From Acutalibacter sp. 1XD8-36 (GTDB lineage: Bacteria; Bacillota; Clostridia; Oscillospirales; Acutalibacteraceae), in assembly GCF_009917525.1 (NCBI RefSeq), contig NZ_QZDU01000010.1, forward strand, positions 1 through 64,000: a stretch of DNA of 64,000 bases, written 5' to 3'. The notes below the pieces were generated by a model. That model was not told where the DNA came from. It did not search any database and saw nothing but the letters and a program-made list of their open reading frames with translations. Shown here in pieces: positions 1-64,000 of this stretch (the stretch's first letter is position 1; every line of letters starts with the position of its first letter). Both the position numbers and the translations under genes were made by a program.

Positions 1-150
1 GGCCCCTAAAAGGCCCACGAATGGGCCACGGGTACTTTCAGCCCAAAATTGGCCCCTAAAAGGGCCAAAAATGACCCCTAAAAGGCCCACGAATGGCCCA
101 CGGGTACTTTCGGCCCAAAATTGGCCCCGAAAAGGCCCACGAATGGGCCA
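1..150. repeat. GGCC-rich tandem repeat, unit about 48-50 bp
   Basis: Two near-complete and two partial copies of a unit containing AAAAGGCCCACGAATGGGCC followed by ACGGGTACTTTC and GGCCCAAAATT. Full units run at about 1-50 and 75-122; partial ones at 51-74 and 123-150. Each unit carries a GGCCCA/TGGGCC inverted repeat. The array probably continues left of the window. Its function is unknown; protein-binding sites for replication or partition are one possibility. Confidence 0.8.
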
Positions 151-181
151 GCGCCGAGGCAGCCCCCCAATGCGGGCTTTG

Positions 182-425
182 GACAAAGGGGGAGGATGAT
201 AACAGCAGAGCCATGATATGCGGATTGGCTGTCGCATTGTCGCACCGTCGCAGCCTGCCAAAAAAACTTTTTCCCAATACTGTAACCCTACCTATTTTTC
301 CTTACTTTTAAAAGTTTTCAAAAATAGGTGAGACAGTGCGACAAACTTCCAGCTTTCCTTTTCTGGCAATATGCTTCCATGTCCCACAACCTGTCGCATC
401 ATGGTCGCACGGTTGTCATCCCTGC
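182..425. repeat. Long direct repeat, copy 1 (iteron/dyad, origin-like)
   Basis: About 244 bp almost identical to 7165-7407, with only scattered differences. It holds six GTCGCA sites: three direct at an 8-bp period (231-236, 239-244, 247-252), one inverted (337-342) and two more direct (393-398, 404-409). Between them lies an AT-rich 38-bp dyad at 291-328, with outer arms CCTATTTTT/AAAAATAGG and a central ACTTTTAAAAGT palindrome. Iterons flanking an AT-rich dyad near a helicase gene are what replication origins of plasmids and SaPI-type islands look like. That function is inferred; an operator region is the alternative. Confidence 0.85.
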
Positions 426-474
426 CTCTGTCCTGCCCGCCAATGCCCAAGCTGAAGCCTGCTTACGAATGTTA

Positions 475-507
475 AGAGGACTCCCATCCGGGAGCCCTCT
501 CTTTTTT
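475..507 (+). terminator. Rho-independent terminator
   Basis: Stem AGAGGACTCCC/GGGAGCCCTCT with loop ATCC, followed by CTTTTTT. It reads on the + strand only. No convincing coding region precedes it, so it either ends a transcript entering from the left of the window or an RNA made across the 182-425 repeat. Confidence 0.75.
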
Positions 508-728
508 ATAGGGGGCCAGCAGCCCCATTCCAGCGACAGCCAGGGGTGGGAACTCGCGTCAAGGTTCTCAGCCCATCAGCAAACTATCCAAAGCTGCTCG
601 CCTGCAACCCCGCAGCACGCCTCCGCCTGCTTTGCAGTTTTGCAAACTGCCCGAGGCTGCGAACGGGACGATGGTCCCTCACGACTATCCGTCGCAATGC
701 CGGGGCGATTGCTCCCAATTTTTTGACT

Positions 729-870
729 TATCACCGGCGCGTTTTTTTTCAAATTTCTCGGTGACAACACAGGACACAGAAGGCCCATGAAACGAGGAAT
801 TTTCGCGGCGCCGATGACAACGGTGACAGCGGATGACAAAATTTTGGCCAAATTTTGCAGCTTGTCACCG
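729..870. repeat. Second iteron cluster (GRTGACA) with AT-rich core
   Basis: Copies of (C/G)GRTGACA lie at 759-766, 812-819, 821-828 and 831-838, the last three at about one helical turn. An inverted copy TGTCACCG lies at 863-870 and a weaker TATCACCGG at 729-737. Between the direct and inverted copies is an AT-rich near-palindrome around AAAATTTTGGCCAAATTTT (838-857). A 10-bp inverted repeat, GGCCCATGAA/TTCATGGGCC, brackets it at 782-791 and about 885-894. It lies 620 bp upstream of the helicase start and may be the replication origin proper or a replication-protein operator. Confidence 0.65.
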
Positions 871-966
871 CCCGAAATGCCGCTATTCATGGGCCAACTT
901 GGCCTTCCGGGGCCTTATGGCCCGCGAGAAGCCCAAAAAGGGAAAAGGGCATAAAAGCGGCGACGC

Positions 967-1155
967 CACCCCTACGGGGTGACGGTCGGCATAGCCGACG
1001 CCGTTGCCCGCCAATGGCGGGCAACCTCTCCGCTTCGCTCCGAGGCTTTTACTGCGCTACGCTTGCCCTAAGAACAGTCCCCCGGACTGTTCTTAGGGTG
1101 CCCTGAAGCGGCACAGCCGCCACAGCCGAAACGATAAAGCTGCCAATCGTTTCGG
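967..1155. repeat. Cluster of consecutive perfect hairpins
   Basis: Five inverted repeats follow each other: CACCCC/GGGGTG (967-981), GTCGGC/GCCGAC (985-999), GTTGCCCGCCA/TGGCGGGCAAC (1003-1025), CCCTAAGAACAGTCC/GGACTGTTCTTAGGG with a 3-nt loop (1066-1098), and CCGAAACGAT/ATCGTTTCGG (1126-1155, followed by TTTT). Such clusters occur at oriT regions, at single-strand initiation sites and in structured RNAs. No relaxase gene is in the window to decide between these. Confidence 0.7.
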
Positions 1156-1332
1156 TTTTAAGGGCAAGGGCTTCCGGCTTGTGCGCGGTACTTCGATAAG
1201 GTTATGATTGAAAATACGCTTAGTCAAAAACCAATCATTGGCAAGAGTAGCCGCAAAAAATTTTTTTCGTGAGACTTTGCAATGGTGACGCGGCTTTTCC
1301 TCGATTGGGACAGTTTTCCCACCAAATTTACC

Positions 1333-1362
1333 TTGATTTTCCCGATTTCGGTATGGTATAAT
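1333..1362 (+). promoter_or_regulatory. Promoter of the helicase gene
   Basis: TTGATT at 1333-1338 and TATAAT at 1357-1362 with an 18-bp spacer, about 130 bp upstream of the helicase start at 1492. Confidence 0.7.
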
Positions 1363-1491
1363 TATATTATAGCCCAAGTTATGGCAAAAAAGCAAGGAGA
1401 GGATGCCTATAAAACAACAGAGCACGAATAAAAATGGTCGGAATTTCCTCCCATGGAAATACAACCAAATATTTTAAAGGAGTGTGATTTT

Positions 1492-3369
1492 ATGCACCCA
1501 GTGGGCACCAACTTGACACAGTGGGGGGCGGAACCAGAGGCCCAGGAAAGAAAGGAGCCGAAGCCTCACCCTGACCTTGAAAATGCCGTTGATGGCAGCA
1601 CGACAGATGTTCAGAATGCCGCAGCCACTGGAACAATCTTAACGTCGCTGCGCACTCGCGACCAGTTTTTGCAGTACATATTACTTGATTACTTGCGGGA
1701 ACTGAAAAAGAAGAACGCTTCTCTAACTCCCGAGGAGGTCGCGGGGGGAGCCGTAGAGGATATAAATTTGGCAATTAGAGGCAGAAACAACAATCTTCCT
1801 AAAGGGGAAAAAGACGAAAAGTGGAAATTTTTAGACGCACTTGACCCCCCACGGATTGCTGCTTGCTGCATAGAACTGAATCATGTCAAACGGATTCAGC
1901 TTAATAACGAGGATGACGAGAAAAGTTATGTTCTTGGCATCTATGAAAGGGATGGCCCAAACCGTGGTATCTACAACATTGATGAAGACGCCATCAACGC
2001 GCTTTGCCGGCGCTATAACAGTTCCCTGCGCAAGAGCGATATCAGCGAAATCAAGGCGGTTTTGATGGATACCGCGCCGATAGCCAGCCGGCTTCTCGAC
2101 CCGAATTTGATTCCGGTAAACAACGGCATTTTTGATTACAAAAAGAAGCGGCTAATCCCTTTCAGCCCGGAATATGTATTTACATCCAAATGCGGGACGG
2201 ATTACAACCCGATTGCGGCAAATCCCGTCATTATCAATCCGGACGGCACAAAGTGGGATGTGGTGTCCTGGATGGAATCGCTGGTGGACCATCTTCCCGA
2301 CAAAGCGGAAATGGCGGAGCTGTTGTGGAAGATTACCGGCGCCATGGTGCGGTATTTGGTGCCGTGGGATAAGGCGGTATTTCTCATTTCCCCCAAGGGG
2401 AACAACGGCAAGGGTACGCTGTGCGAGTTGCTGCGAAGCCTGCTGGGAAAGGGTAACTACGCCAACATCCCTATCACCAACTTCGGTAAAGATTTCATGC
2501 TGGAGCCGCTCACCCACGTCAACGCCATTTTGACTGACGAAAACGATGTGGGAACGTATGTCGACTCCGTTGGGAATCTGAAAGCAATCATCACGGGCGA
2601 CCAGATTCAGCTCAACCGCAAGTACAAGCCCCCTATCACATTCCGGTTCCGGGGATTCATGTTACAGTGTTTGAACGACTATCCCAACTATCGGGATAAA
2701 TCGGATTCACTGAACCGGCGGCAGCTATGCGTACCTATGACGAAATGTTTCACCGGCGAGGAACGCAGGTACATCAAGGCTGACTATGTGCATAGGAAAG
2801 AAGTTTTACAGTACGTTTTGTTCAAGGTCCTGAACATGGATTATGACCAGCTTCCAGAGCCGGAGTCGTGTAAGTGCGAGCTGGACAAGTCCAAAGAGAT
2901 GAACGACCCGGTGCTTCAATTCATGAATGAGCTCATGGGTGTGCTCGTGTGGGATTTGGTGCCGTACACGTTCCTGTACGACCTATACAAATCCTGGTAT
3001 GGCAGAAATGTTCCCGGTAAATCGCCGCTGTCGCGGAAAAAGTTTATCGAAGAGTTAAAGCGAAACCTTCCTTCATTCCCTGCGTGGACCTTACATCAGG
3101 ATGAAAACAGGAGGGACCTGGAAGTACGTTCAAAAGGAAATATGGAATTCACCGAACCTCTTATCGTGGAGTATGGGTTGGATGCCTGGACAAATGGTAA
3201 CTATACGGGCCGGAATGTGGATATAAAATGCTGGTTTTTTAAAAAAGAGAAATACCGGGGAATCATACGCGTTCCGGAAAACGAGGATTTAGAAGAAAAA
3301 TACGCAACGAGACCCGAAGATAATGTCCTGCCGGAAAAGACGCGTCCTGAGACAGAACCAATTGACTAA
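1492..3369 (+). CDS. P4/D5-family replicative helicase (SF3, DUF5906-type)
   Basis: Predicted ATP-driven DNA helicase of the phage/plasmid P4 family, used to start replication of the element. Of 625 residues, the middle and C-terminal part carries the SF3 Walker A motif SPKGNNGKGT (residues 300-309, K307), a TDEND Walker B-like stretch, and the following sensor region with GDQIQLNRKYKP. Residues about 150-290 resemble the D5 N-terminal region. No archaeo-eukaryotic or TOPRIM primase domain is visible in the first 150 residues, so it may be helicase only. The start is ATG 1492, not the in-frame ATG at 1453, because AAAGGAG lies 9 nt before 1492. It sits downstream of two iteron clusters it may bind. 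Family confident, role inferred. Confidence 0.9.
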   Translation: MHPVGTNLTQWGAEPEAQERKEPKPHPDLENAVDGSTTDVQNAAATGTILTSLRTRDQFLQYILLDYLRELKKKNASLTPEEVAGGAVEDINLAIRGRNNNLPKGEKDEKWKFLDALDPPRIAACCIELNHVKRIQLNNEDDEKSYVLGIYERDGPNRGIYNIDEDAINALCRRYNSSLRKSDISEIKAVLMDTAPIASRLLDPNLIPVNNGIFDYKKKRLIPFSPEYVFTSKCGTDYNPIAANPVIINPDGTKWDVVSWMESLVDHLPDKAEMAELLWKITGAMVRYLVPWDKAVFLISPKGNNGKGTLCELLRSLLGKGNYANIPITNFGKDFMLEPLTHVNAILTDENDVGTYVDSVGNLKAIITGDQIQLNRKYKPPITFRFRGFMLQCLNDYPNYRDKSDSLNRRQLCVPMTKCFTGEERRYIKADYVHRKEVLQYVLFKVLNMDYDQLPEPESCKCELDKSKEMNDPVLQFMNELMGVLVWDLVPYTFLYDLYKSWYGRNVPGKSPLSRKKFIEELKRNLPSFPAWTLHQDENRRDLEVRSKGNMEFTEPLIVEYGLDAWTNGNYTGRNVDIKCWFFKKEKYRGIIRVPENEDLEEKYATRPEDNVLPEKTRPETEPID

Positions 3370-3532
3370 TGATTTGATTGGCCAACATAGTTGGCACTAT
3401 AGTGAATACGAAACGACTTTGCAGCTAATTTCGAAAAGATTTCGCAACTGAATTTGAAAGTGAATAGCGCAACAGAGCTATATGAATACAATATGAGGGA
3501 GCGTCTGCTAAGGCGTCCAGACCATCAAAAAA

Positions 3533-3560
3533 GGCCCAGGCTGAAAACCTGTGCCTTTTT
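3533..3560. terminator. Bidirectional terminator
   Basis: Stem GGCCCAGG/CCTGTGCC with one mismatch, six A residues on the left and five T residues on the right. It can end the helicase transcript on the + strand and the candidate ncRNA on the - strand. Confidence 0.8.
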
Positions 3561-3571
3561 GCATTTCTCTC

Positions 3572-3600
3572 TTGCATTTTGCCAGGGAAAGTGCTATAAT
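3572..3600 (+). promoter_or_regulatory. Promoter opposing the candidate ncRNA
   Basis: TTGCAT at 3572-3577 and extended TGCTATAAT with -10 at 3595-3600, spacer 17 bp. A transcript would start near 3607, run antisense to the minus-strand ncRNA for about 100 nt and could end at the terminator at 3805-3834. Confidence 0.6.
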
Positions 3601-3804
3601 TAGAAATGCCAAGATAAATAAAGGGCAGGTCTGAGGGGATTGCCGTCCCCTCAGGACCCTATGCAGGAGATAAGGCCTCCTACACAGAAACCTCATGGTT
3701 TCGCCAACCCTATTATACTGAATTCCCAGTGAATTTGCAAGCAATAATTTTGTCTGGCGGGGACGCGGGATAGGGCTGTGTTTCGCATATTGAATTTATG
3801 CGGT

Positions 3805-3834
3805 GTAGGTAATAAGCCTGCACCGCTTTTTTGT
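3805..3834 (+). terminator. Rho-independent terminator
   Basis: Stem GCGGTGTAGG/CCTGCACCGC around TAATAAG, followed by TTTTTT. It points to a + strand transcript ending here although no coding region precedes it; the promoter at 3572-3600 is the best candidate source. Confidence 0.8.
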
Positions 3835-3993
3835 TTGTCTTGGGCGGGAAATTCCACAAAAATGGCGGGGCCTCTGTGGGCCTCGCCGGGAATACCGCCT
3901 CAAAATAGTTATAGTTAGGGGGCGTTAGTGCTTTTCGGGGGCGTCAAGCCGCCCCGGGTTCATTATGGAAACTGAATGAGGAGGGATAAGCCT

Positions 3994-5352
3994 ATGAAAT
4001 CCATCAAGACCACCCTGGCCGCTCTCTTGGCCATCATCACCATCCTGTCCGTCATCCCTATGTCCGCCTTTGCGGCGGCCAGCAGCTTCACGGACGTGCC
4101 CCAGAACGCCTGGTACTACGAGCCTGTCACCTACATGGCCGAGAACGGCTACATGTCCGGCACCGGGGACAACAAGTTCAGCCCCAACCAGACCACCACC
4201 CGCGCCATGTTCGTCACGGTGCTGGGCCGCATTGCCGGCATTGACCAGAACCAGTACAAAGGCACCTGCACGTTCCGCGACGTGAAGAAGGACTGGGCCG
4301 AGCCCTACATTGCCTGGGCCGCTGAAAATAATATTGTGAACGGTGTAGGCGACAATAGATTTGGCCCCAATAACTACGTCACCCGCGAGCAGGCCGCTGT
4401 GATTCTCTTCAACTACCTGAAGAAGGACTACACGCTGACGGTAAGCGACGAGTTTCTGAACAACGCTCCTGACAAGATTAACGTCAGCTCCTGGGCTGTA
4501 GAGGCCATGCAGTGGGCCACGTCCGCTGCCCTGATGCGCGGCGACGCCAATGGCACGCTCCGTCCCCGCTACTCCGCCACCCGTGCTGAGATTGCGACCA
4601 TCTTCAAGCGCTTTATTGAAATCAAGACCGACCTCGAGAACAACAAGCCCGACGTCCCTACCACTTGTGACCATGAATGGGAAGTGACGAAGACTGAGAA
4701 TATCACGCTCTTCACTGAGACTGTCCGCGAGTGGGCTCACGCCGACGCGCTGGACATCGACGCATGCAACGGCTGCAATATGAATATACAGCAATGGCTA
4801 TGTGACAATGCAGACAAGTATTCTAGCCCTAAGGAACTCGATGATGCTATGAAAATCCTCGGCGATGAAACTGGATGTCCTTGTTTACACGGCGCGAACC
4901 ATGGCGGGGGCCTTAACCTGCCTCTGACTTTTCCCGTCATGTCTGAGAAGATTTACAAGGCTGACATGCCCTCCGAAGAGACCTGCACCAAGTGCAACGC
5001 CGTACGCGACTGCGTGTCCACTCGTATAATCAACAACATCTCTGACGAGAATGTCTGGGAGCGCCATACCAAGGAAGTTCTCATCTCCGAGGCTTGGGAT
5101 GAAGAGCTCCGTCTTACTGGTGCGAACGAGTATGGCCAACCTGCTGGCACCTTGATTGACACCATTCATCATCCTCGCCGTGTCAACAATGAAATTGAGT
5201 ACTTTGAGAACGTTGAGACTCATGAACAAATTTACGTTGAGATGACAGGCTGCCGCCACCCCGAATGGGAAGAAGATTACTCTTCCGGTAACCTCGGCCC
5301 TGACTTCGCTCATTGCACATCCTGCAACAAAAAGATAGCCCCCCTTTATTAA
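3994..5352 (+). CDS. S-layer-homology surface protein with Cys-rich C-terminus
   Basis: Exported cell-wall-associated protein of 452 residues. A typical signal peptide ends at AFAA (about residues 1-28). Three SLH domains follow (about 30-90, 95-150, 155-210, with FTDVPQNAWYYEPV, FRDVKKDWAEPYIAWA and SSWAVEAMQWA), which normally bind pyruvylated wall polymers. The remaining 240 residues match no family I know and carry CDHEW, CNGC, CTKC and HCTSC pairs that could bind metal or form disulfides. The start is ATG 3994 behind GAGGAGGG; the upstream in-frame ATG at 3976 overlaps that site. It is cargo of the mobile element and may alter the host surface. The C-terminal function is unknown. Confidence 0.85.
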   Translation: MKSIKTTLAALLAIITILSVIPMSAFAAASSFTDVPQNAWYYEPVTYMAENGYMSGTGDNKFSPNQTTTRAMFVTVLGRIAGIDQNQYKGTCTFRDVKKDWAEPYIAWAAENNIVNGVGDNRFGPNNYVTREQAAVILFNYLKKDYTLTVSDEFLNNAPDKINVSSWAVEAMQWATSAALMRGDANGTLRPRYSATRAEIATIFKRFIEIKTDLENNKPDVPTTCDHEWEVTKTENITLFTETVREWAHADALDIDACNGCNMNIQQWLCDNADKYSSPKELDDAMKILGDETGCPCLHGANHGGGLNLPLTFPVMSEKIYKADMPSEETCTKCNAVRDCVSTRIINNISDENVWERHTKEVLISEAWDEELRLTGANEYGQPAGTLIDTIHHPRRVNNEIEYFENVETHEQIYVEMTGCRHPEWEEDYSSGNLGPDFAHCTSCNKKIAPLY

Positions 5353-5421
5353 GCGCCTGTATCATCCCTCACACGCCATCATAGTTTTCTGATTTATACT
5401 CTTCCAACTAAAACCACTAAT

Positions 5422-5456
5422 AAGAAATACGCGCCCAAGCGTATTTCTTATTTTTT
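5422..5456 (+). terminator. Terminator of the SLH gene
   Basis: Perfect 11-bp stem AAGAAATACGC/GCGTATTTCTT with loop GCCCAA, then ATTTTTT on the + strand. Confidence 0.85.
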
Positions 5457-5467
5457 ACTATGTCTGT

Positions 5468-5496
5468 ATTATACCACATATCTCTATAGATGTCAA
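5468..5496 (-). promoter_or_regulatory. Perfect-consensus orphan promoter
   Basis: TTGACA (5496-5491) and TATAAT (5473-5468) with a 17-bp spacer on the minus strand. It lies just after the broken SpaA-type gene and reads leftwards into the antisense strand of the SLH gene. No start codon with a ribosome site follows. It may be the promoter of a gene lost by rearrangement, or may make an antisense RNA. Confidence 0.7.
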
Positions 5497-5506
5497 CCTC
5501 TATTTT

Positions 5507-7243
5507 TTAATTCTCAGCATCCAAAACAGCGTCACCCTGGCCCTCGCTCTCACCCGTATCTTTATCAACCTTAGGGAACTCAATGATAAAAGTCTTATAC
5601 TTGTTATTAACAGTGACTTCAGGGACTCCAACCGTATTGAAGGAAATCATATCATCACTGTCATCCTTCACCCAACCACCTGTACCATTCATAGGTATCT
5701 TGTAAAGCATCTTAGTTTTAAGCAGTTGAACGCCTGCGTGAGGCATCTCAGAGACTACAATAAAACCAGGTGGGAAAGCAGCATAATCATTCGAACTACC
5801 CAAAACCGAATCATTCCAATAACCTTTGTCTTTCAAATCACTAATAGTGGCACTGTCCAAACAACCCGACGTACCATTCAAATCTATTATAGCCCTATTA
5901 CCGAGCTTTACTGTCTTAGCCTGGAACGAATAATGTACTTTACTAGAGTAGTTACCCTGAGCCTGCGACCAGGTAAAGTTCAAGTCTGGTATATACTCAA
6001 GCTTAAAGGGTATACCTACTACATTTATACCTGCGTTGGCTAAGTCATCAAGGCTTCCTCTTGAACCATCGGATAGCTTCTTGATAATACTGAACAACAG
6101 AGGGTCACGCTTGACTTTGTCTGCTATGACTACCTGCTTAACCCCTTCTCCAAACCCTTCGTCCTTTTTGGGGTCTATAACAATAGTCTGCTTCTCAGTA
6201 TTCAGCATCAGAGGCAGATTAGTAGGAATAGAGATTTCCTGAATATCAAAGCCTGTCTTGCTGTACTTCAGCTTGTCAGACTTAGCATAACCATTCTCGT
6301 TTGTTGTGAGCGTAGCTACCTGCTTGCCTGTATCTTTGTTAATGACAGAGAACTTAATGCCGCTAAGGTTATCAAACAACGGATTGCCTTCCGCGCATTT
6401 GCCCTCTATTTCTTTCTGTATCTCTACATATACGTCTTGGGGTGCACACTTCCAGGGCATTTTCAGAACAACTATTGACTCCTGAACGCCCATACTTGAC
6501 ATAGCAAAACCAAGCAAACAATAACCGCCCATACCATCAGTGCCATAAATACCGTCAATCGTAGCGTTCTGACCCACCATAGAACCGTCTGCGAACGAAT
6601 ACTTACCGTACATGATATGACTGAGCACAAAGCTGCCGTCAGGCGTCACGTATTCTGAGTCTATATTATCGAGAATGTAATCCTTCAAAGAATCAACACT
6701 CTCCGATTCATCCACTTCAGCCACAGGCAAATACGATGAATCCAATTCAGACAGACCGAAGTGAGCATCTACGTTGACAGAAAACTCTTGCATTCTGAAC
6801 ATACCGACAAAACCGTCAACGATATCTGTCTTCACGCGATGAGATTCAGAATTATTCTCATCCACAACGCTGCTCACACTCAACCCGACGAGACTAAACG
6901 TCTCATTCTCAGGCACGCCGGTGATATAGACTTTATCACCAGGCATGAACCACTTGGTGCCAGTCCTGCCATCCTCAAAGACCAGATGTCCGTTGTCGGT
7001 ATCGTTAAGGGTGACGGCAAAGGAGCCGTCCACAGGCTGGTCATAACCAACTTGTATGTCATCACGGATACCGACTTGCTGGACAATCTCCGATAAGGGC
7101 ATGGTGGAACCGCTATTGCTTCCGTCAGGGTCTAGGTTCCCTGCCTCGTCCGATGGGGGATTCAGACAAAGGGGAGGATGATAACACCAGAGCCATGATA
7201 TGCGGATTGGCTGTCGCATTGTCGCACCGTCGCAGCCTGCCAA
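5507..7243 (-). pseudogene. SpaA/Cna-B-type surface protein, truncated at both ends
   Basis: The frame encodes a large extracellular protein with an SpaA-like fold around FSVINKDTGKQVATLTTNENG and ends in KVDKDTGESEGQGDAVLDAEN. In this family the text after GDAVLD normally continues into another SpaA domain (DGAVYGLY-like), so the C-terminus, sortase signal and anchor are missing. The first 26 codons of the longest frame lie in the 7165-7407 direct repeat and encode no signal peptide; gene-like sequence starts only at about 7165. No ATG has a ribosome site (the ATG near 7102 has none). Base composition is more AT-rich than the neighbours. I read it as an internal fragment of a larger adhesin left by recombination at the repeat, probably not expressed as a working protein. 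Confidence 0.75.
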
Positions 7244-7407
7244 AAAAACTTTTTCCCAATACTGTAACCCTACCTATTTTTCCTTACTTTTAAAAGTTTT
7301 CAAAAATAGGTGAGACAGTGCGACAAACTTCCAGCTTTCCTTTTCTGGCAATATGTTTCCATGTCCCACAACCTGTCGCACCATGGTCGCACGGTTGTCG
7401 TCCCTGC
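7165..7407. repeat. Long direct repeat, copy 2 (iteron/dyad, origin-like)
   Basis: Near-identical to 182-425, with one G less in the G-run near its start. The 38-bp dyad is at 7273-7310 and the GTCGCA sites are conserved. It cuts into the SpaA-type gene on the left and lies 130 bp before ssb on the right. Homologous recombination between the copies would remove about 7 kb carrying the helicase, the candidate ncRNA, the SLH gene and the SpaA fragment. Confidence 0.85.
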
Positions 7408-7533
7408 GACTGTCCTTGTCCGCGCCATGGGCAGCGTGAATTTTTGCCGCAAAATGCGGCCAAGTTTATCCTTGAAAAACAATCTCCGGCGGCATGGGCC
7501 GACCGACAAAAACACGAAAAGGATGGACTAACT

Positions 7534-7956
7534 ATGATGAATACAGTAGCTCTCCACGGCCGTCTCACCGCCGCCCCTGAAATCAGGCATACCCCCAACG
7601 ACATTGCTGTTGTCAGCTTCTCTCTTGCCGTAAACTCCGGCTACGGCGATAAGCAGAAAGCGTCTTTTGTTGACTGCGTAGCCTGGCGCAGCACAGCCGA
7701 GTTTATCTGCAAGTATTTCGCCAAAGGGCAGGAGATGAACCTTGTCGGCAGCCTCCAGACCCGCACCTATGAAGACCGCAACGGCAACACGCGCAAGGCT
7801 ACCGAGGTTGTCGCCCGCGAAGTAGACTTCTGCGGCCCCAGAGCCAGCCAGGAAGCCAGCCCAAAGCCTAAAAAGCGTGCTAAGGGGAACTCCAAAAATG
7901 CGGCTACAGCCCCGGCGCTTCCAAACTATGACGCCGACGATGACCTGCCGTTCTGA
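7534..7956 (+). CDS. ssb: Single-stranded DNA-binding protein
   Basis: Binds single-stranded DNA during replication of the element and recruits partners through its acidic tail. The 140 residues have an OB fold over about 1-105 (LHGRLTAAPEIRHTPN, FVDCVAWRSTAEFICKYFAKGQ, VGSLQTRTYEDRNGN), a basic linker (SPKPKKRAKGNSKN) and the classic tip DDDLPF. The start is ATG 7534 (or the adjacent 7537) with AAAAGGA 10 nt upstream; longer frames run into the direct repeat and lack a ribosome site. It lies directly after the origin-like repeat and heads the ssb-pcfK-pcfJ group, fitting a replication or single-strand transfer module. It is probably an element-specific paralog of the chromosomal SSB. Confidence 0.95.
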   Translation: MMNTVALHGRLTAAPEIRHTPNDIAVVSFSLAVNSGYGDKQKASFVDCVAWRSTAEFICKYFAKGQEMNLVGSLQTRTYEDRNGNTRKATEVVAREVDFCGPRASQEASPKPKKRAKGNSKNAATAPALPNYDADDDLPF

Positions 7957-8024
7957 CGCCCAACAGCAGCCATGCGCCTATGCGTGGGCTGCTGTTTTTT
8001 ACTGCCCAAAAAAGGAGGATTCAC

Positions 8025-8489
8025 ATGGAAAACATCATCACCATCCAAGACAGGCTCTACCCTGCTTTGGCGAAAGAGAAGATTGCCAACCAACTGGCCA
8101 CCTTCACCGGCGGGCAGAAAGAGAAAGCCATCTCCCAGTTCGCCGCCTCCCAGCTGTGCCACTTCTGTGAGGAATCGCCATTGTTTGCAGAAGTAGTCTA
8201 CAAGACCAGGCGCACCCTCTCCGACTGCTGCGCGGAAGTCATGAAGGGCACCGGTAACTGCGTGTCGGACATTGACGTGTACCGCGGCATCGTGCGGGCA
8301 TACTTCCCTAACGCCGACGTCCGGTTCCTGATGGACATTGAGATAAACGGCGCGGCCCCCTCCGAGGAAGAAATGGCGAAACTCCCGGAGAAGCCCTCGC
8401 CGAAGGTGTCCGCCAAAAAGGCAGCGCCTGCTCCGGCCCCAAAGCCCGCCCCGGCCAAGCCCGAGAGCATCCAACTGTCACTATTCTAA
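8025..8489 (+). CDS. PcfK-like protein
   Basis: Small protein of 154 residues encoded just upstream of a PcfJ-like gene, as PcfK is on conjugative plasmid pCF10 and many clostridial elements. The region SDIDVYRGIVRAYFPNADVRF matches the DxxVxxxxxxY pattern I know from PcfK-like proteins. An Ala/Pro/Lys-rich linker follows (about 125-148), and the tail SIQLSLF resembles a short docking peptide found on many DNA-metabolism proteins. The start is ATG 8025 with AAAGGAGG upstream. A hairpin built from GCAGCAGCCATGCGCCTATGCGTGGGCTGCTG-like arms separates it from ssb. The role is unknown; participation in plasmid processing or replication is inferred from company only. Confidence 0.65.
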   Translation: MENIITIQDRLYPALAKEKIANQLATFTGGQKEKAISQFAASQLCHFCEESPLFAEVVYKTRRTLSDCCAEVMKGTGNCVSDIDVYRGIVRAYFPNADVRFLMDIEINGAAPSEEEMAKLPEKPSPKVSAKKAAPAPAPKPAPAKPESIQLSLF

Positions 8490-8500
8490 GGAGGAAATCT

Positions 8501-10465
8501 ATGCTGATTAAGAAGATTCTGGCCGCCCTGCCTCTGTCGCCCGCTCCCAAGCGCCTGCCCAGGCACGCTGGCGTCTGCGCTGGGGCGGCGGTCCACCACG
8601 CCGGACGCTGCGGCGACGTGCTGGCCGTAGACGTATACAGCCGCAAGCGGGAACTCCTGTACCGCTTTTACTCCGACGGCAGGAACTATATTACCCGCCT
8701 CCAGCACCCCTTCAGCACCTTTAAAGAACCCGGCTGGACTAAGCGTAATCCTACAGAAAGCCATATCTATTCTTTGCCCGACGATATTGCCGCGAATCCC
8801 GCGAGTATCGCGGCGGTGGAAGAGGTACTGGGCCGTGTTGCGGACTGGCGTGGCGATAATAGCAAGATTGGCTGCGCTATTCAGATGTTTATATACCGTG
8901 TAAATCAGGAGCGCCGTGACCGGGCCCGGGAGCGAAAAAGAGCGCTGCAAAAGGCCCACTTTGCCATGTTCCCCGAGTACCCCGCAGACCTGGCGGCGTT
9001 CTGCGAGGACCGCGTTTTCCAGTCCTCGGTGCTGTATGTTTCAAAGCTGAAAAAGACATTGGCCAATGGCCAAGTCTCCGGTGAGCGGCGGGCCGTGTGC
9101 AGGCATTGCGGAAAGTCGTTTCAGGTGGGGCGCGAGGTCAAGCCTGGAGGCTCCGGAATCTGCCCCAAGTGCGGCCACCCGGTAATCTATAGGGCCGGCT
9201 GGCTTGAAAAAGAAGTTACCCACAAGGCCAAAATCTGCATCGCCTGCAAGGTAGACGGCCAGCTGCTCCTGCGCTATGTGGACGTGGAGCGCATTATCTA
9301 CCCCGACCGCAAGGAGCCCCAGTACCGCTTCTCCGACTGCTTCAAGACCCTGTTTCTGACCGTCAACGGCAAGCCCACCGAGTACGCCTACGCCTGGTGC
9401 CAGGCCCCATACTGCGGCTATGACTGGCGCCGGCTTCGCAACAGTTCGGAGTGCCTGGGCGAGAGCTATGTGTATACTCCCAATCTGCGGGACGTGTTCG
9501 GGCCGAAGTATTACAACGTGGACTTGCAGGCCAGCCTCTCCGGCCTGCGTCGCCCTATCTCCTTCCGGCGGCTGTTAGACAACCTGAAGAACGTGCCCCA
9601 GGCCGAGTACCTGATGAAGGCCGGACTGCCGGTCCTTGCGGCGGGGAATCTGCCGGATGCCAGCGCGAAGAACCTGCCGGAGCTGACCGGGCTGGGCAAG
9701 CACTTCCTCCCCGCCATGCGGGAGAGCCAGGCCAGCTTCCAGGAAATAAAGGCCATAGCTGCCCAGCGGAACGCTGCCCCCGAGGACCTGCGCCAGCTGT
9801 GCGCCCTGCGCCTGGACAGAGATTGCCTGATTCTGCTGGAGAGAATTGCCCACTTTAACGCCATAGGCCGCGCCCTGCGGTACGTGCAGGCCCAGAAAGA
9901 GGCTTCCACCGGCCGGATGCGGCGCAACAAGCTCCCCTACTTCCTGCGGCTCTACCGGGACTATCTCGACATGGCCCAGAGCCTGAAAAGCGACATGAGC
10001 CAGCGGGCCATCCTGGAGCCTCGGGACCTGAAAGAGCGCCATGACCTGCTGGCAGCAAGGGTCAACGAGCTGAAGTCCAGGCCGGACAACGAACGCTTCC
10101 AGCAGGCCGTTGACGAGGGCCTGTACGGGTGGGCCCAGGAATACGCCAATGACAGCTACCGCGTGGTCTACCCCATGAAGCGAAGCGACCTGACCACCGA
10201 GGGCCAGTGCCTGAATCACTGTGTGGGAGGGCAAGCCTACTTTGAAAGGCACATCCTGGGCCATCAGATGGTGTTCTTTATCCGCAAAGTTTCGGCCCCT
10301 GACAAGCCTTACTTCACCGCTGAAATCGACACGGACACCGGGAGGATTATCCAGCTGTACGGCTTTGGGGACTGCTCCGCGCCCAAAGAGGTGCGGGCGT
10401 TTACGGAGGGGTTCGCACGAGCTGTCGTTAAATGGCATAGCGCGATGCAGGTGAAGGCGGCGTGA
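8501..10465 (+). CDS. PcfJ-like protein with zinc ribbon
   Basis: 654-residue protein of the PcfJ family, widespread in mobile elements of Firmicutes and of unknown biochemical role. A zinc ribbon CRHCG...CPKCG lies at about residues 199-225. The C-terminal block with LTTEGQCLNHCVGG, FFIRK, PYFTAEID and IIQLYGFGD (about 560-630) is the conserved PcfJ signature. The start is ATG 8501 with AAGGAGG 6 nt upstream and 11 nt after the pcfK-like stop, so the two genes are probably translated from one message. It could bind nucleic acid through the zinc ribbon. No catalytic residues are assigned. Confidence 0.85.
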   Translation: MLIKKILAALPLSPAPKRLPRHAGVCAGAAVHHAGRCGDVLAVDVYSRKRELLYRFYSDGRNYITRLQHPFSTFKEPGWTKRNPTESHIYSLPDDIAANPASIAAVEEVLGRVADWRGDNSKIGCAIQMFIYRVNQERRDRARERKRALQKAHFAMFPEYPADLAAFCEDRVFQSSVLYVSKLKKTLANGQVSGERRAVCRHCGKSFQVGREVKPGGSGICPKCGHPVIYRAGWLEKEVTHKAKICIACKVDGQLLLRYVDVERIIYPDRKEPQYRFSDCFKTLFLTVNGKPTEYAYAWCQAPYCGYDWRRLRNSSECLGESYVYTPNLRDVFGPKYYNVDLQASLSGLRRPISFRRLLDNLKNVPQAEYLMKAGLPVLAAGNLPDASAKNLPELTGLGKHFLPAMRESQASFQEIKAIAAQRNAAPEDLRQLCALRLDRDCLILLERIAHFNAIGRALRYVQAQKEASTGRMRRNKLPYFLRLYRDYLDMAQSLKSDMSQRAILEPRDLKERHDLLAARVNELKSRPDNERFQQAVDEGLYGWAQEYANDSYRVVYPMKRSDLTTEGQCLNHCVGGQAYFERHILGHQMVFFIRKVSAPDKPYFTAEIDTDTGRIIQLYGFGDCSAPKEVRAFTEGFARAVVKWHSAMQVKAA

Positions 10466-10547
10466 CTCTCAAACAAGTTCTTACAAAAATCTTACAATTT
10501 TGCCTCTGACTTCTATTGTCAATAAAGGGGTTTCAGAGGGGCCCAAT

Positions 10548-10576
10548 TTGACTTTTTTGCCTATTTATAGTATAAT
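10548..10576 (+). promoter_or_regulatory. Strong promoter before the structured leader
   Basis: TTGACT at 10548-10553 and TATAAT at 10571-10576, spacer 17 bp. Transcription should start near 10583, exactly where the leader's closing stem begins. Confidence 0.8.
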
Positions 10577-10582
10577 ATAACC

Positions 10583-10705
10583 ATAGCAAAGGCGAACGAA
10601 CTATGCAGATATCAAGCACATTATACAAACAAAGAGGGTTTAGGGTAGGGAATCAAGTGTTCTCGCCCATGGGGACTGTGTAAAGCCGGTTTGCCTTTGC
10701 TAAAT
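10583..10705 (+). promoter_or_regulatory. Long structured 5' leader, candidate riboswitch or RNA element
   Basis: The leader is closed by a 14-bp stem: TAGCAAAGGCGAAC near its start pairs with GTTTGCCTTTGCTA near 10688-10701, with one G-U pair. About 90 nt are enclosed, including GAGGGTTTAGGGTAGGG and GTTCTCGCCCATGGGG. The ribosome site AGGAG of the next gene lies about 17 nt after the stem. It matches no riboswitch consensus I can recall. It is either a cis-regulatory RNA of the next gene or a small RNA. Confidence 0.5.
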
Positions 10706-10731
10706 TTACCTTTAAATAGGAGTGATTTACC

Positions 10732-11559
10732 ATGGAGAGCGATATGTCCATGAGAACCTTTCAAAATCGCCTCCACTTGTGTGGCAGGCTGAATCATGTA
10801 CGAAAGGCCGTGGCGGAAAACGTGGACGAAAACTCACGTCTGAACTTCGCCAGCATCAAGCCGCCTCCGGCCCATTTGCCGGTGGACGAGCCGGACATGA
10901 AGCCATACGGCGAGTACGCAGCCCTGTTGTGTTTGCGAATCATTCTTGACAATAAGCTGATGGACACGAAAGCAATGCTGCGGGAAGAAAGCAGATACCT
11001 GGAGAGGCACGGGGAAGCAAAAGCCTTCCCATACTTGCGTGGAAAGGAAAGCTTCCTTAAAAGCTTCAGCAAGGTTCAGGCGGAAGAGTTTTATGGCTTC
11101 TGCCGTCAAACAAAGCCATTTTCCAGCTTTGCGGCATCCTGGTGCTTGGAGCAAATCTTCGAGCACTTCCACCAGGATGCGGACCGCTTCCTTGCGTTCA
11201 TTACTTCTCACGAAAAAGCCTATCTGCAAGAGCGTGGGAACACCATAAGCATGGCAAGATGGAAAGAAAGCAGAGAACGGTTCCACCAGGCTTTTTGCCC
11301 GGCCTCACAGGCTTTCAAGGCTTTTTTGGCAAACTATTGGGGCGTGGCGGGAACGGCGGAAAATGGTTCATACTCCCACTATCGTGACGGCGCCGCGTAC
11401 TTGACCTTTACCACGGAGGGCGGCGTTCCCGATAAAGCCATTATCGCGCTGGCCGAGAAATTCCCAAAGCTGCGGTTTGTTCATTTCTGGTATGACGTGG
11501 AATGTCCCGAAAATTGCGACTGTGTTTCCTACTATTTTGGACATGAGACAGCCTCGTAA
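10732..11559 (+). CDS. Unknown protein with Api92-like C-terminal domain
   Basis: 275 residues, start ATG 10732 with AGGAG 9 nt upstream. The first 190 residues are mostly helical, charged, and match no family I recognise. The last 80 (SYSHYRDGAAYLTFTTEGGVPDKAIIALAEKFPKLRFVHFWYD, in order) resemble the ferredoxin-like C-terminal domain of Api92/DUF1281 phage proteins, where a small sheet protein reports on a paired alpha-beta segment. It is the only gene behind a strong promoter and a long folded leader, and stands apart from the ssb-pcfK-pcfJ group. Its role in the element is unknown; anti-defence or host takeover are possibilities, not findings. Confidence 0.6.
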   Translation: MESDMSMRTFQNRLHLCGRLNHVRKAVAENVDENSRLNFASIKPPPAHLPVDEPDMKPYGEYAALLCLRIILDNKLMDTKAMLREESRYLERHGEAKAFPYLRGKESFLKSFSKVQAEEFYGFCRQTKPFSSFAASWCLEQIFEHFHQDADRFLAFITSHEKAYLQERGNTISMARWKESRERFHQAFCPASQAFKAFLANYWGVAGTAENGSYSHYRDGAAYLTFTTEGGVPDKAIIALAEKFPKLRFVHFWYDVECPENCDCVSYYFGHETAS

Positions 11560-11613
11560 TTAAGAGGTATGCAAGGGCCCTCTGGAGGGGATTCCAGGGG
11601 GCTCTCCTGCACT

Positions 11614-12198
11614 TTAAGGCGTTGTTTCTTTCTGGTACTGCGGCACATAAGTAAGCTCCTTCACGCGCTGGATGGCTGCCCGCTTACCCTGTGGGTTCAG
11701 GTGCTGGAATGAATCCAGGACAGACTTCACATCGCCTGTGATATCGCTGTATCTTCCGCGCAGAGTATAGATGTTTTCCTCCATATTCTGTTCCCTTAAA
11801 CACAACGCCGCCACATAACATCGAAAGACAGCAGGGTCAACTTCCGCTTTTGTGGTTTCGTCAACTTTCCCATTTACCTTCAAAAATATTTCAAGGGCTT
11901 CCCTGATTAGGGTGGCGGCAGTTGTAAGAGCCCTGGAATCGGGCATATCCAAAAGCCTAAACAGATACAGAATCTCGTTGCTGAACTTGATACTGTCCGA
12001 GCCCTCTGTCTTGCCCAGCAATACATCCACCGTAGTTTCAAAGTAATCCGCCAGCTGCATCAAAGTGGCCGCGTTCGGCGTCAGCCCCCGGGACTTCCAT
12101 GACGCCATGGTGGATTGGCTGATGCCAAGCTCCTTGCGCACCTGCGCGGGGGTTTTATCTCGTTCTTTACACAGCTTTTCAAAGCAGTCGTAAAACAT
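11614..12198 (-). CDS. XRE-family repressor of the element
   Basis: 194-residue DNA-binding regulator. The N-terminal helix-turn-helix (about 5-62) reads PAQVRKELGISQSTMASWKSRGLTPNAATLMQLADYF. The C-terminal 120 residues are helical, match no domain I know, and may serve in dimerization or induction. It is transcribed away from the excisionase and integrase genes, the usual place for the maintenance repressor of an integrative element. Its promoter (12337-12309) faces the rightward promoter, and both -35 boxes overlap copies of the same inverted sequence, a likely operator. The start ATG 12198 has GGGAGGGA just upstream. Confidence 0.85.
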   Translation of the reverse strand: MFYDCFEKLCKERDKTPAQVRKELGISQSTMASWKSRGLTPNAATLMQLADYFETTVDVLLGKTEGSDSIKFSNEILYLFRLLDMPDSRALTTAATLIREALEIFLKVNGKVDETTKAEVDPAVFRCYVAALCLREQNMEENIYTLRGRYSDITGDVKSVLDSFQHLNPQGKRAAIQRVKELTYVPQYQKETTP

Positions 12199-12240
12199 TG
12201 CGGTCCCTCCCTCCGGGAATGTTAAATTATTATGACTTTC

Positions 12241-12338
12241 CTTGCGTTCCTCGCGTATCTATGCTATACTATCGATGGAAACGACGAATAATCATTGGAA
12301 GTATCGACATTATAACATATCCCATTTGGGAACGCAAG
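12241..12338. promoter_or_regulatory. Face-to-face promoters with paired operators
   Basis: Rightward promoter: TTGCGT 12242-12247, TATACT 12265-12270, spacer 17. Leftward promoter: TTGCGT 12337-12332, TATAAT 12314-12309, spacer 17. The two point at each other, so their transcripts overlap by about 25 nt. Each -35 lies in one arm of a perfect 10-bp inverted repeat, CTTGCGTTCC (12241-12250) and GGAACGCAAG (12329-12338). One repressor dimer could therefore read both. The layout recalls the switch of phage 186. Confidence 0.75.
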
Positions 12339-12491
12339 CGGTACTGGTTATTTGACGCAAAATCATCCAATGAAAGGGGGGATTGCATGCTATAGATTGA
12401 TGTAAATGGGTTTCGGGGTGGCCCCAGGACTAAAGAATGACGGGTGAAATAAAAACATATGCGGTGGGAAGCACATGAGAAAGGAAATACT

Positions 12492-12776
12492 ATGCCCTCC
12501 AAATGTTGTTTTTCAATAAACGAGGCTGCTGAATATTCCAGCGTTGGAAGACAGACTCTTAGAAATCTGATTAAGGAAAAAAAGATTCCCTGCCTCCTGG
12601 TAGGAACACGGCAGCTTATCCTGGTACAAGATTTAGAGAACTTCCTGTTTATCAACAGGGGGAAAGACTTGCTTGATATGGCTAATTTGGAGTCCGTTGA
12701 ACTGCATGAGAACCGGATGCAGACGGAACTGCATGAGAGCCGGATACAAGTCCATTCAGCAGTAGAAATCGGCTAA
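12492..12776 (+). CDS. Excisionase-like HTH protein
   Basis: 94-residue protein with a winged helix-turn-helix of the excisionase/HTH_17 (MerR-like) type at about 5-58: CFSINEAAEYSSVGRQTLRNLIKEKKIPCLLVGTR, then LVQDLENFL, read here in pieces. Such proteins bend att DNA and steer the integrase toward excision. The start is ATG 12492 with GAAAGGA upstream; the longer frame from 12459 overlaps that site. The tail contains a short repeat, ELHENRMQT and ELHESRIQV. It lies first downstream of the rightward promoter, opposite the repressor, consistent with a lysis-lysogeny type switch. Confidence 0.75.
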   Translation: MPSKCCFSINEAAEYSSVGRQTLRNLIKEKKIPCLLVGTRQLILVQDLENFLFINRGKDLLDMANLESVELHENRMQTELHESRIQVHSAVEIG

Positions 12777-12819
12777 GGCCAATTATAATTACCAATTCGA
12801 TAAGAATGGAGGCATAATC

Positions 12820-13401
12820 ATGCCGTTAATTTTTCTCGCCGTCTATATGGCGGCACACGTAAGCGAGCGCTATTTCCGCGTCAGCTTTCCTATGGAGGAG
12901 TTTATGGACAAAATGAAAGCTCTGGCGTCCGACTACCTCAAGCAAACACACCATACTCAAGACGGAATTACCTGGGATGACGCTCTGAAAAAAATTCCGA
13001 AGACTCTATGGGAAAAATACGGCTTTTATAAAGCTGACGACGAATATAATATTGCGTATCCCCCCGACTTTCATGTAACGGGTGACGCTTTCCTTATTTT
13101 CCCAAAAAGCGTTCAGTTGATGCAGGCGGCTTCTTCCATGACGTCATACCTTTGGGTGCGGCTGGACCAGGAAATTCTTGAACAAAGCCAAGAGGGCGTG
13201 ATGGACAGGATACAGGAATTTGTGTGCATATGGGTTCCCCGCTTTGTGGACTTCGGGTATGACAATATGACGCTTTTTGTTGAAAAGGCTCTGAAAGAAA
13301 CCGACCCGGATTTTTGGGAAGTATTCGAGGAAGAGGAAGAGTTCGACCCGGATGAATACGGATGTGAATCCCAATATGCCCAGGTTGTAAGTAAGCTGTA
13401 A
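12820..13401 (+). CDS. Unknown acidic protein of the element
   Basis: 193 residues, start ATG 12820 behind GGAGG. I recognise no family. Visible features are aromatic residues throughout, a central WVRLDQEILEQSQEG helix and a strongly acidic tail (EVFEEEEEFDPDEYG, about 168-182). The first residues (MPLIFLAVYMAAHV) look hydrophobic but are too short and lack the charge pattern of a clear signal peptide. It lies 43 bp after the excisionase-like gene and 105 bp before integrase, and probably shares the rightward transcript. Acidic tails are common in DNA mimics and anti-defence proteins, but that is speculation here. Confidence 0.55.
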   Translation: MPLIFLAVYMAAHVSERYFRVSFPMEEFMDKMKALASDYLKQTHHTQDGITWDDALKKIPKTLWEKYGFYKADDEYNIAYPPDFHVTGDAFLIFPKSVQLMQAASSMTSYLWVRLDQEILEQSQEGVMDRIQEFVCIWVPRFVDFGYDNMTLFVEKALKETDPDFWEVFEEEEEFDPDEYGCESQYAQVVSKL

Positions 13402-13425
13402 ATTCCATTGAGGTAGGAGGCGCTG

Positions 13426-13459
13426 TTGACAGGGGCGTGGATTTCCGGTATACTGGAAA
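13426..13459 (+). promoter_or_regulatory. Integrase promoter with palindrome over the -10
   Basis: TTGACA 13426-13431 and TATACT 13449-13454, spacer 17, near consensus. The -10 lies within TTTCCGGTATACTGGAAA (13442-13459), an imperfect palindrome with TTTCC/GGAAA arms around GTATAC. This is a likely operator controlling integrase. Confidence 0.75.
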
Positions 13460-13506
13460 CCAGCCACCGCAGCAGCGCCGCTTGCCATATGAAAGGAGTT
13501 TTTAAT

Positions 13507-14808
13507 ATGGCAAAGGGCTCTGTAAGCAAGAAAAAGGGCCGCAAGAAATGGTACTATCGATTCTATATTACCGGCGAGGACGGCAAGCCGAAGCAGATTG
13601 AGAGGGCCGGTACAGAGAGCAAGGCGGAAACGGAGCGGATGCTGCGCAAAGCCATGGAGGAATATGAGAGCAAATTGGTCATAGCCCAGAATTCCAATCT
13701 GACATTGGCAGAGGTCATCGACATGTGGCTTGAAGAGGGCTTAAAGCCCAGCTCCCTTGCCAACGGGACCGTGCATCAGTACATGACCAAGGCGAACAAA
13801 ATCAAGCGGCACCCTTTGGCCCAGCGCAAGCTGAAAGCTGTCACGTCCAGCCAACTGCAAGCCTACATAGACTTCCTCAGCTTTGGCGGGACGGACCCAA
13901 ACGGGGCACAGGCGAAGCCCATAGCCAGCGGGACGGTGAATGTGTACATGGCTATGCTCCACAAGGTTTTCAAATTCGCCATCTACTCTAAGCGCATTTT
14001 GACCGCAAACCCTATGGACTACGTTGTGAAACGCACAAAGCCCGCAGACTGTGATATCTTCCAAAATGGTGAAAGCCAGGACGCAGGCCAGGTCTTGAGC
14101 CTGGAGCAGTACCGAATCCTCACAGATTATCTCCGCAAGCGGGGTAACCCCTGTCTGTTAGCGGTGCAAATCTCGTATTACGCAGGCTTGCGGCTGGGAG
14201 AGGTTTTGGGCCTTGCCTGGGAGGACATCGACCTGGAAAAGCAGTGTATGACAATATGCCGGAGCCTAAGCTATAGCAGTTCGCGCAAGGCCACCTCTCT
14301 CGGCCCCACAAAGACAAAGAAAACCCGGACAGTGGACTTCGGCGACACGCTGGCCGAAATCCTCCGCCGGGCGAAAATGGCGCAGGCCCGGGAGAGCCTG
14401 CGGTATGGTGCTATGTACAAGGTTAATTACGTCCAAAAGACGGTTGACCGCAACCGGACGTACAACGACCTGCGGGCGCTAAACCGGAATGAGGTGCCAC
14501 CGGAGGGTTATATCCCCGTCAACTTGGTCTGTGTGCGGCATGACGGCGAATACCAGCGCCAATCCACCATCACAAGTCTCTGCCAGGATTTGAGTAAGTC
14601 GCTGTCTGGCCTGGGACATTTCCACTTCCATCAGCTTCGCCATACTTATACAAGTAACCTGCTGGCAAACGGCGCGACCCCCAAGGATGTACAAGAGCTG
14701 CTGGGGCACGCTGACATTCGTACAACCATGAATGTCTATGCCCATGCTGAAAGGGATTCCAAGAGAGCGACCGCCAGGCTGCTGGACAAGTTGGCAAGCG
14801 GGGAATAA
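13507..14808 (+). CDS. int: Tyrosine integrase
   Basis: Site-specific recombinase that inserts and excises the element. The 433 residues show a short basic N-terminal arm-binding region (KGSVSKKKGRKKWYYRFYITGEDGK), a SAM-like core-binding domain (about 60-175) and a C-terminal catalytic domain with R229 (AGLRLGEVLGLAW), H375-R378 (HQLRHTYTSNLL), H401 (LLGHADIRTT) and the nucleophile Y411 (MNVYAHA). All catalytic residues are present. The start is ATG 13507 behind GAAAGGAG; the longer frame from 13426 starts inside the promoter. It is the last gene of the element, next to the inferred att site, as is usual. The resemblance is to Tn916-type integrases. Confidence 0.97.
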   Translation: MAKGSVSKKKGRKKWYYRFYITGEDGKPKQIERAGTESKAETERMLRKAMEEYESKLVIAQNSNLTLAEVIDMWLEEGLKPSSLANGTVHQYMTKANKIKRHPLAQRKLKAVTSSQLQAYIDFLSFGGTDPNGAQAKPIASGTVNVYMAMLHKVFKFAIYSKRILTANPMDYVVKRTKPADCDIFQNGESQDAGQVLSLEQYRILTDYLRKRGNPCLLAVQISYYAGLRLGEVLGLAWEDIDLEKQCMTICRSLSYSSSRKATSLGPTKTKKTRTVDFGDTLAEILRRAKMAQARESLRYGAMYKVNYVQKTVDRNRTYNDLRALNRNEVPPEGYIPVNLVCVRHDGEYQRQSTITSLCQDLSKSLSGLGHFHFHQLRHTYTSNLLANGATPKDVQELLGHADIRTTMNVYAHAERDSKRATARLLDKLASGE

Positions 14809-15190
14809 AACTGTCCCTTGTGGGAAGCTGGTAAGGGACAAAACAAGGGACAAAAGGGAGAAAATAGGGCTTTATCCCGCATAAATCCAGTGTTTTCGCG
14901 GGACATGGGAATAAACAGCAAAAAACCGCGTTTTCGTCCATGGTGGTGCGGGGATGGGGATATAGCTCCCTGCCCACCTCCACCGGCTCGTCAATAACAT
15001 ACAGATACCCCTTTGCTGTGCCGTTGTGGGTTATCACGCCATCGTCGTCATAACCCAGCATACGGGGCTTATGGGAGAAGGCCTCAGCCAGCTCCCGCCA
15101 TTGAGTGACGGTACTCCCCTTCTTAAGCTCCCAAAACTCCATGGGCGAGCCGTGGTACCAGGGCCCGCCCGGTTCAAGCTTTATCTCCAC
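14570..15190 (-). CDS. Host gene with Arr-like fold, 3' end replaced by the element
   Basis: The credible part is the first about 90 residues: a GTG start at 15190 (GGAAGGGAG 12 nt upstream, 4 bp after the GNAT stop), then GPWYHGSPMEFWELKKGS, FSHKPRMLGYDDDG and GYLYVIDEPVEVGRELYPHPRT. This HGS...YVIDEP pattern resembles the small Arr-type ADP-ribosyltransferase fold, but the call is weak and catalytic residues are not assigned. From about codon 90 (near 14920) the frame becomes Cys/Pro-rich and runs antisense into integrase to a chance stop at 14570. I take this as the element having replaced the native C-terminus. Confidence 0.5.
   Translation of the reverse strand: MEIKLEPGGPWYHGSPMEFWELKKGSTVTQWRELAEAFSHKPRMLGYDDDGVITHNGTAKGYLYVIDEPVEVGRELYPHPRTTMDENAVFCCLFPCPAKTLDLCGIKPYFLPFVPCFVPYQLPTRDSFIPRLPTCPAAWRSLSWNPFQHGHRHSWLYECQRAPAALVHPWGSRRLPAGYLYKYGEADGSGNVPGQTATYSNPGRDL
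14812..14852. repeat. AAGGGACA repeats beside the att region
   Basis: TGTCCCTT at 14812-14819 (inverted) and AAGGGACA at 14833-14840 and 14845-14852 (direct, 12-bp period) directly after the integrase stop. Short repeats in this position are typical arm-type integrase or excisionase binding sites. Confidence 0.55.
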
Positions 15191-15194
15191 TTCT

Positions 15195-15623
15195 TTATCT
15201 TCTCCCTTCCTTAAAAAAGAGTACCTCATCCTCCCTCTCGAACCCCGCCGCCTCATAGAGCCCCTGGGCCGGGAAATTATCCCCGCCGGTGAGCACTGTC
15301 AGCTCACTGACCCCAAAGCGCTCCGCCGCCATTCTTTCAGCAAACTCCAGCAGCTTCCGCCCAAGCCCGGCCCGGCGGTACTCCTCGTCTACAAACACCT
15401 CGGTTATCTCAGCCGAAGGGCGCTCATAGCAGAAGGAGTATTTCACCTGCACGCACACAAACCCCGCAAGGGTACCCTCACAGTCGGCAACTATAACCAG
15501 CTCCCGGGGATTATCCCCAAGGGACCGGGCCATGTCCTCCACCGTTGTGCCGCTGGGGCCGTTAAAGCGTTCGTTGAGCCCAAAGAGCTGGCCTGCGTCC
15601 TCTGGCGCTGCCAAGCGTATCAT
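15195..15623 (-). CDS. GNAT-family N-acetyltransferase
   Basis: 142-residue acetyltransferase of unknown substrate. The acetyl-CoA site is EYRRAGLGRKLLEFAE (about residues 75-90), preceded by the beta-4 strand EITEVFVDEE, and the C-terminal half ends in LYEAAGFEREDEVLFF, a normal GNAT end. The start ATG 15623 overlaps the MFS stop by 4 bases (ATGA), with GAGGAGGG upstream, so the two are translationally coupled. Together with the Arr-like gene it forms a three-gene operon with the transporter. The setting suggests small-molecule modification plus export, possibly of a toxic compound, but nothing in the sequence fixes the substrate. Confidence 0.88.
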   Translation of the reverse strand: MIRLAAPEDAGQLFGLNERFNGPSGTTVEDMARSLGDNPRELVIVADCEGTLAGFVCVQVKYSFCYERPSAEITEVFVDEEYRRAGLGRKLLEFAERMAAERFGVSELTVLTGGDNFPAQGLYEAAGFEREDEVLFFKEGRR

Positions 15624-16903
15624 GCCTTCGCCCTCCTCTGCCCCAGAAGCAGCAGCACAAGGCCCACCAGGAACAGTATGGCAAGGCTTATGACCCCGAT
15701 GGAGTCCCGGCCGGTGAGCTGGGTAAATAGCGCCACCAGCAGGGGGCCTATCACCGCGGCGAACTTGCCGAAGATATCGAAGAAGCCGAAGTATTCGTTG
15801 GAGCGCTCCGGGGGTATCAGCTTCCCGAAATGGGAGCGGGAGATGGCCTGTATGCCCCCCTGCACCGTGCCCACTAAGAATGCCATGCACCAGAACAGCA
15901 CCAGGGAGAGGGTCAGTGCCCCGCTGTCCCCGGGGTTGTTCTCAATGTTGAAGCCCATATAGAAACCCACAAGGCAGATAAAGAAATAAATGCCCACCGC
16001 CCCGCACAGGGCCTTCAGCGCGCCTATCCTCTCAGAGAGCCGCCCGAACATAATCGAGAAGGGCACAGCCACTATCTGGGTCATCAGCAGCGCCAGTATC
16101 ATGCTGATATTGTCCAGCCCAAGCTTTGAGCCGTAGGAGGTCGACACGGAGATAATCGTGCCCACGCCGTCAATATAGAAGAAATAGGCCAGGATGAACA
16201 GGAAGATATGCTTCTGCCTAAAGATATCCCTTGCGGTATGGGCCAGGTTCTGCAGGGTTGAGCGCACAAGGTTCTTTTGTGGCTCGATATAGTGGGTTTG
16301 ATGTACGTTTGTAATAAACGGTATGCTGAACACCGCCCACCACAGGCTTGTGAGCACTATCACCAGCTTAAAGGCCAGCATATTCTCCATGCCCATCAGG
16401 AAGAGTATCACAATGCTGATAACAAAGGGGATAGTGCTGCCGCCGATATAGCCCATGGCATAGCCCCAGGAGGACACCCGGTCCATGCGCTCGTTTGTGG
16501 TCACGTCGGTTAAAAACGAGTCATAGAACAGACAGGACCCTGAAAATCCTATATGGGAGAGCACATACCCCACCAGGAGCATTCTGTATTCATCAAACAG
16601 GGCGCTTGTAAGCGTGAACAGTACGCCCATTACAAGGAATACCAAAAACAGCTTCTTCTTATGCCCCTTATGGTCCGCCAGCGCTCCCAGTACCGGCGCC
16701 AGTATCGCCACCACAAAGGTGGAAACAGAAGTGCCGTAGCTCCAGAGCACCAGGTTATCGGCCCCCGCCGCCTGGCAGACCGAGCCAAAGTAGATTGGGA
16801 AGATAACCGCCAGTATGTTGGTTGCATACACGGAATTGGCCCAGTCGTACATTATCCAGCTTTTTTCGGGCTTTGTAAATTTCATCTTATTGGTTTTCGC
16901 CAT
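15620..16903 (-). CDS. MFS transporter, UMF1/Atg22-like
   Basis: 427-residue inner-membrane protein with about 12 hydrophobic helices. The N-terminal signature KSWIMYDWANSVYATNILAVIFPIYF is typical of the UMF1 (Atg22-like, vacuole effluxer) branch of the major facilitator superfamily; the first 20 residues of it are diagnostic. The loop after helix 2 (LGALADHKGHKKK) matches the MFS motif A position. The start is ATG 16903 with AAAGGGG upstream; the longer frame to 16954 lacks a site. Bacterial UMF1 members may export amino acids or small solutes; the substrate here is unknown. It heads the operon with GNAT and Arr-like genes. Confidence 0.9.
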   Translation of the reverse strand: MAKTNKMKFTKPEKSWIMYDWANSVYATNILAVIFPIYFGSVCQAAGADNLVLWSYGTSVSTFVVAILAPVLGALADHKGHKKKLFLVFLVMGVLFTLTSALFDEYRMLLVGYVLSHIGFSGSCLFYDSFLTDVTTNERMDRVSSWGYAMGYIGGSTIPFVISIVILFLMGMENMLAFKLVIVLTSLWWAVFSIPFITNVHQTHYIEPQKNLVRSTLQNLAHTARDIFRQKHIFLFILAYFFYIDGVGTIISVSTSYGSKLGLDNISMILALLMTQIVAVPFSIMFGRLSERIGALKALCGAVGIYFFICLVGFYMGFNIENNPGDSGALTLSLVLFWCMAFLVGTVQGGIQAISRSHFGKLIPPERSNEYFGFFDIFGKFAAVIGPLLVALFTQLTGRDSIGVISLAILFLVGLVLLLLGQRRAKA

Positions 16904-16995
16904 TGGGCAACACCCCTTTCTCCCTATATCATCCCATATTTTGGATAAAAACACAAGGGGTTTTTTAATATTTTTATATTTCTATATAAAAGCAT

Positions 16996-17028
16996 AAAAA
17001 GAGGAGAGGCCGCGGACACGGCCCCTCC
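16996..17028 (-). terminator. Terminator of the AraC gene
   Basis: Stem GGAGGGGCCG/CGGCCTCTCC (minus strand) with a short loop, followed by TCTTTTT at about 17002-16996. Confidence 0.8.
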
Positions 17029-17047
17029 CAACAGGTATTTAGCTGTC

Positions 17048-17911
17048 TCAGCCCTTTCTGACCGGCACCCATAGCTCGCAGAAAACTCCCTGCTCTCCCT
17101 GCTCATAGTAGAGCTCAAAGTCCGGCTGGTCTGTCTGGGTATAGCCTGTCTGGGGACAGAACTCCTTAAAAAATCTGTCCCAGGCCTCGCCAATACACTC
17201 CCCGTCCGGGCCCTTGCACTTGAACACCGCATAGTCCGCGGGCTCCGTCTCCCAGAGGTCATATTCCCCCTCGTCCATGCGCCCGCTGTTCAGCACGCCG
17301 ATTCCGTAGAAGAACCCGGTCTCACTGGCCCGCATTGGGCCGCAAATACCATACAGGTCCCTCCTGCCCGCCGGGCATAGGTCCTTCATGGGCTCTATAA
17401 GCCCCTTCTCCGTGCACTCGGCCCAAAACTCCGGGATACTGCGCCCCTGGGCGTCCAGAAGTGTCTCGTTGTCGAAAGTGCGCTTCACCACAACAAACCT
17501 CATGCTCTCCCTGTGCTCAATCCTGTACTCCAGCATACTGCCGCCCCCTATGGTAATTTTTATCACAAGAGGGTCGAAAAGCCGGAGCGCCGCTCCCTTG
17601 CTCTTTGCCTGCCTGGGCGTGGAGCCGTGGAACTTTGCAAAGGCCTTCGTGAAGCTCTCGGGGGACTCGTAGCCATACTTTAAGGCCGCGTCCAAAACAG
17701 ATATGCCCCCTTCTCGAAGCTCCTGCCCCGCAAGGCTCAGCCGCCTTGAACGGATATACTCGTTGGCAGTCATGCCCACAGTGAAGCTAAACACCCGGTG
17801 GAAGCTGTACCCTGACATGCCCACGGCCTTAGCCGCCTCCACATAGCTGATATCCTCCAGGATATGCGCCTCCATAAAGTTTATAGCCTGCTGCAGAAAT
17901 TCCGTCGCCAT
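17048..17911 (-). CDS. AraC-family regulator with GyrI-like sensor domain
   Basis: 287-residue transcription factor. Two AraC-type helix-turn-helix motifs fill residues about 5-105 (SYVEAAKAVGMSGYSFHRVF and DAALKYGYESPESFTKAFAK). A GyrI-like/effector-binding domain follows (about 125-287), which in Rob and BmrR relatives binds hydrophobic small molecules. The start is ATG 17911 with AAGGGGG upstream; the longer frame to 17941 has no better site. It lies 3' of the chemoreceptor and 5' of the MFS operon, all on the minus strand, so it may control the MFS operon. This is inference from position. Confidence 0.92.
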   Translation of the reverse strand: MATEFLQQAINFMEAHILEDISYVEAAKAVGMSGYSFHRVFSFTVGMTANEYIRSRRLSLAGQELREGGISVLDAALKYGYESPESFTKAFAKFHGSTPRQAKSKGAALRLFDPLVIKITIGGGSMLEYRIEHRESMRFVVVKRTFDNETLLDAQGRSIPEFWAECTEKGLIEPMKDLCPAGRRDLYGICGPMRASETGFFYGIGVLNSGRMDEGEYDLWETEPADYAVFKCKGPDGECIGEAWDRFFKEFCPQTGYTQTDQPDFELYYEQGEQGVFCELWVPVRKG

Positions 17912-17983
17912 ATTTTCCGCCCCCTTATGTGAACACATCATACCATATCCGGCAGCATAAATCCTGGCGCGGCTTGCACAGAT

Positions 17984-19948
17984 TTACTCCGAAGCCAGAG
18001 TGAAGTGCTCCACCAGCTGCTTGAGGCCGTTTGCCTCCGCCGAGAGCTCCTCGCTGGCAGCGGCGCTCTGCTCCGCAGTGGCGGAGTTGCTCTGCACCAC
18101 CGTGGATATCTGCTCCACGCCCTCGGTTATCTGGGCAATAGACTCGGTCTGCTTCTCCACAGCCTCCACCACCAGGTCCATCTGTTCTGTAACATGTCCG
18201 GCGTAAACGCTGGTCTGCTCCAGGGAGCCGGTGACCTTGCCCACCACCTCGCTGCCCTCGCTGACGGCGGCGATAGACGTCTCAATAAGGCTCTTTGTGG
18301 CCTTTGCCGCCTGGTCGGACTTGTTGGCAAGATTCCTCACCTCGTCCGCGACCACGGCGAAGCCCTTGCCCGCCGTGCCTGCCCTTGCGGCCTCAACAGC
18401 TGCGTTCAGGGCAAGTATATTGGTCTGGAAGGCTATATTCTCAATGGTCTCAATTATCTTGCTAATCTCCTGGGAGGACTCGGATATCCTGCCCATTGCT
18501 GTGTTGAGCTCACCAACATAGCCCACGCTCACCCCCAGCTGCGCCCCGGCCTGGTTCACAAACTGTCCTGCCTCCTCGGCTGCCAGGGAGGTGCGCTTGG
18601 CGCTCTCGGATATCTCGTTTATAGTTGCCGCCAGCTCCTGCGTAGCGCTGGCCTGCTCCATGGAGCCCTGGCTCAAGGTCTGGGCACCGTTCGACACCTG
18701 GCCGCTGGCGCTGGACACCTGCCCAGCCGAGGCGTCTATCTGGCGTATGGTCCCGCTGAGCTCCGTCTTCAGATTGCGCATGGACCCTAATATGCTCTGG
18801 AAATCACCCACATAGGCCTCCCTATGGGCGGAAACTATGTCGAAGTTCTGGTTTGCCATCTGGTTTAAGAGGTAGTCGATGTCGTGGATAATGGTGTTGA
18901 GCCCTGCCACCATCTCCCCGGTGGAGCGGGTGAGCTCGGCTGTCTCGTCCCTGCCCACAGCCTCAGGGGCCGGGGACTCCAGGTCGCCCTCCACCAGAAG
19001 CTTCATCCTGGCGGCACATGCCCGCATGGGCTTGCTGATATTGCTGGAGAGCTTCAGAGCCACTACTATGGAGGCCATAATTGACACGATAATCACCAGC
19101 ACATTCAGGAACATGCCGAAATAAGTGTCCGCAAGGTAGTTTATCTCCGGGGAGGCCACCGCCACGCTCCAGCCGTCTGTGCCTCCTACCGGGGCATAGG
19201 CCAGGAACCTTGGGCCGTCGGCGGACTTTATGCGCCCGAAGCCGTTCTCACCCCTGCGCATGGCCTCATGCAGGGCCGCGCGGGACTTGAGGGAGGGGTC
19301 GCTTGCAGCCTCGTTCTCCACGTTCTGGGTGGTGATGGTCTCGAGTGTTATGTCGGCTATAGTGTCGCCGTTCTTGTTTATCATGTACGCCCGGCAGTTT
19401 TCCCCTATCTTAATAGAGGAGACTATGTCGTTGAGGAATGTCTCATGGGGCACAAAATACACCACCCCGGCTATATTCCCCTCTGCCGAGTACAGCGGCG
19501 CCGCCACCATAATGGACAGCTCCCCGGTTATCTTGCTGATAAGAGGCTCGGAAACATAGGTCTTCCCCTGCAGGGCCTCCTGCACATACTCACGGTCTGA
19601 GTAGTCCTTGCCGTCGAAAATGCTGATACCGTCCGCGCCGATTACATTGCCCCTCTGGAAGTCGTGCAGGGCCACGCGCTCGTCGATGACCGCCTGCTTC
19701 TCCTCCAGCGGCACATCAGGGTCTGCCAGCTGGCTCACAAGGCCCGTGTCCGTAGCCACGTTCTTGTAGGCCGAAAGCTCCTGCTCCACCCGGCTTGCGG
19801 CCAGGGTAGCGGTCTGGCTCATCATCTGCTCCACCGTAGCAAGAGTGCTGCGGTAGTTCAGGGTTATGCTTGCCGACCCCACCAGCACAAGTGCTGCCAG
19901 GACCGTTGCCATAAGGCAGACAGTGATTTTTTTGCGTATTGTTTTCAT
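17984..19948 (-). CDS. Methyl-accepting chemotaxis protein with dCache-type sensor
   Basis: 654-residue membrane chemoreceptor. Residues 8-28 form the first transmembrane helix. The periplasmic-side region (30-280) has the features of a dCache sensor, including [17 protein letters not shown]-like and [24 protein letters not shown] segments, read here in parts. The second membrane helix is at about 283-305, then HAMP and a signalling domain with the conserved hairpin tip [20 protein letters not shown]. It signals to CheA/CheW through the tip and is tuned by methylation. The start ATG 19948 has GAGGTG upstream. The ligand is not predictable; relatives often bind amino acids. No che genes are in the window. 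Confidence 0.95.
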
Positions 19949-20009
19949 CAGTATTCACCTCATAAAGGGCCTTTTCCCGGCCCAAAATTAACCGCTTAAA
20001 ACAAACTCC

Positions 20010-20903
20010 TTAGTATGGCTCCATGCAGATATCCAGGTCAACAGTGGTCTCTATCCCCGGCACGCTCCCGCCGTCGGTATACTGCCAGATACGGAAACTG
20101 TACGCCATTGACGGCAGGGGGTTATACTCAGCGTACCAGAAGTCATAGTTTCTGAGCTTTTCCAAATCATAAAAATTATATGCTTGGTTCTTATTGAAGT
20201 AGACACACGGGATATACCCCGCCTCCTTCACCCGCTCGCAGAAGGCCGCGGCGCATTTCGTCACCGTCTCCCCCGTGCAGCCGTGGGCCCGAAGGCTGCT
20301 CTCCGGCAGCTCCTCAGAGGGGACCGGCGGCTCCCAGTCAAATACTATCGGGTACTCAAGCTTCTCCCCCTGCAGCTTCTCTATAATAAAGTCGGCCTCC
20401 GCCGCGGCCTCGCTCTCGGTCACCGCCTGGGAGAAGAAATATACGCCCCTCTTTACCCCTGCGCTCTCGGCATTCTTCATGTTCTCCTGAAACCGGCTGT
20501 CCTCGGTCAGCAGCCCCTGGGTCATGCCCCGGTAGCCCGCCCTGATAAATGCAAAGTCGATTCCCGCGGCCTTCACCGCGTACCAGTCAATCTCCCCCTG
20601 AAACTCTGACACGTCTATGCCCACGGCGGCGTTCTTATACCTGGTCACGCCGTCCTCGCCTGTGGAGAAGCCCTCATGGTCGTACTTCATCTCGGGGATG
20701 TCAAAGTCAGGTATTATCTTCTCGCCGTCGTATATATCGTCCACAAGGCGCATACCGTCAGGGATAATCCGCGACGGCTCAGCCGGCGGCTCCTCCCCAT
20801 CGGAGCCGCCGGTGACAAACGCGATTATCACCGTCAGCACCACCACAAAAAGCGCCACGCCCGCGCATATAAGCGAGAGCTTTTTTATATTTTCCCTATC
20901 CAA
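20010..20903 (-). CDS. Membrane-anchored GH25 muramidase
   Basis: 297-residue cell-wall hydrolase cutting N-acetylmuramyl-glucosaminyl bonds. One membrane helix lies at about 10-31, then an outside linker and a GH25 domain (about 92-297). The catalytic motif GIDVSEFQG holds D97, and the FDWEPP motif holds D189 and E191; IDFAFIRAGYRG and FWYAEYN also match the family. Because the helix lacks a cleavage site, the enzyme should stay tethered outside the membrane. It follows a catalytically degenerate paralog by about 30 bp in the same direction. Wall turnover during growth or division is the likely role. Confidence 0.93.
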   Translation of the reverse strand: MDRENIKKLSLICAGVALFVVVLTVIIAFVTGGSDGEEPPAEPSRIIPDGMRLVDDIYDGEKIIPDFDIPEMKYDHEGFSTGEDGVTRYKNAAVGIDVSEFQGEIDWYAVKAAGIDFAFIRAGYRGMTQGLLTEDSRFQENMKNAESAGVKRGVYFFSQAVTESEAAAEADFIIEKLQGEKLEYPIVFDWEPPVPSEELPESSLRAHGCTGETVTKCAAAFCERVKEAGYIPCVYFNKNQAYNFYDLEKLRNYDFWYAEYNPLPSMAYSFRIWQYTDGGSVPGIETTVDLDICMEPY

Positions 20904-20932
20904 AAGCTGCCTCCCTTTTCCATGGCAAAAGC

Positions 20933-21826
20933 TTATCTGCCGTATTTTTTAAGCGCAATGCTCACCGGCACCGGCTCAGGTATGCCCGGCACCTTCCCCT
21001 CCTCTGTATACTGCCAAATCTTAAAGTCATAGTAGAAGCTGGGGGAGGGCTTGTACTCGCCGTACCACAGGTCATAGCCCGCAAGCCTTGACAGGTCCAG
21101 CTTGGTGTAGGCCATGCCCTTCTCGGCGAAATAGCAGGGGGTATGCCCCGCGACGCTTATTATCCTGCAGAAGGTGTCTATGTACCCGGTGACCTGGTCC
21201 CCGTTGCGGCTCACCGTCCGGGAGGTCTCGTCCTGGCTGCCGTCCTCCTTCAGGTCGTACTCCCAGAAAATGCCAATGGGGTATTTCACCTCGTACTCCC
21301 TTATCTGCTCCAGTACAAAGTTGGCCTCCTCCTTGGCCTCGGCGTCCTCAACGGCCTTTGAGTAGAAGTACACCCCCACAGGCAGGCCCACAGAGGCCGC
21401 GCCCTGCATGTTCTCATGGAACTTCTGGTCCACGCGTATGCGGCCCTTCTTCTTCTCCCTAATCCCCACGCGCACCATTACAAAGTCTATATTGCCGCTT
21501 TCCTTAACCTGGTTCCAGTCTATATCCCCCTTCTTCTCGTTGACGGATATGCCCACAAAGGAGTCGCCGCTGCCCACAAAGGACACGGTGTCGTCCTCCT
21601 CGGCAAAGTCCCCCGGGCCAAATCTGCTGGTTGCCACATTCTCATAGTAGCGTATAGTCATCTTGCCTTCCCACATATCGTCCACCTCTGCGGTGGAGCC
21701 GTTGCGGCTTATCATATTCACCGCGCTGGTCCTGGGCCCCTGGGCCAGTGTGAGGGCGGATACCGCCACTATCACCGCCACTAAAAGCACCGTTATAGTT
21801 ATAAACAGAGAACGCCTGGCGTTCAT
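20933..21826 (-). CDS. GH25-like membrane protein, probable pseudoenzyme
   Basis: 297 residues, with one membrane helix at about 7-27 and a GH25-like domain (about 90-297) clearly related to its neighbour (GDIDWNQVKESGNIDFVMVR, GVYFYSKAV, YDLWYGEYKPSPSFYYDFKIWQYTEEG, in pieces). The first catalytic motif is GISVNEKKG instead of GIDVSEFQG, so Asp is Ser (S94). The second reads IFWEYD instead of VFDWEP, so the Asp is Phe (F187) while Glu is kept (E189). It should bind but not cut peptidoglycan in the usual way. The start is ATG 21826 with GAAAGGG 9 nt upstream. A regulator, binder or scaffold for the active GH25 is a possible role. Confidence 0.85.
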   Translation of the reverse strand: MNARRSLFITITVLLVAVIVAVSALTLAQGPRTSAVNMISRNGSTAEVDDMWEGKMTIRYYENVATSRFGPGDFAEEDDTVSFVGSGDSFVGISVNEKKGDIDWNQVKESGNIDFVMVRVGIREKKKGRIRVDQKFHENMQGAASVGLPVGVYFYSKAVEDAEAKEEANFVLEQIREYEVKYPIGIFWEYDLKEDGSQDETSRTVSRNGDQVTGYIDTFCRIISVAGHTPCYFAEKGMAYTKLDLSRLAGYDLWYGEYKPSPSFYYDFKIWQYTEEGKVPGIPEPVPVSIALKKYGR

Positions 21827-21924
21827 TATAGTCATCCCTTTCGGCTTGGAGTCTCATTTCTCCCTATTATACAGGAAAACTGTCGAAAAGGCAAGGGGGG
21901 TCAGGGTGGAAATACCTAGCCGGT

Positions 21925-22269
21925 TCAAAGGGCGGGCCCGGGCCCCTGACCTTCCAAATAGCCCCTGCCCCAGTCGCACATGGCGCAGAGTATTGGGGCG
22001 AGGCTGCTGCCAAAGTCCGTCAGGGAATACTCAGTCCTCGGCGGCACCACAGGGTACACCTTCCTGTCCACCAGCCCGTCCCGCTCCAGCTCCCTGAGCT
22101 GCTGGGCCAGCATTTTGTCCGTGGCCCTGGGCACCAGCCTGTGCAGCTCGCTGTACCGCAGGGTGCCGCCCATAAGGTGCCAGAGTATAACAGACTTATA
22201 TTTCCCGCCTATCAGGTCAATGGTGGCCTCCACCGGGCAGTCGTACCCGCCCCTGCATTTAGCGATCAT
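21925..22269 (-). CDS. HxlR-family transcriptional regulator
   Basis: 114-residue winged-helix regulator of the HxlR/YodB class, identified by CPVEATIDLIGGKYKSVILWHL, LRYSELHRLVPRATDKMLAQQLRELERDGLV and PRTEYSLTDFG in the usual order and length. The N-terminal Cys of the CPVE motif (C11) is the redox-sensing residue in YodB-like members. It is transcribed away from a nitroreductase gene, a common arrangement in which the regulator responds to quinones, diamide or other electrophiles and controls its divergent neighbour. The start ATG 22269 has GGGGAG upstream. Confidence 0.92.
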   Translation of the reverse strand: MIAKCRGGYDCPVEATIDLIGGKYKSVILWHLMGGTLRYSELHRLVPRATDKMLAQQLRELERDGLVDRKVYPVVPPRTEYSLTDFGSSLAPILCAMCDWGRGYLEGQGPGPAL

Positions 22270-22322
22270 AATTTTCTCCCCTAACTTTCCAAACAGGTAG
22301 TATATACCCTAAAAGTGCATTC

Positions 22323-22350
22323 TTGCTATAGCTTTTGTTTGTGCTATAAT
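22323..22350 (+). promoter_or_regulatory. Promoter of the nitroreductase gene
   Basis: TTGCTA 22323-22328 and extended TGCTATAAT with -10 at 22345-22350, spacer 16 bp. The 130-bp divergent region is where the HxlR regulator would bind. Confidence 0.65.
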
Positions 22351-22401
22351 TATAGTACAGAAAGACCCAAGATTCAAGCTTAATAACAGGAGGAACTATT
22401 T

Positions 22402-22932
22402 ATGAGCTTTTTGGAAATGGCAAAATCCCGCTGCTCAGTCCGCGGGTACACAGGCAGGAAAGTGGAGCCTGAGAAGCTGGAGAAAATACTGTCAGCCGCA
22501 CACGCGGCCCCCACAGCCGCCAACCTCCAGCCGGTCCGGCTTATCGTTGTGCAGGAGCAGGAGGGCCTTGACAAGCTAGGGACAGCCGCGAATATTTACG
22601 GCGCCCCCCTGGCTATAATTGTCTGCTCCCAGCCCGCCAGGGCCTGGACCCGCCCTCTGGACGGCAAAAACACCTCGGACATAGACGCGTCTATTCTGAC
22701 GGACCATATGATGCTCGAGGCCACGGAGCTGGGGCTGGGCACATTATGGATATGCCATTTTAAGCCCGATATTATCCGCCGGGAATTTGCCCTCCCCCAG
22801 GGCCTGGAGCCGGTCAACATCCTAGCTGTGGGGTATGCGTCAGGCGCTCCCGCCAGCCCGGACCGCCACGCTGTACAGCGCATTCCCATAGCCAGCCTTG
22901 TCAGCTTTGAGATGTACAGCCCCGGGGAATAG
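22402..22932 (+). CDS. Nitroreductase-family protein
   Basis: 176-residue FMN-dependent oxidoreductase. The family signature opens with SRCSVRGYTGRKVEPEKLEKIL and continues with AAPTAANLQPVRLIVV, DASILTDHMMLEATELGLGTLWICHF and LGYASG-like VGYASGAPA, all at normal spacing. These enzymes reduce nitro groups, quinones or flavins using NAD(P)H and act as cytosolic dimers. The start ATG 22402 has AGGAGGA upstream. Divergent from an HxlR regulator, it is probably induced by electrophile or redox stress. The physiological substrate is not predictable. Confidence 0.93.
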   Translation: MSFLEMAKSRCSVRGYTGRKVEPEKLEKILSAAHAAPTAANLQPVRLIVVQEQEGLDKLGTAANIYGAPLAIIVCSQPARAWTRPLDGKNTSDIDASILTDHMMLEATELGLGTLWICHFKPDIIRREFALPQGLEPVNILAVGYASGAPASPDRHAVQRIPIASLVSFEMYSPGE

Positions 22933-22991
22933 TGCCATGCCTTACGTTATATTATCAAAGCCCGAAGCAATAACTGATACTAAGCAAAAGC

Positions 22992-23020
22992 TTGCCCTTT
23001 AAGAATTTTTATGTTATAAT
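22992..23020 (+). promoter_or_regulatory. Promoter of the GNAT-MarR gene
   Basis: TTGCCC 22992-22997 and TATAAT 23015-23020, spacer 17 bp, 44 bp before the start codon. Confidence 0.75.
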
Positions 23021-23063
23021 ATAAAGCTATAGTAAAACTGTTAATCGAAAGGACCGGGCTTTT

Positions 23064-24065
23064 ATGTATCTTCGCACCCTCAGTATTGAAGAAATGGGCA
23101 GCCTCTATACCCCCTGCCTAAAGCGTGACTTCCCTCCCGACGAGCTAATGCCCTGGAAGCTGATGGAGCCGCTGATACGCAAGGGCTTCCAGCACTCGGT
23201 GGGCTTCTTCGACAGTGAGGGCCTTGCGGCATATGCCCTGTTCATCACCGACGGAGGGGAGAGCCCGAGGACTGCCCTGCTCAACTACTTCGCCGTGGAG
23301 CCCCAGCGCCGGGGCTCCGGTGTCGGCACCGAATGCCTCAGGCTCATGCGGGAGGCGCTCAGGGGCCGGGGGTGCAGGATAATCTTTGAGGTGGAGGACC
23401 CTGAGGCCGCCCCCGACCCTGATTACGCCCGCCGCCGCATAGACTTCTACAAGCGGGGCGGGGCCAGGTCCACCGGGGTGGGCTCCACCCTGTTCGGGGT
23501 CGAGTACCTTATAATGGTGCTGGAGTCCGAAGACAGGGAAGCCGCCATAGCTGACCGGGAGCTTGCCGCTGAACTTGACGCCCTCTACCATATCACCGTG
23601 GCGGCAAAGTTCAAGTTTGAGGAGGTCTGCCGGGTAAAGCTCAGAGAGAGCAGCAGCTTCAGCCGGGACCTTGGGCGCACACTCACCTTCCTCATGCGCA
23701 GCCGCAAGCGCTTCATGGGGGAAAAGCTGAGGGAGTACGGCCTCTCCGGCGGGATGTACATGATACTCCTCCACGTGGACCGCCACCCCGGCTCCAGCCA
23801 GGACGCGGTTTCAGGCCACCTGTACCTTGACAAGTGCAGCGTGGCCCGGAAGGTAAAGAAGCTGGAGGAGCTTGGATACCTCTACCGTGAGACCGACCAG
23901 AGCGACCGGCGGCAGAATAAGCTCTACCTCACAGAGAGCGGGCAGGGCCTCACCCCCACCATCCGCAAATACCTTGGCCAGTGGGGCAACGAGGTGACCG
24001 CCCCCCTCACAGGCGTGGAAAAGGAGACCCTTATCACCCTGCTGATGAAGACAATAAAAAAGTAA
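23064..24065 (+). CDS. GNAT acetyltransferase fused to MarR-type regulator
   Basis: 333 residues with two parts. Residues 1-165 are a GNAT domain, with FAVEPQRRGSGVGTECLRLM as the acetyl-CoA loop (81-88 QRRGSGVG). Residues about 195-333 are a MarR winged helix: GLSGGMYMILLHVDRHPGSSQDAVSGHLYLDKCSVARKVKKLEELGYLYRETDQSDRRQNKLYLTESG, cited here as the helix-turn-helix and the DxxDRR wing. In the fusions I know, MarR comes first and GNAT last; here the order is reversed. It might acetylate a compound and sense it. The start is ATG 23064 with GAAAGGACC upstream, single gene with its own promoter and terminator. Confidence 0.88.
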   Translation: MYLRTLSIEEMGSLYTPCLKRDFPPDELMPWKLMEPLIRKGFQHSVGFFDSEGLAAYALFITDGGESPRTALLNYFAVEPQRRGSGVGTECLRLMREALRGRGCRIIFEVEDPEAAPDPDYARRRIDFYKRGGARSTGVGSTLFGVEYLIMVLESEDREAAIADRELAAELDALYHITVAAKFKFEEVCRVKLRESSSFSRDLGRTLTFLMRSRKRFMGEKLREYGLSGGMYMILLHVDRHPGSSQDAVSGHLYLDKCSVARKVKKLEELGYLYRETDQSDRRQNKLYLTESGQGLTPTIRKYLGQWGNEVTAPLTGVEKETLITLLMKTIKK

Positions 24066-24085
24066 TTTTAAAATATATAACAGAG

Positions 24086-24121
24086 CGCCCGGCCCCGGTT
24101 TCAAATGGGGCCGGACGTTTT
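24086..24121 (+). terminator. Terminator of the GNAT-MarR gene
   Basis: Stem CGCCCGGCCCC/GGGGCCGGACG with one mismatch, then TTTTATATT on the + strand. Confidence 0.8.
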
Positions 24122-24126
24122 ATATT

Positions 24127-25497
24127 TCAGCTCTCCCCCAGTACGTCCCAAGGGGTCAGCATTCCCAGAAGGGGCTGGTCGGGCTTGCCGTCCCGGGTGA
24201 TGAATATGACGGAAACCCGCTTATTCCTGGCCCGCACCTGCTCGAAGCGCCCCCGCACATAGATATATGTAGCGTCGGCAGGCACAAACTCATAGTTCTC
24301 CACGTGCTCCTCAACCGCCAGGTACCCCCTCATGTCCTTTATGGTGGTCTCCGGCGTCAGGCCCCTGCCACGGTTTTTCAGGAGATAGCGCATAACCGAG
24401 CCGGAGCTGAACACCCCATAGAACCGGTCCTCCTTCATGACCGGCACGTGGGAGTAGCCGTTTTTCTCCATAAGCTCCATGACCCGCAGGACCTTCTGTG
24501 CCGCCCCCACCTTTAGCACCCGGTCCCCCCGGGTGGCGTAGTCGATAGCCAGCGGCGGCCTCTGCACAAAGTCCAGCACCTCCCTCAGAGCCTCCACCAC
24601 CGGCTGCGACGGCACCACCACCGGCTCGCCGTCCATATTGGCGCTGTGGGCCATAAGGTTCCTGATATGCCTGCATATGTCCAGCTTATCCCTTATAGGG
24701 GCGCTCTCATAGTCCTTTATAAACTCATACACCGCGCTGGTGTAATGCCTTCGGGAGTTCCTGAATTTGTCCTCAAGCTCATCCTCAACCTGCTTATACA
24801 GGTCCAGGAACAGCTGGGCCCGCTCCCTGCCGTCGGCGGTATTGTCCTTTGCCCCGGACATCGCCGTGCAGAGCCTTGTGAGCTCCCCCACGTCCCCGGC
24901 CGTATACTCGGCCCCGGCCTCCTCCAGCTCCCCAGGGGCGGAGTAGCCGTAGCCCACGCCTATGCTCTCTATGCCGCAGCACTTTGCCCCCTCTATGTCA
25001 TAGCTCCTGTCCCCTATCATCACCACCTCTGAAAGGGGCGGCTCCCCCAGGAGCCTTAGGGCCTGGTCTATCACATGGGCCTTGGTGGGCCTTGTGCCGT
25101 CGTCGCCCACCACATAGGTGAAGTACCGCTCGATATCCCTCATAGCCAGTATCTTCCTGGCCCCCTCCTCCCGCTTGGAGGTAGCCACGCAGAGGGTGGC
25201 GCCGGAGCTCAGCCGGGCCAGGAGCCTGTCAATATTGGGATATAATGGGCTCTTATACAGCCCCGCCGCGTTATAGCGCTCCCTGTAAATTTTTATGGCC
25301 CGCTTTGCCTCGTTCTCCCCCATGCCGCAAAACTCCCGGAAGGAGTCCATTAGGGGCGGCCCCACAAACTGCCGCAGGAACCCCTCCTCCTGGGGCGTCC
25401 AGCCCAGCTCAGAGAGGGCGTACTGTACGCACTCGGTTATGCCCTGCCCGGTGTCGGCAAGGGTGCCGTCCAGGTCAAAGAGAAAGTATTTTTTCAT
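24127..25497 (-). CDS. HAD hydrolase fused to HEPN-like segment and CBS pair
   Basis: 456 residues in three parts. Residues 1-212 are a HAD phosphatase of the phosphoglycolate-phosphatase type: FDLDGT with D8 and D10, TSK (107-109) and GDRSYD (D163, D167). Residues about 225-312 are helical with RHIRNLMAHSA, whose R279-x4-H284 spacing matches the HEPN motif of RNases and their relatives. Residues about 320-456 look like two CBS repeats, which usually bind adenine nucleotides. I do not know this architecture. The start ATG 25497 overlaps the upstream stop by 4 bases. Nucleotide-controlled dephosphorylation or RNA cleavage would fit, but is inference. Confidence 0.8.
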   Translation of the reverse strand: MKKYFLFDLDGTLADTGQGITECVQYALSELGWTPQEEGFLRQFVGPPLMDSFREFCGMGENEAKRAIKIYRERYNAAGLYKSPLYPNIDRLLARLSSGATLCVATSKREEGARKILAMRDIERYFTYVVGDDGTRPTKAHVIDQALRLLGEPPLSEVVMIGDRSYDIEGAKCCGIESIGVGYGYSAPGELEEAGAEYTAGDVGELTRLCTAMSGAKDNTADGRERAQLFLDLYKQVEDELEDKFRNSRRHYTSAVYEFIKDYESAPIRDKLDICRHIRNLMAHSANMDGEPVVVPSQPVVEALREVLDFVQRPPLAIDYATRGDRVLKVGAAQKVLRVMELMEKNGYSHVPVMKEDRFYGVFSSGSVMRYLLKNRGRGLTPETTIKDMRGYLAVEEHVENYEFVPADATYIYVRGRFEQVRARNKRVSVIFITRDGKPDQPLLGMLTPWDVLGES

Positions 25498-26093
25498 GGG
25501 GTATCCTCTCCTTCCAGTGATAAAAGCTTCTCAAGCTCCTGTTTTGTGTATAGTGAATTCAGCGCCTGCAACAGCCCGTTTGCCGAGAGCCTCTCCGGGA
25601 GGCCCAGCCGCTTTTGCAGGGCCCTCCTTCTCTCTGCCGAGCCCCCGCCCCCGCTGAGGCCCAGCTCGTACATGTCGGCCTTTGTGAGCCCGTCATGCCC
25701 CTTTGCCGCTGGGGCGTCCTCTATTGTGGCCCCCGCCCTTCTCAGGCACTCCTCCAATACTGGAAGGTCCATCCCCTCGACCCCCAGCTTGCCCTCCTTG
25801 GAGGGCCTTGCCTTGCGGCGCTCCTTGCCGTAGACATCCGGGGTATAGGCGTGCTTCACCTGCTCCGGGGGCAGGCAGGAGCTCAGCTTGCTTCGGATAA
25901 GGAAGCCCGCGCCGTCGCTGTCCGTCAGGATTATGACCCCCCGCCTCTCAGCCAGCCGCCGTATCAGCTCCAGCTTCTCCCGGTCGTTAAATATGGCAAA
26001 GCCCCCGGTCTCCACTATCGTGCCCTCTATAAGGGAGCTGAGCTTTGCCTTATCGCAGCGACCCTCCACTATAACCGCTTCCTTCACCCTCAT
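25494..26093 (-). CDS. RNase M5-like Toprim protein (DUF4093)
   Basis: 199 residues. The Toprim domain (1-95) shows VEGRCDK (E10) and the DSDGAG metal site (D58, D60), as in RNase M5, which trims 5S rRNA precursors. The tail (about 100-199: GVEGMDLPVLEECLRRAG, GLTKADMYELGLSG) matches the DUF4093 part of the M5 family. The start overlaps holA by 4 bases and its stop overlaps the HAD gene by 4 bases, so translation is coupled on both sides. A role in rRNA maturation is likely, though a divergent paralog of RnmV cannot be ruled out. Confidence 0.8.
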   Translation of the reverse strand: MRVKEAVIVEGRCDKAKLSSLIEGTIVETGGFAIFNDREKLELIRRLAERRGVIILTDSDGAGFLIRSKLSSCLPPEQVKHAYTPDVYGKERRKARPSKEGKLGVEGMDLPVLEECLRRAGATIEDAPAAKGHDGLTKADMYELGLSGGGGSAERRRALQKRLGLPERLSANGLLQALNSLYTKQELEKLLSLEGEDTP

Positions 26094-27145
26094 GAGCCCT
26101 GCACCGCCATCAGCAGCCTGGACATAAGCCCCTCCAGCACAAGCCTCGGGTCAAGGCTCGAGCCCTTCAGGGACATATCCGCATTCACAAGCAGCTCCAG
26201 GCATTTCTTTATGCTCCTAAGGCTCAGCCTTCTTGAGGAGCGCTCGGCGTTTCTCAGCCTGAAGCTGCCCCCTCCCTTATACTCGGGGGCGTATTCGGTG
26301 ACGGCGCTGCTTGTAAGCCCGCTCTCAAGAGCGGTCTTCACCCTGTACATATCGATATAGGCCGAGGCCATGGCTCCCAGCACCGACACAGGGTCCTCCC
26401 CCTGGGAGAGCACCTGGTCCAGTCCATTATATGCCGCCTCATATCTTCCCGCTGTCAAATCCCCCACCATTTTAAACACCTTTATCTCGGCGCTCTTCGG
26501 GGTCAGCTCCTCCACACACTCCGGGGTTATCTCCTCCCTGCCCATGCCCAGAGTATAGGCGCAGAGCTTTTCAATCTCCCTGCTAAGGGTGTTAAGGTCT
26601 TTTCCAGCATACTCCATAAGCCTGTAAAAGCTTTTTTCCGGCAGCTCGCAGCCCTGGCGCTGGGCACCCTTTCTCATCATCCTGTACATATCCCCGTCCC
26701 CCATCTTCTGGAAGTCCACCGTACAGCCGTGCTTCTCCGCCCTGTCCAGGAATTTTTTCCACTTTGCGGGCCTCTTTTTGGGAATATCAATGGTGGGGTA
26801 GTAGAACACCAGGGTGGCCGTGTCCGGCAGGTCCTCCATAAGCGAACAGATACGCTCCAGGTCCTCGGAGGATTTTGTCTCCGGGTCAAAGTCCGACACC
26901 GCAACGCATTTATGCTCAGCCATAAAGGGCAGGGCCTCAACTGCGGCGGCTATCTTCTCAGCCTCGGAGTCGTTTGTAAAGCGGACGCTGTTAAACTCAG
27001 GGAAGCCCTCCCCGGAGGCCCTGTCTATCAGCTTCCCCGCGGCGGGCTTCAGCAGCAGCTTTTCCTCCCCCCAGAGGACGTAGAGGGAGTCAAGCTTCCC
27101 TGAGGATACCCTCTCCCTCAGCTCCTGCCTGGTTATTCCGGGCAT
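26090..27145 (-). CDS. holA: DNA polymerase III delta subunit
   Basis: 351-residue clamp-loader subunit that opens the beta sliding clamp. The order of blocks fits HolA: SLYVLWGEEKLLLKPAAGKL at the N-terminus, VSDFDP and LVFYYPTIDIPKK in the ATPase-like domain, YRLMEYAGKDLNTLSREIEKL in the lid region, and a C-terminal collar domain with DPVSVLGAMASAYIDMYRVK and RSIKKCLELLVNADMSLKGS. It lies 1 bp after rnfB in the same direction, an unusual neighbour for a replication gene, and overlaps the M5-like gene by 4 bases. The size is normal for the family. Confidence 0.92.
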   Translation of the reverse strand: MPGITRQELRERVSSGKLDSLYVLWGEEKLLLKPAAGKLIDRASGEGFPEFNSVRFTNDSEAEKIAAAVEALPFMAEHKCVAVSDFDPETKSSEDLERICSLMEDLPDTATLVFYYPTIDIPKKRPAKWKKFLDRAEKHGCTVDFQKMGDGDMYRMMRKGAQRQGCELPEKSFYRLMEYAGKDLNTLSREIEKLCAYTLGMGREEITPECVEELTPKSAEIKVFKMVGDLTAGRYEAAYNGLDQVLSQGEDPVSVLGAMASAYIDMYRVKTALESGLTSSAVTEYAPEYKGGGSFRLRNAERSSRRLSLRSIKKCLELLVNADMSLKGSSLDPRLVLEGLMSRLLMAVQGS

Positions 27146-27146
27146 T

Positions 27147-27941
27147 TCACTGCACCCCGCACATGGTGATTATGTGCCTTGGGCAGGCCTCGGCGCATTT
27201 GCCGCAGCCGGTGCACTTATCCGGGTCCACAACGGCAAGGCCGCTCCCCACGGTTATAGCCCCCGCCTCGCAGATCTTCTGGCACTTCATACAGCCTATG
27301 CAGCCCACCTTGCAGCTCTGCATGGTGTCCTTGCCCTTATCACAGCTTGAGCAGCGCACCACAGCCATCTGCTTCACCGGGGCCAGCTTTATGAGCCCCT
27401 TGGGGCAGGCCTTCTCACACTTGCCGCAGGCCACGCATTTTTCGGCGTCTATAACCGCCACGCCGTTGCATATCTTAATGGCGCCGTAGTCGCACACCCT
27501 AAGGCAGTCCCCAAGCCCCAGGCACCCGAAGCGGCAGCTTGAGGCCCCGCCGCCCAGCAGGGACGCGGCAGTACAGCCCTCAAGGCCGTCGTACTCCATC
27601 TTCTCGGTGGTGTTGTCGGCACTGCCCATACAGTGCACAAAGGCGGCCCTGCGCTCCATCTCCACGTCCACGGAGCCCAGTATCTCCCCGCACTTTTTCG
27701 CCACGTCGGCCCCACCGGGAGAGCAGAGCCCCGGCACGGCCTCGCCCTTTGCCATTGCCGCCGCATAGCCCGGGCAGCCTGAGTAGCCGCAGGCCCCGCA
27801 GTTTGCCCCGGGCAGTATGGCCTCAAGGGCCTCGGCCCTCTCGTCCTTGGGCACGGCCATAACGATGGAGGCCACCGCCAGGACTATCCCTGCCAGAAGG
27901 CCTATCACCCCTACAATCATTATTGGTGTCAGCATTTCCAT
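27147..27941 (-). CDS. rnfB: Rnf complex subunit B (ferredoxin-type)
   Basis: 264-residue membrane-anchored iron-sulfur protein that takes electrons from reduced ferredoxin into the Rnf complex. The N-terminal helix (about 5-28) is followed by a four-Cys cluster site CGACGYSGCPGYA, then two ferredoxin-type motif pairs (CVACGKCEKACPKG, CIGCMKCQKIC, CTGCGKCAEACPRH). The start is taken as ATG 27941 (AAAGGA about 11 nt upstream) rather than GTG 27950, whose site would be too close. It is separated from rnfA by a solute-binding protein gene, unlike the usual contiguous rnfCDGEAB. Confidence 0.95.
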   Translation of the reverse strand: MEMLTPIMIVGVIGLLAGIVLAVASIVMAVPKDERAEALEAILPGANCGACGYSGCPGYAAAMAKGEAVPGLCSPGGADVAKKCGEILGSVDVEMERRAAFVHCMGSADNTTEKMEYDGLEGCTAASLLGGGASSCRFGCLGLGDCLRVCDYGAIKICNGVAVIDAEKCVACGKCEKACPKGLIKLAPVKQMAVVRCSSCDKGKDTMQSCKVGCIGCMKCQKICEAGAITVGSGLAVVDPDKCTGCGKCAEACPRHIITMCGVQ

Positions 27942-27991
27942 TTTTGTCACATTCCTTTCTGGGGCAGGGCCCCGGAGGATATTTTCTCTGG

Positions 27992-29341
27992 CTAGCTCTC
28001 GGCCAGCATCATCTTTACCTCAGTATAGGCCTTGCCTGCCAGCTTCTCCCTCTCCTCAGGAGTCTCGGCCTGCATATACGTCCGGTACAGCTCTGTGAGC
28101 TCGTGGTGCACGGGCGTGACGAAGTCCACAGCGTTTATCTGTTTTATGAGCTCCTGCAGCCTGTCATAGTTGTAGTCGGAGAGCCACCATTTCGGCTCTG
28201 TCTTGCCGTTAGCCCGCTCAAAGGGCGCGTTGACCTTCTCCTCAGAGCTGAGCAGCTCCATATGCACCGGCGCTCCCCTGTCCATGGAGAACAGCTCCGA
28301 ATCCCTCTGCACCTCCTTACTCATGAGCACATCTAAAATCCGGAATGCCCCCTCGGGCGCCTTCGTGTTGATGTTCACCGCTCCGAAGGTCGTGATATTA
28401 GCGGTCGCGCCGCCGTTCCTGTTGTACTGGGGTATGAGCACGCTGTCGGGGTCGTACTGGGTAAAGAGGGCCGCGTTGAGACGGCCTAAAGTAACCTCGC
28501 TCGGGTGGCCCAGACTCTCAGAGAGCTCCATGGTGCGGTGCTCACGGTGCTCACGGTGGCCCTCGAGCTGGGCCATGAGCTCCTCCTCTGTAAAGGCTGG
28601 AGCGTCATTCTCATAGTCAGCCAGCATACCCAGGCTGCCGCCGAAGCTGGAGTACAATATGGCATATTTTATCCCGGGGTCATTACTCTCAAGCATTTCA
28701 TCAAAGGACATGGGCAGGCCCTCCGGCGGAGTGTAGCTCTCAGCGTCAAAGCGGGTGAAGTCCATGCTCCAGCTTATTGGCAGTATCTGCTGGCCTTCAT
28801 CGTTCTTCCCGGCAGCCATGATTTCCGGGTACAGCTTGTCCCATTCCATGTATTCTGCTCCCTCGATATACTCGTCCAGAGGCAGGAACATTTTCCTTTT
28901 CATCATCGCCCTGGGGTAGGGGAACAGCCCTGTCTCCCGCTCTCTCGGCGGCATAAGCTCCGGGTCTGCCGCCCGGGGGCTCACGCACAGGAACAAATCC
29001 GGGCCCTCTCCGGCCATCATCTCCACCCTTATACGGTCCAGGGCTGGCTCCCTGTCGCTCCCAGTACCCGGGACAGATTCTATTTCAAGCTTATAGCTCT
29101 CCATAAACTCCGGGACACAGTCTTTTATAATGTCCTTGAGCATGGAAGTGCTCTGACCCTCATGGCCAATATCCATATCCATACAGACGGCCACCGTCTG
29201 CTTTTCCGTTTTGGCGGGCTCGCTTGAGCCCTCAGAGGACCCGCCGCTCTCCGGGGCGCTGTGGCTGCATCCGGAAAAGGCAAGCATAAACATTGCCAGT
29301 ATCAGTGCCAGGGCTTTTCTGAGGTCTCGGTTTTGTTTCAT
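27992..29341 (-). CDS. Extracellular solute-binding lipoprotein
   Basis: 449 residues. The signal peptide ends in the lipobox LAFSGC (C24), so the protein is anchored outside by lipid. The mature part has the layout of a family 1 ABC solute-binding protein (GPDLFLCVSPRAADPE, LPISWSMDFTRFDAES, a C-terminal lobe with GAFRILDVLMSKEVQRDS). No ABC permease or ATPase is nearby, so it is an orphan. It sits between rnfA and rnfB in the same direction with short gaps, and is probably transcribed with the Rnf genes. The run HREHREHR reflects a small in-frame duplication. The ligand is unknown. Confidence 0.85.
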   Translation of the reverse strand: MKQNRDLRKALALILAMFMLAFSGCSHSAPESGGSSEGSSEPAKTEKQTVAVCMDMDIGHEGQSTSMLKDIIKDCVPEFMESYKLEIESVPGTGSDREPALDRIRVEMMAGEGPDLFLCVSPRAADPELMPPRERETGLFPYPRAMMKRKMFLPLDEYIEGAEYMEWDKLYPEIMAAGKNDEGQQILPISWSMDFTRFDAESYTPPEGLPMSFDEMLESNDPGIKYAILYSSFGGSLGMLADYENDAPAFTEEELMAQLEGHREHREHRTMELSESLGHPSEVTLGRLNAALFTQYDPDSVLIPQYNRNGGATANITTFGAVNINTKAPEGAFRILDVLMSKEVQRDSELFSMDRGAPVHMELLSSEEKVNAPFERANGKTEPKWWLSDYNYDRLQELIKQINAVDFVTPVHHELTELYRTYMQAETPEEREKLAGKAYTEVKMMLAES

Positions 29342-29388
29342 AGTGATTTCTCCTTGCTGTGCTTTGGTCGCATTCTATTCAAATATTT

Positions 29389-30009
29389 TCACCCCGCCAG
29401 TCTGTCCACAACCCCATTAAACCCGAGGAAGGACACCGCCACCAGGGACGCCGCCACCAGCGTTATGGGCAGGCCGCGGAAGGTCTCGGGGATATCGCAG
29501 TCCTCCAGGCGCTCCCGCACCCCGGCAAAAAGCAGCATGGCAACTAAAAAGCCCACGCCGGAGCCGAAGGCGTTCACCAGGGACTGGACAAAGCCGAAGC
29601 TGGGGTCGGCGGCCCCCTTCTCCAGCACCAGCATTGTCACGCCCAGCACGGCGCAGTTGGTGGTGATAAGTGGCAGGTATATGCCAAGGGAGTTGTAGAG
29701 GGGGGGCATATACTTGCGAAGGGCCGTCTCCAAAAGCTGCACCAGGGCGGCTATCACCAGGATAAACACCAGGGTCTGCAAATACTCCAGGCCCTGGGGC
29801 ACCAGCACATAGGTATAAAGGGGCCAGGTCACCGCCGTGGCAATCACCATAACTACAGTCACCGCGCAGCTCATGCCGAAGGCCGTGTCCAGCTTCTTGG
29901 AGACGCCTAAAAAGGGGCAGATGCCCAGGAATTTGTTTAAGACATAGTTCTCCGTCAGTATAGCCGCTAAAAATATAGCCACCAGGGAGCGTATCATTTG
30001 AGCGTCCAT
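29389..30009 (-). CDS. rnfA: Rnf complex subunit A
   Basis: 206-residue integral membrane protein of six helices. The conserved TENYVLNKFLGICPFLGVSKK (residues about 19-38, containing the Cys that helps hold an intramembrane iron-sulfur centre with RnfE) and LITTNCAVLGVTM identify it. It is inverted in topology relative to RnfE and forms the pair through which electrons cross the membrane. Its ATG at 30009 overlaps the rnfE stop by one base. With RnfBCDGE it links ferredoxin oxidation to NAD reduction and ion export in anaerobes. Confidence 0.96.
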   Translation of the reverse strand: MDAQMIRSLVAIFLAAILTENYVLNKFLGICPFLGVSKKLDTAFGMSCAVTVVMVIATAVTWPLYTYVLVPQGLEYLQTLVFILVIAALVQLLETALRKYMPPLYNSLGIYLPLITTNCAVLGVTMLVLEKGAADPSFGFVQSLVNAFGSGVGFLVAMLLFAGVRERLEDCDIPETFRGLPITLVAASLVAVSFLGFNGVVDRLAG

Positions 30010-30689
30010 TATTTACCCTCCTTCTCGGTTATCCTGGAGCATGAGGCCGCCAGGGGGCAGCCCGCGCAGCCGGTAGACTCGGGGGCCCTGCCCTCCTTCG
30101 AGAGCTTGCCCGACAAAGCGATGAGCATACCGAACACGAAGAAGCCCCCGGGAGGCAGCAGGAATATGATGATTGGCTCCATAAAGCCCGAGAGCACAGG
30201 CAGCCCGAAGACCGTCCCCGCGCCGAAAAGCTCACGGATTATGCCCATTGCCAGCATGGCGGCGGTGAAGCCCACGCCCATGCCCAGGCCGTCTATAATA
30301 GAGGGCAGCACCTTGTTCTTGCTGGCGAACATCTCGGCCCGGCCCAAAATAATGCAGTTCACAACGATAAGGGGCAGGAACACCCCCAAGGCCGTGTCCA
30401 GCGCCGGTGAGAAGGCCTTGATAAATAGCTGCACTATGGTCACAAAGCCGGCAATAATCGTGATAAACGCCGGTATGCGCACCTTATTGGGTATCACATT
30501 CCGAAGCAGTGAAATCACCGCGTTGGAGCAGACCAGCACAAACGTAGTCGCCGCCCCCATGCCTATGGCGTTGCTCGCAGCCGTAGTCACCGCCAAGGTT
30601 GCACAGCAGCCCAGCACCAGCCGCAGCACCGGGTTCTCCTTTATGATACCCTTGGTAAATTCCTGTAAAAGGCTCTTTTTTCCGTCCAT
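30009..30689 (-). CDS. rnfE: Rnf complex subunit E
   Basis: 226-residue integral membrane protein, six helices, related to RnfA: ENPVLRLVLGCCATLAVTTAASN (cluster-ligand Cys within), LIVVNCIILGRAEMFA and FFVFGMLIALSGK. The C-terminal tail has a CAGCPLAASC cluster, seen in other clostridial RnfE proteins. The start is ATG 30689 with GGGAGGT upstream; the longer frame to 30719 overlaps rnfG. It is one nucleotide from the rnfG stop and overlaps rnfA by one base, so translation is coupled. Confidence 0.95.
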   Translation of the reverse strand: MDGKKSLLQEFTKGIIKENPVLRLVLGCCATLAVTTAASNAIGMGAATTFVLVCSNAVISLLRNVIPNKVRIPAFITIIAGFVTIVQLFIKAFSPALDTALGVFLPLIVVNCIILGRAEMFASKNKVLPSIIDGLGMGVGFTAAMLAMGIIRELFGAGTVFGLPVLSGFMEPIIIFLLPPGGFFVFGMLIALSGKLSKEGRAPESTGCAGCPLAASCSRITEKEGK

Positions 30690-30690
30690 T

Positions 30691-31260
30691 TTAGTTACCT
30701 CCCTCAGATTGGTAGGCATTCTGGTACTGCTCTACAGCGCTGTTCACCGCGTTTGTAACGGCGGCGCTGGTGATAGTCGCCCCGGTCATGGCCTGTATCT
30801 CCCCATCCTTCGGGGCCTGGAACTTCACGACCTTAATGCCGCCCACGTTATTTGCGACAGGCTGCTTATACTGCTCCCTGAAGCTCTCCTTCTCGGCGTT
30901 GGCCCCAAGGCCCGGGGTCTCGCTGTGGCTGAGTATCACCACGCCGGTTATGCTTCCGTCGGTACCAATACCGGTCATCACCTTCACGGTGCCGCCGTAG
31001 CCCTTGCCCTCGGTCTCAAAGACATAGCCTACGGCGTTTCCGCCGCCGTCCTTTCCCACATAGTGGCCGTCAAGCTCCTCAAAGCTCTCCGCACCGGGGA
31101 GCACCACCATCCTTGATTCCTCGGCCTTCTTCGCCTGGGCCTGGGCTATACGGTCCCGGGTGAGCAGGTTAGTCCCCGCCAGGGCCGCCGAGACCAGTAT
31201 ACATATCACCAAAAGGACAGCCGCCGGGGCCAGTACGGATTTAGCGTTCAAGCCGTTCAT
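30691..31260 (-). CDS. rnfG: Rnf complex subunit G, covalent flavoprotein
   Basis: 189-residue protein with one N-terminal membrane helix (about 8-28) and an outer FMN-binding domain. The motif MTGATITSAAV near residue 160 contains the Thr that carries FMN by a phosphodiester bond (family consensus S/T-G-A-T). GKGYGGTVKVMTGI and HSETPGLGANAE also match. It passes electrons along the outer face of the complex. Its start overlaps the rnfD stop by 4 bases. Confidence 0.95.
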   Translation of the reverse strand: MNGLNAKSVLAPAAVLLVICILVSAALAGTNLLTRDRIAQAQAKKAEESRMVVLPGAESFEELDGHYVGKDGGGNAVGYVFETEGKGYGGTVKVMTGIGTDGSITGVVILSHSETPGLGANAEKESFREQYKQPVANNVGGIKVVKFQAPKDGEIQAMTGATITSAAVTNAVNSAVEQYQNAYQSEGGN

Positions 31261-32222
31261 GCCGCTCCCTCCTTATTCTTTTTCGCTTTCGGCCTGCCGA
31301 AGGATGTGGGCTTCACATAGCGCTCGATAAGGGGGGTTATAATGTTCATAAGCACTATTGAGTAGCTGACGCCCTCGGGCAGGGAGCCGAACTCCCTTAT
31401 AATAATCGTCATCAGCCCGCAGCCTATGGCGAAGACTATCCGCGCCTTAAAGTACAGGGGGCTGGTGGTATAGTCCGTAGCCATAAAGAACGCGCCCAGC
31501 ATCAGGCCCCCCGCCAGCAGGTCAAACAGCGGGTCCCGGCCCAGTATTGCCGAGAACACCGCCACAGTGGCGAGATATGTAACGGGTATCACCGGGCTTA
31601 TCACATTGCGCACAATAAGGTACAGCCCGCCGATTAAAATAGCCAGGGCGCAGGTCTCCCCCAGGCACCCGCCGTGGGTGCCCAGGAGCATGTCCAGGTA
31701 AGGGATATGCCCGCCAGTCTCACTAAAGCTCACATAGGTGGCAAGGGGCGTGGCGGTAGTCACCGCGTCGGCGGTGGCACCGTAGTCAAAGGCCGCCGCC
31801 CAGTGGGTCATCCGGGCGGGGAAGGAGTTCATCAGCACTATCCTGGCGGTGAGGGCCGGGTTCACAAAGTTCTGCCCGATACCGCCGAACATCTGCTTTA
31901 CCACAACTATGGCTATCACGCCGCCGAAGGCCGCTATTAAGGGGTTGATAGTAACCGGCAGGTTCAGGGCCAGCAAAAGGCCGGTCACAATACACGACAG
32001 GTCCATGACGGTCTGGGGCCGCTTCATTGCCTTTCGGGACAGGTACTCGCTGAGTACACAGCTGGCTATGCACACCGCAATTACCAAAAAGGCCCTTGGC
32101 CCGAAGATGATTATAGAGGCCACGGACGCGGGCATAAGGCCGATTATCACGTCCAGCATAATATTCTGGGTGGTCTTCCTGCCGTTAAAATGCGGGGAAG
32201 ACGATACTATAAGCTTATCCAT
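31257..32222 (-). CDS. rnfD: Rnf complex subunit D
   Basis: 321-residue membrane subunit related to NqrB/RnfD, likely to form part of the ion path. Signs are SSSPHFNGRKTTQNIMLDVI at the N-terminus, QMFGGIGQNFVNPALTARIVL (first 20 residues conserved), and the flavin site region VTTATPLATY around residue 160. About nine to ten hydrophobic helices are visible. The start at 32222 is immediately after the rnfC stop, and the end overlaps rnfG by 4 bases. Confidence 0.96.
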   Translation of the reverse strand: MDKLIVSSSPHFNGRKTTQNIMLDVIIGLMPASVASIIIFGPRAFLVIAVCIASCVLSEYLSRKAMKRPQTVMDLSCIVTGLLLALNLPVTINPLIAAFGGVIAIVVVKQMFGGIGQNFVNPALTARIVLMNSFPARMTHWAAAFDYGATADAVTTATPLATYVSFSETGGHIPYLDMLLGTHGGCLGETCALAILIGGLYLIVRNVISPVIPVTYLATVAVFSAILGRDPLFDLLAGGLMLGAFFMATDYTTSPLYFKARIVFAIGCGLMTIIIREFGSLPEGVSYSIVLMNIITPLIERYVKPTSFGRPKAKKNKEGAA

Positions 32223-33581
32223 TTACTTTTTCCCTGCCTTTCTCACATAGGCCTTGCCAAGCCGGATACTCTGCACCAGCCGCCGCCCCGCAGGGCACGA
32301 GAAGGCGCAGCAGCCGCACTCCATGCAGGTCATAACGTCCAGCTCCATAAGGGCCTCCGTGTCCTTCTTCTGGGCGGCCTTCTCAAGCTTTGTAGGCATA
32401 AGGTTCATGGGGCACGCCGCCACGCACCGCCCGCAGCGTATGCAGTCGGTGGTCTCATACATTTTCGCCTCGTTCTCATCAAAGGCAAGAATAGCGTTGT
32501 TTTGCTTTAATATGGGCAGCTCGTCGCCGACTATCGCTATGCCCATCATAGGCCCGCCCATAAGCATTTTCCTGGGCTCGGACTTATAGCCGCCGCAGAA
32601 CTCTATCACGTCTTTAATGGGCGTGCCGATTGGCACTATCACATTTTGGGGCTCCTTTACGGCCGAGCCGTCTATGGTCACGCGCTTTTTCGTCAGCGGC
32701 ATTCCTGTGCGCATAAAGCTTGCAAGGAAGGACACCGAGGCTATATTCATCACCAGACACCCCACGTCCGCAGGCAGTCCCCCAGCCGGGACCTTCCTCC
32801 CGGTACAGGCCTGGACCAGCACCTTCTCGGCCCCCTGGGGGTAGCGGCTCTTTAGTGCCAGCACCCTGACCTCGTCCTTCGGGTCCATCTCCCCATTGTC
32901 CGCAATCCGGTGGAGCTCCGCTATGACGTCGGGCTTATTGTCCTCGACGGCTATCAGCACCCTGTGCACGTCCAGAATCTCCTTTACCTTATAGATACCG
33001 TCCAGCACGTTTTTGCCGTTCTCCAGGGCCTCCCTATGGTCCGAGGTCACATAGGGCTCGCACTCCGCCACGTTTATAATAAGCGTGTCAATATTCTTGC
33101 CCTCCGGCACATTCAGCTTCACATGGGCCGGGAAGCCAGCTCCCCCAAGGCCCACAAGCCCCGAAGCCCGCGCCGCCTCAGCCAGGGACTTCTTGTCTTT
33201 GATGGGCTCCGGGGGCTTTATAGAGGGGTCCGGCTCCATAAGCCCGTCGGAGTCGATTACCACCGCCTCCACAGGCCTGTCCCCTGTGAGCATTACGTTC
33301 CTTATCTCCGCCACCGTCCCGGACACAGAGGCATGTATAGGGGCGCTCACATACCCCTCGCTGTCACCCACTACCTGCCCGAGATACACATGGTCTCCCT
33401 TTTTCACCACCGGCTTGCAGGGCGCGCCGATATGCTGCTGCATGGGCAGTATCACCCGCTGTGGGGGCGGCATGGTCTTCGACTGCCCGCCGGAGGTGTT
33501 CTTATGGTGCGGCACCGGCGCGCCGCCGTGGGTCCTGAAGGGACGCTTTGGGAAAAGGCCTCCCGCATTTTGTTCCTGCAT
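32223..33581 (-). CDS. rnfC: Rnf complex subunit C, NADH-binding
   Basis: 452-residue soluble iron-sulfur flavoprotein that exchanges electrons with NAD. It shows the RnfC N-terminal barrel-like region, the Rossmann segment GLVGLGGAGFPAHVKLNVPE, INVAECEPYVTSDHR, and two 4Fe-4S motifs CIRCGRCVAACPMN and CMECGCCAFSCP near the end. The start is ATG 33581 with GAAAGGA upstream. It is the first gene of the rnf run; its promoter carries a 12-bp palindrome between the -35 and -10. Confidence 0.96.
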   Translation of the reverse strand: MQEQNAGGLFPKRPFRTHGGAPVPHHKNTSGGQSKTMPPPQRVILPMQQHIGAPCKPVVKKGDHVYLGQVVGDSEGYVSAPIHASVSGTVAEIRNVMLTGDRPVEAVVIDSDGLMEPDPSIKPPEPIKDKKSLAEAARASGLVGLGGAGFPAHVKLNVPEGKNIDTLIINVAECEPYVTSDHREALENGKNVLDGIYKVKEILDVHRVLIAVEDNKPDVIAELHRIADNGEMDPKDEVRVLALKSRYPQGAEKVLVQACTGRKVPAGGLPADVGCLVMNIASVSFLASFMRTGMPLTKKRVTIDGSAVKEPQNVIVPIGTPIKDVIEFCGGYKSEPRKMLMGGPMMGIAIVGDELPILKQNNAILAFDENEAKMYETTDCIRCGRCVAACPMNLMPTKLEKAAQKKDTEALMELDVMTCMECGCCAFSCPAGRRLVQSIRLGKAYVRKAGKK

Positions 33582-33621
33582 AAATCCACAATCCTTTCGT
33601 TCGCAAAAAATTCATAATTTT

Positions 33622-33650
33622 ATTTTACAGCAAAACCGCGGTTTCTGCAA
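33622..33650 (-). promoter_or_regulatory. Promoter of the rnf operon with internal palindrome
   Basis: Minus strand TTGCAG (33650-33645) and TAAAAT (33627-33622), spacer 17 bp, preceded by TG. The spacer holds the perfect palindrome AAACCGCGGTTT (33644-33633), placed to block RNA polymerase if bound. Confidence 0.7.
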
Positions 33651-33742
33651 GGATAAATCCATGTTTTTCCGGGAAAATCTCCGTGGAATTGATGAAAAGC
33701 ACCGTATTCGGGAATAATCTTCATTTCCATGGGGGCTATGCA

Positions 33743-33756
33743 ATAGCTTAAGCTAT
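33743..33756. promoter_or_regulatory. 14-bp palindrome upstream of rnfC
   Basis: ATAGCTTAAGCTAT is a perfect palindrome between the rnf promoter and the terminator of the XRE/zinc-ribbon gene. It may be an operator; no binding protein can be named. Confidence 0.4.
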
Positions 33757-33774
33757 AAGCATAACATAAGCAAA

Positions 33775-33801
33775 CAGGGCAGACCACAATGGTCCGCCCT
33801 G
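33775..33801 (-). terminator. Terminator of the XRE/zinc-ribbon gene
   Basis: Stem CAGGGCGGACCA/TGGTCTGCCCTG (minus strand) with loop TTG and one G-T pair, then TTTGCTT. The T-run is weak. Confidence 0.6.
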
Positions 33802-33813
33802 CAAAATTTCATC

Positions 33814-34257
33814 TCAGCCCTTCGCCCAGTGCCGGAGCTTCGGCAGCTCCTTACTGAAATACTCCCTGGCCTGCTCCTTTGTAAAGCTCTCATTTGCCAT
33901 ATGCTCCGAAAGAAAATCCAGCAGGGAGTCCATATCCTCATACACAAACCTGCCGTCCGTATAGCACCACTTGCAGTAGTCCTCGTTGACGCTTCCGTCA
34001 GTCTCACGGCTTACGGAGCCGTCGTCAAGGGGCATACCGCAGCACTGGCAGATAAGCTGCCTCGGGGAGCCCAGCAGCGTGTTTATGGACACGTCAAAGA
34101 GCTTTGACAGCAGCTTCAGCGTGTCTGTCCCCGGCGTGGTCTCCCCATTTTCCCAGCGGCTCACCGCCTGGCGGGTGACGAACACCTTCTCCGCAAGCTC
34201 CTCCTGGGACATGCCCGATTTAGTCCTTAAATCCACAATAATATCCTTAGTCTCCAT
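33814..34257 (-). CDS. XRE regulator with zinc-ribbon C-terminus
   Basis: 147 residues. The helix-turn-helix at 1-62 reads GMSQEELAEKVFVTRQAVSRWENGETTPG. Then come CQCCGMPLDDG and CKWCYTDGRF (about 68-105), a four-Cys zinc ribbon often annotated as a putative zinc-ribbon domain in clostridial XRE proteins, and a helical tail. The start is ATG 34257 with AGGTGGG upstream. The palindrome ATAGTACTAT at 34281-34290 overlaps its likely -10 and suggests autoregulation. It reads toward rnf but ends in its own terminator. Confidence 0.88.
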   Translation of the reverse strand: METKDIIVDLRTKSGMSQEELAEKVFVTRQAVSRWENGETTPGTDTLKLLSKLFDVSINTLLGSPRQLICQCCGMPLDDGSVSRETDGSVNEDYCKWCYTDGRFVYEDMDSLLDFLSEHMANESFTKEQAREYFSKELPKLRHWAKG

Positions 34258-34339
34258 TCTAAATCCCACCTTTCGATACTATAGTACTATTATCATAGCA
34301 TATCCAGCCGGGAAATAAAAGCAACCGCCTGTTGCACCC

Positions 34340-34780
34340 CTACCTTACCTCCCTATAGGCCGCCTCCAGCCCGGCAGTGTCAAGGCCGAAGGACCTGAAG
34401 CCCTCAACACACCCTTGATAGTACGCCTCAGTTGGCGCGCCCGGGCCATAGCCTTCTCTCATTATGTAGATAAGCGCCCGCTCCCGGCGCTCCTCACCGC
34501 CGGAACTGTACTCCACCTCCAGCTCCGTTTTATAGTAAAACTCCGGATACCCCTCGTACTCGTCCAGCCTCCTTACATCCTCCGGCGTGACCTCCCACAC
34601 CCCTACCGGCACTTTCCCCTCCGGCTCCGGCAGCAGCGTCAGGTAGTACCCCCGCTGTGCGCCCCGGAAGGCCAGCCGCCAGCCGGGAAGCTCCCCTTTC
34701 CCCACGGCCTTCGCCCCCGGGCAGCGCTCTGCCATCTGAGTTAGATTCAGGTTGCTTCCATATGCAAGATACAGCGTCAT
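34340..34780 (-). CDS. Gamma-glutamylcyclotransferase-family protein
   Basis: 146-residue GGCT-fold protein. The glycine-rich motif LAYGSNLN opens the domain, and DEYEGYPEFYYK carries the acidic residue used as general acid/base in the family. Members release 5-oxoproline from gamma-glutamyl peptides or cleave gamma-glutamylamines. The length is normal for a single-domain GGCT/AIG2-like protein. The start ATG 34780 lies 12 bp after the stop of a short coding remnant. The substrate is not determined. Confidence 0.88.
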   Translation of the reverse strand: MTLYLAYGSNLNLTQMAERCPGAKAVGKGELPGWRLAFRGAQRGYYLTLLPEPEGKVPVGVWEVTPEDVRRLDEYEGYPEFYYKTELEVEYSSGGEERRERALIYIMREGYGPGAPTEAYYQGCVEGFRSFGLDTAGLEAAYREVR

Positions 34781-34792
34781 TTAAAATTCCCC

Positions 34793-34921
34793 CTAGTCCA
34801 TATAGTTGTATACCAGCTCATAGAGCCAATACTTACCGTCTATATCCACCACAATATTTTCGTCAAATTTATAGACCTTCGCGCCTATAATATCGTCGTT
34901 GGCCTGGAAATCCTCCTCTCA
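34793..34921 (-). pseudogene. Short coding remnant upstream of the GGCT gene
   Basis: About 41 codons without a start in frame: EEDFQANDDIIGAKVYKF, then ending LYELVYNYMD and TAG. The frame is preceded by a TGA. The amino-acid pattern looks protein-like and it abuts the GGCT gene, so it may be the 3' remnant of a lost gene. The rest of the 34796-35109 gap holds only the NhaC upstream region. Confidence 0.3.
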
Positions 34922-35043
34922 TCTATATAGACAGCCTTCAGGCATAAATATGACATACAGCTTCCAGATTTCTTTTGATTTTGATTATATCACAAATATC
35001 CCCAAAAATCAAAGGATTCCCCCTTGCCAAAATGCCCCCAAAG

Positions 35044-35066
35044 AAGTATACTATTATGGTATACTT
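35044..35066. promoter_or_regulatory. Operator-like inverted repeat before nhaC
   Basis: AAGTATAC/GTATACTT, perfect 8-bp arms, 7-nt loop, 44 bp before the start codon of the antiporter gene. Confidence 0.5.
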
Positions 35067-35109
35067 TTCAAAAGTAAAATTTTCAAAAGCAAAACAGGAG
35101 GAGATAATT

Positions 35110-36633
35110 ATGGGATTAGAAATGATAGACGCCGGCTGGCTTTCAATACTGCCGCCGGTGGTAGCCATCACCCTGGCCCTGCTCACCAAGGAGGTGTACT
35201 CGTCCCTGTTCCTGGGGATATTCACCGGCATGTGCGTGTACTGCTTCTCCACCGGCAGCAGCCTGCTCCGGGCGGTTACATACGTCTTTGACATGATGGC
35301 CGTGAAAATCGGGGACAACGGTTATATGATAATCTTCCTGGTCCTGCTGGGCTCCCTGGTGGTTACAGTCACCCGCTCAGGGGGCACCGCCGCCTATGGC
35401 CAGTGGGCCATCAGGCGCATTAGGACCCGGCGCTCAGCCAAGCTCACCACCGCGCTGCTGGGCCTGATGATTTTCCTGGACGACGGCTTCAACTGCCTTA
35501 CCGTCGGCACCGTAATGCGCCCCATTACCGACAAGCATAAGATATCCCGGGAAAAGCTCTCATACCTTCTGGACGCCACCGCCGCGCCAATCTGCATTAT
35601 CGCCCCCATCTCAAGCTGGGCGGTTGCCGTGGCCTCGGAGGTGGAGGAGGCCGGGGGGCTTGGGGCCTTTGTGCAGACCATCCCCTTTAACCTCTACGCC
35701 CTGCTCACCATTGCAATGGTGTTCTTCCTCAGCGCCACGAGCTTTGACTTCGGGCCCATGAAGAAGGCAGAGGAGTCACCCCAGTACCCCCCTGAGGCTT
35801 CCGGCACCATGGAGAGCGCCATAGAGCCCAAGGGCACGGTGCTGGACCTGGTGCTGCCCATCGTCACCCTTATTATCACCGCCATCCTGGGCATGGCATA
35901 TGTGGGGGGCTTCTTCCAGGGCGTGAGCTTTGCCGAGGCCATAGGCCAGAACCCGGTAGCCGGGCTCACCCTGGGCACCTTCGCGGGGCTGCTTGTGGCC
36001 CTTGTCATGTACCTGCCCAGGAGGATAATGACCATGAAGGAGTTCATGTCCGGCATTATCGACGGTATCAAGACCATGATACCCGCCCTCACCATACTTA
36101 TCCTGGCCTGGGCTCTGGGCGGCGTTTGCCGCGAGATGATAGGCACCGGGAACTTTGTGAGCAGCGTAGTCTCCGGCGGGCATATCTCCATGAGCCTGAT
36201 ACCCGCCATCGTCTTCGCGGTCGCGGCCTTTTTAAGCTTCTCCATGGGCACCGCCTGGGGCACCTTCGGCATACTCCTGCCCATCGTCTCCATGATATGC
36301 TCAGGCCCCGCCGGAGCCGCCGTGCTCATGCCCTCCCTGGGAGCAACCCTGGCGGGCTCCGTCTACGGCGACCACTGCTCCCCCATCTCCGACACCACCA
36401 TACTGGCCTCCACCGGCGCCCAGTGCGACCACCTGCGCCACGTTGAGACCCAGCTGCCCTATGCCACTTTAGTGGCGGCGGTGTGCTTTCTGGGCTACAT
36501 AGTGGCTGGCTTCTCCCGCAGCGCCCCTGTGACTATAGCCGCCTCACTTGTAATGCTGGGGCTGGTGTTCGCGGGAATCGCCCTTTTGCAGAAGAGGGGA
36601 AAAGAGCCCGGCTTCGCACCAAAAAAGAGCTGA
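35110..36633 (+). CDS. NhaC-family Na+/H+ antiporter
   Basis: 507-residue membrane transporter with 11-12 helices. FLDDGFNCLTVGTVMRPITDKHKISREKLSYLLDATAAPICII is the characteristic NhaC block (quoted residues run from about 117), followed by SMGTAWGTFGI and GDHCSPISDTTILASTGAQCDH near the end. NhaC-type proteins exchange sodium, or sometimes amino-acid substrates, against protons. The start is ATG 35110 behind AGGAGGAG; the longer frame to 34975 has no ribosome site. It lies near the Rnf genes but on the other strand. It could use or balance an ion gradient made by Rnf. Confidence 0.9.
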   Translation: MGLEMIDAGWLSILPPVVAITLALLTKEVYSSLFLGIFTGMCVYCFSTGSSLLRAVTYVFDMMAVKIGDNGYMIIFLVLLGSLVVTVTRSGGTAAYGQWAIRRIRTRRSAKLTTALLGLMIFLDDGFNCLTVGTVMRPITDKHKISREKLSYLLDATAAPICIIAPISSWAVAVASEVEEAGGLGAFVQTIPFNLYALLTIAMVFFLSATSFDFGPMKKAEESPQYPPEASGTMESAIEPKGTVLDLVLPIVTLIITAILGMAYVGGFFQGVSFAEAIGQNPVAGLTLGTFAGLLVALVMYLPRRIMTMKEFMSGIIDGIKTMIPALTILILAWALGGVCREMIGTGNFVSSVVSGGHISMSLIPAIVFAVAAFLSFSMGTAWGTFGILLPIVSMICSGPAGAAVLMPSLGATLAGSVYGDHCSPISDTTILASTGAQCDHLRHVETQLPYATLVAAVCFLGYIVAGFSRSAPVTIAASLVMLGLVFAGIALLQKRGKEPGFAPKKS

Positions 36634-36652
36634 AAATCCCACTAAACACAAA

Positions 36653-36684
36653 AAAACCGGGCCCCTTTTACAGGGTCCGGTTTT
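36653..36684. terminator. Bidirectional terminator between nhaC and fucosidase
   Basis: Stem AAAACCGG-GCCCCT/AGGGT-CCGGTTTT between two convergent genes; A-rich on the left and T-rich on the right. Confidence 0.8.
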
Positions 36685-36690
36685 GTGTCT

Positions 36691-38091
36691 TCAGTATACG
36701 CCCAGAAATGAGAGCGTGGGATAGCACCGCGAGTCGTCTATACATATGCGCAGCAGCCCGGTCCTCACAGGCTCGGGCAGGCGTACAATCTTCTTGTACC
36801 CCACCACCGTGCCCTCAAAGAGCAGCCTGCCGCCGTCAAATATCCTAAAGCGCTCGATTCTCTGGCTGTCTGTAATATTTTCCTTGAGCATGATATAGGA
36901 GACCTCTGTCTCTTTCGGGAACCTGACGGTTATCTCGCAGGAGCTGCCGCTCCCCTTAAAATATTCCCCATAGCCGTCCTCCCTGGCGCAGTCTATCCCA
37001 TGCCCGGGCTCCGCGCCCTCTGCAGAGAGCTCCGCGCCCACAAGCAGGTTATCGGCGAAGGCTTTATTTATGCGCTCCCCCAGCTCCCTAAGGCGCGACA
37101 CGTCGTTTTCATGGAACAGGCCGCTTTTTGCCGGGGGTATATTCAGCAGCAGCGTCGCGTTGCCACCCACCGAGCGCAGGTACGTGTCGAACAGCTCCTC
37201 AAGGCCCTTGACCTTGTCATCCTCCTCCGGGTGGTAAAACCATCCGGGGCGTATGGACGTGTCCACCTCGGCGGGATACCAGATAAGCTCTGTCTCCCCC
37301 CGGAGTATCTCCCTGCTGCCAAGGTCCATATCCGTGGCGCTGACCTCCCTCTGGCGGAACTCCTCACTGTCCGCCTGCTGGCTGTCCGCCGCTATCTTCT
37401 CCGTGTCCCTCATGCGCCTGGGCACAACGCTCCACTCCGATTCCCGGGTGCTCCCGGCCTCATTGCCGCACCAGCGGATATCCGGCCCGCACACATTCAT
37501 GCAGGCCCCCGGCTGCAGCCGCCTGACCGTCTCGTAGTACCTCTCCCAGTCATAGGCCTGCTTCTTTCCGCCGGGCCCCACGCCGCAGGCCCCGTCAAAC
37601 CAGACGGCGAATATCTCGCCGTAGCCTGTGAGCAGCTCTGTAAGCTGGCCCACAAAATAGTCGTCGTACTCCTTGCCCGAGCCGTAGCAGGGCTGGTGCC
37701 TGTCCCAGGGGGACAGGTACACCCCGAACTTTATGCCCCCCTCCCTGCACGCGTCGGAGACCTCCCTTACCACATCCCCCCTGCCGCCCCGGAAGGGGCT
37801 GGCGGCGACGGTGTGCCGGGTATATTTGCTGGGCCACAGGCAGAAGCCGTCGTGGTGCTTGCAGGTGAGTATCAGACCCTTCATCCCCGCCGCTTTCAGG
37901 GCGGAGACCCACTGGGAGGCGTCGAACTCCAGGGGGTTAAATATCCCCGGGTCCTCGGTGCCGTCCCCCCACTCAAGGCCGGTGTAGGTGTTCACCGTAA
38001 AGTGGGCAAAGGCATAGAACTCCATCTGCTGGAGGGCAAGCTGCCGGGGGCTTGGGCGCACTGCAGTGAGCCTTTGGTCTATGTTCTGCAT
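36691..38091 (-). CDS. GH29 alpha-L-fucosidase
   Basis: 466 residues without a signal peptide, so probably cytosolic. The GH29 barrel is marked by FAHFTVNTYTGLEWGDG, ILTCKHHDGFCLWPSKYT, GVYLSPWDRHQPCYGSG and the nucleophile motif VWFDGACG (D166). A C-terminal beta-sandwich (about 340-466), possibly a carbohydrate-binding domain, follows. The enzyme would release fucose from host or dietary glycans after uptake. It is a single gene facing nhaC across a terminator. The branch (broad GH29-A or linkage-specific GH29-B) is not decided; the acid/base Glu was not assigned. Confidence 0.92.
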   Translation of the reverse strand: MQNIDQRLTAVRPSPRQLALQQMEFYAFAHFTVNTYTGLEWGDGTEDPGIFNPLEFDASQWVSALKAAGMKGLILTCKHHDGFCLWPSKYTRHTVAASPFRGGRGDVVREVSDACREGGIKFGVYLSPWDRHQPCYGSGKEYDDYFVGQLTELLTGYGEIFAVWFDGACGVGPGGKKQAYDWERYYETVRRLQPGACMNVCGPDIRWCGNEAGSTRESEWSVVPRRMRDTEKIAADSQQADSEEFRQREVSATDMDLGSREILRGETELIWYPAEVDTSIRPGWFYHPEEDDKVKGLEELFDTYLRSVGGNATLLLNIPPAKSGLFHENDVSRLRELGERINKAFADNLLVGAELSAEGAEPGHGIDCAREDGYGEYFKGSGSSCEITVRFPKETEVSYIMLKENITDSQRIERFRIFDGGRLLFEGTVVGYKKIVRLPEPVRTGLLRICIDDSRCYPTLSFLGVY

Positions 38092-38104
38092 AATATTTAG
38101 CTCC

Positions 38105-39769
38105 TTATTTTTTAGTGAAGACCAGCATATTTGTAAGGTTCCTGCCTGGCGTTATAAAGGTCTTTCCGTTGCAGCTAAGATAGGTGGATGCGCCGCCGTC
38201 AACATTTATGGCGCTTGTGCAGCCCAGGGACTTCATAATATTGCCCATGCTCTGCTGGCTGCCGCTGGCGTAGGCTATGACCGCCTTGCCGTCCGCCTTC
38301 ACGCCTAGGAGCATATGGGTCCCGCTGCCAAGCACATGGTCGTCGTAGTTGCCCTCAGAGGCGTAGTTTGTGAAGATTGCGCCCTTTTTCAGCACGGTGG
38401 GGCCGCAGGAGATAAGTGTCTGGACATCCTGGACTGTGGAGCCCACATACTCAAAGGTACGCTTCAGCTTGTCACCGGCCTTGGCCAGGGTGAAAAACCT
38501 GTCGGGCCAGGGGTCACGGGCCATCCTTGTGAACAGCACATAGCCGCCCTTGGGCACCGGCACGTCGGAAGCCGAGGTATAAACCTTCGTGATAGTGTTG
38601 CTACTGTCAACGGCAAAGGCGTATGCCACCTTGCCGCTGACCTTTGAGGCAAACTCGCTGGTATACACCATGCGGGAGCCGTCGTTGTTCCCCACAGTCG
38701 TGTTCAGTCCCACGCTCTCAATGGCCTTGGTACCGGAGTCAACCCGGTCTATCTTCTGGTTTATATTCATCCACTGAATACTGGCCTTGCCGTTGGAATC
38801 AATTACGAAAGCGGCCTCGCGCTTTACGCCCGCGGTATCAGGCCTCATAATGCGCAGCACCTTGCCATTGCTCACAAAGGAGCCGTAGGTGGTATTTGCG
38901 CCGTTAAGGTGGTTGAACATCGCTCCGTTCACGGCGATATAGGCGTTCTGGCCGCTGAGGATGCTGCTGTAGGAGGCCGCCGAGTCGAGCCTGCCGTTAG
39001 CCAGGGCTATTTTCCCGTTAAAGAACTGGGGGTCGAACTCCACATATGTAGCGCCGTTTTTATACCCTGTTGTGGGGGCCACAAACTGCGGCTTCGGCTT
39101 CTCGGGAATCCTTGAGTCCTCCCAGGTCTCAAGCTCCAGCATATCGCAGATTATCCTGGAGGCCTGGTCCCTCTGCAGAAGGCCTGAAGGGTCAAAGGCG
39201 CCGGAGCCTGTGCCGTCGATGACGTTGCCGCTGGTGCAGGCGTCAAGGGCCTCCTTCTGTTCAGAGGACAGGCCGGCGGTGTCAGGGAACGTCAGGGGGT
39301 CCCTCACAGGGGTAAGTGGCACCACCTCGGGGTGTGCCTTGTGCATGGAATATACCAGCTCAACTGTCTCCATGCGGGTGATATCGTCCTTGGGCCTGAA
39401 GTTCTCGCCCGCCGGGATAATCCCCTCCTGGGCGGCCCAGTTTACAGACTTTGTGTACCACTGGCCCTGCTTGGAGTCCGGGCACAGCTCCATATCCTCA
39501 TACTCCTTGAGCTCCTCGGGAGTCTTTGCCGAGAGAGACAGCATGGTGATAACGTCACAGCGCTTGAGCTTGCTGCCGGGGTTGAACTTGCCCTTGCCGT
39601 CGCCGTTGATAATCCCGGCCTCGGACACCGGATAGACATACTTTGCAAATCATTTCCCCCGGTACACATCGGAGAATTTCTGCCCCTTGGCAGCAGAGGC
39701 GCTCATAGCCGGCAGCACTGATACCAGCATTGCCACAGCCATGAGCAGGGAGAGAACACGCTTTTTCAT
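38105..39769 (-). pseudogene. SLH-phosphodiester glycosidase protein with in-frame TGA
   Basis: From ATG 39769 (AAGGAAG upstream) the frame encodes a signal peptide (MKKRVLSLLMAVAMLVSVLP...) and starts an SLH domain as KFSDVYRGK, then hits TGA at codon 40 (39652-39650) and continues FAKYVYPVSEAGIINGDG. SLH domains have Trp at this place, so TGG to TGA is the simplest reading. The rest has two more SLH units (to about 210) and a NAGPA/phosphodiester glycosidase domain (YIAVNGAMFNH, DNVDGG-like INVDGGASTYL). The open part from 39628 lacks a signal peptide. It is a nonsense mutation, sequencing error or recoding; neighbours use TGA as stop. Confidence 0.8.
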
Positions 39770-39862
39770 AGCTTCTGACACTTCCTTCTTTGTAAACTCG
39801 GTGAGCTTTTAAACATTACCAGTATATCACCGGCCCGGGCATATTGCAACCTGTTTTTTCCA

Positions 39863-39890
39863 CAAAAAAGAAGCGGGTCGCCCCGCCCCT
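39863..39890 (-). terminator. Terminator of the 66-residue gene
   Basis: Minus strand stem GGGGCGGGG.../...CCCGCTTC followed by TTTTTT. Confidence 0.65.
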
Positions 39891-39891
39891 T

Positions 39892-40092
39892 TCACTTTTC
39901 CCGGCGCTTCTTTTTCGGTATCGCCATGGAGGAGAGCTCCTGGTAGCTCTCCCACTCCTCCCCGTCCTTCGGGGTCTTGTACATCAGCCCGGTGCACTCA
40001 TTGGCAGAGGCCACATTTGATATGTCCGGAAACTGCTCCCCCGCCGGCTCCTCGTGCTCCCTATAGTCTATCTTTCTCTTTGGCTTTTCCAT
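39892..40092 (-). CDS. Small hydrophilic protein, unknown
   Basis: 66 residues, start ATG 40092 with GGGAGGT upstream. It is charged and disordered-looking, with MEKPKRKIDYREHEEPAGEQ at the start and PKKKRREK at the end. The region SNVASANECTGLMYKTPKDGEEWESYQEL (read in parts) resembles small conserved proteins I have seen beside alr in Clostridia, without known function. It lies 50 bp downstream of alanine racemase in the same direction. Confidence 0.65.
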   Translation of the reverse strand: MEKPKRKIDYREHEEPAGEQFPDISNVASANECTGLMYKTPKDGEEWESYQELSSMAIPKKKRREK

Positions 40093-40140
40093 AAAACAGC
40101 ACCTCCCAAGGGCTATTATGCCCTTTGAAGGCGCTGATAT

Positions 40141-41343
40141 TTACTCTGAAAGCAGCTGATTATATATGCTCTCCACCCTGCCGTCCTTCAGGTACACCCT
40201 CGGCACGCGCTTTGACAGGGCGCAGACCACCTCATAGCTGATGGTGTCCTCCCAGCCCGCCACCTCCCCGGCGGATATCTCCTCCCCGCCGTCCCGGCCT
40301 ATGAGGGTCACCCGGTCGCCCATGCTCGCCTCCGGCAGCCCGGTCACGTCCGCCATGAGCTGGTCCATACATATGCGCCCCAGCACCGGGCAGCGCCTGC
40401 CCCTGATGAGCACCGCCGCACCGCCGGTCCCAAGGGCTCTGGGGTAGCCGTCGGCGTAGCCCACCGGCACTGTCGCCACCCGCATTTCCCGCTCTGCCGT
40501 AAATTTCCTGCCGTAGCTTATGGTCGCCCCGGGCTGCACTGTCTTCACATGGGACACCACCGAGCGCAGGGCCAGAACAGGCCTGAGCTCCGGCCTGGCC
40601 CTCAGCTTTGCCGAGGGATAGAGGCCGTAGAGCACCACCCCCGCCCGCACCATGTCCAGGTGTGAAAGGGGATAGTCAAACACCGCCGCCGAGTTGGCAC
40701 AGTGCCTGAGCAGCGGCTGCCCGCCTTCAACCCCCGCCCGTACCAGGGCCTCAGAGAGCTCCTTAAAGCAGCCGAACTGCCGCATGGTAAAGGCGTCCCC
40801 CTCCTCTCCCTCGTCGGACACGGCGAAGTGGGAGAAGACCCCCTCGGGCAGAAGCCCCGGCAGGGAGCAGGCCTTTATTACCTCACCTATGGCCCCCTCG
40901 TCCCTGAAAATATCCTGGAAGTAAAATCCCAAGCGGCTCATGCCGGTGTCTATCTTCAAATGCACCTTCACCTTCACGCCCATTGCCGCCGCGCACAGGG
41001 AGAGCTTCTCCCCGTAGTCCATAGAGTACACGCACTGGGAGATATCCCCCTTCGCCAGCGCCCCGGCCTCCTCAGGCGGGGTGAAGCCCAGCACCAGCAC
41101 AGGCCTTACTATCCCGCCCCGGCGCAACTGAAGGGCCTCCTCAAGATTCGATACGGCAAACCAGTCGGCCCCAAGGCTCTGGAGCTCAGCGGCTGTCCTC
41201 AATGCCCCATGGCCGTAGCAGTCGGCCTTTACAACACAGCAGACCATAGCCCTGGGGTCCGTGCTGCCGCGCACTATGCGGTAGTTATTCGCAAGGGCGT
41301 CCAGGTCTATCTCGGCCCAGGTGCGCCGGATTATCTCAGTCAT
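40141..41343 (-). CDS. alr: Alanine racemase
   Basis: 400-residue PLP enzyme converting L-alanine to D-alanine for peptidoglycan. The PLP lysine is K39 in CVVKADCYGHGA, and the other catalytic side is the GYADGYPRAL region with ATISYGRKFTA just before it. RICMDQLMADVTG is the family's second signature. The N-terminal barrel and C-terminal beta domain are both full length. The start ATG 41343 is preceded by GGAGGTTTC. It is divergent from yfcE. Confidence 0.96.
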   Translation of the reverse strand: MTEIIRRTWAEIDLDALANNYRIVRGSTDPRAMVCCVVKADCYGHGALRTAAELQSLGADWFAVSNLEEALQLRRGGIVRPVLVLGFTPPEEAGALAKGDISQCVYSMDYGEKLSLCAAAMGVKVKVHLKIDTGMSRLGFYFQDIFRDEGAIGEVIKACSLPGLLPEGVFSHFAVSDEGEEGDAFTMRQFGCFKELSEALVRAGVEGGQPLLRHCANSAAVFDYPLSHLDMVRAGVVLYGLYPSAKLRARPELRPVLALRSVVSHVKTVQPGATISYGRKFTAEREMRVATVPVGYADGYPRALGTGGAAVLIRGRRCPVLGRICMDQLMADVTGLPEASMGDRVTLIGRDGGEEISAGEVAGWEDTISYEVVCALSKRVPRVYLKDGRVESIYNQLLSE

Positions 41344-41448
41344 AGAAACCTCCAGTCAGGAAAATTTATCCCCTCTCCCCCTATTGGCTTGCGTCCCGGG
41401 AGCTTTTCGGCTATACTTAATATATAATATTACGAAAGGCTGATTGAT

Positions 41449-41994
41449 ATGAAATGGCTAATCGCGTCCGACATACACGGCTCGGCCCCATACTGCCGCG
41501 CCCTGCTTGAGGCGTACAATAGGGAGGGGGCCGGCCGGCTTCTGCTCCTTGGGGACCTTTTGTACCACGGCCCCCGCAACGACCTGCCGGAGGGCTACGC
41601 GCCCAAGGAGGTCATCTCTATGCTCAGCGCCATGAAGGAGAAGATATTCTGCGTGCGGGGCAACTGTGAGGCCGAGGTGGACCAGATGGTCCTGCCCTTC
41701 CCGGTGCTGGGCGAATACTGCCTGATAGAGTCGGCGGACAGGCTCGTCTTCGCCACCCACGGTCATGTGTACAACACGGATAATCCCCCTGCCCTGTCCC
41801 CCGGGGACCTGCTGCTCCACGGGCACACCCATATACCCGCCAAGGTCAAAACTCCGGCCGGGTGGTGGTACTTAAACCCCGGCTCCGTGTCCATACCAAA
41901 GGAGGGGAGCGCACATAGCTATATGACCCTTGAAGGTGGCCTGTTCGCCTGGAAGTCCCTTGACGGCGTGGAGTACGACAGGCTGGAGCTTTAA
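41449..41994 (+). CDS. yfcE: YfcE-type metallophosphoesterase
   Basis: 181-residue phosphodiesterase of the calcineurin-like YfcE/MJ0936 family. All metal-site motifs are present in order: SDIHGS (D8, H10), LGDLLYHGPRN, RGNCEAEVD, ATHGHVYN and HGHTHIPA. Such enzymes hydrolyse artificial phosphodiesters in vitro; the natural substrate is uncertain. The start ATG 41449 has GAAAGG upstream. A -10-like TATACT (or TATAAT closer in) lies in the 105-bp divergent region shared with alr. Confidence 0.9.
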   Translation: MKWLIASDIHGSAPYCRALLEAYNREGAGRLLLLGDLLYHGPRNDLPEGYAPKEVISMLSAMKEKIFCVRGNCEAEVDQMVLPFPVLGEYCLIESADRLVFATHGHVYNTDNPPALSPGDLLLHGHTHIPAKVKTPAGWWYLNPGSVSIPKEGSAHSYMTLEGGLFAWKSLDGVEYDRLEL

Positions 41995-41997
41995 GCC

Positions 41998-42537
41998 TCA
42001 GCCCCTGCCGAACTTCTCAAACTTCAGCGAGCGGGGGATAAACTTCTTGATTGCCTCCTGCATGTCCCCGTCCGGGTCGAAGACGACCAGGGTTTTCCCG
42101 GTCTTGCCGCTGTGCACTATCATGTACCAGGAATCCCGGTGGTCCGAAAACTGTGTGGCGAAAATCCTGTTGTCAAAGGACCGGGTCTTAAGCCTTGCCT
42201 CGGCCTCGGAGTATACCCCCAAATCCTCGCAGGAGCTGCACTCAAAGGAGGTCATGCGCTTCCTTGTGGCCCGGTTCATTATCTTGTCCACGGTGACAAA
42301 GCCGTTGGTCAGGCTGTATTCATACTCGAGCATCCGCATGGAGATAAGCTTATATCCCCCGAACACGGCCCCCGCCATCACAAGCAGGGAGAGCATGGGG
42401 AACATGAGTATCCCAACCCCCACCAGGAAGCCCGCGAAGCTGAGCACGATTATAGCCGCTATAATGCCCACGATTACCAGCAGGTCCACGGTCTCAAACT
42501 TTTTCTTTACCATACGTTCAACGAAGACGTCATTCAT
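41998..42537 (-). CDS. Membrane protein of the DUF6106 type
   Basis: 179 residues with two membrane helices (about 18-40 and 43-65) and a soluble C-terminal part. The start NDVFVERMVKKKFETVDLLV and the middle YEYSLTNGFVTVDKIMNRATRKR look like a clostridial family I recall as DUF6106, with a PH-like region after the helices. Its function is unknown. It converges with yfcE, leaving 3 bp between the stops. No partner is evident. Confidence 0.6.
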   Translation of the reverse strand: MNDVFVERMVKKKFETVDLLVIVGIIAAIIVLSFAGFLVGVGILMFPMLSLLVMAGAVFGGYKLISMRMLEYEYSLTNGFVTVDKIMNRATRKRMTSFECSSCEDLGVYSEAEARLKTRSFDNRIFATQFSDHRDSWYMIVHSGKTGKTLVVFDPDGDMQEAIKKFIPRSLKFEKFGRG

Positions 42538-42649
42538 TTTGCTGTCCCTTTCAAAAAAATAGATTTTTAATAAATTTTACTGTTAAACTGTATTATAGAC
42601 CAAAGGAAAGGGAAAGTCAATCAAGTACCCGCAGCTTCTTTACTTTTCA

Positions 42650-42668
42650 CATTTTATGTGATAAAATG
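42650..42668. promoter_or_regulatory. Operator-like repeat before the sucrose genes
   Basis: CATTTTA-TGTGA-TAAAATG, perfect 7-bp arms, overlapping the likely -10 (GATAAAAT) of the GH32 gene. LacI-type sugar regulators commonly bind such sites; none is encoded nearby. Confidence 0.5.
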
Positions 42669-42696
42669 TACGCAAAAACACAAGGAGGCCTGTCCA

Positions 42697-44049
42697 ATGA
42701 GCACCAAAGCTTTGCGGAACTTCCGCCCCGACCTGCACTACACCCCGAAATCCGGCTGGATAAACGACCCCAACGGCCTTGTCTATGCCGGAGGGAAATA
42801 CCATCTCTTTGCCCAGTACGGCCCAGAGCCCCAGTGGGGGGATATCCACTGGTCCCACGCCGTAAGCAGCGACCTTATACACTGGCAGGACCTGCCCCTG
42901 GCCCTTGCCCCCGACAGCCTTGGTATGGTCTTCTCCGGCAGCGCGGTGTACGACAGCGGGAACACCTCGGGCCTGGGGGCCGGGGGCCGTGCCCCTATAG
43001 TTGCCATGTACACCTCCCACGGCGACCACGAGCAGCAGAGCCTTGCCGTGAGCCAGGACGGGGTCTCCTTCACAAAGTACCCCGGCAACCCGGTGATACC
43101 AAACAGGGAAAAGCCCGACTTCAGGGACCCGAAGGTGCTCAAAAATCCTAACGGCGGCTGGACCGTGGTGCTGGCTGCCGGGGACCACGTGGAGTTCTAC
43201 GCCTCAAAGGACCTTATTAGCTGGCGGCAGACCGGCAGCTTCGGGCCCGGGGGCAACCTTTCAAAAGGGGTCTGGGAGTGCCCGGACCTGTTCCCCCTCA
43301 CTCTCGGGGGCAGGGAGGTATGGGTGCTGATAGTGAGCATGGGGGCCTGCCCGGAGAACCTGGGCAGCCGCACCCAGTATTTCCTGGGGAATTTTGACGG
43401 CAGGACCTTCACATCAGACGGCAGCTTCACAAAGCCGGAGTTTATCGACAGCGGCTTCGACAACTACGCCGGAGTCACCTTCTTTGGCACAGAGGAGCGG
43501 ATACTCGTAGGCTGGGCGGCAAACTGGGTCTATGCAAACAATCTGCCCACCGGGGATTTCTGCGGGCAGATGACCCTGCCCCGGGTCCTCTCCCTTGTAG
43601 ACACCCCCCTCGGGGGACCGAGGCTTGCGGGCGCCCCTGTAAGCGATAGGCTGTTCGGGGAGCCGGTGCCTGTCTCGGGCAGTCTCCCAGGCGAGGTATA
43701 TAAGCTCACCGTCTCAGGGGAGGGGGAGGCTGAGATATCCCTGTCAAACAGCCTGGGTGAAGCCTTCCTCTTTGGAGTAGACGGCACCGGGAATATCTAC
43801 ATAGACCGTAGCTGTTCCGGGGCAAGGGACTTTGACCCCGAGTTTGCAAAGCCCGAGTACGGCAGGATATCCGCTCCGCGCTTCTTTGACGGCCCCTGGA
43901 CCCTGGAGCTCACCTTCGACCGCTCCATCTGCGAGCTATTCGGGGACAGGGGCACCCGGGCCTTTACCCAGCTTCTGTACCCCACAGAGCCCTATACCAG
44001 TATAGATATAAAGGGGAACGCCCGGGCTGGGATAAGCCTGATAAAATAA
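42697..44049 (+). CDS. scrB: GH32 sucrose-6-phosphate hydrolase
   Basis: 450-residue cytosolic beta-fructosidase splitting sucrose (6-phosphate) or fructo-oligosaccharides. Motifs in order are LHYTPKSGWINDPNGL (nucleophile D24), FSGSAV, FRDPKVL and WECPDLFPL (acid/base Glu). A C-terminal beta-sandwich follows (about 320-450). The start is ATG 42697 with AAGGAGG upstream; the longer frame to 42658 has none. A fructokinase gene follows 31 bp on, making a sucrose pair. No PTS or ABC transporter adjoins, so whether the substrate is phosphorylated is uncertain, and the gene symbol is by family. Confidence 0.9.
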   Translation: MSTKALRNFRPDLHYTPKSGWINDPNGLVYAGGKYHLFAQYGPEPQWGDIHWSHAVSSDLIHWQDLPLALAPDSLGMVFSGSAVYDSGNTSGLGAGGRAPIVAMYTSHGDHEQQSLAVSQDGVSFTKYPGNPVIPNREKPDFRDPKVLKNPNGGWTVVLAAGDHVEFYASKDLISWRQTGSFGPGGNLSKGVWECPDLFPLTLGGREVWVLIVSMGACPENLGSRTQYFLGNFDGRTFTSDGSFTKPEFIDSGFDNYAGVTFFGTEERILVGWAANWVYANNLPTGDFCGQMTLPRVLSLVDTPLGGPRLAGAPVSDRLFGEPVPVSGSLPGEVYKLTVSGEGEAEISLSNSLGEAFLFGVDGTGNIYIDRSCSGARDFDPEFAKPEYGRISAPRFFDGPWTLELTFDRSICELFGDRGTRAFTQLLYPTEPYTSIDIKGNARAGISLIK

Positions 44050-44080
44050 TAAAAATATATTTTGAAAGGAAACTGATACT

Positions 44081-45076
44081 ATGCCGGACATTATTACAAC
44101 CGGAGAGCTTCTGATAGATTTCAGCCCGGTGAAGGCCCCGGGCGTGGAGAACGCCGTCTGCCCAAATCCCGGGGGAGCCCCCGGCAATGTTGCCGTACAG
44201 CTCTCAAGACTGGGAGCCTCGGCGGGGTTTATCGGCAAGGTGGGCGACGACAGCTTCGGGCACACCCTTAAAGACTGCCTTGAGGAAAACGGCGTGGACG
44301 TGGGCAATGTGGTGGTGGACAGGGACGTGCGCACCACCCTTGCCTTCGTGCACCTGAACAGCAAGGGCGACCGCAGCTTCACCTTCTACCGGGACCCCGG
44401 CGCCGACACCCAGCTTCGTGAAAATGAGGTTGACAAGTCCCTGATAAGCGGCTGCAAGCTCCTGCACTTCGGCTCCCTCTCCCTCACCACCGAGCCCAGC
44501 CGCACCACCACTCTGAACCTGGTAAAGGAGGCCCGGGGCCTTGGCAGGATGATATCCTACGACCCCAACTGGCGCCCCGCCCTCTGGAAGGACGCAGAGG
44601 AGGGCATAGCCGCCATGGGCATAGGCCTTGAGCTCTGCCATGTGCTGAAGATATCCGAGGAGGAGCTGTCCCTGCTCACCGGCACGGACAGTATTGCCGA
44701 GGGCACAAAGGCCCTGCACCAAAAGGGCGTTATACTGGCCCTGGTGACCCTGGGGCCCGACGGCTGCGTGTCCTCCCTGAAGGGCCAGCTCCGGCACCAC
44801 CCCACCTATGATGTGAAGGTAGTGGACACCACCGGCTCAGGGGACAGCTTCTGGGGGGCGTTTTTATCCCAGCTCATCCAGAACGGCTACGACACCCCGG
44901 AGAAGCTGGAGTCCCTGGGTCAGGAGGAGCTTGCGGGCTTCTGCCGCTTCGCCAACGCCGCCGGGTCCATGTGCGCCTCAAAGCCAGGGGGTATCCCGGC
45001 TATTGCCGGGCGCGAGGACATACTGCGGTGCATGGAAGAAATGGACGTGCTGGAGACCGGCTTCAGGCTCATGTGA
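44081..45076 (+). CDS. Fructokinase, PfkB family
   Basis: 331-residue sugar kinase. It opens with ITTGELLIDF and NPGGAPGNVAVQLSRLG, has the middle SYDPNWRPALW typical of fructokinases, and ends with the ATP/anion-hole motif DTTGSGDSFWGAF containing the catalytic Asp. Fructokinase is favoured over other PfkB kinases because it directly follows the GH32 gene and would phosphorylate the released fructose. The start ATG 44081 has GAAAGGA upstream. Confidence 0.92.
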   Translation: MPDIITTGELLIDFSPVKAPGVENAVCPNPGGAPGNVAVQLSRLGASAGFIGKVGDDSFGHTLKDCLEENGVDVGNVVVDRDVRTTLAFVHLNSKGDRSFTFYRDPGADTQLRENEVDKSLISGCKLLHFGSLSLTTEPSRTTTLNLVKEARGLGRMISYDPNWRPALWKDAEEGIAAMGIGLELCHVLKISEEELSLLTGTDSIAEGTKALHQKGVILALVTLGPDGCVSSLKGQLRHHPTYDVKVVDTTGSGDSFWGAFLSQLIQNGYDTPEKLESLGQEELAGFCRFANAAGSMCASKPGGIPAIAGREDILRCMEEMDVLETGFRLM

Positions 45077-45084
45077 GTATAAAC

Positions 45085-45124
45085 AAAATAGCAGGGCAGG
45101 CTGTTGCGCCTGTCCTGCTATTTT
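45085..45124. terminator. Bidirectional terminator after fructokinase
   Basis: Long stem AAAATAGCAGGGCAGGC/GCCTGTCCTGCTATTTT with loop TGTTGC between convergent genes. Confidence 0.9.
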
Positions 45125-45134
45125 ATTGTGTAAG

Positions 45135-46028
45135 CTAGTCCCATAGCCTCTTTTCAGATGTTCCCAGCCTGAGCATAAGGGCCGCGCCCAGGATAATGAA
45201 GCCCGCCATGCCTATGATTCCCGAGGGCTTTGGCCCTAAAAGGACGTTATACCCCGCCCCGCAGATAAGCAGCGGGGCCTCCCTCACGGCATTGACGGCG
45301 CCGTGGGCTATGCAGGCGGGCCATATGCTCCCCGAGCGCAGTGTAAGGTACGACATGAATATGCCCAGGACCGTGGCGAAGACCACCATCATAAGTATGC
45401 CCGACCAGGGGGCGCCGGGGTACTCCCCGGTATAGTTCAGCCCGAAGCAGACCAGCGGGGCGTGGGCTATGCCCCAGAGCACACCGTTTACAAACACTGC
45501 CCTTCTCTCCCCCAGCTCCTCAATGAGCAGCGGCAGGAGAAAGCCCCGCCAGCCCACCTCCTCCCCGAATGCCGCAATATGGTTCACCGCCACCAGCGGC
45601 GCTATAGCCGCCAGAAGAATCCCCCCGCCTATGGCCTGGGGCAGGGTCACCTCCGGCACCCCCGCCTCCACGCCGGAGAGCTCTAAGACCCCGGACATAT
45701 ACCCCATGGACAAATCCAAGTCCCCGGGGAACAGGACAAAATACAGCGCCGCCCCGGCTAAAGCCAGCGCCCCGGGCAGGAAAGCCGCCATAAGGTACTG
45801 CTTTTTTGCCCCGCGTATATTGGGCCGAAGGTACAGTCCTGACCTGTCCCGGGCCAGCGCCCTCACTATGAGCGCCGAAGCAGCCGGGAGGAACATGAAC
45901 GCCACGGATATCCCCATCATCAGCGGGCCCAGGGGCTCCGCGTCCAGCAGGAACAGGGGCAGGGTGAAAATTATCACCAGGGCATACTCTACTCCCAGAA
46001 ACGCCAGTATCTTACCTCTCCTGCCCAT
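45135..46028 (-). CDS. CPBP-family intramembrane protease
   Basis: 297-residue membrane protein with about eight helices. The CPBP (CAAX protease/Abi) active-site motifs are FGEEVGWRGFLLPLL (EExxxR) and VLWGIAHAPLVCFG (with His), followed by CIAHGAVNA. In bacteria such proteins serve in self-immunity to peptides or in membrane proteolysis. Its start overlaps the 3' end of the upstream XRE/membrane gene by 17 bp, so the two are coupled. The target is unknown. Confidence 0.88.
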   Translation of the reverse strand: MGRRGKILAFLGVEYALVIIFTLPLFLLDAEPLGPLMMGISVAFMFLPAASALIVRALARDRSGLYLRPNIRGAKKQYLMAAFLPGALALAGAALYFVLFPGDLDLSMGYMSGVLELSGVEAGVPEVTLPQAIGGGILLAAIAPLVAVNHIAAFGEEVGWRGFLLPLLIEELGERRAVFVNGVLWGIAHAPLVCFGLNYTGEYPGAPWSGILMMVVFATVLGIFMSYLTLRSGSIWPACIAHGAVNAVREAPLLICGAGYNVLLGPKPSGIIGMAGFIILGAALMLRLGTSEKRLWD

Positions 46029-46671
46029 CCGGCTCCCCCCTGCTCATTACATGTCTGCACGCCGTGACCCTCCCGCATTTGGGGCACCTGAGCCAGCGGC
46101 GGGTGATAGTGTGCGGTGCCCAGAGATACGCCCTCCATGTGGGCTTGAAGGTCTCCCCGCAGGCTTTGCACTTGAAGTACCCCGCCTCCTTATCCATGGA
46201 CATGGTGACGTAGAGCCCCGCCCCGAACTGAAGGCAGGCAAAGCCTATCACCAGCAGCTTCACCGGCAGGGACATCACCCCGGCATAAAACCCTACCAGC
46301 AGCACCAGGATTATCAGGGTCGCCGTGGTGCTGACTCCGGTGAACACCGAGAGGCGAATCTTCTTTACGTTCTCCTCCCGCTCCTTCATAAGTGACATGA
46401 TATTTTCCTCCGCTTTTCTTTGGTAGTCGGCGGCGGAAAGCCTCTGCCCGGACAGGAGCTCGTTGACGTTTACCCCAAGCTCCCGGCAAAGGGGCATTAA
46501 AAGGGATATCTCAGGGAGCCCTGAGCCGCACTCCCACTTGCTCACCGTCTTGTCGCTTATCATCAGCTTCTCCCCAAGCTGCCGCTGTGTCAGGCCCAGC
46601 TCCTTTCTAAGCTGCTGGATAAACCTGCCGGTGCGCGCCTGGTCCAATGAGCCAATCTGAGGCCCTTCCAT
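46012..46671 (-). CDS. XRE regulator with membrane helices and zinc ribbon
   Basis: 219 residues. The N-terminal helix-turn-helix (about 10-65) has LGLTQRQLGEKLMISDKTVSKWE. Two membrane helices follow (about 104-124 and 128-148), then a CKACGETF...CPKCGRVTACRH zinc ribbon. A DNA-binding domain tied to the membrane suggests a one-component sensor. The start is ATG 46671 with AAGGAGG upstream; the frame beyond to 46728 has no site. It overlaps the CPBP protease gene, which could in principle act on it by intramembrane cleavage. Confidence 0.85.
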   Translation of the reverse strand: MEGPQIGSLDQARTGRFIQQLRKELGLTQRQLGEKLMISDKTVSKWECGSGLPEISLLMPLCRELGVNVNELLSGQRLSAADYQRKAEENIMSLMKEREENVKKIRLSVFTGVSTTATLIILVLLVGFYAGVMSLPVKLLVIGFACLQFGAGLYVTMSMDKEAGYFKCKACGETFKPTWRAYLWAPHTITRRWLRCPKCGRVTACRHVMSRGEPDGQER

Positions 46672-46773
46672 CTTCACCGCCTCCTTCACACAAAAGTATA
46701 GGGCAGGCCCTGAAAAAAGAAAACCCATGGGCCGTAGACCCGCGCAAAATCAGGGGTCTTCGGCCCGTAGAGT

Positions 46774-47886
46774 TCATATCATGCCCTCCAAAAGCCTTGA
46801 GAGCAGGGCGTTTGACACTAAAAATCCTTCGGGGGTAAAGGCGACTTTCCCCGGGCCCGCGGCTATAAGGGCCCCCGGCAGTGAGAGGGCCCTCTCCCGG
46901 ACCCGGGAGAACATTTCGCCCCCCTCCCCTCCAAAGCGAAGGACACATTCCCTTTCAATAAGCCCCCTGGAGAGCCGCAGGTTCAGCATGGCAAACTCCC
47001 CCATACTCCCCCCGGGGCCGTCGTCTTCGGGGGCCTCCCCCCTGAGGTAGCCGTTAAGGTCCCGCTCCCAGTGGAAGCGCCGCCCCTTATAAAAGGAGTG
47101 GGCCGCCGGTCCCAGGCCCAGGTACTCCCCGCACTGCCAGTAGCAGAGGTTATGCCTGCTCTCATACCCCGGGCGGGAGAAATTGCTTATCTCATACTGG
47201 CTGTATCCCAGCCGGGACAGGCGCTCTACAGTCAGCAGGTACTGGTCGGCGGCGCTGTCGTCGTCGGGCAGCTGTAGCCCTTGGGAGGCAAAGGGAGTGC
47301 CCGGCTCTATTTTTAATATATAGGCCGAGATATGCTCCGGGGAAAGCCTTGCCGCAAAGTCTATGCTCCCCTGCAGGCTCTCAGGGCTGCTCCCGGGCAG
47401 GGCCAGCATAAGGTCAAGGGAGATATTCCCAAAGCCCGCGGCCCGCGCCAGCTCCACCGAGCGCTCCACATCCCCGGGCCCGTGCCGTCTTCCAAGCATA
47501 CGGAGCTCGCCCTCATCTGCCGACTGCATGCCCATGGAGAGCCGGTTAAACCCGGCGCTTTTCAGCTCCCGGAAGAACCCCGCCTCCAGCCCGGCGGGGT
47601 TCAGCTCGCAGGTTATCTCCGCGCCCCCGGCCACAGGGAAGCTCCGGAGTACACTCTCCAGGAGCTCCCCAAGGCGCTTTGCTCCCAGTAAACCGGGCGT
47701 GCCGCCGCCGAAGTACACCGTGCCCACCTCGTAAGGACAGTCCCTGCCGTACTCAGCCATAAGCTCAAGGGTGCGCTTAATATAGCCGTCCACCGCCTCC
47801 TCCCCGGGGGTGACGGAGTAAAAGTCACAGTACGGGCATTTCCCCATGCAGAAGGGCACGTGTATATAGAGCCCTAACCCCATCAT
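46774..47886 (-). CDS. hemW: HemW-type radical SAM protein
   Basis: 370 residues. The radical SAM cluster site is [16 protein letters not shown] (CxxxCxxC), and the family blocks [48 protein letters not shown] and [20 protein letters not shown] follow. The HemW C-terminal domain is present. HemW binds heme and helps insert it; it is not a true coproporphyrinogen oxidase. As often seen, it lies directly downstream of lepA, here overlapping it by 4 bases (ATGA). The extra Cys of HemN-only enzymes was not checked. Confidence 0.92.
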
Positions 47887-49685
47887 TCCTCCAGCTTGAG
47901 CACAGCCATAAACGCCTCCTGGGGCACCTCCACCGTACCCAGCTGGCGCATACGCTTCTTGCCCTCCTTCTGCTTCTCAAGGAGCTTCTTCTTGCGGGTT
48001 ATATCCCCGCCGTAGCACTTTGCAAGCACGTCCTTGCGCATGGCCTTCACGGTCTCCCTTGCGATTATCTTCCCGCCTATACAGGCCTGTATGGGCACCT
48101 CAAATAGCTGGCGGGGTATATTCTCCTTCAGCTTCTCGGTCATCTTTCTGGCCCTGGGGTAGGCCTTGTCCGCATGGAGTATAAAGGAGAGCGCGTCCAC
48201 AGTGTCTCCGTTTAAGAGTATGTCCAGCTTCACAAGCTTTGACTCCCTATAGCCCAAAAGCTCATAGTCAAAGCTGGCATAGCCCCTGGTGCGGGACTTT
48301 AATGCATCGAAGAAGTCATAGATTATCTCGTTTAAGGGCAGCTCATAGTGTATGTCCACCCGGTCGGTGTCAAGGTACTTCATGTCCATAAAGGTCCCCC
48401 GCCGCTCCTGGCAGAGCTCCATAATGCTCCCCACGTATTCCGCAGGGGAATATATATGGGCGTTGGTAATGGGCTCCTGGGCCCCGGCGATAGTGGCGGG
48501 GTCGGGGTAGTTTGTGGGGTTGTCTATAGTCAGCTCCTCGCCGTCGGTCTTCTTTATCTTATACACAACGCTTGGGGCGGTGGTGATAATGTCCAGGTTA
48601 TACTCCCGCTCCAGCCTCTCCTGGATTATCTCCATATGCAGAAGCCCCAAAAAGCCGCACCTAAATCCGAAGCCCAGGGCCACGGAGGTCTCCGGCTCGA
48701 AGGTGAGGGAGGCGTCGTTGAGCTGCAGCTTCTCAAGGGCGTCCCTCAGGTCCGTATAGTGGGCGCCGTCGGCAGGGTATATTCCACAGTACACCATGGG
48801 CTGCACCGCCCGGTATCCCGGCAGGGGCTCCTCGGCAGGGCGCTCCGAGAGGGTCACCGTATCGCCCACCCTTGCCTGGCGCACGTCCTTTATGCTGGCG
48901 GCTATATAGCCCACCTCCCCGGCATACAGGGCCTCGGCGGGCTCAAGGGAGGTGGCCCTTAAAAAGCCGCACTCCACCACCTGGAACTCCCCGCCGGTAG
49001 CCATCATCCGTATGGTGTCCCCGGTCCTCACGGTGCCGTCCTTCAGGCGCACGTAGACTATTACTCCCCTGTACGGGTCGTAGTAGGAGTCGAAGATAAG
49101 GGCCTTTAGTGGGGCCCCCTCGTCCCCCTGGGGAGGCGGTATGTCCTTTACCACCCGCTCCATGACCTCGTCTATATTTATGCCGTTCTTTGCGGATATT
49201 CTTGGAGCGTCCATAGCCGGTATCCCTATAACGTCCTCTATCTCCTGGCAGACCCTCTCGGGGTCCGCGCTGATAAGGTCTATCTTATTCACCACCGGCA
49301 CTATCTCAAGCCCCGCGTCCACCGCAAGGTATGTGTTGGCTAAGGTCTGCGCCTCTATCCCCTGGGAGGAGTCCACCACCAGCACCGCCCCCTCGCAGGC
49401 CGCAAGGGACCTTGAGACCTCGTAGTTAAAGTCCACGTGCCCGGGGGTATCAATCAGGTTAAAGACATAGTCCAAGCCGTCCTTTGCGGTATACACCAGG
49501 GTGACGGCGTGGGCCTTGATTGTAATGCCCCGCTCCCGCTCCAGGTCCATATTATCCAGCAGCTGGTCCTCCATCTCCCGAAGGGGGACCGCGCTGGTCT
49601 GCTCCAGAATCCTGTCCGCAAGGGTGCTCTTGCCGTGGTCTATATGGGCCACTATGCTGAAGTTCCTTATCCTGCTCTTGTCCAT
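47883..49685 (-). CDS. lepA: Elongation factor 4 (LepA)
   Basis: 600-residue ribosome-associated GTPase. G1 is [10 protein letters not shown]2 lies in RERGITIK, G3 is DTPGHVDF, G4 NKID, all intact. The LepA-specific C-terminal domain contains [21 protein letters not shown] and [25 protein letters not shown], quoted in part. It acts on stalled or misassembled ribosomes. The length matches the family. The start ATG 49685 follows GAAGGAGAG. It is 24 bp after the alpha/beta hydrolase gene and overlaps hemW. Confidence 0.97.
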
Positions 49686-49709
49686 TATCTATACTCTCCT
49701 TCTATATCT

Positions 49710-50495
49710 TTAGCTGAGAAACAGCCTTATCCTCCGGTTAAAGTCCCCTGCCTCCTCATAGGCGGCGTGGCCCAGGCCCTCGTACATGTGCAGCTCGCAG
49801 CAGAGGGCCTCTGCTATCTCCTCTGAGGCCTCCCCAGTGAGCACCCTGTCCTCCCTGCCCCCCAGCACCAGGGCTGGGCATTTTATCCTGTGGAGCTCAG
49901 GGTAGGAATTACACTCCAGGCAGGCCTTGGCAAGGTTTATAAAGCGCCTTATATCCTGCTGTCCGGGCCTACCCAGCCTTGAGGCCGCCGGGAACAGCCA
50001 GCCGTACCTTTTGATATAGGCGGGGGAGTACATCCTTTTCAGCATGTCCCCCACAAGCGCGCCGTAGTCCCCGGCACCGGCCATTTTTATCCAGGTGTTT
50101 ATGCTCTCCTCCATCACCGGGTTTACCCTTGAGGCCGTGACCCCCAGGGCCAGCCTGTGCACAAGCTCCGGATGGTATATGGCAAGGTACTGGGCCGTCA
50201 TGCCCCCCTGGGACACCCCGAACACATCGGCCCCAAAAATGCCCAGCCTCTCCATCACATAGGCAGTATCCTCCGCTGTGTCCCTTATAGTGTACCCCTC
50301 CGGCACCTGGTCCTTCTTGTCTATCACATAGACCCTATGGCTCCTGCCGAACTCCCTGTACATAAGCCGGAGCCCCAGGGCCGCCCCCTTCACCCTCTGA
50401 AGGCTGAGCCCGGGGAGCATGACCAGGGGCCTGCTGCCGGAGCCGAAGCTCACACAGTATATGGACGTGCCGTCCTTTTGGATAGCCTGGACCAT
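49710..50495 (-). CDS. Alpha/beta hydrolase
   Basis: 261 residues. The nucleophile elbow is FGVSQGGMTAQY (Ser), the acid is in GGREDRVLTG, and the His in YEGLGHAAYEE; the oxyanion part is VMLPGLSLQ. This is a complete catalytic triad for an esterase/lipase-type hydrolase. It lies upstream of lepA in the same direction. The promoter probably sits in the very AT-rich stretch around 50520-50580. The substrate is unknown. Confidence 0.88.
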   Translation of the reverse strand: MVQAIQKDGTSIYCVSFGSGSRPLVMLPGLSLQRVKGAALGLRLMYREFGRSHRVYVIDKKDQVPEGYTIRDTAEDTAYVMERLGIFGADVFGVSQGGMTAQYLAIYHPELVHRLALGVTASRVNPVMEESINTWIKMAGAGDYGALVGDMLKRMYSPAYIKRYGWLFPAASRLGRPGQQDIRRFINLAKACLECNSYPELHRIKCPALVLGGREDRVLTGEASEEIAEALCCELHMYEGLGHAAYEEAGDFNRRIRLFLS

Positions 50496-50692
50496 TGCGG
50501 GCCTCCTTAGCAGTGGTTCTATCTATATTCTATTATATAATTATATATAAAATTATATATATAAAATTTATTTGTTATATTTTCAGCCCCCTCACACGGC
50601 AGAACCCCCGGGAGCCTTTTTATTATAACCCCTTCCCCTTTGCCTGTCAACCGCGCCCCATAAGGGAAAAACGCAAAATCCTCACGTTTTCC

Positions 50693-50721
50693 TTGCAAAT
50701 CTGCCTGGAGTTTGGTAAAAT
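50693..50721 (+). promoter_or_regulatory. Promoter of glyQS
   Basis: TTGCAA 50693-50698 and TAAAAT 50716-50721, spacer 17 bp. Transcription would start near 50728, giving an untranslated leader of about 135 nt. Confidence 0.7.
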
Positions 50722-50744
50722 ACTGGTATGTTATAGTAAACGCA

Positions 50745-50824
50745 CTTAAAAATCGGTATATGCCGATTTTTAAGCTGGGCAGCAAAGCTGCCCAGTTCAA
50801 AAGAGGTGAAATACCTCTTTTGAA
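50745..50824 (+). promoter_or_regulatory. Three back-to-back perfect hairpins in the glyQS leader
   Basis: Hairpin 1: CTTAAAAATCGG/CCGATTTTTAAG (50745-50774, 6-nt loop). Hairpin 2: CTGGGCAGC/GCTGCCCAG (50775-50795, 3-nt loop). Hairpin 3: TTCAAAAGAGG/CCTCTTTTGAA (50796-50824, 7-nt loop). There is no spacing between them and no mismatch. A T-box with its AGGGTGG/ACCGCG core, expected before glyQS in Firmicutes, is not visible. This is a distinct regulatory RNA or an inserted repeat element. Confidence 0.75.
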
Positions 50825-50862
50825 CCGCGTTAACTATGAAGCAGAGAAAGGACGTATTAGCT

Positions 50863-52263
50863 ATGCAGCATACTGAGAAGACCATGGACATGATAACCGG
50901 CCTGTGCAAGACCCGGGGGTTTATCTTCCCCGGCAGCGATATTTACGGCGGCCTCGCCAACACCTGGGACTACGGCCCCCTCGGGGCAAGGCTTAAGAAC
51001 AACATTAAGGACACCTGGCGCAAGCGCTTTATCCAGGAGCGCCGCAGCTCCTTTGAGGTGGACGCGGACATCCTCATGCACCCCAGGGTCTGGGAGGCCA
51101 GCGGTCACGTGCAGAGCTTCTCCGACCCCCTTTTAGACTGCAAGGAGTGCAAAATGCGCCATAGGGCCGACAACCTTATTGACGATTTCAATCCCGAGGC
51201 CCACGCCGACGGCATGACCAAGGAGGAGATGTTCCAGTATATCAAGGACCACCACATCCCCTGCCCCAACTGCGGCAAGCACAACTTCACGGATATCAGG
51301 GAGTTCAACCTGATGTTCCAGACCTTCCGGGGCGTCACCAATGACAATAAGTCCGTCATATACCTGCGCCCCGAGAACGCCCAGGGGGAGTATGTGAACT
51401 TTTTGAACGTCCAGCGCACCATGCGGGCGAAGCTCCCCTTCTCCATCGGGCAGATAGGCAAGGCCTTCAGAAACGAGATAACCCCCGGCAACTTCACCTT
51501 CCGCACCATCGAGTTCGAGCAGATGGAGTTCCAGACCTTCTGCAAAAAGGGTGACGACGAGGAGCTTTATGCCTACTTCAAGGAGTACGGCAGGAAATAC
51601 TTTGAGGATTTGGGCCTCTCCCCGGAGCGCCTTCGCTTCCACGACCACGAGAAGCTGGCCCACTACGCCAAGGCCGCCTGCGATATAGAGTACCTGTTCC
51701 CCTTCGGCTGGGGTGAGATAAACGGCACCCATAACCGCACGGACTTTGACCTGACCCGCCACCAGGAGTACAGCGGCCAAAAGCTGGACTACCTGGACCC
51801 GGAGACAAACGAGAAGTTCATCCCCTATATTATAGAGAGCACCTACGGCCTGGACCGCACTGTGCTGGCTGTGCTCTCGGAGGCCTACGACGTGGAGGTC
51901 CTGGACGAGGCGAAGAACGACTCCAGGGTAGTGCTCCACCTGAAGCCCTGTATCGCCCCCTATAAGGCGGCGGTGCTGCCCCTTTCAAAGAAGCTCTCCC
52001 CCAAGGCCCTTGAGGTCTACAGCCAGCTCTCAAAGCACATAATGGCCGACTTTGACGAGACCGGCTCCATCGGCAAACGCTACCGCAGGCAGGACGAGAT
52101 AGGCACGCCCCTGTGCGTCACCGTCGACTTTGAGACCGTAGGCGACAGCGAGAAGCCCGCCGACAACTGCGTCACCGTAAGGGAGCGTGACACCATGGCC
52201 CAGGAGCGGGTGCCCATTGAGGGCCTGGAGAGGTATGTTAAGGAGAAAATAGGGGAGTTCTGA
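50863..52263 (+). CDS. glyQS: Glycyl-tRNA synthetase, dimeric class II
   Basis: 466 residues charging tRNA-Gly. Class II motifs are present: GFIFPGSDIYGGLANTWDYGPLG, FRGVTNDNKSVIYLRPENAQGEYVNF and the motif 3 region IIESTYGLDRTVLAVL; the anticodon-binding domain (about 365-466) has LHLKPCIAPYKAAVLPL. Cys pairs CKECKMR and CPNCGKHNF suggest a zinc site in the insertion. This is the single-chain type, not GlyQ plus GlyS. The start is ATG 50863 with GAAAGGA upstream. It sits behind an unusual triple-hairpin leader. Confidence 0.96.
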   Translation: MQHTEKTMDMITGLCKTRGFIFPGSDIYGGLANTWDYGPLGARLKNNIKDTWRKRFIQERRSSFEVDADILMHPRVWEASGHVQSFSDPLLDCKECKMRHRADNLIDDFNPEAHADGMTKEEMFQYIKDHHIPCPNCGKHNFTDIREFNLMFQTFRGVTNDNKSVIYLRPENAQGEYVNFLNVQRTMRAKLPFSIGQIGKAFRNEITPGNFTFRTIEFEQMEFQTFCKKGDDEELYAYFKEYGRKYFEDLGLSPERLRFHDHEKLAHYAKAACDIEYLFPFGWGEINGTHNRTDFDLTRHQEYSGQKLDYLDPETNEKFIPYIIESTYGLDRTVLAVLSEAYDVEVLDEAKNDSRVVLHLKPCIAPYKAAVLPLSKKLSPKALEVYSQLSKHIMADFDETGSIGKRYRRQDEIGTPLCVTVDFETVGDSEKPADNCVTVRERDTMAQERVPIEGLERYVKEKIGEF

Positions 52264-52369
52264 AATATTCCCACAAAAGCTGTAACCGCCGCCTTATTTT
52301 AGCCGACTATATGTATAGAGACAGTCTATACTATTCTATACTATAAATTATCAGAGAGGTGTGAAGGTT

Positions 52370-52972
52370 ATGTTGAGGAAAAGCCTGATGGCGGTACTGC
52401 TCCTTGCAGTGACAGCGCTGGCGGCCTGCGGCGGGCCTAAGCCCGCCCAGGGCCTGCTCACAGAGGACGAGATAGGAAAGCTTGAGAGCCTGTACCTTTC
52501 GGACAGGGATACCGCCCTTAAAGGGCTGGGCTTTTCTGAGAAAGACCTGGATACGGAAGGGGACGGCTATGAGTTCTTAACCAGCGCCGGTGCCTATCCC
52601 CTGAAAAGCTCCCGGAGCATAGACGGCACGGACTTCAGGCAGATACTGCTGACCTCTGTGGGCAGCCCCGAGGGGCTGTATGGTATGTATTTCCAGGCAT
52701 CGTTTGACACCCAGGAGGAGGCCGGGGCCGCCCGGGAAGCCCTTATAAGCGCGGTTTCTGAGCTGTACGGCGAGCCCGCCTACCCCGATACCCAGCGCTG
52801 GAAGGCGGGAGAGGTGACCGAGCTCGCCCTGCACCAGATAACCGGCCCCGGGGACAATGAGGGCCCTTATACCCTGAGGCTCGAATACAGCGTACCCGCC
52901 GTTGTGGACGGCAGGCGGCTCTCCGGCGAAGAGATAGCGGAGATGGTTAGGAGCGTTCAGGAAAAGCAATAG
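52370..52972 (+). CDS. Lipoprotein, unknown function
   Basis: 200 residues. The signal peptide LRKSLMAVLLLAVTALAACGG ends in the lipobox LAAC, so it is lipid-anchored outside. The mature part is a small alpha/beta protein with KDLDTEGDGYEFLTSAGAYPL and LRLEYSVPAVVDGRRLSGEEIAEMV. I know no family for it. The start is ATG 52370 (GAGAGGTG upstream) rather than GTG 52361. It is 19 bp before the membrane protein with YTEEF repeats and probably co-transcribed, which hints at a shared envelope task. Confidence 0.75.
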   Translation: MLRKSLMAVLLLAVTALAACGGPKPAQGLLTEDEIGKLESLYLSDRDTALKGLGFSEKDLDTEGDGYEFLTSAGAYPLKSSRSIDGTDFRQILLTSVGSPEGLYGMYFQASFDTQEEAGAAREALISAVSELYGEPAYPDTQRWKAGEVTELALHQITGPGDNEGPYTLRLEYSVPAVVDGRRLSGEEIAEMVRSVQEKQ

Positions 52973-52991
52973 ACAGAAAAATGGAGGCAAT

Positions 52992-54272
52992 ATGAAAAAA
53001 ACACGGTTGATAACAGCAATTCTCATGGCCCTGATGGTGCTGCTTCTTGTGGTCCCGGCCCTTGCCAACGAGGGGGAGGGGACCATGGACGTGTCCCCCG
53101 GGGGGGACGAGGAGCAGCCTCCTGTGGTGGAGCCCACTGACCCGCCTGTGGTGGACCCTACGGAGCCGCCTGTAGTTGACCCCACGGAGCCCCCCGCCCC
53201 TACGGACACGCCCACCGACGAGCCCGGCCCTACCGATACCCCTACAGATGGCCCCGGCCCCACCGAGGAGCCCACTGACGGGCCTACGGAAGAGCCCACC
53301 TCTGAGCCCACGGAGGAACCTACCCCCGCGCCGCCCATAGACAACGGCGGAAATACCGGCGGCGGTGACGACAGCCCGGGCTCCGCCACGCGGCCCCCTG
53401 TAAACCTGGGCGGCGGCATACGACAGCCCAACAACAGCTCCCGCAGGCCGGTAAGCGGCTCGCAGGGCGGCTCCTCCGGCTCAGTCTCCGGCAGCTCCGG
53501 CTCTCAGGAGCCCATAGAGGACGGCCCCCAGTACGTGACCTTTGCCCGGGTCACCCAAAAGAGCAACTCCATGTCCAGGGCCCTGTTCTACGGCGGCGCG
53601 GCCTGTATAGGCGCGGGGGTACTGGGCCTTGGGGTGCTGGCGGTGCTAATCATCCGGGGCCGGCGGGCGGACGGCCGGGAGGAGATATTTGCCGAGATAG
53701 AGCAGTCGGCCCAGGCCATGCGCCAGCCGGTGCGCAGGCCCGCCCCCCAGCAGGCCGCCTATGAGGACGACCCCTACGCCCAGTACGACCGCGGGCAGGA
53801 TTATGAATATGAGCAGGAGGACTACAGCCAGCCGGGCCAGGGCTATGCCCGGGGCTACGACGCGCCCGCCCCCTCCCTCCACCGCCCCGAGCCCGAGGAT
53901 TTGGCTGTGCCCATAAACGGCAGCATGTACACCGAGGAGTTCGAGCTGCCCCCTGAGGAGGCAGGCTACCAGCCGGGGCCCGCGGCCCCGGCAGAGGCCT
54001 CTGTGTATACCGAGGAGTTTGAGCCCATAAGGCAGGCTCCCGCCCCCGGCGGCCCTGTCATGCCCGCGGCGGCCTCCATGTACACCGAGGAGTTCACCCT
54101 CCCCGAGGAGATGTCTGCGCCTCCCCGCCCCCAGCCCCGGCCCGCTCCGCAGCCTCAGCCCAAACCCAAGCCCCTCTCAAGGGGCCCGCAGCCGGCGTCG
54201 AAAATACCCCCAAGCCAGATGGACACCACGGAGCTCCTTCGGGAGATACTCCACGGAGACGATAAACAGTAA
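52992..54272 (+). CDS. Single-pass membrane protein with Pro/Thr repeats and YTEEF tail
   Basis: 426 residues: a signal peptide (1-25), an outside region of about 80 residues of PTEPP/PTDGP repeats (45-115), a Gly/Ser-rich linker, one membrane helix (about 198-222, then RGRR), and a 200-residue cytoplasmic tail rich in Pro, Gln, Tyr and acid. The tail carries three copies of YTEEF (313-317, 339-343, 364-368), each preceded by a small residue pair and followed by acid/Pro, and ends DTTELLREILHGDDKQ. No enzyme domain is visible. It may recruit cytoplasmic partners to a wall-spanning anchor. Unknown family. Confidence 0.8.
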   Translation: MKKTRLITAILMALMVLLLVVPALANEGEGTMDVSPGGDEEQPPVVEPTDPPVVDPTEPPVVDPTEPPAPTDTPTDEPGPTDTPTDGPGPTEEPTDGPTEEPTSEPTEEPTPAPPIDNGGNTGGGDDSPGSATRPPVNLGGGIRQPNNSSRRPVSGSQGGSSGSVSGSSGSQEPIEDGPQYVTFARVTQKSNSMSRALFYGGAACIGAGVLGLGVLAVLIIRGRRADGREEIFAEIEQSAQAMRQPVRRPAPQQAAYEDDPYAQYDRGQDYEYEQEDYSQPGQGYARGYDAPAPSLHRPEPEDLAVPINGSMYTEEFELPPEEAGYQPGPAAPAEASVYTEEFEPIRQAPAPGGPVMPAAASMYTEEFTLPEEMSAPPRPQPRPAPQPQPKPKPLSRGPQPASKIPPSQMDTTELLREILHGDDKQ

Positions 54273-54285
54273 TAAAACAAGCAAC

Positions 54286-54316
54286 AAGCGGACAGAGCCC
54301 TCTACTCTGTCCGCTT
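54286..54316. terminator. Terminator after the YTEEF protein gene
   Basis: Perfect 12-bp stem AAGCGGACAGAG/CTCTGTCCGCTT, loop CCCTCTA, then ATTTATT. It probably also serves the convergent folK. Confidence 0.85.
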
Positions 54317-54350
54317 ATTTATTGCCGGTATATTATTATACGTGGAAAGG

Positions 54351-54827
54351 CTATTTATACAGCCGCACCCCGCTCTTGTCCACCGCCTCATATGCCCCGG
54401 CAAAGTCCAGCCCAAGAGCATTGCGCCCGGGGAAGATATCGGACATGGGCACCATCACAAAGGCCCGCTCCAGTATCCCCGGGTGAGGCAGGGTCAGCTC
54501 CTCTGTGCAGCTCTCTGCCCCCTCGCAGACCAGCAGGTCTATGTCCATCGTCCTTGCCCCGTGGTACTCCCCGCGCACCCGGCCCAGCCCGGCCTCAAGC
54601 TCCAGGCAGCTATGCAGGAGCTCTATGGGGGTGAGCCCGGTCTCTATGAGCACGCAGCAGTTGAGGTAGTCCCCCTGCTCCGAGAGCACGTCAAAGGGGG
54701 CGGTCTCATATATGTTTGAGATAGCCAGCAGCCTTGTCCCCGGCAGCTTCTCAAGGCCTGAGAAGGCCCCCGCCAGGTTTTCCTCCCGGTCCCCGAGGTT
54801 TGTGCCTATGCCCAAGAGCGCCCTCAT
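54351..54827 (-). CDS. folK: HPPK, folate biosynthesis
   Basis: 158-residue 6-hydroxymethyl-dihydropterin pyrophosphokinase. The signatures are LGIGTNLGDREENL at the N-terminus, IYETAPFD, FLNCCVLIET-type YLNCCVLIETGL, and the diagnostic ARTMDIDLLVCEG followed by LTLPHPGILERAFVMVPM. It transfers pyrophosphate from ATP to the pterin that FolP then condenses with p-aminobenzoate. Its start overlaps folB by 4 bases. It is the last gene of the folate run. Confidence 0.96.
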   Translation of the reverse strand: MRALLGIGTNLGDREENLAGAFSGLEKLPGTRLLAISNIYETAPFDVLSEQGDYLNCCVLIETGLTPIELLHSCLELEAGLGRVRGEYHGARTMDIDLLVCEGAESCTEELTLPHPGILERAFVMVPMSDIFPGRNALGLDFAGAYEAVDKSGVRLYK

Positions 54828-55207
54828 TGCCCTGTCCCCCCATTCTCCCGGCGGGAGAGCTCCACCTCCACAGCCACATAGTCGAAACTGGCGTTCATGG
54901 GGGCCTCCGGCTTCTTGAGCACCAGGCCAATCTTCTCGACCTTTGGGTGCTCCCTAAGCACCGCCTCACATACGGCCTGGGCGGCCCGCTCGATAAGGTC
55001 GTAGCTCTCAGCCGTGAACGCCCGGTGTATGGTCTTTCGCACCGCGGCATAGTTCACGGTATCCTCAAGGCGGTCCGTCTGCCTTGGCCTGCTAAGGTCC
55101 GCCCACATGGTCACGTCCATGAAAAAGTGCTGCCCGTCCTGCTTCTCCTCAGGGTTTACGCCGTGATAGGCGAATATCTCAAGGCCCCTGATGTATAGCT
55201 TATCCAT
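54824..55207 (-). CDS. folB: Dihydroneopterin aldolase
   Basis: 127 residues; IRGLEIFAYHGVNPEEKQDGQHFFMDVTMW is the FolB N-terminal signature (catalytic region, quoted residues from position 6), and DTVNYAAVRKTIH plus the final VKIRKP-type segment KIGLVLKKPEAP fit. It cleaves dihydroneopterin to the HPPK substrate. It sits between folP and folK, overlapping folK by 4 bases. It is a normal-length stand-alone enzyme forming an octamer in relatives. Confidence 0.95.
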   Translation of the reverse strand: MDKLYIRGLEIFAYHGVNPEEKQDGQHFFMDVTMWADLSRPRQTDRLEDTVNYAAVRKTIHRAFTAESYDLIERAAQAVCEAVLREHPKVEKIGLVLKKPEAPMNASFDYVAVEVELSRRENGGTGQ

Positions 55208-55222
55208 TCCTGTCCCCCTGTA

Positions 55223-56032
55223 CTAATTTATTACGCCCTTGAGCGCGTCGGTCATGCGCGCGGCCTGCACGGCCTCCCTCACATCGTGGGCCCGAAGCAA
55301 GTCCGCGCCGCCCAGAGCCGCGGCAGTATGGGCGGCTATGGTCGCCGCCAACCTCTCCTCAAAGGGCGGATTCCCGCAGGGCTCCCCTGTGACCCGCTTT
55401 CTGGAGGCCGCCATTAAATAGGCGCAGCCGGGTATCTTTGTCCTGCCCACATGGGCTATAAGCCGCAGGTTGTCCTCATAGGTCTTGCCAAAGCCTACCC
55501 CCGGGTCGAAGCAGATTTGCCCGGGGCCCACCCCGAACCTTTCTGCCCGCTCCAGCCTCTCCTCAAAGAAGGCCCGCACCTCCCCAAGGATATCCCCGGA
55601 CCCGGCGCCCCGGGGGTGCATTATAACACACCCGCAGCCCGAGCCCCACACGGCCCGGAGCATATCGTCCCCGAAGCCGGACACGTCGTTTATAATATGG
55701 GCCCCCGCTTCAAGGGCCCGCTGTGCCACCTGGGGATAGAAGGTGTCCACGGAGACGGCGGCCTTCGTGCCCTTCAGCACAGCCTTCAGCACCGGGCCTA
55801 TTCTCCCCCACTCCTCCGCGGCGTCCACGGCCTCATAGCCCGGGCGGGTGGACTGGCCCCCTATGTCTATTATCCCGGCCCCCTGGGCCTCCATCTCAAG
55901 GGCTCTCTCAAGGGCCCTCTCAGGGTCAAGATACCTGCCGCCGTCGGAGAAGGAGTCGGGGGTGACGTTCAGTATGCCCATCACATATGTCTTATCCAGC
56001 GGGAAAACCTTTCCCCTTGCAGTAAACTCCAT
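55223..56032 (-). CDS. folP: Dihydropteroate synthase
   Basis: 269-residue TIM-barrel enzyme joining the pterin to p-aminobenzoate; the sulfonamide target. Signatures are VMGILNVTPDSFSDGGRY, GAGIIDIGGQSTRPG, IINDVSGFGDD and PGVGFGKTYEDNL. The start is ATG 56032 with GGTAGGT upstream; the long frame to 56158 reads through folE and is not real at its N-terminus. Two bases separate it from the folE stop. Confidence 0.96.
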   Translation of the reverse strand: MEFTARGKVFPLDKTYVMGILNVTPDSFSDGGRYLDPERALERALEMEAQGAGIIDIGGQSTRPGYEAVDAAEEWGRIGPVLKAVLKGTKAAVSVDTFYPQVAQRALEAGAHIINDVSGFGDDMLRAVWGSGCGCVIMHPRGAGSGDILGEVRAFFEERLERAERFGVGPGQICFDPGVGFGKTYEDNLRLIAHVGRTKIPGCAYLMAASRKRVTGEPCGNPPFEERLAATIAAHTAAALGGADLLRAHDVREAVQAARMTDALKGVIN

Positions 56033-56034
56033 AC

Positions 56035-56598
56035 CTACCTGCCTCTCAGCAGGGCGGTGACCTCGGACCTGGTGCGGGCGTCGGACCTCATGCAGCCCCT
56101 CAGGGCAGAGGTCTCCGTCACCGTCCCGGCGGCCCTCGCCCCCCTCATGGTCATGCACAAATGCTCGGCCTGTATGAACACCGCCACCCCCTGGGGCTCA
56201 AGGTTTTCATAGAGGAAATCCGCTATCTGCCCGGTGAGCCGCTCCTGGACCTGGGGCCGCCTTGCAAAGCAGTCCACTATCCGGGCAAACTTCGAGAGGC
56301 CGATTATCCTGCCGTCCCTGGGGATATAGGCTATATGGGCCCGCCCGATAAATGGCAGCAAGTGGTGCTCGCATACGGAGTAAAGGGGGATATCCTTCAC
56401 AAACACCAGCTCGTCATGCTTGCCGGTCTCCTTAAAAATCTTCAGGTGCTCCCCGGGGTCCGAGCTGAGCCCCGAGAATATCTCCCCGTACATCCTCGCC
56501 ACCCGGTCCGGGGTCTCCTTCAGGCCCTCCCTGTCCGGGTCCTCCCCCACGGCCTCCAGTATGTCCCGCACCGCCCGGCGCAGCTTGTCCATATCCAT
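56035..56598 (-). CDS. folE: GTP cyclohydrolase I
   Basis: 187-residue zinc enzyme for the first step of folate synthesis. Motifs are [14 protein letters not shown], the zinc-site [18 protein letters not shown] (Cys and two His), [16 protein letters not shown] and the final [18 protein letters not shown]. It acts as a decamer in relatives. The start ATG 56598 has AAGGAG upstream. The gene begins the fol part of the operon, 20 bp after comF. Confidence 0.96.
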
Positions 56599-56617
56599 AA
56601 TGGTCTCCTTCCAAAAG

Positions 56618-57286
56618 CTATTTCCTGAATTTGCTCTCCGCGGCGCACAGGCAGCACACCAGATTGGCCCCGGCCTTAAACAGGGCCGAGGCGCACTCCC
56701 TCAGGGTGGAGCCGCTGGTGACGATATCGTCCACCAGCAGGATATTCCTGCCCGCCGCCTCCTCTGAAGCCCTGTACGCCCCCGAAAGGTTCGTCAGCCT
56801 TTCCTCAAGCCCCAGGTCGTGCTGGGCCCTGGTCTTCTTCACCTTCTCCAGCAGCCTTCTGACCTCAATGCCCCTCTGCCGCCCTATCTGCCGGGCTAGC
56901 AGAAGGTTCTGGTCGTAGCCCCGCCGCCTGAACCCCTCGGGGCTCAGCGGGACATAGGTTAAAGTCCACTTAAGCTCCGGCAGGCCCTCAATAAGCCCTG
57001 CCATAAGCATGCCCATGCGCGGGCCTATTATTTTGCAGCCCCTGAATTTGTACTGCAGCATACTCTCCCTATAGCCGCCCTCATATTCCATCGGGGCCAG
57101 CACCGGCACCTCAAGGCCGCTGTCAAGCCTTATCAGCCGCCTCCTGGGCTCCTCAGGCAGCTTTTCCGCGCACTCCCTGCAGAACAGCCTGTCGGGGGGC
57201 ACCCGCTCCCAGCAGCAAAGGCATTTCGCCGGGAATAAAAGGGACACCGCCCAGTCCAAGCCCCTGGCCGGGTACCAGTTCTCCAC
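56618..57286 (-). CDS. comF: ComF-type phosphoribosyltransferase-like protein
   Basis: 222 residues. The N-terminal Cys pairs ([19 protein letters not shown]) form the ComF zinc finger, and the C-terminal phosphoribosyl-binding site is [37 protein letters not shown] is the other family block. ComF takes part in DNA uptake in competent bacteria, though many clostridial homologs have no proven role. Its start lies 0-1 bp from the galT stop. Confidence 0.92.
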
Positions 57287-58798
57287 CTATTTCACGCTGC
57301 CGCAGAACCGGCGGAAGGCCTCCCGGCCCCTGCCGTCGTCCTTAAACACCCCGGCGTTGCCGAGTATCTTCCCGAACTTCTCCCCAATGCTGTCCTGTAT
57401 GGCCCGCTCTAGCTGCCCGGCAGGTATATCCTTTGCCTTTAGCTCCTCGTACCAGGCCATATGCTTCTCCATCTCCGGCCCCGACATGATTTCAGCGGCC
57501 CTGCCTTCGTCAGACAGAGCCTCCCTCAGAAGCCCGGTCTCTGTGAGCAGGCGGGGGGGCAGTATGGCAAGGCCCATCACCTCGATAAGGCCGATGTTTT
57601 CCTTTTTGATGTTGTGGTATTCGGCGTGGGGATGGAACAGTCCCAGGGGGTGCTCCTCAGTGGTGCGGTTGTTGCGCAGCACCAGGTCCAGCTCGAAGTT
57701 CTCCCCCCTGCGCCTTGCAATGGGGGTGATGGTGTTGTGGGGGGCGTCGGTCTCAGAAAGGACGTCAACGCTTTCGTCACTGTAGCCCCGCCAGGCCGTA
57801 AGTATCCTGTCCGCCAGCTCCACCATGGCCTCCCTGTCGGTGCCGCTCAGACGGATGACGGACATGGGCCAGTGCAAAATGCCGGCCTCTATGCCCTCAA
57901 AGCCCCTGAAGCTGACCTTCTCCCGCACGCCTGCCCTGGCCATGGGCAGCTCCTCCGCGCCCCCCTGGAAGTGGTCGTGGGAGAGTATTGAGCCGCCCAC
58001 AATGGGCAGGTCCGCGTTTGAGCCCACAAAATAGTGGGGCAGTATGGTCTCAAACTCCAGCAGCCGCCTGAAGGAAGCCCTGCTCACCTTCATGGGCCTG
58101 TGCTCCGCGCTGAGCACAATACAGTGCTCATTATAGTACACATAGGGGGAATACTGCAAATACCACTGCTCGCCGTCCAGCTCCAGCGGCACAAGCCTAT
58201 GGTTGCCCCTGGCGGCCTGGTTCGCGCTGCCAAGATACCCCTCGTTCTCCCTGCACAGGGCGCAGGCCGGGTAGCCGGACTTGGGGGCGTTCCTGGCTGC
58301 GGCGATGGCCTTGGGGTCCTTCTCGGGCTTGGAGAGGTTGATGGTGATGGTCAAATCGCCGTAGGGCGTGGGGGCCGTCCACTTGCGGTCCTTCTCGATA
58401 CGGTCCACGCGGATGTAGTTCGTGCTCCTGCTTAGGGCGTAGTAGTAGTCGGTGGCCTCCCTGGGGGAGCTCTCATAGCGCCTGTTAAACTCCCTCACCA
58501 CCTCCGAGGGCCTGGGGGTAAGGCAGGCCATGAGCTCAGTGTCAAACTGGTCCTGGGCGTCCTTATTGTCCTCCTCCAGAAGCCCCTTTTCCCGGGCAAA
58601 TGCGCAGAGCTCCTCCAGCACCCCAGCCGGGGTATGCAGGCTCTCCTCCACCTGTACGGGGGCAAAATTGGACTCGCCCAAAAGGGCCAGTATGCGGTTT
58701 GCGGCGTAGGCCGTGTCCAGCGGGCTTATGAGCTCCCGCTCCAGGCCGTAGGCTATCAGGCGGGATATGGCAAGGTTCAGGTCAACGGAAGTTTTCAT
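57287..58798 (-). CDS. galT: Hexose-1-phosphate uridylyltransferase, Firmicutes type
   Basis: 503-residue Leloir enzyme exchanging UMP between UDP-glucose and galactose-1-phosphate. It is the long Gram-positive class: YYALSRSTNYIRVDRI, YPACALCRENEGYLGSANQAARGN, SHDHFQGGAEELPMARA and the C-terminal VLRNNRTTEEHPLGLFHPH. These fit the class II GalT pattern. No galK or galE is close. Its promoter (58861-58832) drives a run continuing through comF and the four fol genes. Confidence 0.95.
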   Translation of the reverse strand: MKTSVDLNLAISRLIAYGLERELISPLDTAYAANRILALLGESNFAPVQVEESLHTPAGVLEELCAFAREKGLLEEDNKDAQDQFDTELMACLTPRPSEVVREFNRRYESSPREATDYYYALSRSTNYIRVDRIEKDRKWTAPTPYGDLTITINLSKPEKDPKAIAAARNAPKSGYPACALCRENEGYLGSANQAARGNHRLVPLELDGEQWYLQYSPYVYYNEHCIVLSAEHRPMKVSRASFRRLLEFETILPHYFVGSNADLPIVGGSILSHDHFQGGAEELPMARAGVREKVSFRGFEGIEAGILHWPMSVIRLSGTDREAMVELADRILTAWRGYSDESVDVLSETDAPHNTITPIARRRGENFELDLVLRNNRTTEEHPLGLFHPHAEYHNIKKENIGLIEVMGLAILPPRLLTETGLLREALSDEGRAAEIMSGPEMEKHMAWYEELKAKDIPAGQLERAIQDSIGEKFGKILGNAGVFKDDGRGREAFRRFCGSVK

Positions 58799-58831
58799 TG
58801 GGCAGCATCCTTTCTGGGGTCATATACGCTT

Positions 58832-58861
58832 ATTGTACACCTCATAAGGGGGGCAGGTCAA
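58832..58861 (-). promoter_or_regulatory. Promoter of the galT-comF-fol operon
   Basis: Minus strand TTGACC (58861-58856) and TACAAT (58837-58832), spacer 18 bp, 34 bp before the galT start. Confidence 0.7.
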
Positions 58862-58911
58862 TATCTTACGGGAAATTTGGTCTTCGTGCCATATGCAGAA
58901 AATGTTGCTTT

Positions 58912-59784
58912 TCAACGTGCCAAGTTTGAGTACCAAGCCGGTACGGGATTCTTCATATTGTCATACCAGCCCAGTATATCCTCCGCCTGATTTATCATTA
59001 TTTTAACCTGTTCATCCCCAAAGGGAATTGCCCAGGGCACGGAGGACAGGGTATTGCTGCTTATATAAAGCGCGAGCAGTTTCCAAAACTCCATGGGTAC
59101 GGCATTATTAAAGTATCCGTCTACCATTCCCGCCGCAAATAAAGGGGCGGCCTGGGCGCACCATACAATGCGGTTAAACTCCTCCCACGGGTCCCCAAAG
59201 TCATTTCTGTCAAAGTCAATGATGTAGAGCTTCTTGTCCCTGCCTATCATCATATTGCCCACATGGTAATCCCCGTGCTGATAGGTCCGGGGGCGGCCGC
59301 TAAGCAGGCGCCTGTGGGCGTTAATATAGTCAATAAAGGCCTGTCCGTTTTCATACTTTATGGGACATTCCTCATACATCCTGATTTTGCGGTCTGCTTT
59401 ACGGTTAAAATAGCTTTCCCAGTCCTCTATCCCCTCGGGAGCGGGAATTTTATGAATTTCCTTTAATATCCGTCCTGCCTCAAGGCCATAGGAATACTGG
59501 GCCTCCCCTGTGAGCTTATGCAGATTTTCCTCTGCGTCAACACCGTCTATCCAGGTCTGAATAAGGTAAACTCCCTCGTCGGACCTGCCAAATTCCAGGG
59601 GCCTGCACATTGGCACGCCAAGAGCCGCCACCCGGCATATAAGCTCATATTCACTCTTTTTCCGCTCATATTGCTCAGCCGGAGAAACTCGGAGCAAAAA
59701 TTTCTCCCCTTTTGTATCAGTAACACAGTATTTTTTATCACCGGACCAGCCTTTATCAACTGGCTCTTTTGAGACGAATTTCAT
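58912..59784 (-). CDS. Aminoglycoside phosphotransferase-family kinase
   Basis: 290 residues with a protein-kinase-like fold. The catalytic loop is YQHGDYHVGNMM (HxDxxxxN) and the metal site IDFDRNDFGDPWEEF; FLLRVSP near the N-terminus holds the ATP-site Lys/Arg strand. Members phosphorylate aminoglycosides, macrolides, choline or other small alcohols. Nothing here points to resistance in particular. The start is ATG 59784 with AAGGAGGG upstream; the frame beyond to 59937 is out of rlmD sequence. It lies 43 bp after rlmD in the same direction. Confidence 0.9.
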   Translation of the reverse strand: MKFVSKEPVDKGWSGDKKYCVTDTKGEKFLLRVSPAEQYERKKSEYELICRVAALGVPMCRPLEFGRSDEGVYLIQTWIDGVDAEENLHKLTGEAQYSYGLEAGRILKEIHKIPAPEGIEDWESYFNRKADRKIRMYEECPIKYENGQAFIDYINAHRRLLSGRPRTYQHGDYHVGNMMIGRDKKLYIIDFDRNDFGDPWEEFNRIVWCAQAAPLFAAGMVDGYFNNAVPMEFWKLLALYISSNTLSSVPWAIPFGDEQVKIMINQAEDILGWYDNMKNPVPAWYSNLAR

Positions 59785-59827
59785 TTCAGATATTTCCCTC
59801 CTTCTTTCTGGCGACTGTGTTTTTTTC

Positions 59828-61201
59828 TTATATACCCTGTTCCCTGCGGGAAAGCAGTACGGCGGTCTCCACATGCCCCGTCCCCGGAAACATATCCACC
59901 GGCGAGGCCTCCTCCGCCATGTACCCCCTGCCTGCAAACTCCCTCAGGTCCCTTGCCAGCGTCGCCGGGTCGCAGGAGACATATACCACCCTCTCCGGCC
60001 CCATCCCCGCCACGGTCCCTATCACCTCCGGGGTGCAGCCCTTTCTGGGCGGGTCCAGTATCACCACCTCAGGCCGGAGCCCCCTTCGGGCCAGCTCCTC
60101 TGCCGCCTCCCCCGCGTCCCCGCAGAGGAATTCGGTGTTGTCAATGCCGTTCCTCCCCGCGTTCTCTATGGCGTTTTCCACCGCCCGGGGCTCCACCTCC
60201 ACCCCTATGAGCCTCCCCGCCCGGCGGGCCATGGAAAGCCCGATGGTGCCCGTGCCGCAGTACAAATCCAAAAGCAGGCTGCCCTCCCCCGGCATGGCAT
60301 AATCCGCGGCTATGCCGTAGAGCCTCTCGGCCTGGCTTCGGTTGACCTGGTAGAAGGACAGGGGGGAAATCTCAAACTCCAGCCCGCAGAGCCTGTCCCT
60401 GATACTGTCCCGGCCCCAGACCGTCCGGCAGCGCCTGCCCAGGGCCACGTTTGTGCGCCGGGTGTTGGAGTTTATCACAAGGCTCGCAAGCCCCGGCACA
60501 GCCTTACGCATAGCCTCTGCAAGCTCCGCCTCATGGTGCAGGCCGTTGCCGTTCACCACCACGCATACCATTATCTCCCCGGTGGCCTCGGCCTTGCGCA
60601 AAAACAGCCTGCGCATACGCCCCTTATGGGTGGCCTCGTCGTAGACCGGGTCGCCGTACTCCTTCGCCCACTCCCTGAAGGCCCTCATCGCTATGGTGAA
60701 CTCCTCCGGCTGGAGCCTGCAGCCCTCGCAGGGGACTATCCTGTGGGAGTTCCTGGCGTAAAACCCCAGCTCCACCCCGCCGTCCGGCCCCGGGCCGATT
60801 GGCAGCAGGGCCTTATTCCTGTAGCCGTCCCGGCTCACAGCGCCGGTTATGGGCCGGACAGGCAGCCCCTTTAGGCCCCCTATCCGCTCCAGGGCGTCCC
60901 GCACCCGCTGCTCCTTTATTCTCAGCTCCTCCTCATAGGTGATATGCCTGTAGCAGCAGCCCCCGCAGAGCCTATACACCGGGCAGTCCGGCTCCCTCCT
61001 GCACTCCCCCGGCTCCAGCACCCTCTCGAGCCGCCCGAAGGCGTGGGTCTTCGCGGCCTTCACTATCTTTACCAGCGCCCTGTCCCCGGGAGCGCCCAGG
61101 GGCACGAACACCGCCTCCCCCTGGTGCCTGCCCACCGCGGCCCCCTCGGCAGTCATGCCGGTGAACTCCATTTCAATGTATTGGTTTTTTTTGAGAGCCA
61201 T
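59828..61201 (-). CDS. rlmD: 23S rRNA (uracil-5-)-methyltransferase
   Basis: 457 residues of the RumA/TrmA family. The TRAM domain (about 1-60) is followed by a 4Fe-4S site CRREPDCPVYRLCGGCCYRH, the SAM-binding LLDLYCGTGTIGLSMAR and the catalytic DPPRKGC...YVSCDPATLARDL with its nucleophile Cys. It methylates a uracil in 23S rRNA; which position (1939, 747 or both) cannot be told from motifs. The start is ATG 61201 with GGAGGT upstream. Confidence 0.93.
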   Translation of the reverse strand: MALKKNQYIEMEFTGMTAEGAAVGRHQGEAVFVPLGAPGDRALVKIVKAAKTHAFGRLERVLEPGECRREPDCPVYRLCGGCCYRHITYEEELRIKEQRVRDALERIGGLKGLPVRPITGAVSRDGYRNKALLPIGPGPDGGVELGFYARNSHRIVPCEGCRLQPEEFTIAMRAFREWAKEYGDPVYDEATHKGRMRRLFLRKAEATGEIMVCVVVNGNGLHHEAELAEAMRKAVPGLASLVINSNTRRTNVALGRRCRTVWGRDSIRDRLCGLEFEISPLSFYQVNRSQAERLYGIAADYAMPGEGSLLLDLYCGTGTIGLSMARRAGRLIGVEVEPRAVENAIENAGRNGIDNTEFLCGDAGEAAEELARRGLRPEVVILDPPRKGCTPEVIGTVAGMGPERVVYVSCDPATLARDLREFAGRGYMAEEASPVDMFPGTGHVETAVLLSRREQGI

Positions 61202-61310
61202 ATATACCTCCATTTCCCCAGTTCCAAAGCAAACAATTATATGGATTTCACAAATTTATTTAAAGATATTTTGTTATCGATATCGAAAACGCAGATTTTG
61301 TCGAAAAAGC

Positions 61311-61339
61311 TTGATTTTACACTAAGAATCTAGTAAAAT
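61311..61339 (+). promoter_or_regulatory. Promoter of the candidate small RNA
   Basis: TTGATT 61311-61316 and TAAAAT 61334-61339, spacer 17 bp, on the strand opposite both flanking genes. Confidence 0.7.
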
Positions 61340-61345
61340 ATTCCT

Positions 61346-61462
61346 GTAAGAGAAGATAACAAGTTTGCGGCGAATTACTTGTTAATTCACCGCGGTTTCA
61401 ATACAACTCCTCCCCAAAAGAAGGAAAGGAACCGGTCCCCCCGGTTCTTTTCCTCACTTTTT
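61346..61462 (+). ncRNA. Candidate C-rich small RNA
   Basis: About 115 nt between a promoter and a strong terminator, with no coding frame. The 5' part forms GCGGCGAATT/AATTCACCGC (61367-61393, one mismatch), whose entire 7-nt loop ACTTGTT is complementary to upstream AACAAGT (61358-61364), a possible pseudoknot. An open stretch then contains TCCTCCCC (61408-61415), complementary to Shine-Dalgarno sequences. It ends with GGAAAGGAACCGG/CCGGTTCTTTTCC (61423-61453) and T5. The layout resembles Gram-positive regulatory RNAs such as RsaE/RoxS or FsrA that pair by C-rich loops. Confidence 0.6.
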
Positions 61463-61474
61463 GGGGTATTTTTC

Positions 61475-62170
61475 TTATCTGACCTTCGAGTAAAAGTCCG
61501 CGACCCTGGCTTTATACGCCTCCTGGGCCGCCCCTCCAAAGGCCAGCTCCGCCCCATGGGCTCCCATTGCCTCAAGCAGGCCCCTTGCAAAGCAGGGGTT
61601 CAGCGGCAGCACCGGCCCCTGAAGGTAGGTTGCGAAAAGGTTATTGACCCTCAGCCCCTCATAGGGGCATTTTTTGTTGAGCCCAACCCCTTTCTTTACG
61701 GTGAATAGGCCCTTCGCCCCCTCAGTGGGCCAGGCCATGGTAAACTGGGACTTGAAGCCCGTGACCTCCGCGCCGTTCCATTCCCCTAAAAAGACGCTGT
61801 TATGCCGGTGCATAATGTCCTGCTTGGCGTAAACCGGCAGAAGGCCCAGGCCCTCCAGCCTTGAGCCGTCCTCCCGGATGATATGGCTCCCCAGCACCTC
61901 CAGGGCGTTGCCTGTGAGCAGGAAGGCCGTGCCGCTGTCTATCAGCTCCCCTATCCTCTTCTTATATGGCATGAGCTTTTTTATCACCTTCTCCTGGGTG
62001 CGCTCAGACATGGGGCCCATATACACGAGCCCTCCCCCGGAGAGCTCCGGCTCCTCCCTTAGGGAGACGTCGACCCGCTCTGCCCCGGGCAGGCAGGCCT
62101 GCAGGTATTTTACATTGAAAAGGTCCCCGAACAGGCTGCAGTATTCCGGGAAAAGCACCTCAATCCGCAT
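61475..62170 (-). CDS. gatD: GatD-like subunit of lipid II isoglutaminyl synthase
   Basis: 231 residues, CobB/CobQ-type glutamine amidotransferase fold, paired with MurT to amidate the glutamate of lipid II. The place of the catalytic Cys (C94 in S. aureus, GICGG) reads LLTGNALEVLG, with N88-A89; the place of the catalytic His (TYLHGP) reads TYLQGP with Q184. So neither residue of the glutaminase pair is visible. Either this clostridial branch uses another residue or it takes ammonia directly. The start ATG overlaps murT by 11 bp. Confidence 0.85.
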   Translation of the reverse strand: MRIEVLFPEYCSLFGDLFNVKYLQACLPGAERVDVSLREEPELSGGGLVYMGPMSERTQEKVIKKLMPYKKRIGELIDSGTAFLLTGNALEVLGSHIIREDGSRLEGLGLLPVYAKQDIMHRHNSVFLGEWNGAEVTGFKSQFTMAWPTEGAKGLFTVKKGVGLNKKCPYEGLRVNNLFATYLQGPVLPLNPCFARGLLEAMGAHGAELAFGGAAQEAYKARVADFYSKVR

Positions 62171-63542
62171 TTTTCGCCGCCTCCTTCTTTAAGCGCTCCA
62201 CCACGAGCCTCTGGGTGTCCTCAGCCAGCCGGATGGTATATACGTCGTAGAGTATGAACACCGAGTCGGGCTCCCCCGGGCGCAGGACCTCAGCGGCCCC
62301 GCCGGTGCCGGGCATATGGTCTATCCGCTCAGCCGGTACCCCCGCAAGCAGCAGCCGCAGGTACACGTCCCAGTGCCTCGCCCCGGCGGCTATCAGCTGG
62401 ACTACCGAGCCGTCGGCCAAAAACTCAAAGTCCGCGTCATACAGCCAAGAGACATTCTCAACCGTGTGCTGGGCGTCGAAGAAGTCGTCCAGGAACAGTA
62501 TCACGGCCTTTTTGCCCGGATAGTCCCGGATATTCTGGAAGGCCCGGGAGCAGGCCACTGGGTTCTGGCCCTTTGCCAGGTGCAGGATGGCCTTGCGCCC
62601 GTTTACCTCCTCCTCCATATACCTGGTGGCGCTGATACCCACAGAGCCTAGGGCCCCGGCTATCTTCCCGGGCTCCAGGCCCAGCTCGCATAGGAGGGCC
62701 ACGGCGGCAAGGGAGTTGTATACATTTATATAGGCGCTGTTCGCCAGGGGGAATCGGAAGCTCTCCCCCCCTATGTCCACCTCCATGTCCGTCTCCGTGA
62801 GCCCGACAGCCGTGTAACCTGCCTTGGGCGAGGAGAAGCCGCAGTCCTTACAAGCAGCCCTGCCGATATGGTGGTACCGCCTGAAGTCCCATTTCAATTC
62901 GCCGCCGCAGCGGGGGCAGGCGGGCACGTCCTGTACAATATTCCTGCTCCCCTCTCCGTCGCCGGGCTGCCTGGCAATGGAGAAATAGGCCCGGGGGTTC
63001 CCGGGCTTCAGCTCCGAGCACATCATATCGTCGGCATTGAGAACCATGGGCACGCCGTCGGGAATGTACTTATTCAGGAAGTCCAGGATAAACTCAGGGT
63101 GGGCGTTGCGCTTATATGAGTCCCGGAAGATGTTTGTGCAGAGCATTATGTCCGGGCGCATATAGGGCAGTATCAGGTTTGAGCTGCGCTCGTCCAGCTC
63201 GAATACCGCCAGCTTCTTTGTGGGCCGGCCCCGCCAGTCGGAGTTTGATATCAGCAGGGACGCCACGCCGGAGTACACATTCGAGCCGTTCCTGTTGCAG
63301 TAAAAATCCGCGCCGGTCCTCTCCAGCACGTCCTCCACCAGGTTTGCCACGGTGGTCTTGCCGTTGGTGCCGGTGATACATACCACCTTCTCCGGCTTCG
63401 GCATACGGCCTATGAAGCTTCTGCACAGCCAGATAGCCAGCTCCCCGGGGAAGTTGGTGGCGTTGCGGCCCAGCTTCAAAAGGAGGAAGCGCACGAGCTT
63501 CGAGATGAACAGTACAAGATAAAAATAAGGGGTGCGTTTCAT
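62160..63542 (-). CDS. murT: MurT, lipid II isoglutaminyl synthase ligase subunit
   Basis: 460-residue Mur-ligase relative. The ATP loop is ITGTNGKTTVANLV (K62), the middle domain has NIFRDSYKRN, a four-Cys zinc ribbon CPRCGGEL...CKDCGF interrupts the domain (about 208-235), and the C-terminal DUF1727 part has SATRYMEEEVNGRKAILHLAKGQNP and LFLDDFFDAQH. It activates the gamma-carboxyl of D-Glu in lipid II for amidation, with GatD supplying ammonia. The start ATG 63542 has AAGGAA upstream. The pair is essential in several Gram-positives. Confidence 0.94.
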   Translation of the reverse strand: MKRTPYFYLVLFISKLVRFLLLKLGRNATNFPGELAIWLCRSFIGRMPKPEKVVCITGTNGKTTVANLVEDVLERTGADFYCNRNGSNVYSGVASLLISNSDWRGRPTKKLAVFELDERSSNLILPYMRPDIMLCTNIFRDSYKRNAHPEFILDFLNKYIPDGVPMVLNADDMMCSELKPGNPRAYFSIARQPGDGEGSRNIVQDVPACPRCGGELKWDFRRYHHIGRAACKDCGFSSPKAGYTAVGLTETDMEVDIGGESFRFPLANSAYINVYNSLAAVALLCELGLEPGKIAGALGSVGISATRYMEEEVNGRKAILHLAKGQNPVACSRAFQNIRDYPGKKAVILFLDDFFDAQHTVENVSWLYDADFEFLADGSVVQLIAAGARHWDVYLRLLLAGVPAERIDHMPGTGGAAEVLRPGEPDSVFILYDVYTIRLAEDTQRLVVERLKKEAAKNAD

Positions 63543-63620
63543 TTGGTTCCTTCCTATCTAAGTTAGCTTTAATATACCCAAATATTTTACCAAAAAGCGC
63601 CGGGTTTTTCAACCGCTATC

Positions 63621-63649
63621 TTGACCTTTCGGCTTTTTTAAGTTAAAAT
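63621..63649 (+). promoter_or_regulatory. Promoter of the sugar isomerase gene
   Basis: TTGACC 63621-63626 and TAAAAT 63644-63649, spacer 17 bp, 61 bp before the start codon. Confidence 0.8.
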
Positions 63650-63709
63650 TATTCCATAGTCCCCACTATTAGTCCCACTATACTTTTTATAATCCAGGAG
63701 GTTTTTCCC

Positions 63710-64000
63710 ATGAACAAGCTGCCCGTTGCCGTGCAGGTCTATTCCGTCCGGGAGGACGCCGAGAAGGATTTCGCCGGCACCATGAAGAAAATCAAAGAGA
63801 TAGGCTACGACGGCGTTGAGCTGGCCGGCATGTACGGCCTGTCCCCCGCCGAGATAAAGGCCGCCATTAAGGACGCCGGCCTGGAGGCCGTATCCGCCCA
63901 TGTGCCCTTCCAGGAGCTTAAAGGGGATATGGAGGGCGTTGTGAGCCAGTATGAGGAGATAGGCGTAAAATACATCGCCATCCCCTACCTTACCGAGGAG
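63710..64000 (+). CDS. Sugar phosphate isomerase/epimerase, partial
   Basis: First 97 residues of a xylose-isomerase-like TIM-barrel protein, cut by the window end. VAVQVYSVREDAEKDFAGTMKKIKEIGYDGVELAGMYGLSP is the standard opening of this family (quoted residues from 6), followed by GLEAVSAHVPFQEL and KYIAIPYL. Members act on inositol or sugar derivatives and bind a divalent metal. The start is ATG 63710 with AGGAGG upstream and its own promoter. The specific substrate cannot be told from this part. Confidence 0.88.
   Translation, partial: MNKLPVAVQVYSVREDAEKDFAGTMKKIKEIGYDGVELAGMYGLSPAEIKAAIKDAGLEAVSAHVPFQELKGDMEGVVSQYEEIGVKYIAIPYLTEE

Follow-up and report, generated by a model that had tools for sequence, protein, structure and literature searches.

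In phage P4, the targets of the alpha protein are two distinct iteron regions, ori1 and crr, which are not known to be near-identical copies of each other. Iteron plasmids such as R6K and P1 carry several origins or accessory iteron arrays, with several initiator-binding sites per replicon, and these sites are not known to be full-length near-identical copies either. Dispersed iterons control copy number in some plasmids, by titrating the initiator or by pairing it. For PICIs, the part of PMC6092414 considered here describes origins that sit immediately 3' of rep, beside the Rep helicase gene, and consist of an AT-rich region with one set of iterons on either side, a layout defined in a figure legend. 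According to the corresponding part of PMC7581432, SaPI Rep recognises origin iterons through its C-terminal domain, and the Primase_Cterm-containing helicase Cch2 of SCCmec binds intergenic DNA with repeats, adjacent to its own operon. In these parts of both papers, the elements with a SaPI-type helicase have a single origin beside the helicase gene.

The window analysed here is a stretch of 64,000 nucleotides from Acutalibacter sp. 1XD8-36 (contig NZ_QZDU01000010.1). It contains two direct repeats of about 250 bp, located at 182-434 (c1, plus strand) and 7165-7416 (c2, plus strand), that are 97.2% identical according to BLAST (97% over the 249 nt of an ungapped pairing of 186-434 with 7168-7416). 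A third copy, c3, lies outside the window (G000:C43:9562-9813), on a different contig of this genome, which runs into the window contig; it is 100% identical to c2 over 252 bp. All three are part of one integrative element, about 27 kb long, whose middle part is 182-7407. A previous sequence-only reading of this DNA had proposed that two copies bracket a 7-kb cassette; both of these copies are real, but the frame was wrong, as the copies number three and each stands close to the start of a different module. Indeed, c1 is located between the transfer operon and the gene of a P4/SaPI-type SF3 helicase, which it precedes, c2 precedes the SSB genes and c3 precedes a T4SS coupling-protein operon. 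The core genes share one direction; c1 and c2 have the same orientation and c3 the opposite one.

The helicase gene (1453-3369, plus strand) encodes a protein of 638 aa with D5_N, DUF5906 and Pox_D5 matches. This putative cognate of c1 starts about 1 kb downstream of the end of that copy; c2 and c3 do not adjoin it. Two cargo genes follow, encoding an SLH-domain surface protein (3976-5352, plus strand) and a SpaA-domain protein (5507-7243, minus strand); the listed TTG start of the latter lies inside c2, and this ORF is missing from the related elements of G022A and G027 save for its first 48 codons, which adjoin and enter c2. Downstream of c2 are the gene of a single-strand binding protein (7534-7956, plus strand) and then PcfK-like and PcfJ-like genes (8025-10465, plus strand), the PcfK-like match being below Pfam's cut-off (E 6e-5). 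Near its right end, the element encodes a tyrosine integrase (13426-14808, plus strand), the integrase expected of an integrative mobilizable or conjugative element. It also carries coupling-protein and ClpP genes. Neither a relaxase or partition gene nor a phage packaging gene was recognised among the scanned proteins, several of which have no family match; on this sampling, the element does not show the packaging or interference genes that would make it a PICI, a rep-ori satellite. The search for att sites between the element ends yielded two direct matches, of 15 and 12 nt, and two inverted ones of 13 nt; these are unconvincing and leave the ends of the element provisional. The phage and plasmid collections contained no near match to window positions 1-15500. 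A literature search for integrative mobilizable elements with iterons, a helicase and a replication origin returned no paper, which is no claim that triplicated origins are unpublished.

The six GTCGCA iterons attributed to each repeat by the sequence-only reading are indeed present, in repeats 97% identical. In c1, three of them, spaced by 8 bp, form the left set (231-252, plus strand; 231, 239 and 247), and the right set (337-409) comprises an inverted one at 337 and direct ones at 393 and 404. In c2, the left set (7213-7234, plus strand) has GTCGCA at 7213, 7221 and 7229, and the right set (7319-7410) has it at 7319 (minus), 7375 (plus), 7386 (plus) and 7405 (minus), the last being a seventh iteron at the right end of the copy. 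Between the two sets of c1 lies a 70% AT core (260-339), a candidate melting region; within window 1-14900, an AT content as high as that of the most AT-rich 80 nt, starting at 260, is reached by 0.26% of 80-nt stretches. The reported AT-rich dyad does exist within this core (290-329, imperfect, its arms 290-309 and 310-329 being 80% complementary), but the diverged relative G006 has not retained the left arm. GTCGCA is not enriched in the window as a whole (24 against 22.9 expected); it is clustered: the densest 200 bp of the element, at c3, contain seven, and 60 first-order Markov shuffles gave at most three GTCGCA and at most five of any 6-mer per 200 bp. The iterons stand out as 6-mers and not in the exact 8-mer test used on the relatives, in which the highest-ranking 8-mer belongs to the tandem repeat of the window (4 copies, against at most 3 in shuffles).

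The helicase matches TIGR01613, the C-terminal domain of the P4 primase family, and a profile combining this protein with four relatives hits a single solved sequence, 7ola_A ('DNA primase'), with an E-value of 4.9e-86. Relatives are rare: they were found in six of 394 genomes of the order at E 1e-40, two of them in this genus, and at E 1e-60 in one of 341 genomes of the class, the own genome; the 13 plasmid records with a relative all show less than 60% identity. Outside the genus, seven of ten close helicase relatives (39-46% identity) carry iterons in an array ahead of the gene (G418, G197, G405, G195, L215, L219 and L220), as the window does; in none of these is the array immediately 3' of rep. 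No upstream array was found for the three others, L216 (which shares its contig with L215), L217 and L218. In L218, the best 8-mer is located inside the helicase gene and is not an array. The motifs of the relatives are TGGAACAA, TGGGACA, GGTACAAA, GTCACAAA and GACACACT, as well as CGCGACA, identified by eye in L220; a GNNACA form, noticed after the fact, is common to them and to the TGCGACA of the window. Among 39 loci from viral contigs, the best 8-mer count exceeds the maximum of the locus's own 20 Markov shuffles in 32; these 39 were taken from 80 returned, the other 41 (one of which is this element) having been dropped by eye and without formal test, in most cases because a retained row had the same figures. 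At distant helicase loci, defined without shuffle control as the 31 of these 39 with a best 8-mer count of at least 5, arrays of 6-11 motifs extend over about 240-385 bp, which is near the size of this repeat.

Seven of the elements compared carry at least two copies on one contig. The positions and relative orientations of the copies are fixed among them; all three copies are kept in four of the seven elements, and c2 is lost (V24 and G022B) or truncated (G005) in the other three, in which c1 and c3 remain. The possibility that the second copy is an assembly artefact is very unlikely, and assembly duplication was rejected, since the genome G022, a single contig, has five copies, every one with a flank of its own, in two elements (G022A and G022B). 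Complete copies retain not just the iterons but the entire layout with the AT-rich core. In one comparison with a diverged copy, the iterons have changed less than the remainder of the repeat: between the c3 copies of G006 and G027, iteron positions are identical at 41 of 42 and other positions at 150 of 210 (Fisher p 6e-5, with gaps counted as changes, for one diverged copy whose neighbouring positions are not independent).

The copies also seem to exchange sequence between positions. The c3 of the genome studied (G000) does not differ from its c2 and differs from the c3 of G001 by 5 substitutions and 2 gap events, in a distance table that leaves out the truncated c2 of G005 and a 55-nt end in G017; furthermore, the middle of the c1 of G005 is c3-type. 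Such patterns support ectopic, gene-conversion-like exchange. The recombination between copies that had been suggested is supported in this form, but the seven elements show neither a deletion nor an inversion running through the copies. G022B has lost most of the c1-c2 interval through a junction joining window positions 1171 and 8134, outside the repeats, and the deletion of G005 joins the inside of c2 to window position ~8864; as neither junction fits, excision of the cassette by c1 x c2 recombination was rejected as an observed event.

On balance, the repeat is probably an iteron replication origin of the SaPI/PICI/P4 type, or at least an initiator-binding site of like build, a reading favoured by the P4-type helicase, by the arrays at seven of ten relatives and by the iterons being the best-kept part of the repeat. 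The likeness to SaPI origins suggested earlier thus holds, and the earlier interpretation as a whole is partly supported. In each copy, an AT-rich core lies between two sets of iterons; the most likely binder of the TGTCGCAC iterons is the SF3 helicase of the element itself, which would open the core and load there once the element has excised. With three such sites per element, near the heads of the coupling-protein/primase operon and of the helicase and SSB-PcfK-PcfJ modules, c1 would be an active origin and c2 and c3 extra origins or accessory or copy-control sites, with ectopic gene conversion and selection on the iterons maintaining the similarity of the copies. A reader encoded in the shared core is favoured, because neither the cI-like protein nor p193 of the window is matched at E 1e-8 in the stretches of G022 and G027, where the integrase of the window has just 23-25% matches, outside the c3-c2 core; the first two were rejected as iteron readers on these grounds. 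Against an origin stand the three of ten close relatives devoid of array, the persistence of c1 and c3 in G022B, an element that itself lacks a helicase gene (although G022A, in the same genome, has one), the relatives that mostly show one array in the stretches compared, without counterpart of c2 and c3, and the top 8-mer of the window, which does not derive from the iterons.

Two versions of the origin reading differ in what they make of the three copies. In the first, put forward only tentatively, all three are working, near-identical origins, one per module, served by one shared SaPI/P4-type helicase and kept alike through gene conversion; each module would then be a unit able to replicate, and to be exchanged, independently of the others. 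In the second, possible but equally doubtful, one copy or another array is the sole origin and the remaining sites are accessory, titrating or pairing the initiator and setting copy number. There are indeed two iteron types upstream of the helicase gene: the interval between c1 and this gene contains a second iteron-like array (728-869; TTATCACC, GGTGACA, GATGACA, GGTGACA, GATGACA and TGTCACC, without shuffle control), and these GRTGACA motifs, being nearer the gene, could be the true origin and leave c1-c3 to another reader. The persistence of c1 and c3 where c2 is lost or truncated also suits accessory sites; the retention of the whole layout in complete copies, and not of iterons alone, does not.

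The main rival to an origin, itself rather unlikely, is a shared regulatory region with operators and a promoter, perhaps bidirectional, that would switch on the transfer, helicase and SSB modules at excision. Every copy precedes core genes, and between c3 and the coupling-protein operon no promoter is visible except inside c3, which suits a regulatory role and speaks against an origin. A minus-strand promoter-like match (TTGAAA-16-AAAAAT) lies inside each copy, but it has the lowest score listed (9/12) and its -10 falls in the dyad arm lost by G006. Moreover, as c3 is inverted and the core genes are co-directional, a promoter that acts in one direction cannot fit both c3 and c2. Separate from c1, the helicase gene has a promoter-like site of its own (1333-1362, plus strand, TTGATT-18-TATAAT), a terminator-like hairpin directly follows c1 on its right (481-506, plus strand; stem 481-494, then a T-rich tail), and the cI-like regulator is among the proteins unmatched in G022 and G027.

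That the repeat is a transfer origin or a relaxosome or partition site is quite improbable: c3 does adjoin the T4SS coupling-protein operon and c2 the PcfK/PcfJ-like genes, but the scanned proteins include no recognised relaxase or partition protein, and like-built arrays adjoin helicase genes that were picked regardless of transfer genes. A small MITE-like transposon, suggested by the resemblance of the c1 end GGACAAAGGGGGAGGATGATAAC to the reverse complement of the other end GGACAGAGGCAGGGATGACAACC (imperfect inverted repeats), is the least probable reading and was rejected, since copies occupy fixed places in the same relative orientation, with none outside the element in 29 genomes of the genus and all five of G022 within its two elements, and neither insertions at unrelated sites nor target-site duplications in the aligned flanks are apparent.

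A 23-base iteron pattern, with one mismatch allowed, was found in two of 394 genomes of the order, both of this genus. Scanning genome contigs for GTCGCANNGTCGCANNGTCGCA gave at least 119 stretches, and the 16 of these loci compared with the element's proteins, six of which were also read, showed no match at E 1e-4; the same pattern occurs in 32 viral stretches, of which L024 alone was followed up. Coupling-protein relatives exist in four of 398 genomes of the family. G415, which has a 56% coupling-protein relative, carries dispersed repeats of its own, and the stretches read there contain no GTCGCA array beyond two adjacent copies.

An origin-like sequence near the head of each module, in copies that show traces of exchange, bears on the coordination of replication, transfer and copy number in modular elements and on the compatibility of modules from different elements. 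Furthermore, as simple clustering finds iteron arrays beside such helicases, it could predict origins and iteron specificity in uncharacterised elements.

The helicase of this element belongs to the P4 primase family, but the three near-identical copies of 250 bp differ from ori1 and crr of P4, and the initiator families of R6K and P1 differ from this helicase. For SCCmec Cch2, the part of PMC7581432 considered here describes one putative origin, downstream of the operon, and mentions no triplication. As in the PICI/SaPI rep-ori described in the corresponding part of PMC6092414, two iteron sets, an AT-rich core and, near c1, a helicase gene are found together. However, the element has coupling-protein and PcfJ/PcfK-like genes and is not a recognised phage satellite, and, unlike the PICI rep-ori, its array is located upstream of the helicase gene and is present three times.

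The direct repeats described by the sequence-only reading are indeed present (c1, 182-434; c2, 7165-7416; 97% identity), but they are not two, as a search of the own genome (G000) located a third copy, c3, on contig C43 (G000:C43:9562-9813), matching c2 at 100% over 252 bp. In both c1 and c2, three GTCGCA with 8-bp spacing on the left and one inverted plus two direct GTCGCA on the right enclose an AT-rich stretch, the right end of c2 carrying one GTCGCA more than that of c1. The motif shows no enrichment over the whole window (24 found versus 22.9 expected). The densest 200-bp stretch of the element lies at c3, with seven GTCGCA, above all 60 first-order Markov shuffles, in which the maximum per 200 bp is 3 for GTCGCA and 5 for any 6-mer. 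Equally dense or denser 6-mer clusters come only from a tandem repeat spanning window 1-145; there, unmerged contig ends in the joined sequence inflate the count.

This GGCCC-rich tandem repeat (unit of about 72 bp; window 1-145 and G000:C43:1-143) is located between the transfer operon and c1. Base 1 of contig C1 is also the first base of the window, and C1 and C43 both begin inside the tandem repeat, in opposite orientation. Positions 7062-19000 of reversed C43 correspond to 11485-23408 of the related genome G022 and C1 1-3898 to 23338-27244; as these pieces are continuous in G022, and likewise in G027, reversed C43 runs into C1 and the three copies belong to one element, which would span about 27 kb as delimited here, with provisional ends. 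Its core gene order is p208, p163, Rpn nuclease, c3 (reversed), p207, ClpP, T4SS coupling protein, p142, p327, DUF3991/Toprim, p814, p811, c1, helicase, SLH protein, c2, SSB, PcfK, PcfJ and p275, all genes sharing one direction except the SpaA cargo gene. Genes encoding a cI-like protein, p193 and an integrase follow p275 in the window; the elements G022A and G027 do not share these three there. The SpaA-domain gene (5507-7109) is missing at the corresponding place in the same two elements and is therefore apparently exchangeable cargo; the start codon listed for it falls inside c2 and is probably not the true one. The 811- and 814-aa proteins of the transfer operon (L004:154-2589 and L004:2549-4993, minus strand) show 97-100% identity in relatives where matched, and at the thresholds applied they have no counterpart among Pfam, NCBIfam or PHROGs families.

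The repeat is present in 7 of 29 searched genomes of the genus, the own genome included. Seven elements carry at least two of the positions on contigs: c1, c2 and c3 are all found in G000, G001, G022A and G027, G005 harbours c1, c3 and a c2 truncated by deletion, and G022B and V24 have only c1 and c3. Elsewhere, c3 occurs on a 4.2-kb contig (G006), or its right end alone at a contig edge (G017). As their flanks are position-specific, the copies are sites shared through common ancestry. V24 also lacks the SSB-PcfK-PcfJ genes in the 10 kb covered past the helicase gene, and a deletion in G022B took out helicase, SLH, SSB and c2; c2 thus tends to disappear along with its module. G022B, which retains c1 and c3, has also lost part of PcfK/PcfJ. 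The two related elements of G022 lie close together (G022:C1, about 2046500-2068500 and about 2087600-2103200), G022B being the second.

The c3 copy of G006 shares about 79% identity with the other copies; its flanking stretches show 82-83% and one stretch further off 96%. Iteron positions are kept at 41/42 and the remaining positions at 150/210 (Fisher p 6e-5, in a single comparison with gaps counted as changes and neighbouring positions non-independent). The AT-rich dyad previously attributed to the repeat has lost its left arm in this copy; the iterons, not the dyad, thus look like the constrained feature.

G006 excluded, the copies are mosaics at 49 variable columns: their ends are mostly position-specific and the middle part moves among positions. 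For example, the c3 copy of G000 has c2-type sequence along its whole length, with 0 differences from G000 c2 against 5 substitutions and 2 gap events relative to G001 c3, and c1 of G005 has a middle of c3 type. The c1 middle is distinct in G022A and V24 and common with c2 in G000, G001, G022B and G027, the last also having a c1 right end of c2/c3 type. This pattern is that of gene conversion, which would occur inside one element or between co-resident ones. Recombination between copies, proposed earlier as a way to lose or amplify a 7-kb cassette, is thus supported as gene-conversion-like mosaics and not as rearrangement: neither a deletion nor an inversion running through the copies was seen, and relative orientation is constant in all seven elements with at least two copies on one contig.

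As a class, the copies are probably initiator-binding, origin-like sites, c1 occupying the position where helicase relatives carry their array. A second iteron-like array (728-869; GRTGACA, as GGTGACA/GATGACA/TGTCACC), with an inverted repeat (782-802/875-895), separates c1 from the helicase gene; parts of it resemble by eye motifs of the G197 and G405 arrays, and it could be the main origin. The copies might instead be regulatory regions or promoters for the neighbouring modules, which seems unlikely. Each contains a weak leftward promoter-like match, and from c3 to the coupling-protein operon no promoter-like site was found except inside c3. However, c3 lies in the opposite orientation to c1 and c2 even though the core genes share one direction, the helicase gene has a promoter-like site of its own and a terminator-like hairpin follows c1, all of which count against a simple promoter. 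Because of these opposing points and of the second array, the origin-like reading stays at probable, and within it three working origins, or one origin with accessory copies, are equally tentative candidates. An assembly artefact and a transposon are both disfavoured by the single contig of G022, whose five copies all lie within its two elements.

GTCGCA arrays also occur, among the matches listed, on Bacteroidales contigs as inverted pairs around an AT-rich core (L109:4778-4961, L110:2016-2201, L044:3812-4095, L046:1275-1507 and L057:1940-2194), three of these contigs being from isolate RUI054. Nearby genes include sulfatase, GH43, HU-like and BRO genes; no helicase was recognised among ten proteins scanned.

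The window helicase (1453..3369, plus strand) belongs to the P4/SaPI group. A profile built from it and four relatives has one match among solved sequences, 7ola_A 'DNA primase' (E 4.9e-86), which we take to be a SaPI primase-helicase. In each of four relatives from the same order (40-43% identity), iterons arrayed around an AT-rich core lie upstream of the helicase gene, with motifs TTGTTCCA in G405 and G197, TGTGTCAG in G195 and TTTGTCCCAT in G418. The G418 array is partly duplicated in tandem (L211:977-1108 and 1310-1440; 132 bp, 90%), a smaller case of array duplication. A tmRNA gene lies just upstream of array and helicase gene in G405 (L207:16375-16740) and G195 (L210:14063-14412), an arrangement suggestive of integration at the 3' end of the tmRNA gene. 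Between array and helicase gene, L207, L209 and L210 display a promoter-like site, then a GC-rich leader of about 200 nt ending in a hairpin and T run; similar by eye in G405, G195 and G197 and without Rfam match, this leader is possibly a structured RNA linked to these helicases.

Six more close relatives lie on viral contigs, with an upstream array in three (L215, L219, L220) and none in L216 (on the same contig as L215), L217 and L218. Among 39 viral loci compared with shuffles of each, 32 exceed their own shuffles and 7 do not, the excess of L218 falling inside the helicase gene. Of the 31 among them with counts of at least 5, taken without shuffle control, 30 show a single cluster, and two occur in L231. 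The sole cluster of L220 by the count rule is not beside the helicase, its helicase-associated array having been found by reading the sequence. Two clusters adjoin each other in G418, and G405 shows two additional weak ones. Three equal clusters occur only in the window element and G022A among the stretches examined, which cover at most 14 kb per viral locus and 20-40 kb for the four order relatives, arrays beyond being possible. In most of the more distant loci (mostly 28-36% identity), a single array of 6-11 motifs, about 240-385 bp long, follows directly after the helicase match, near the place described for PICI origins (PMC6092414).
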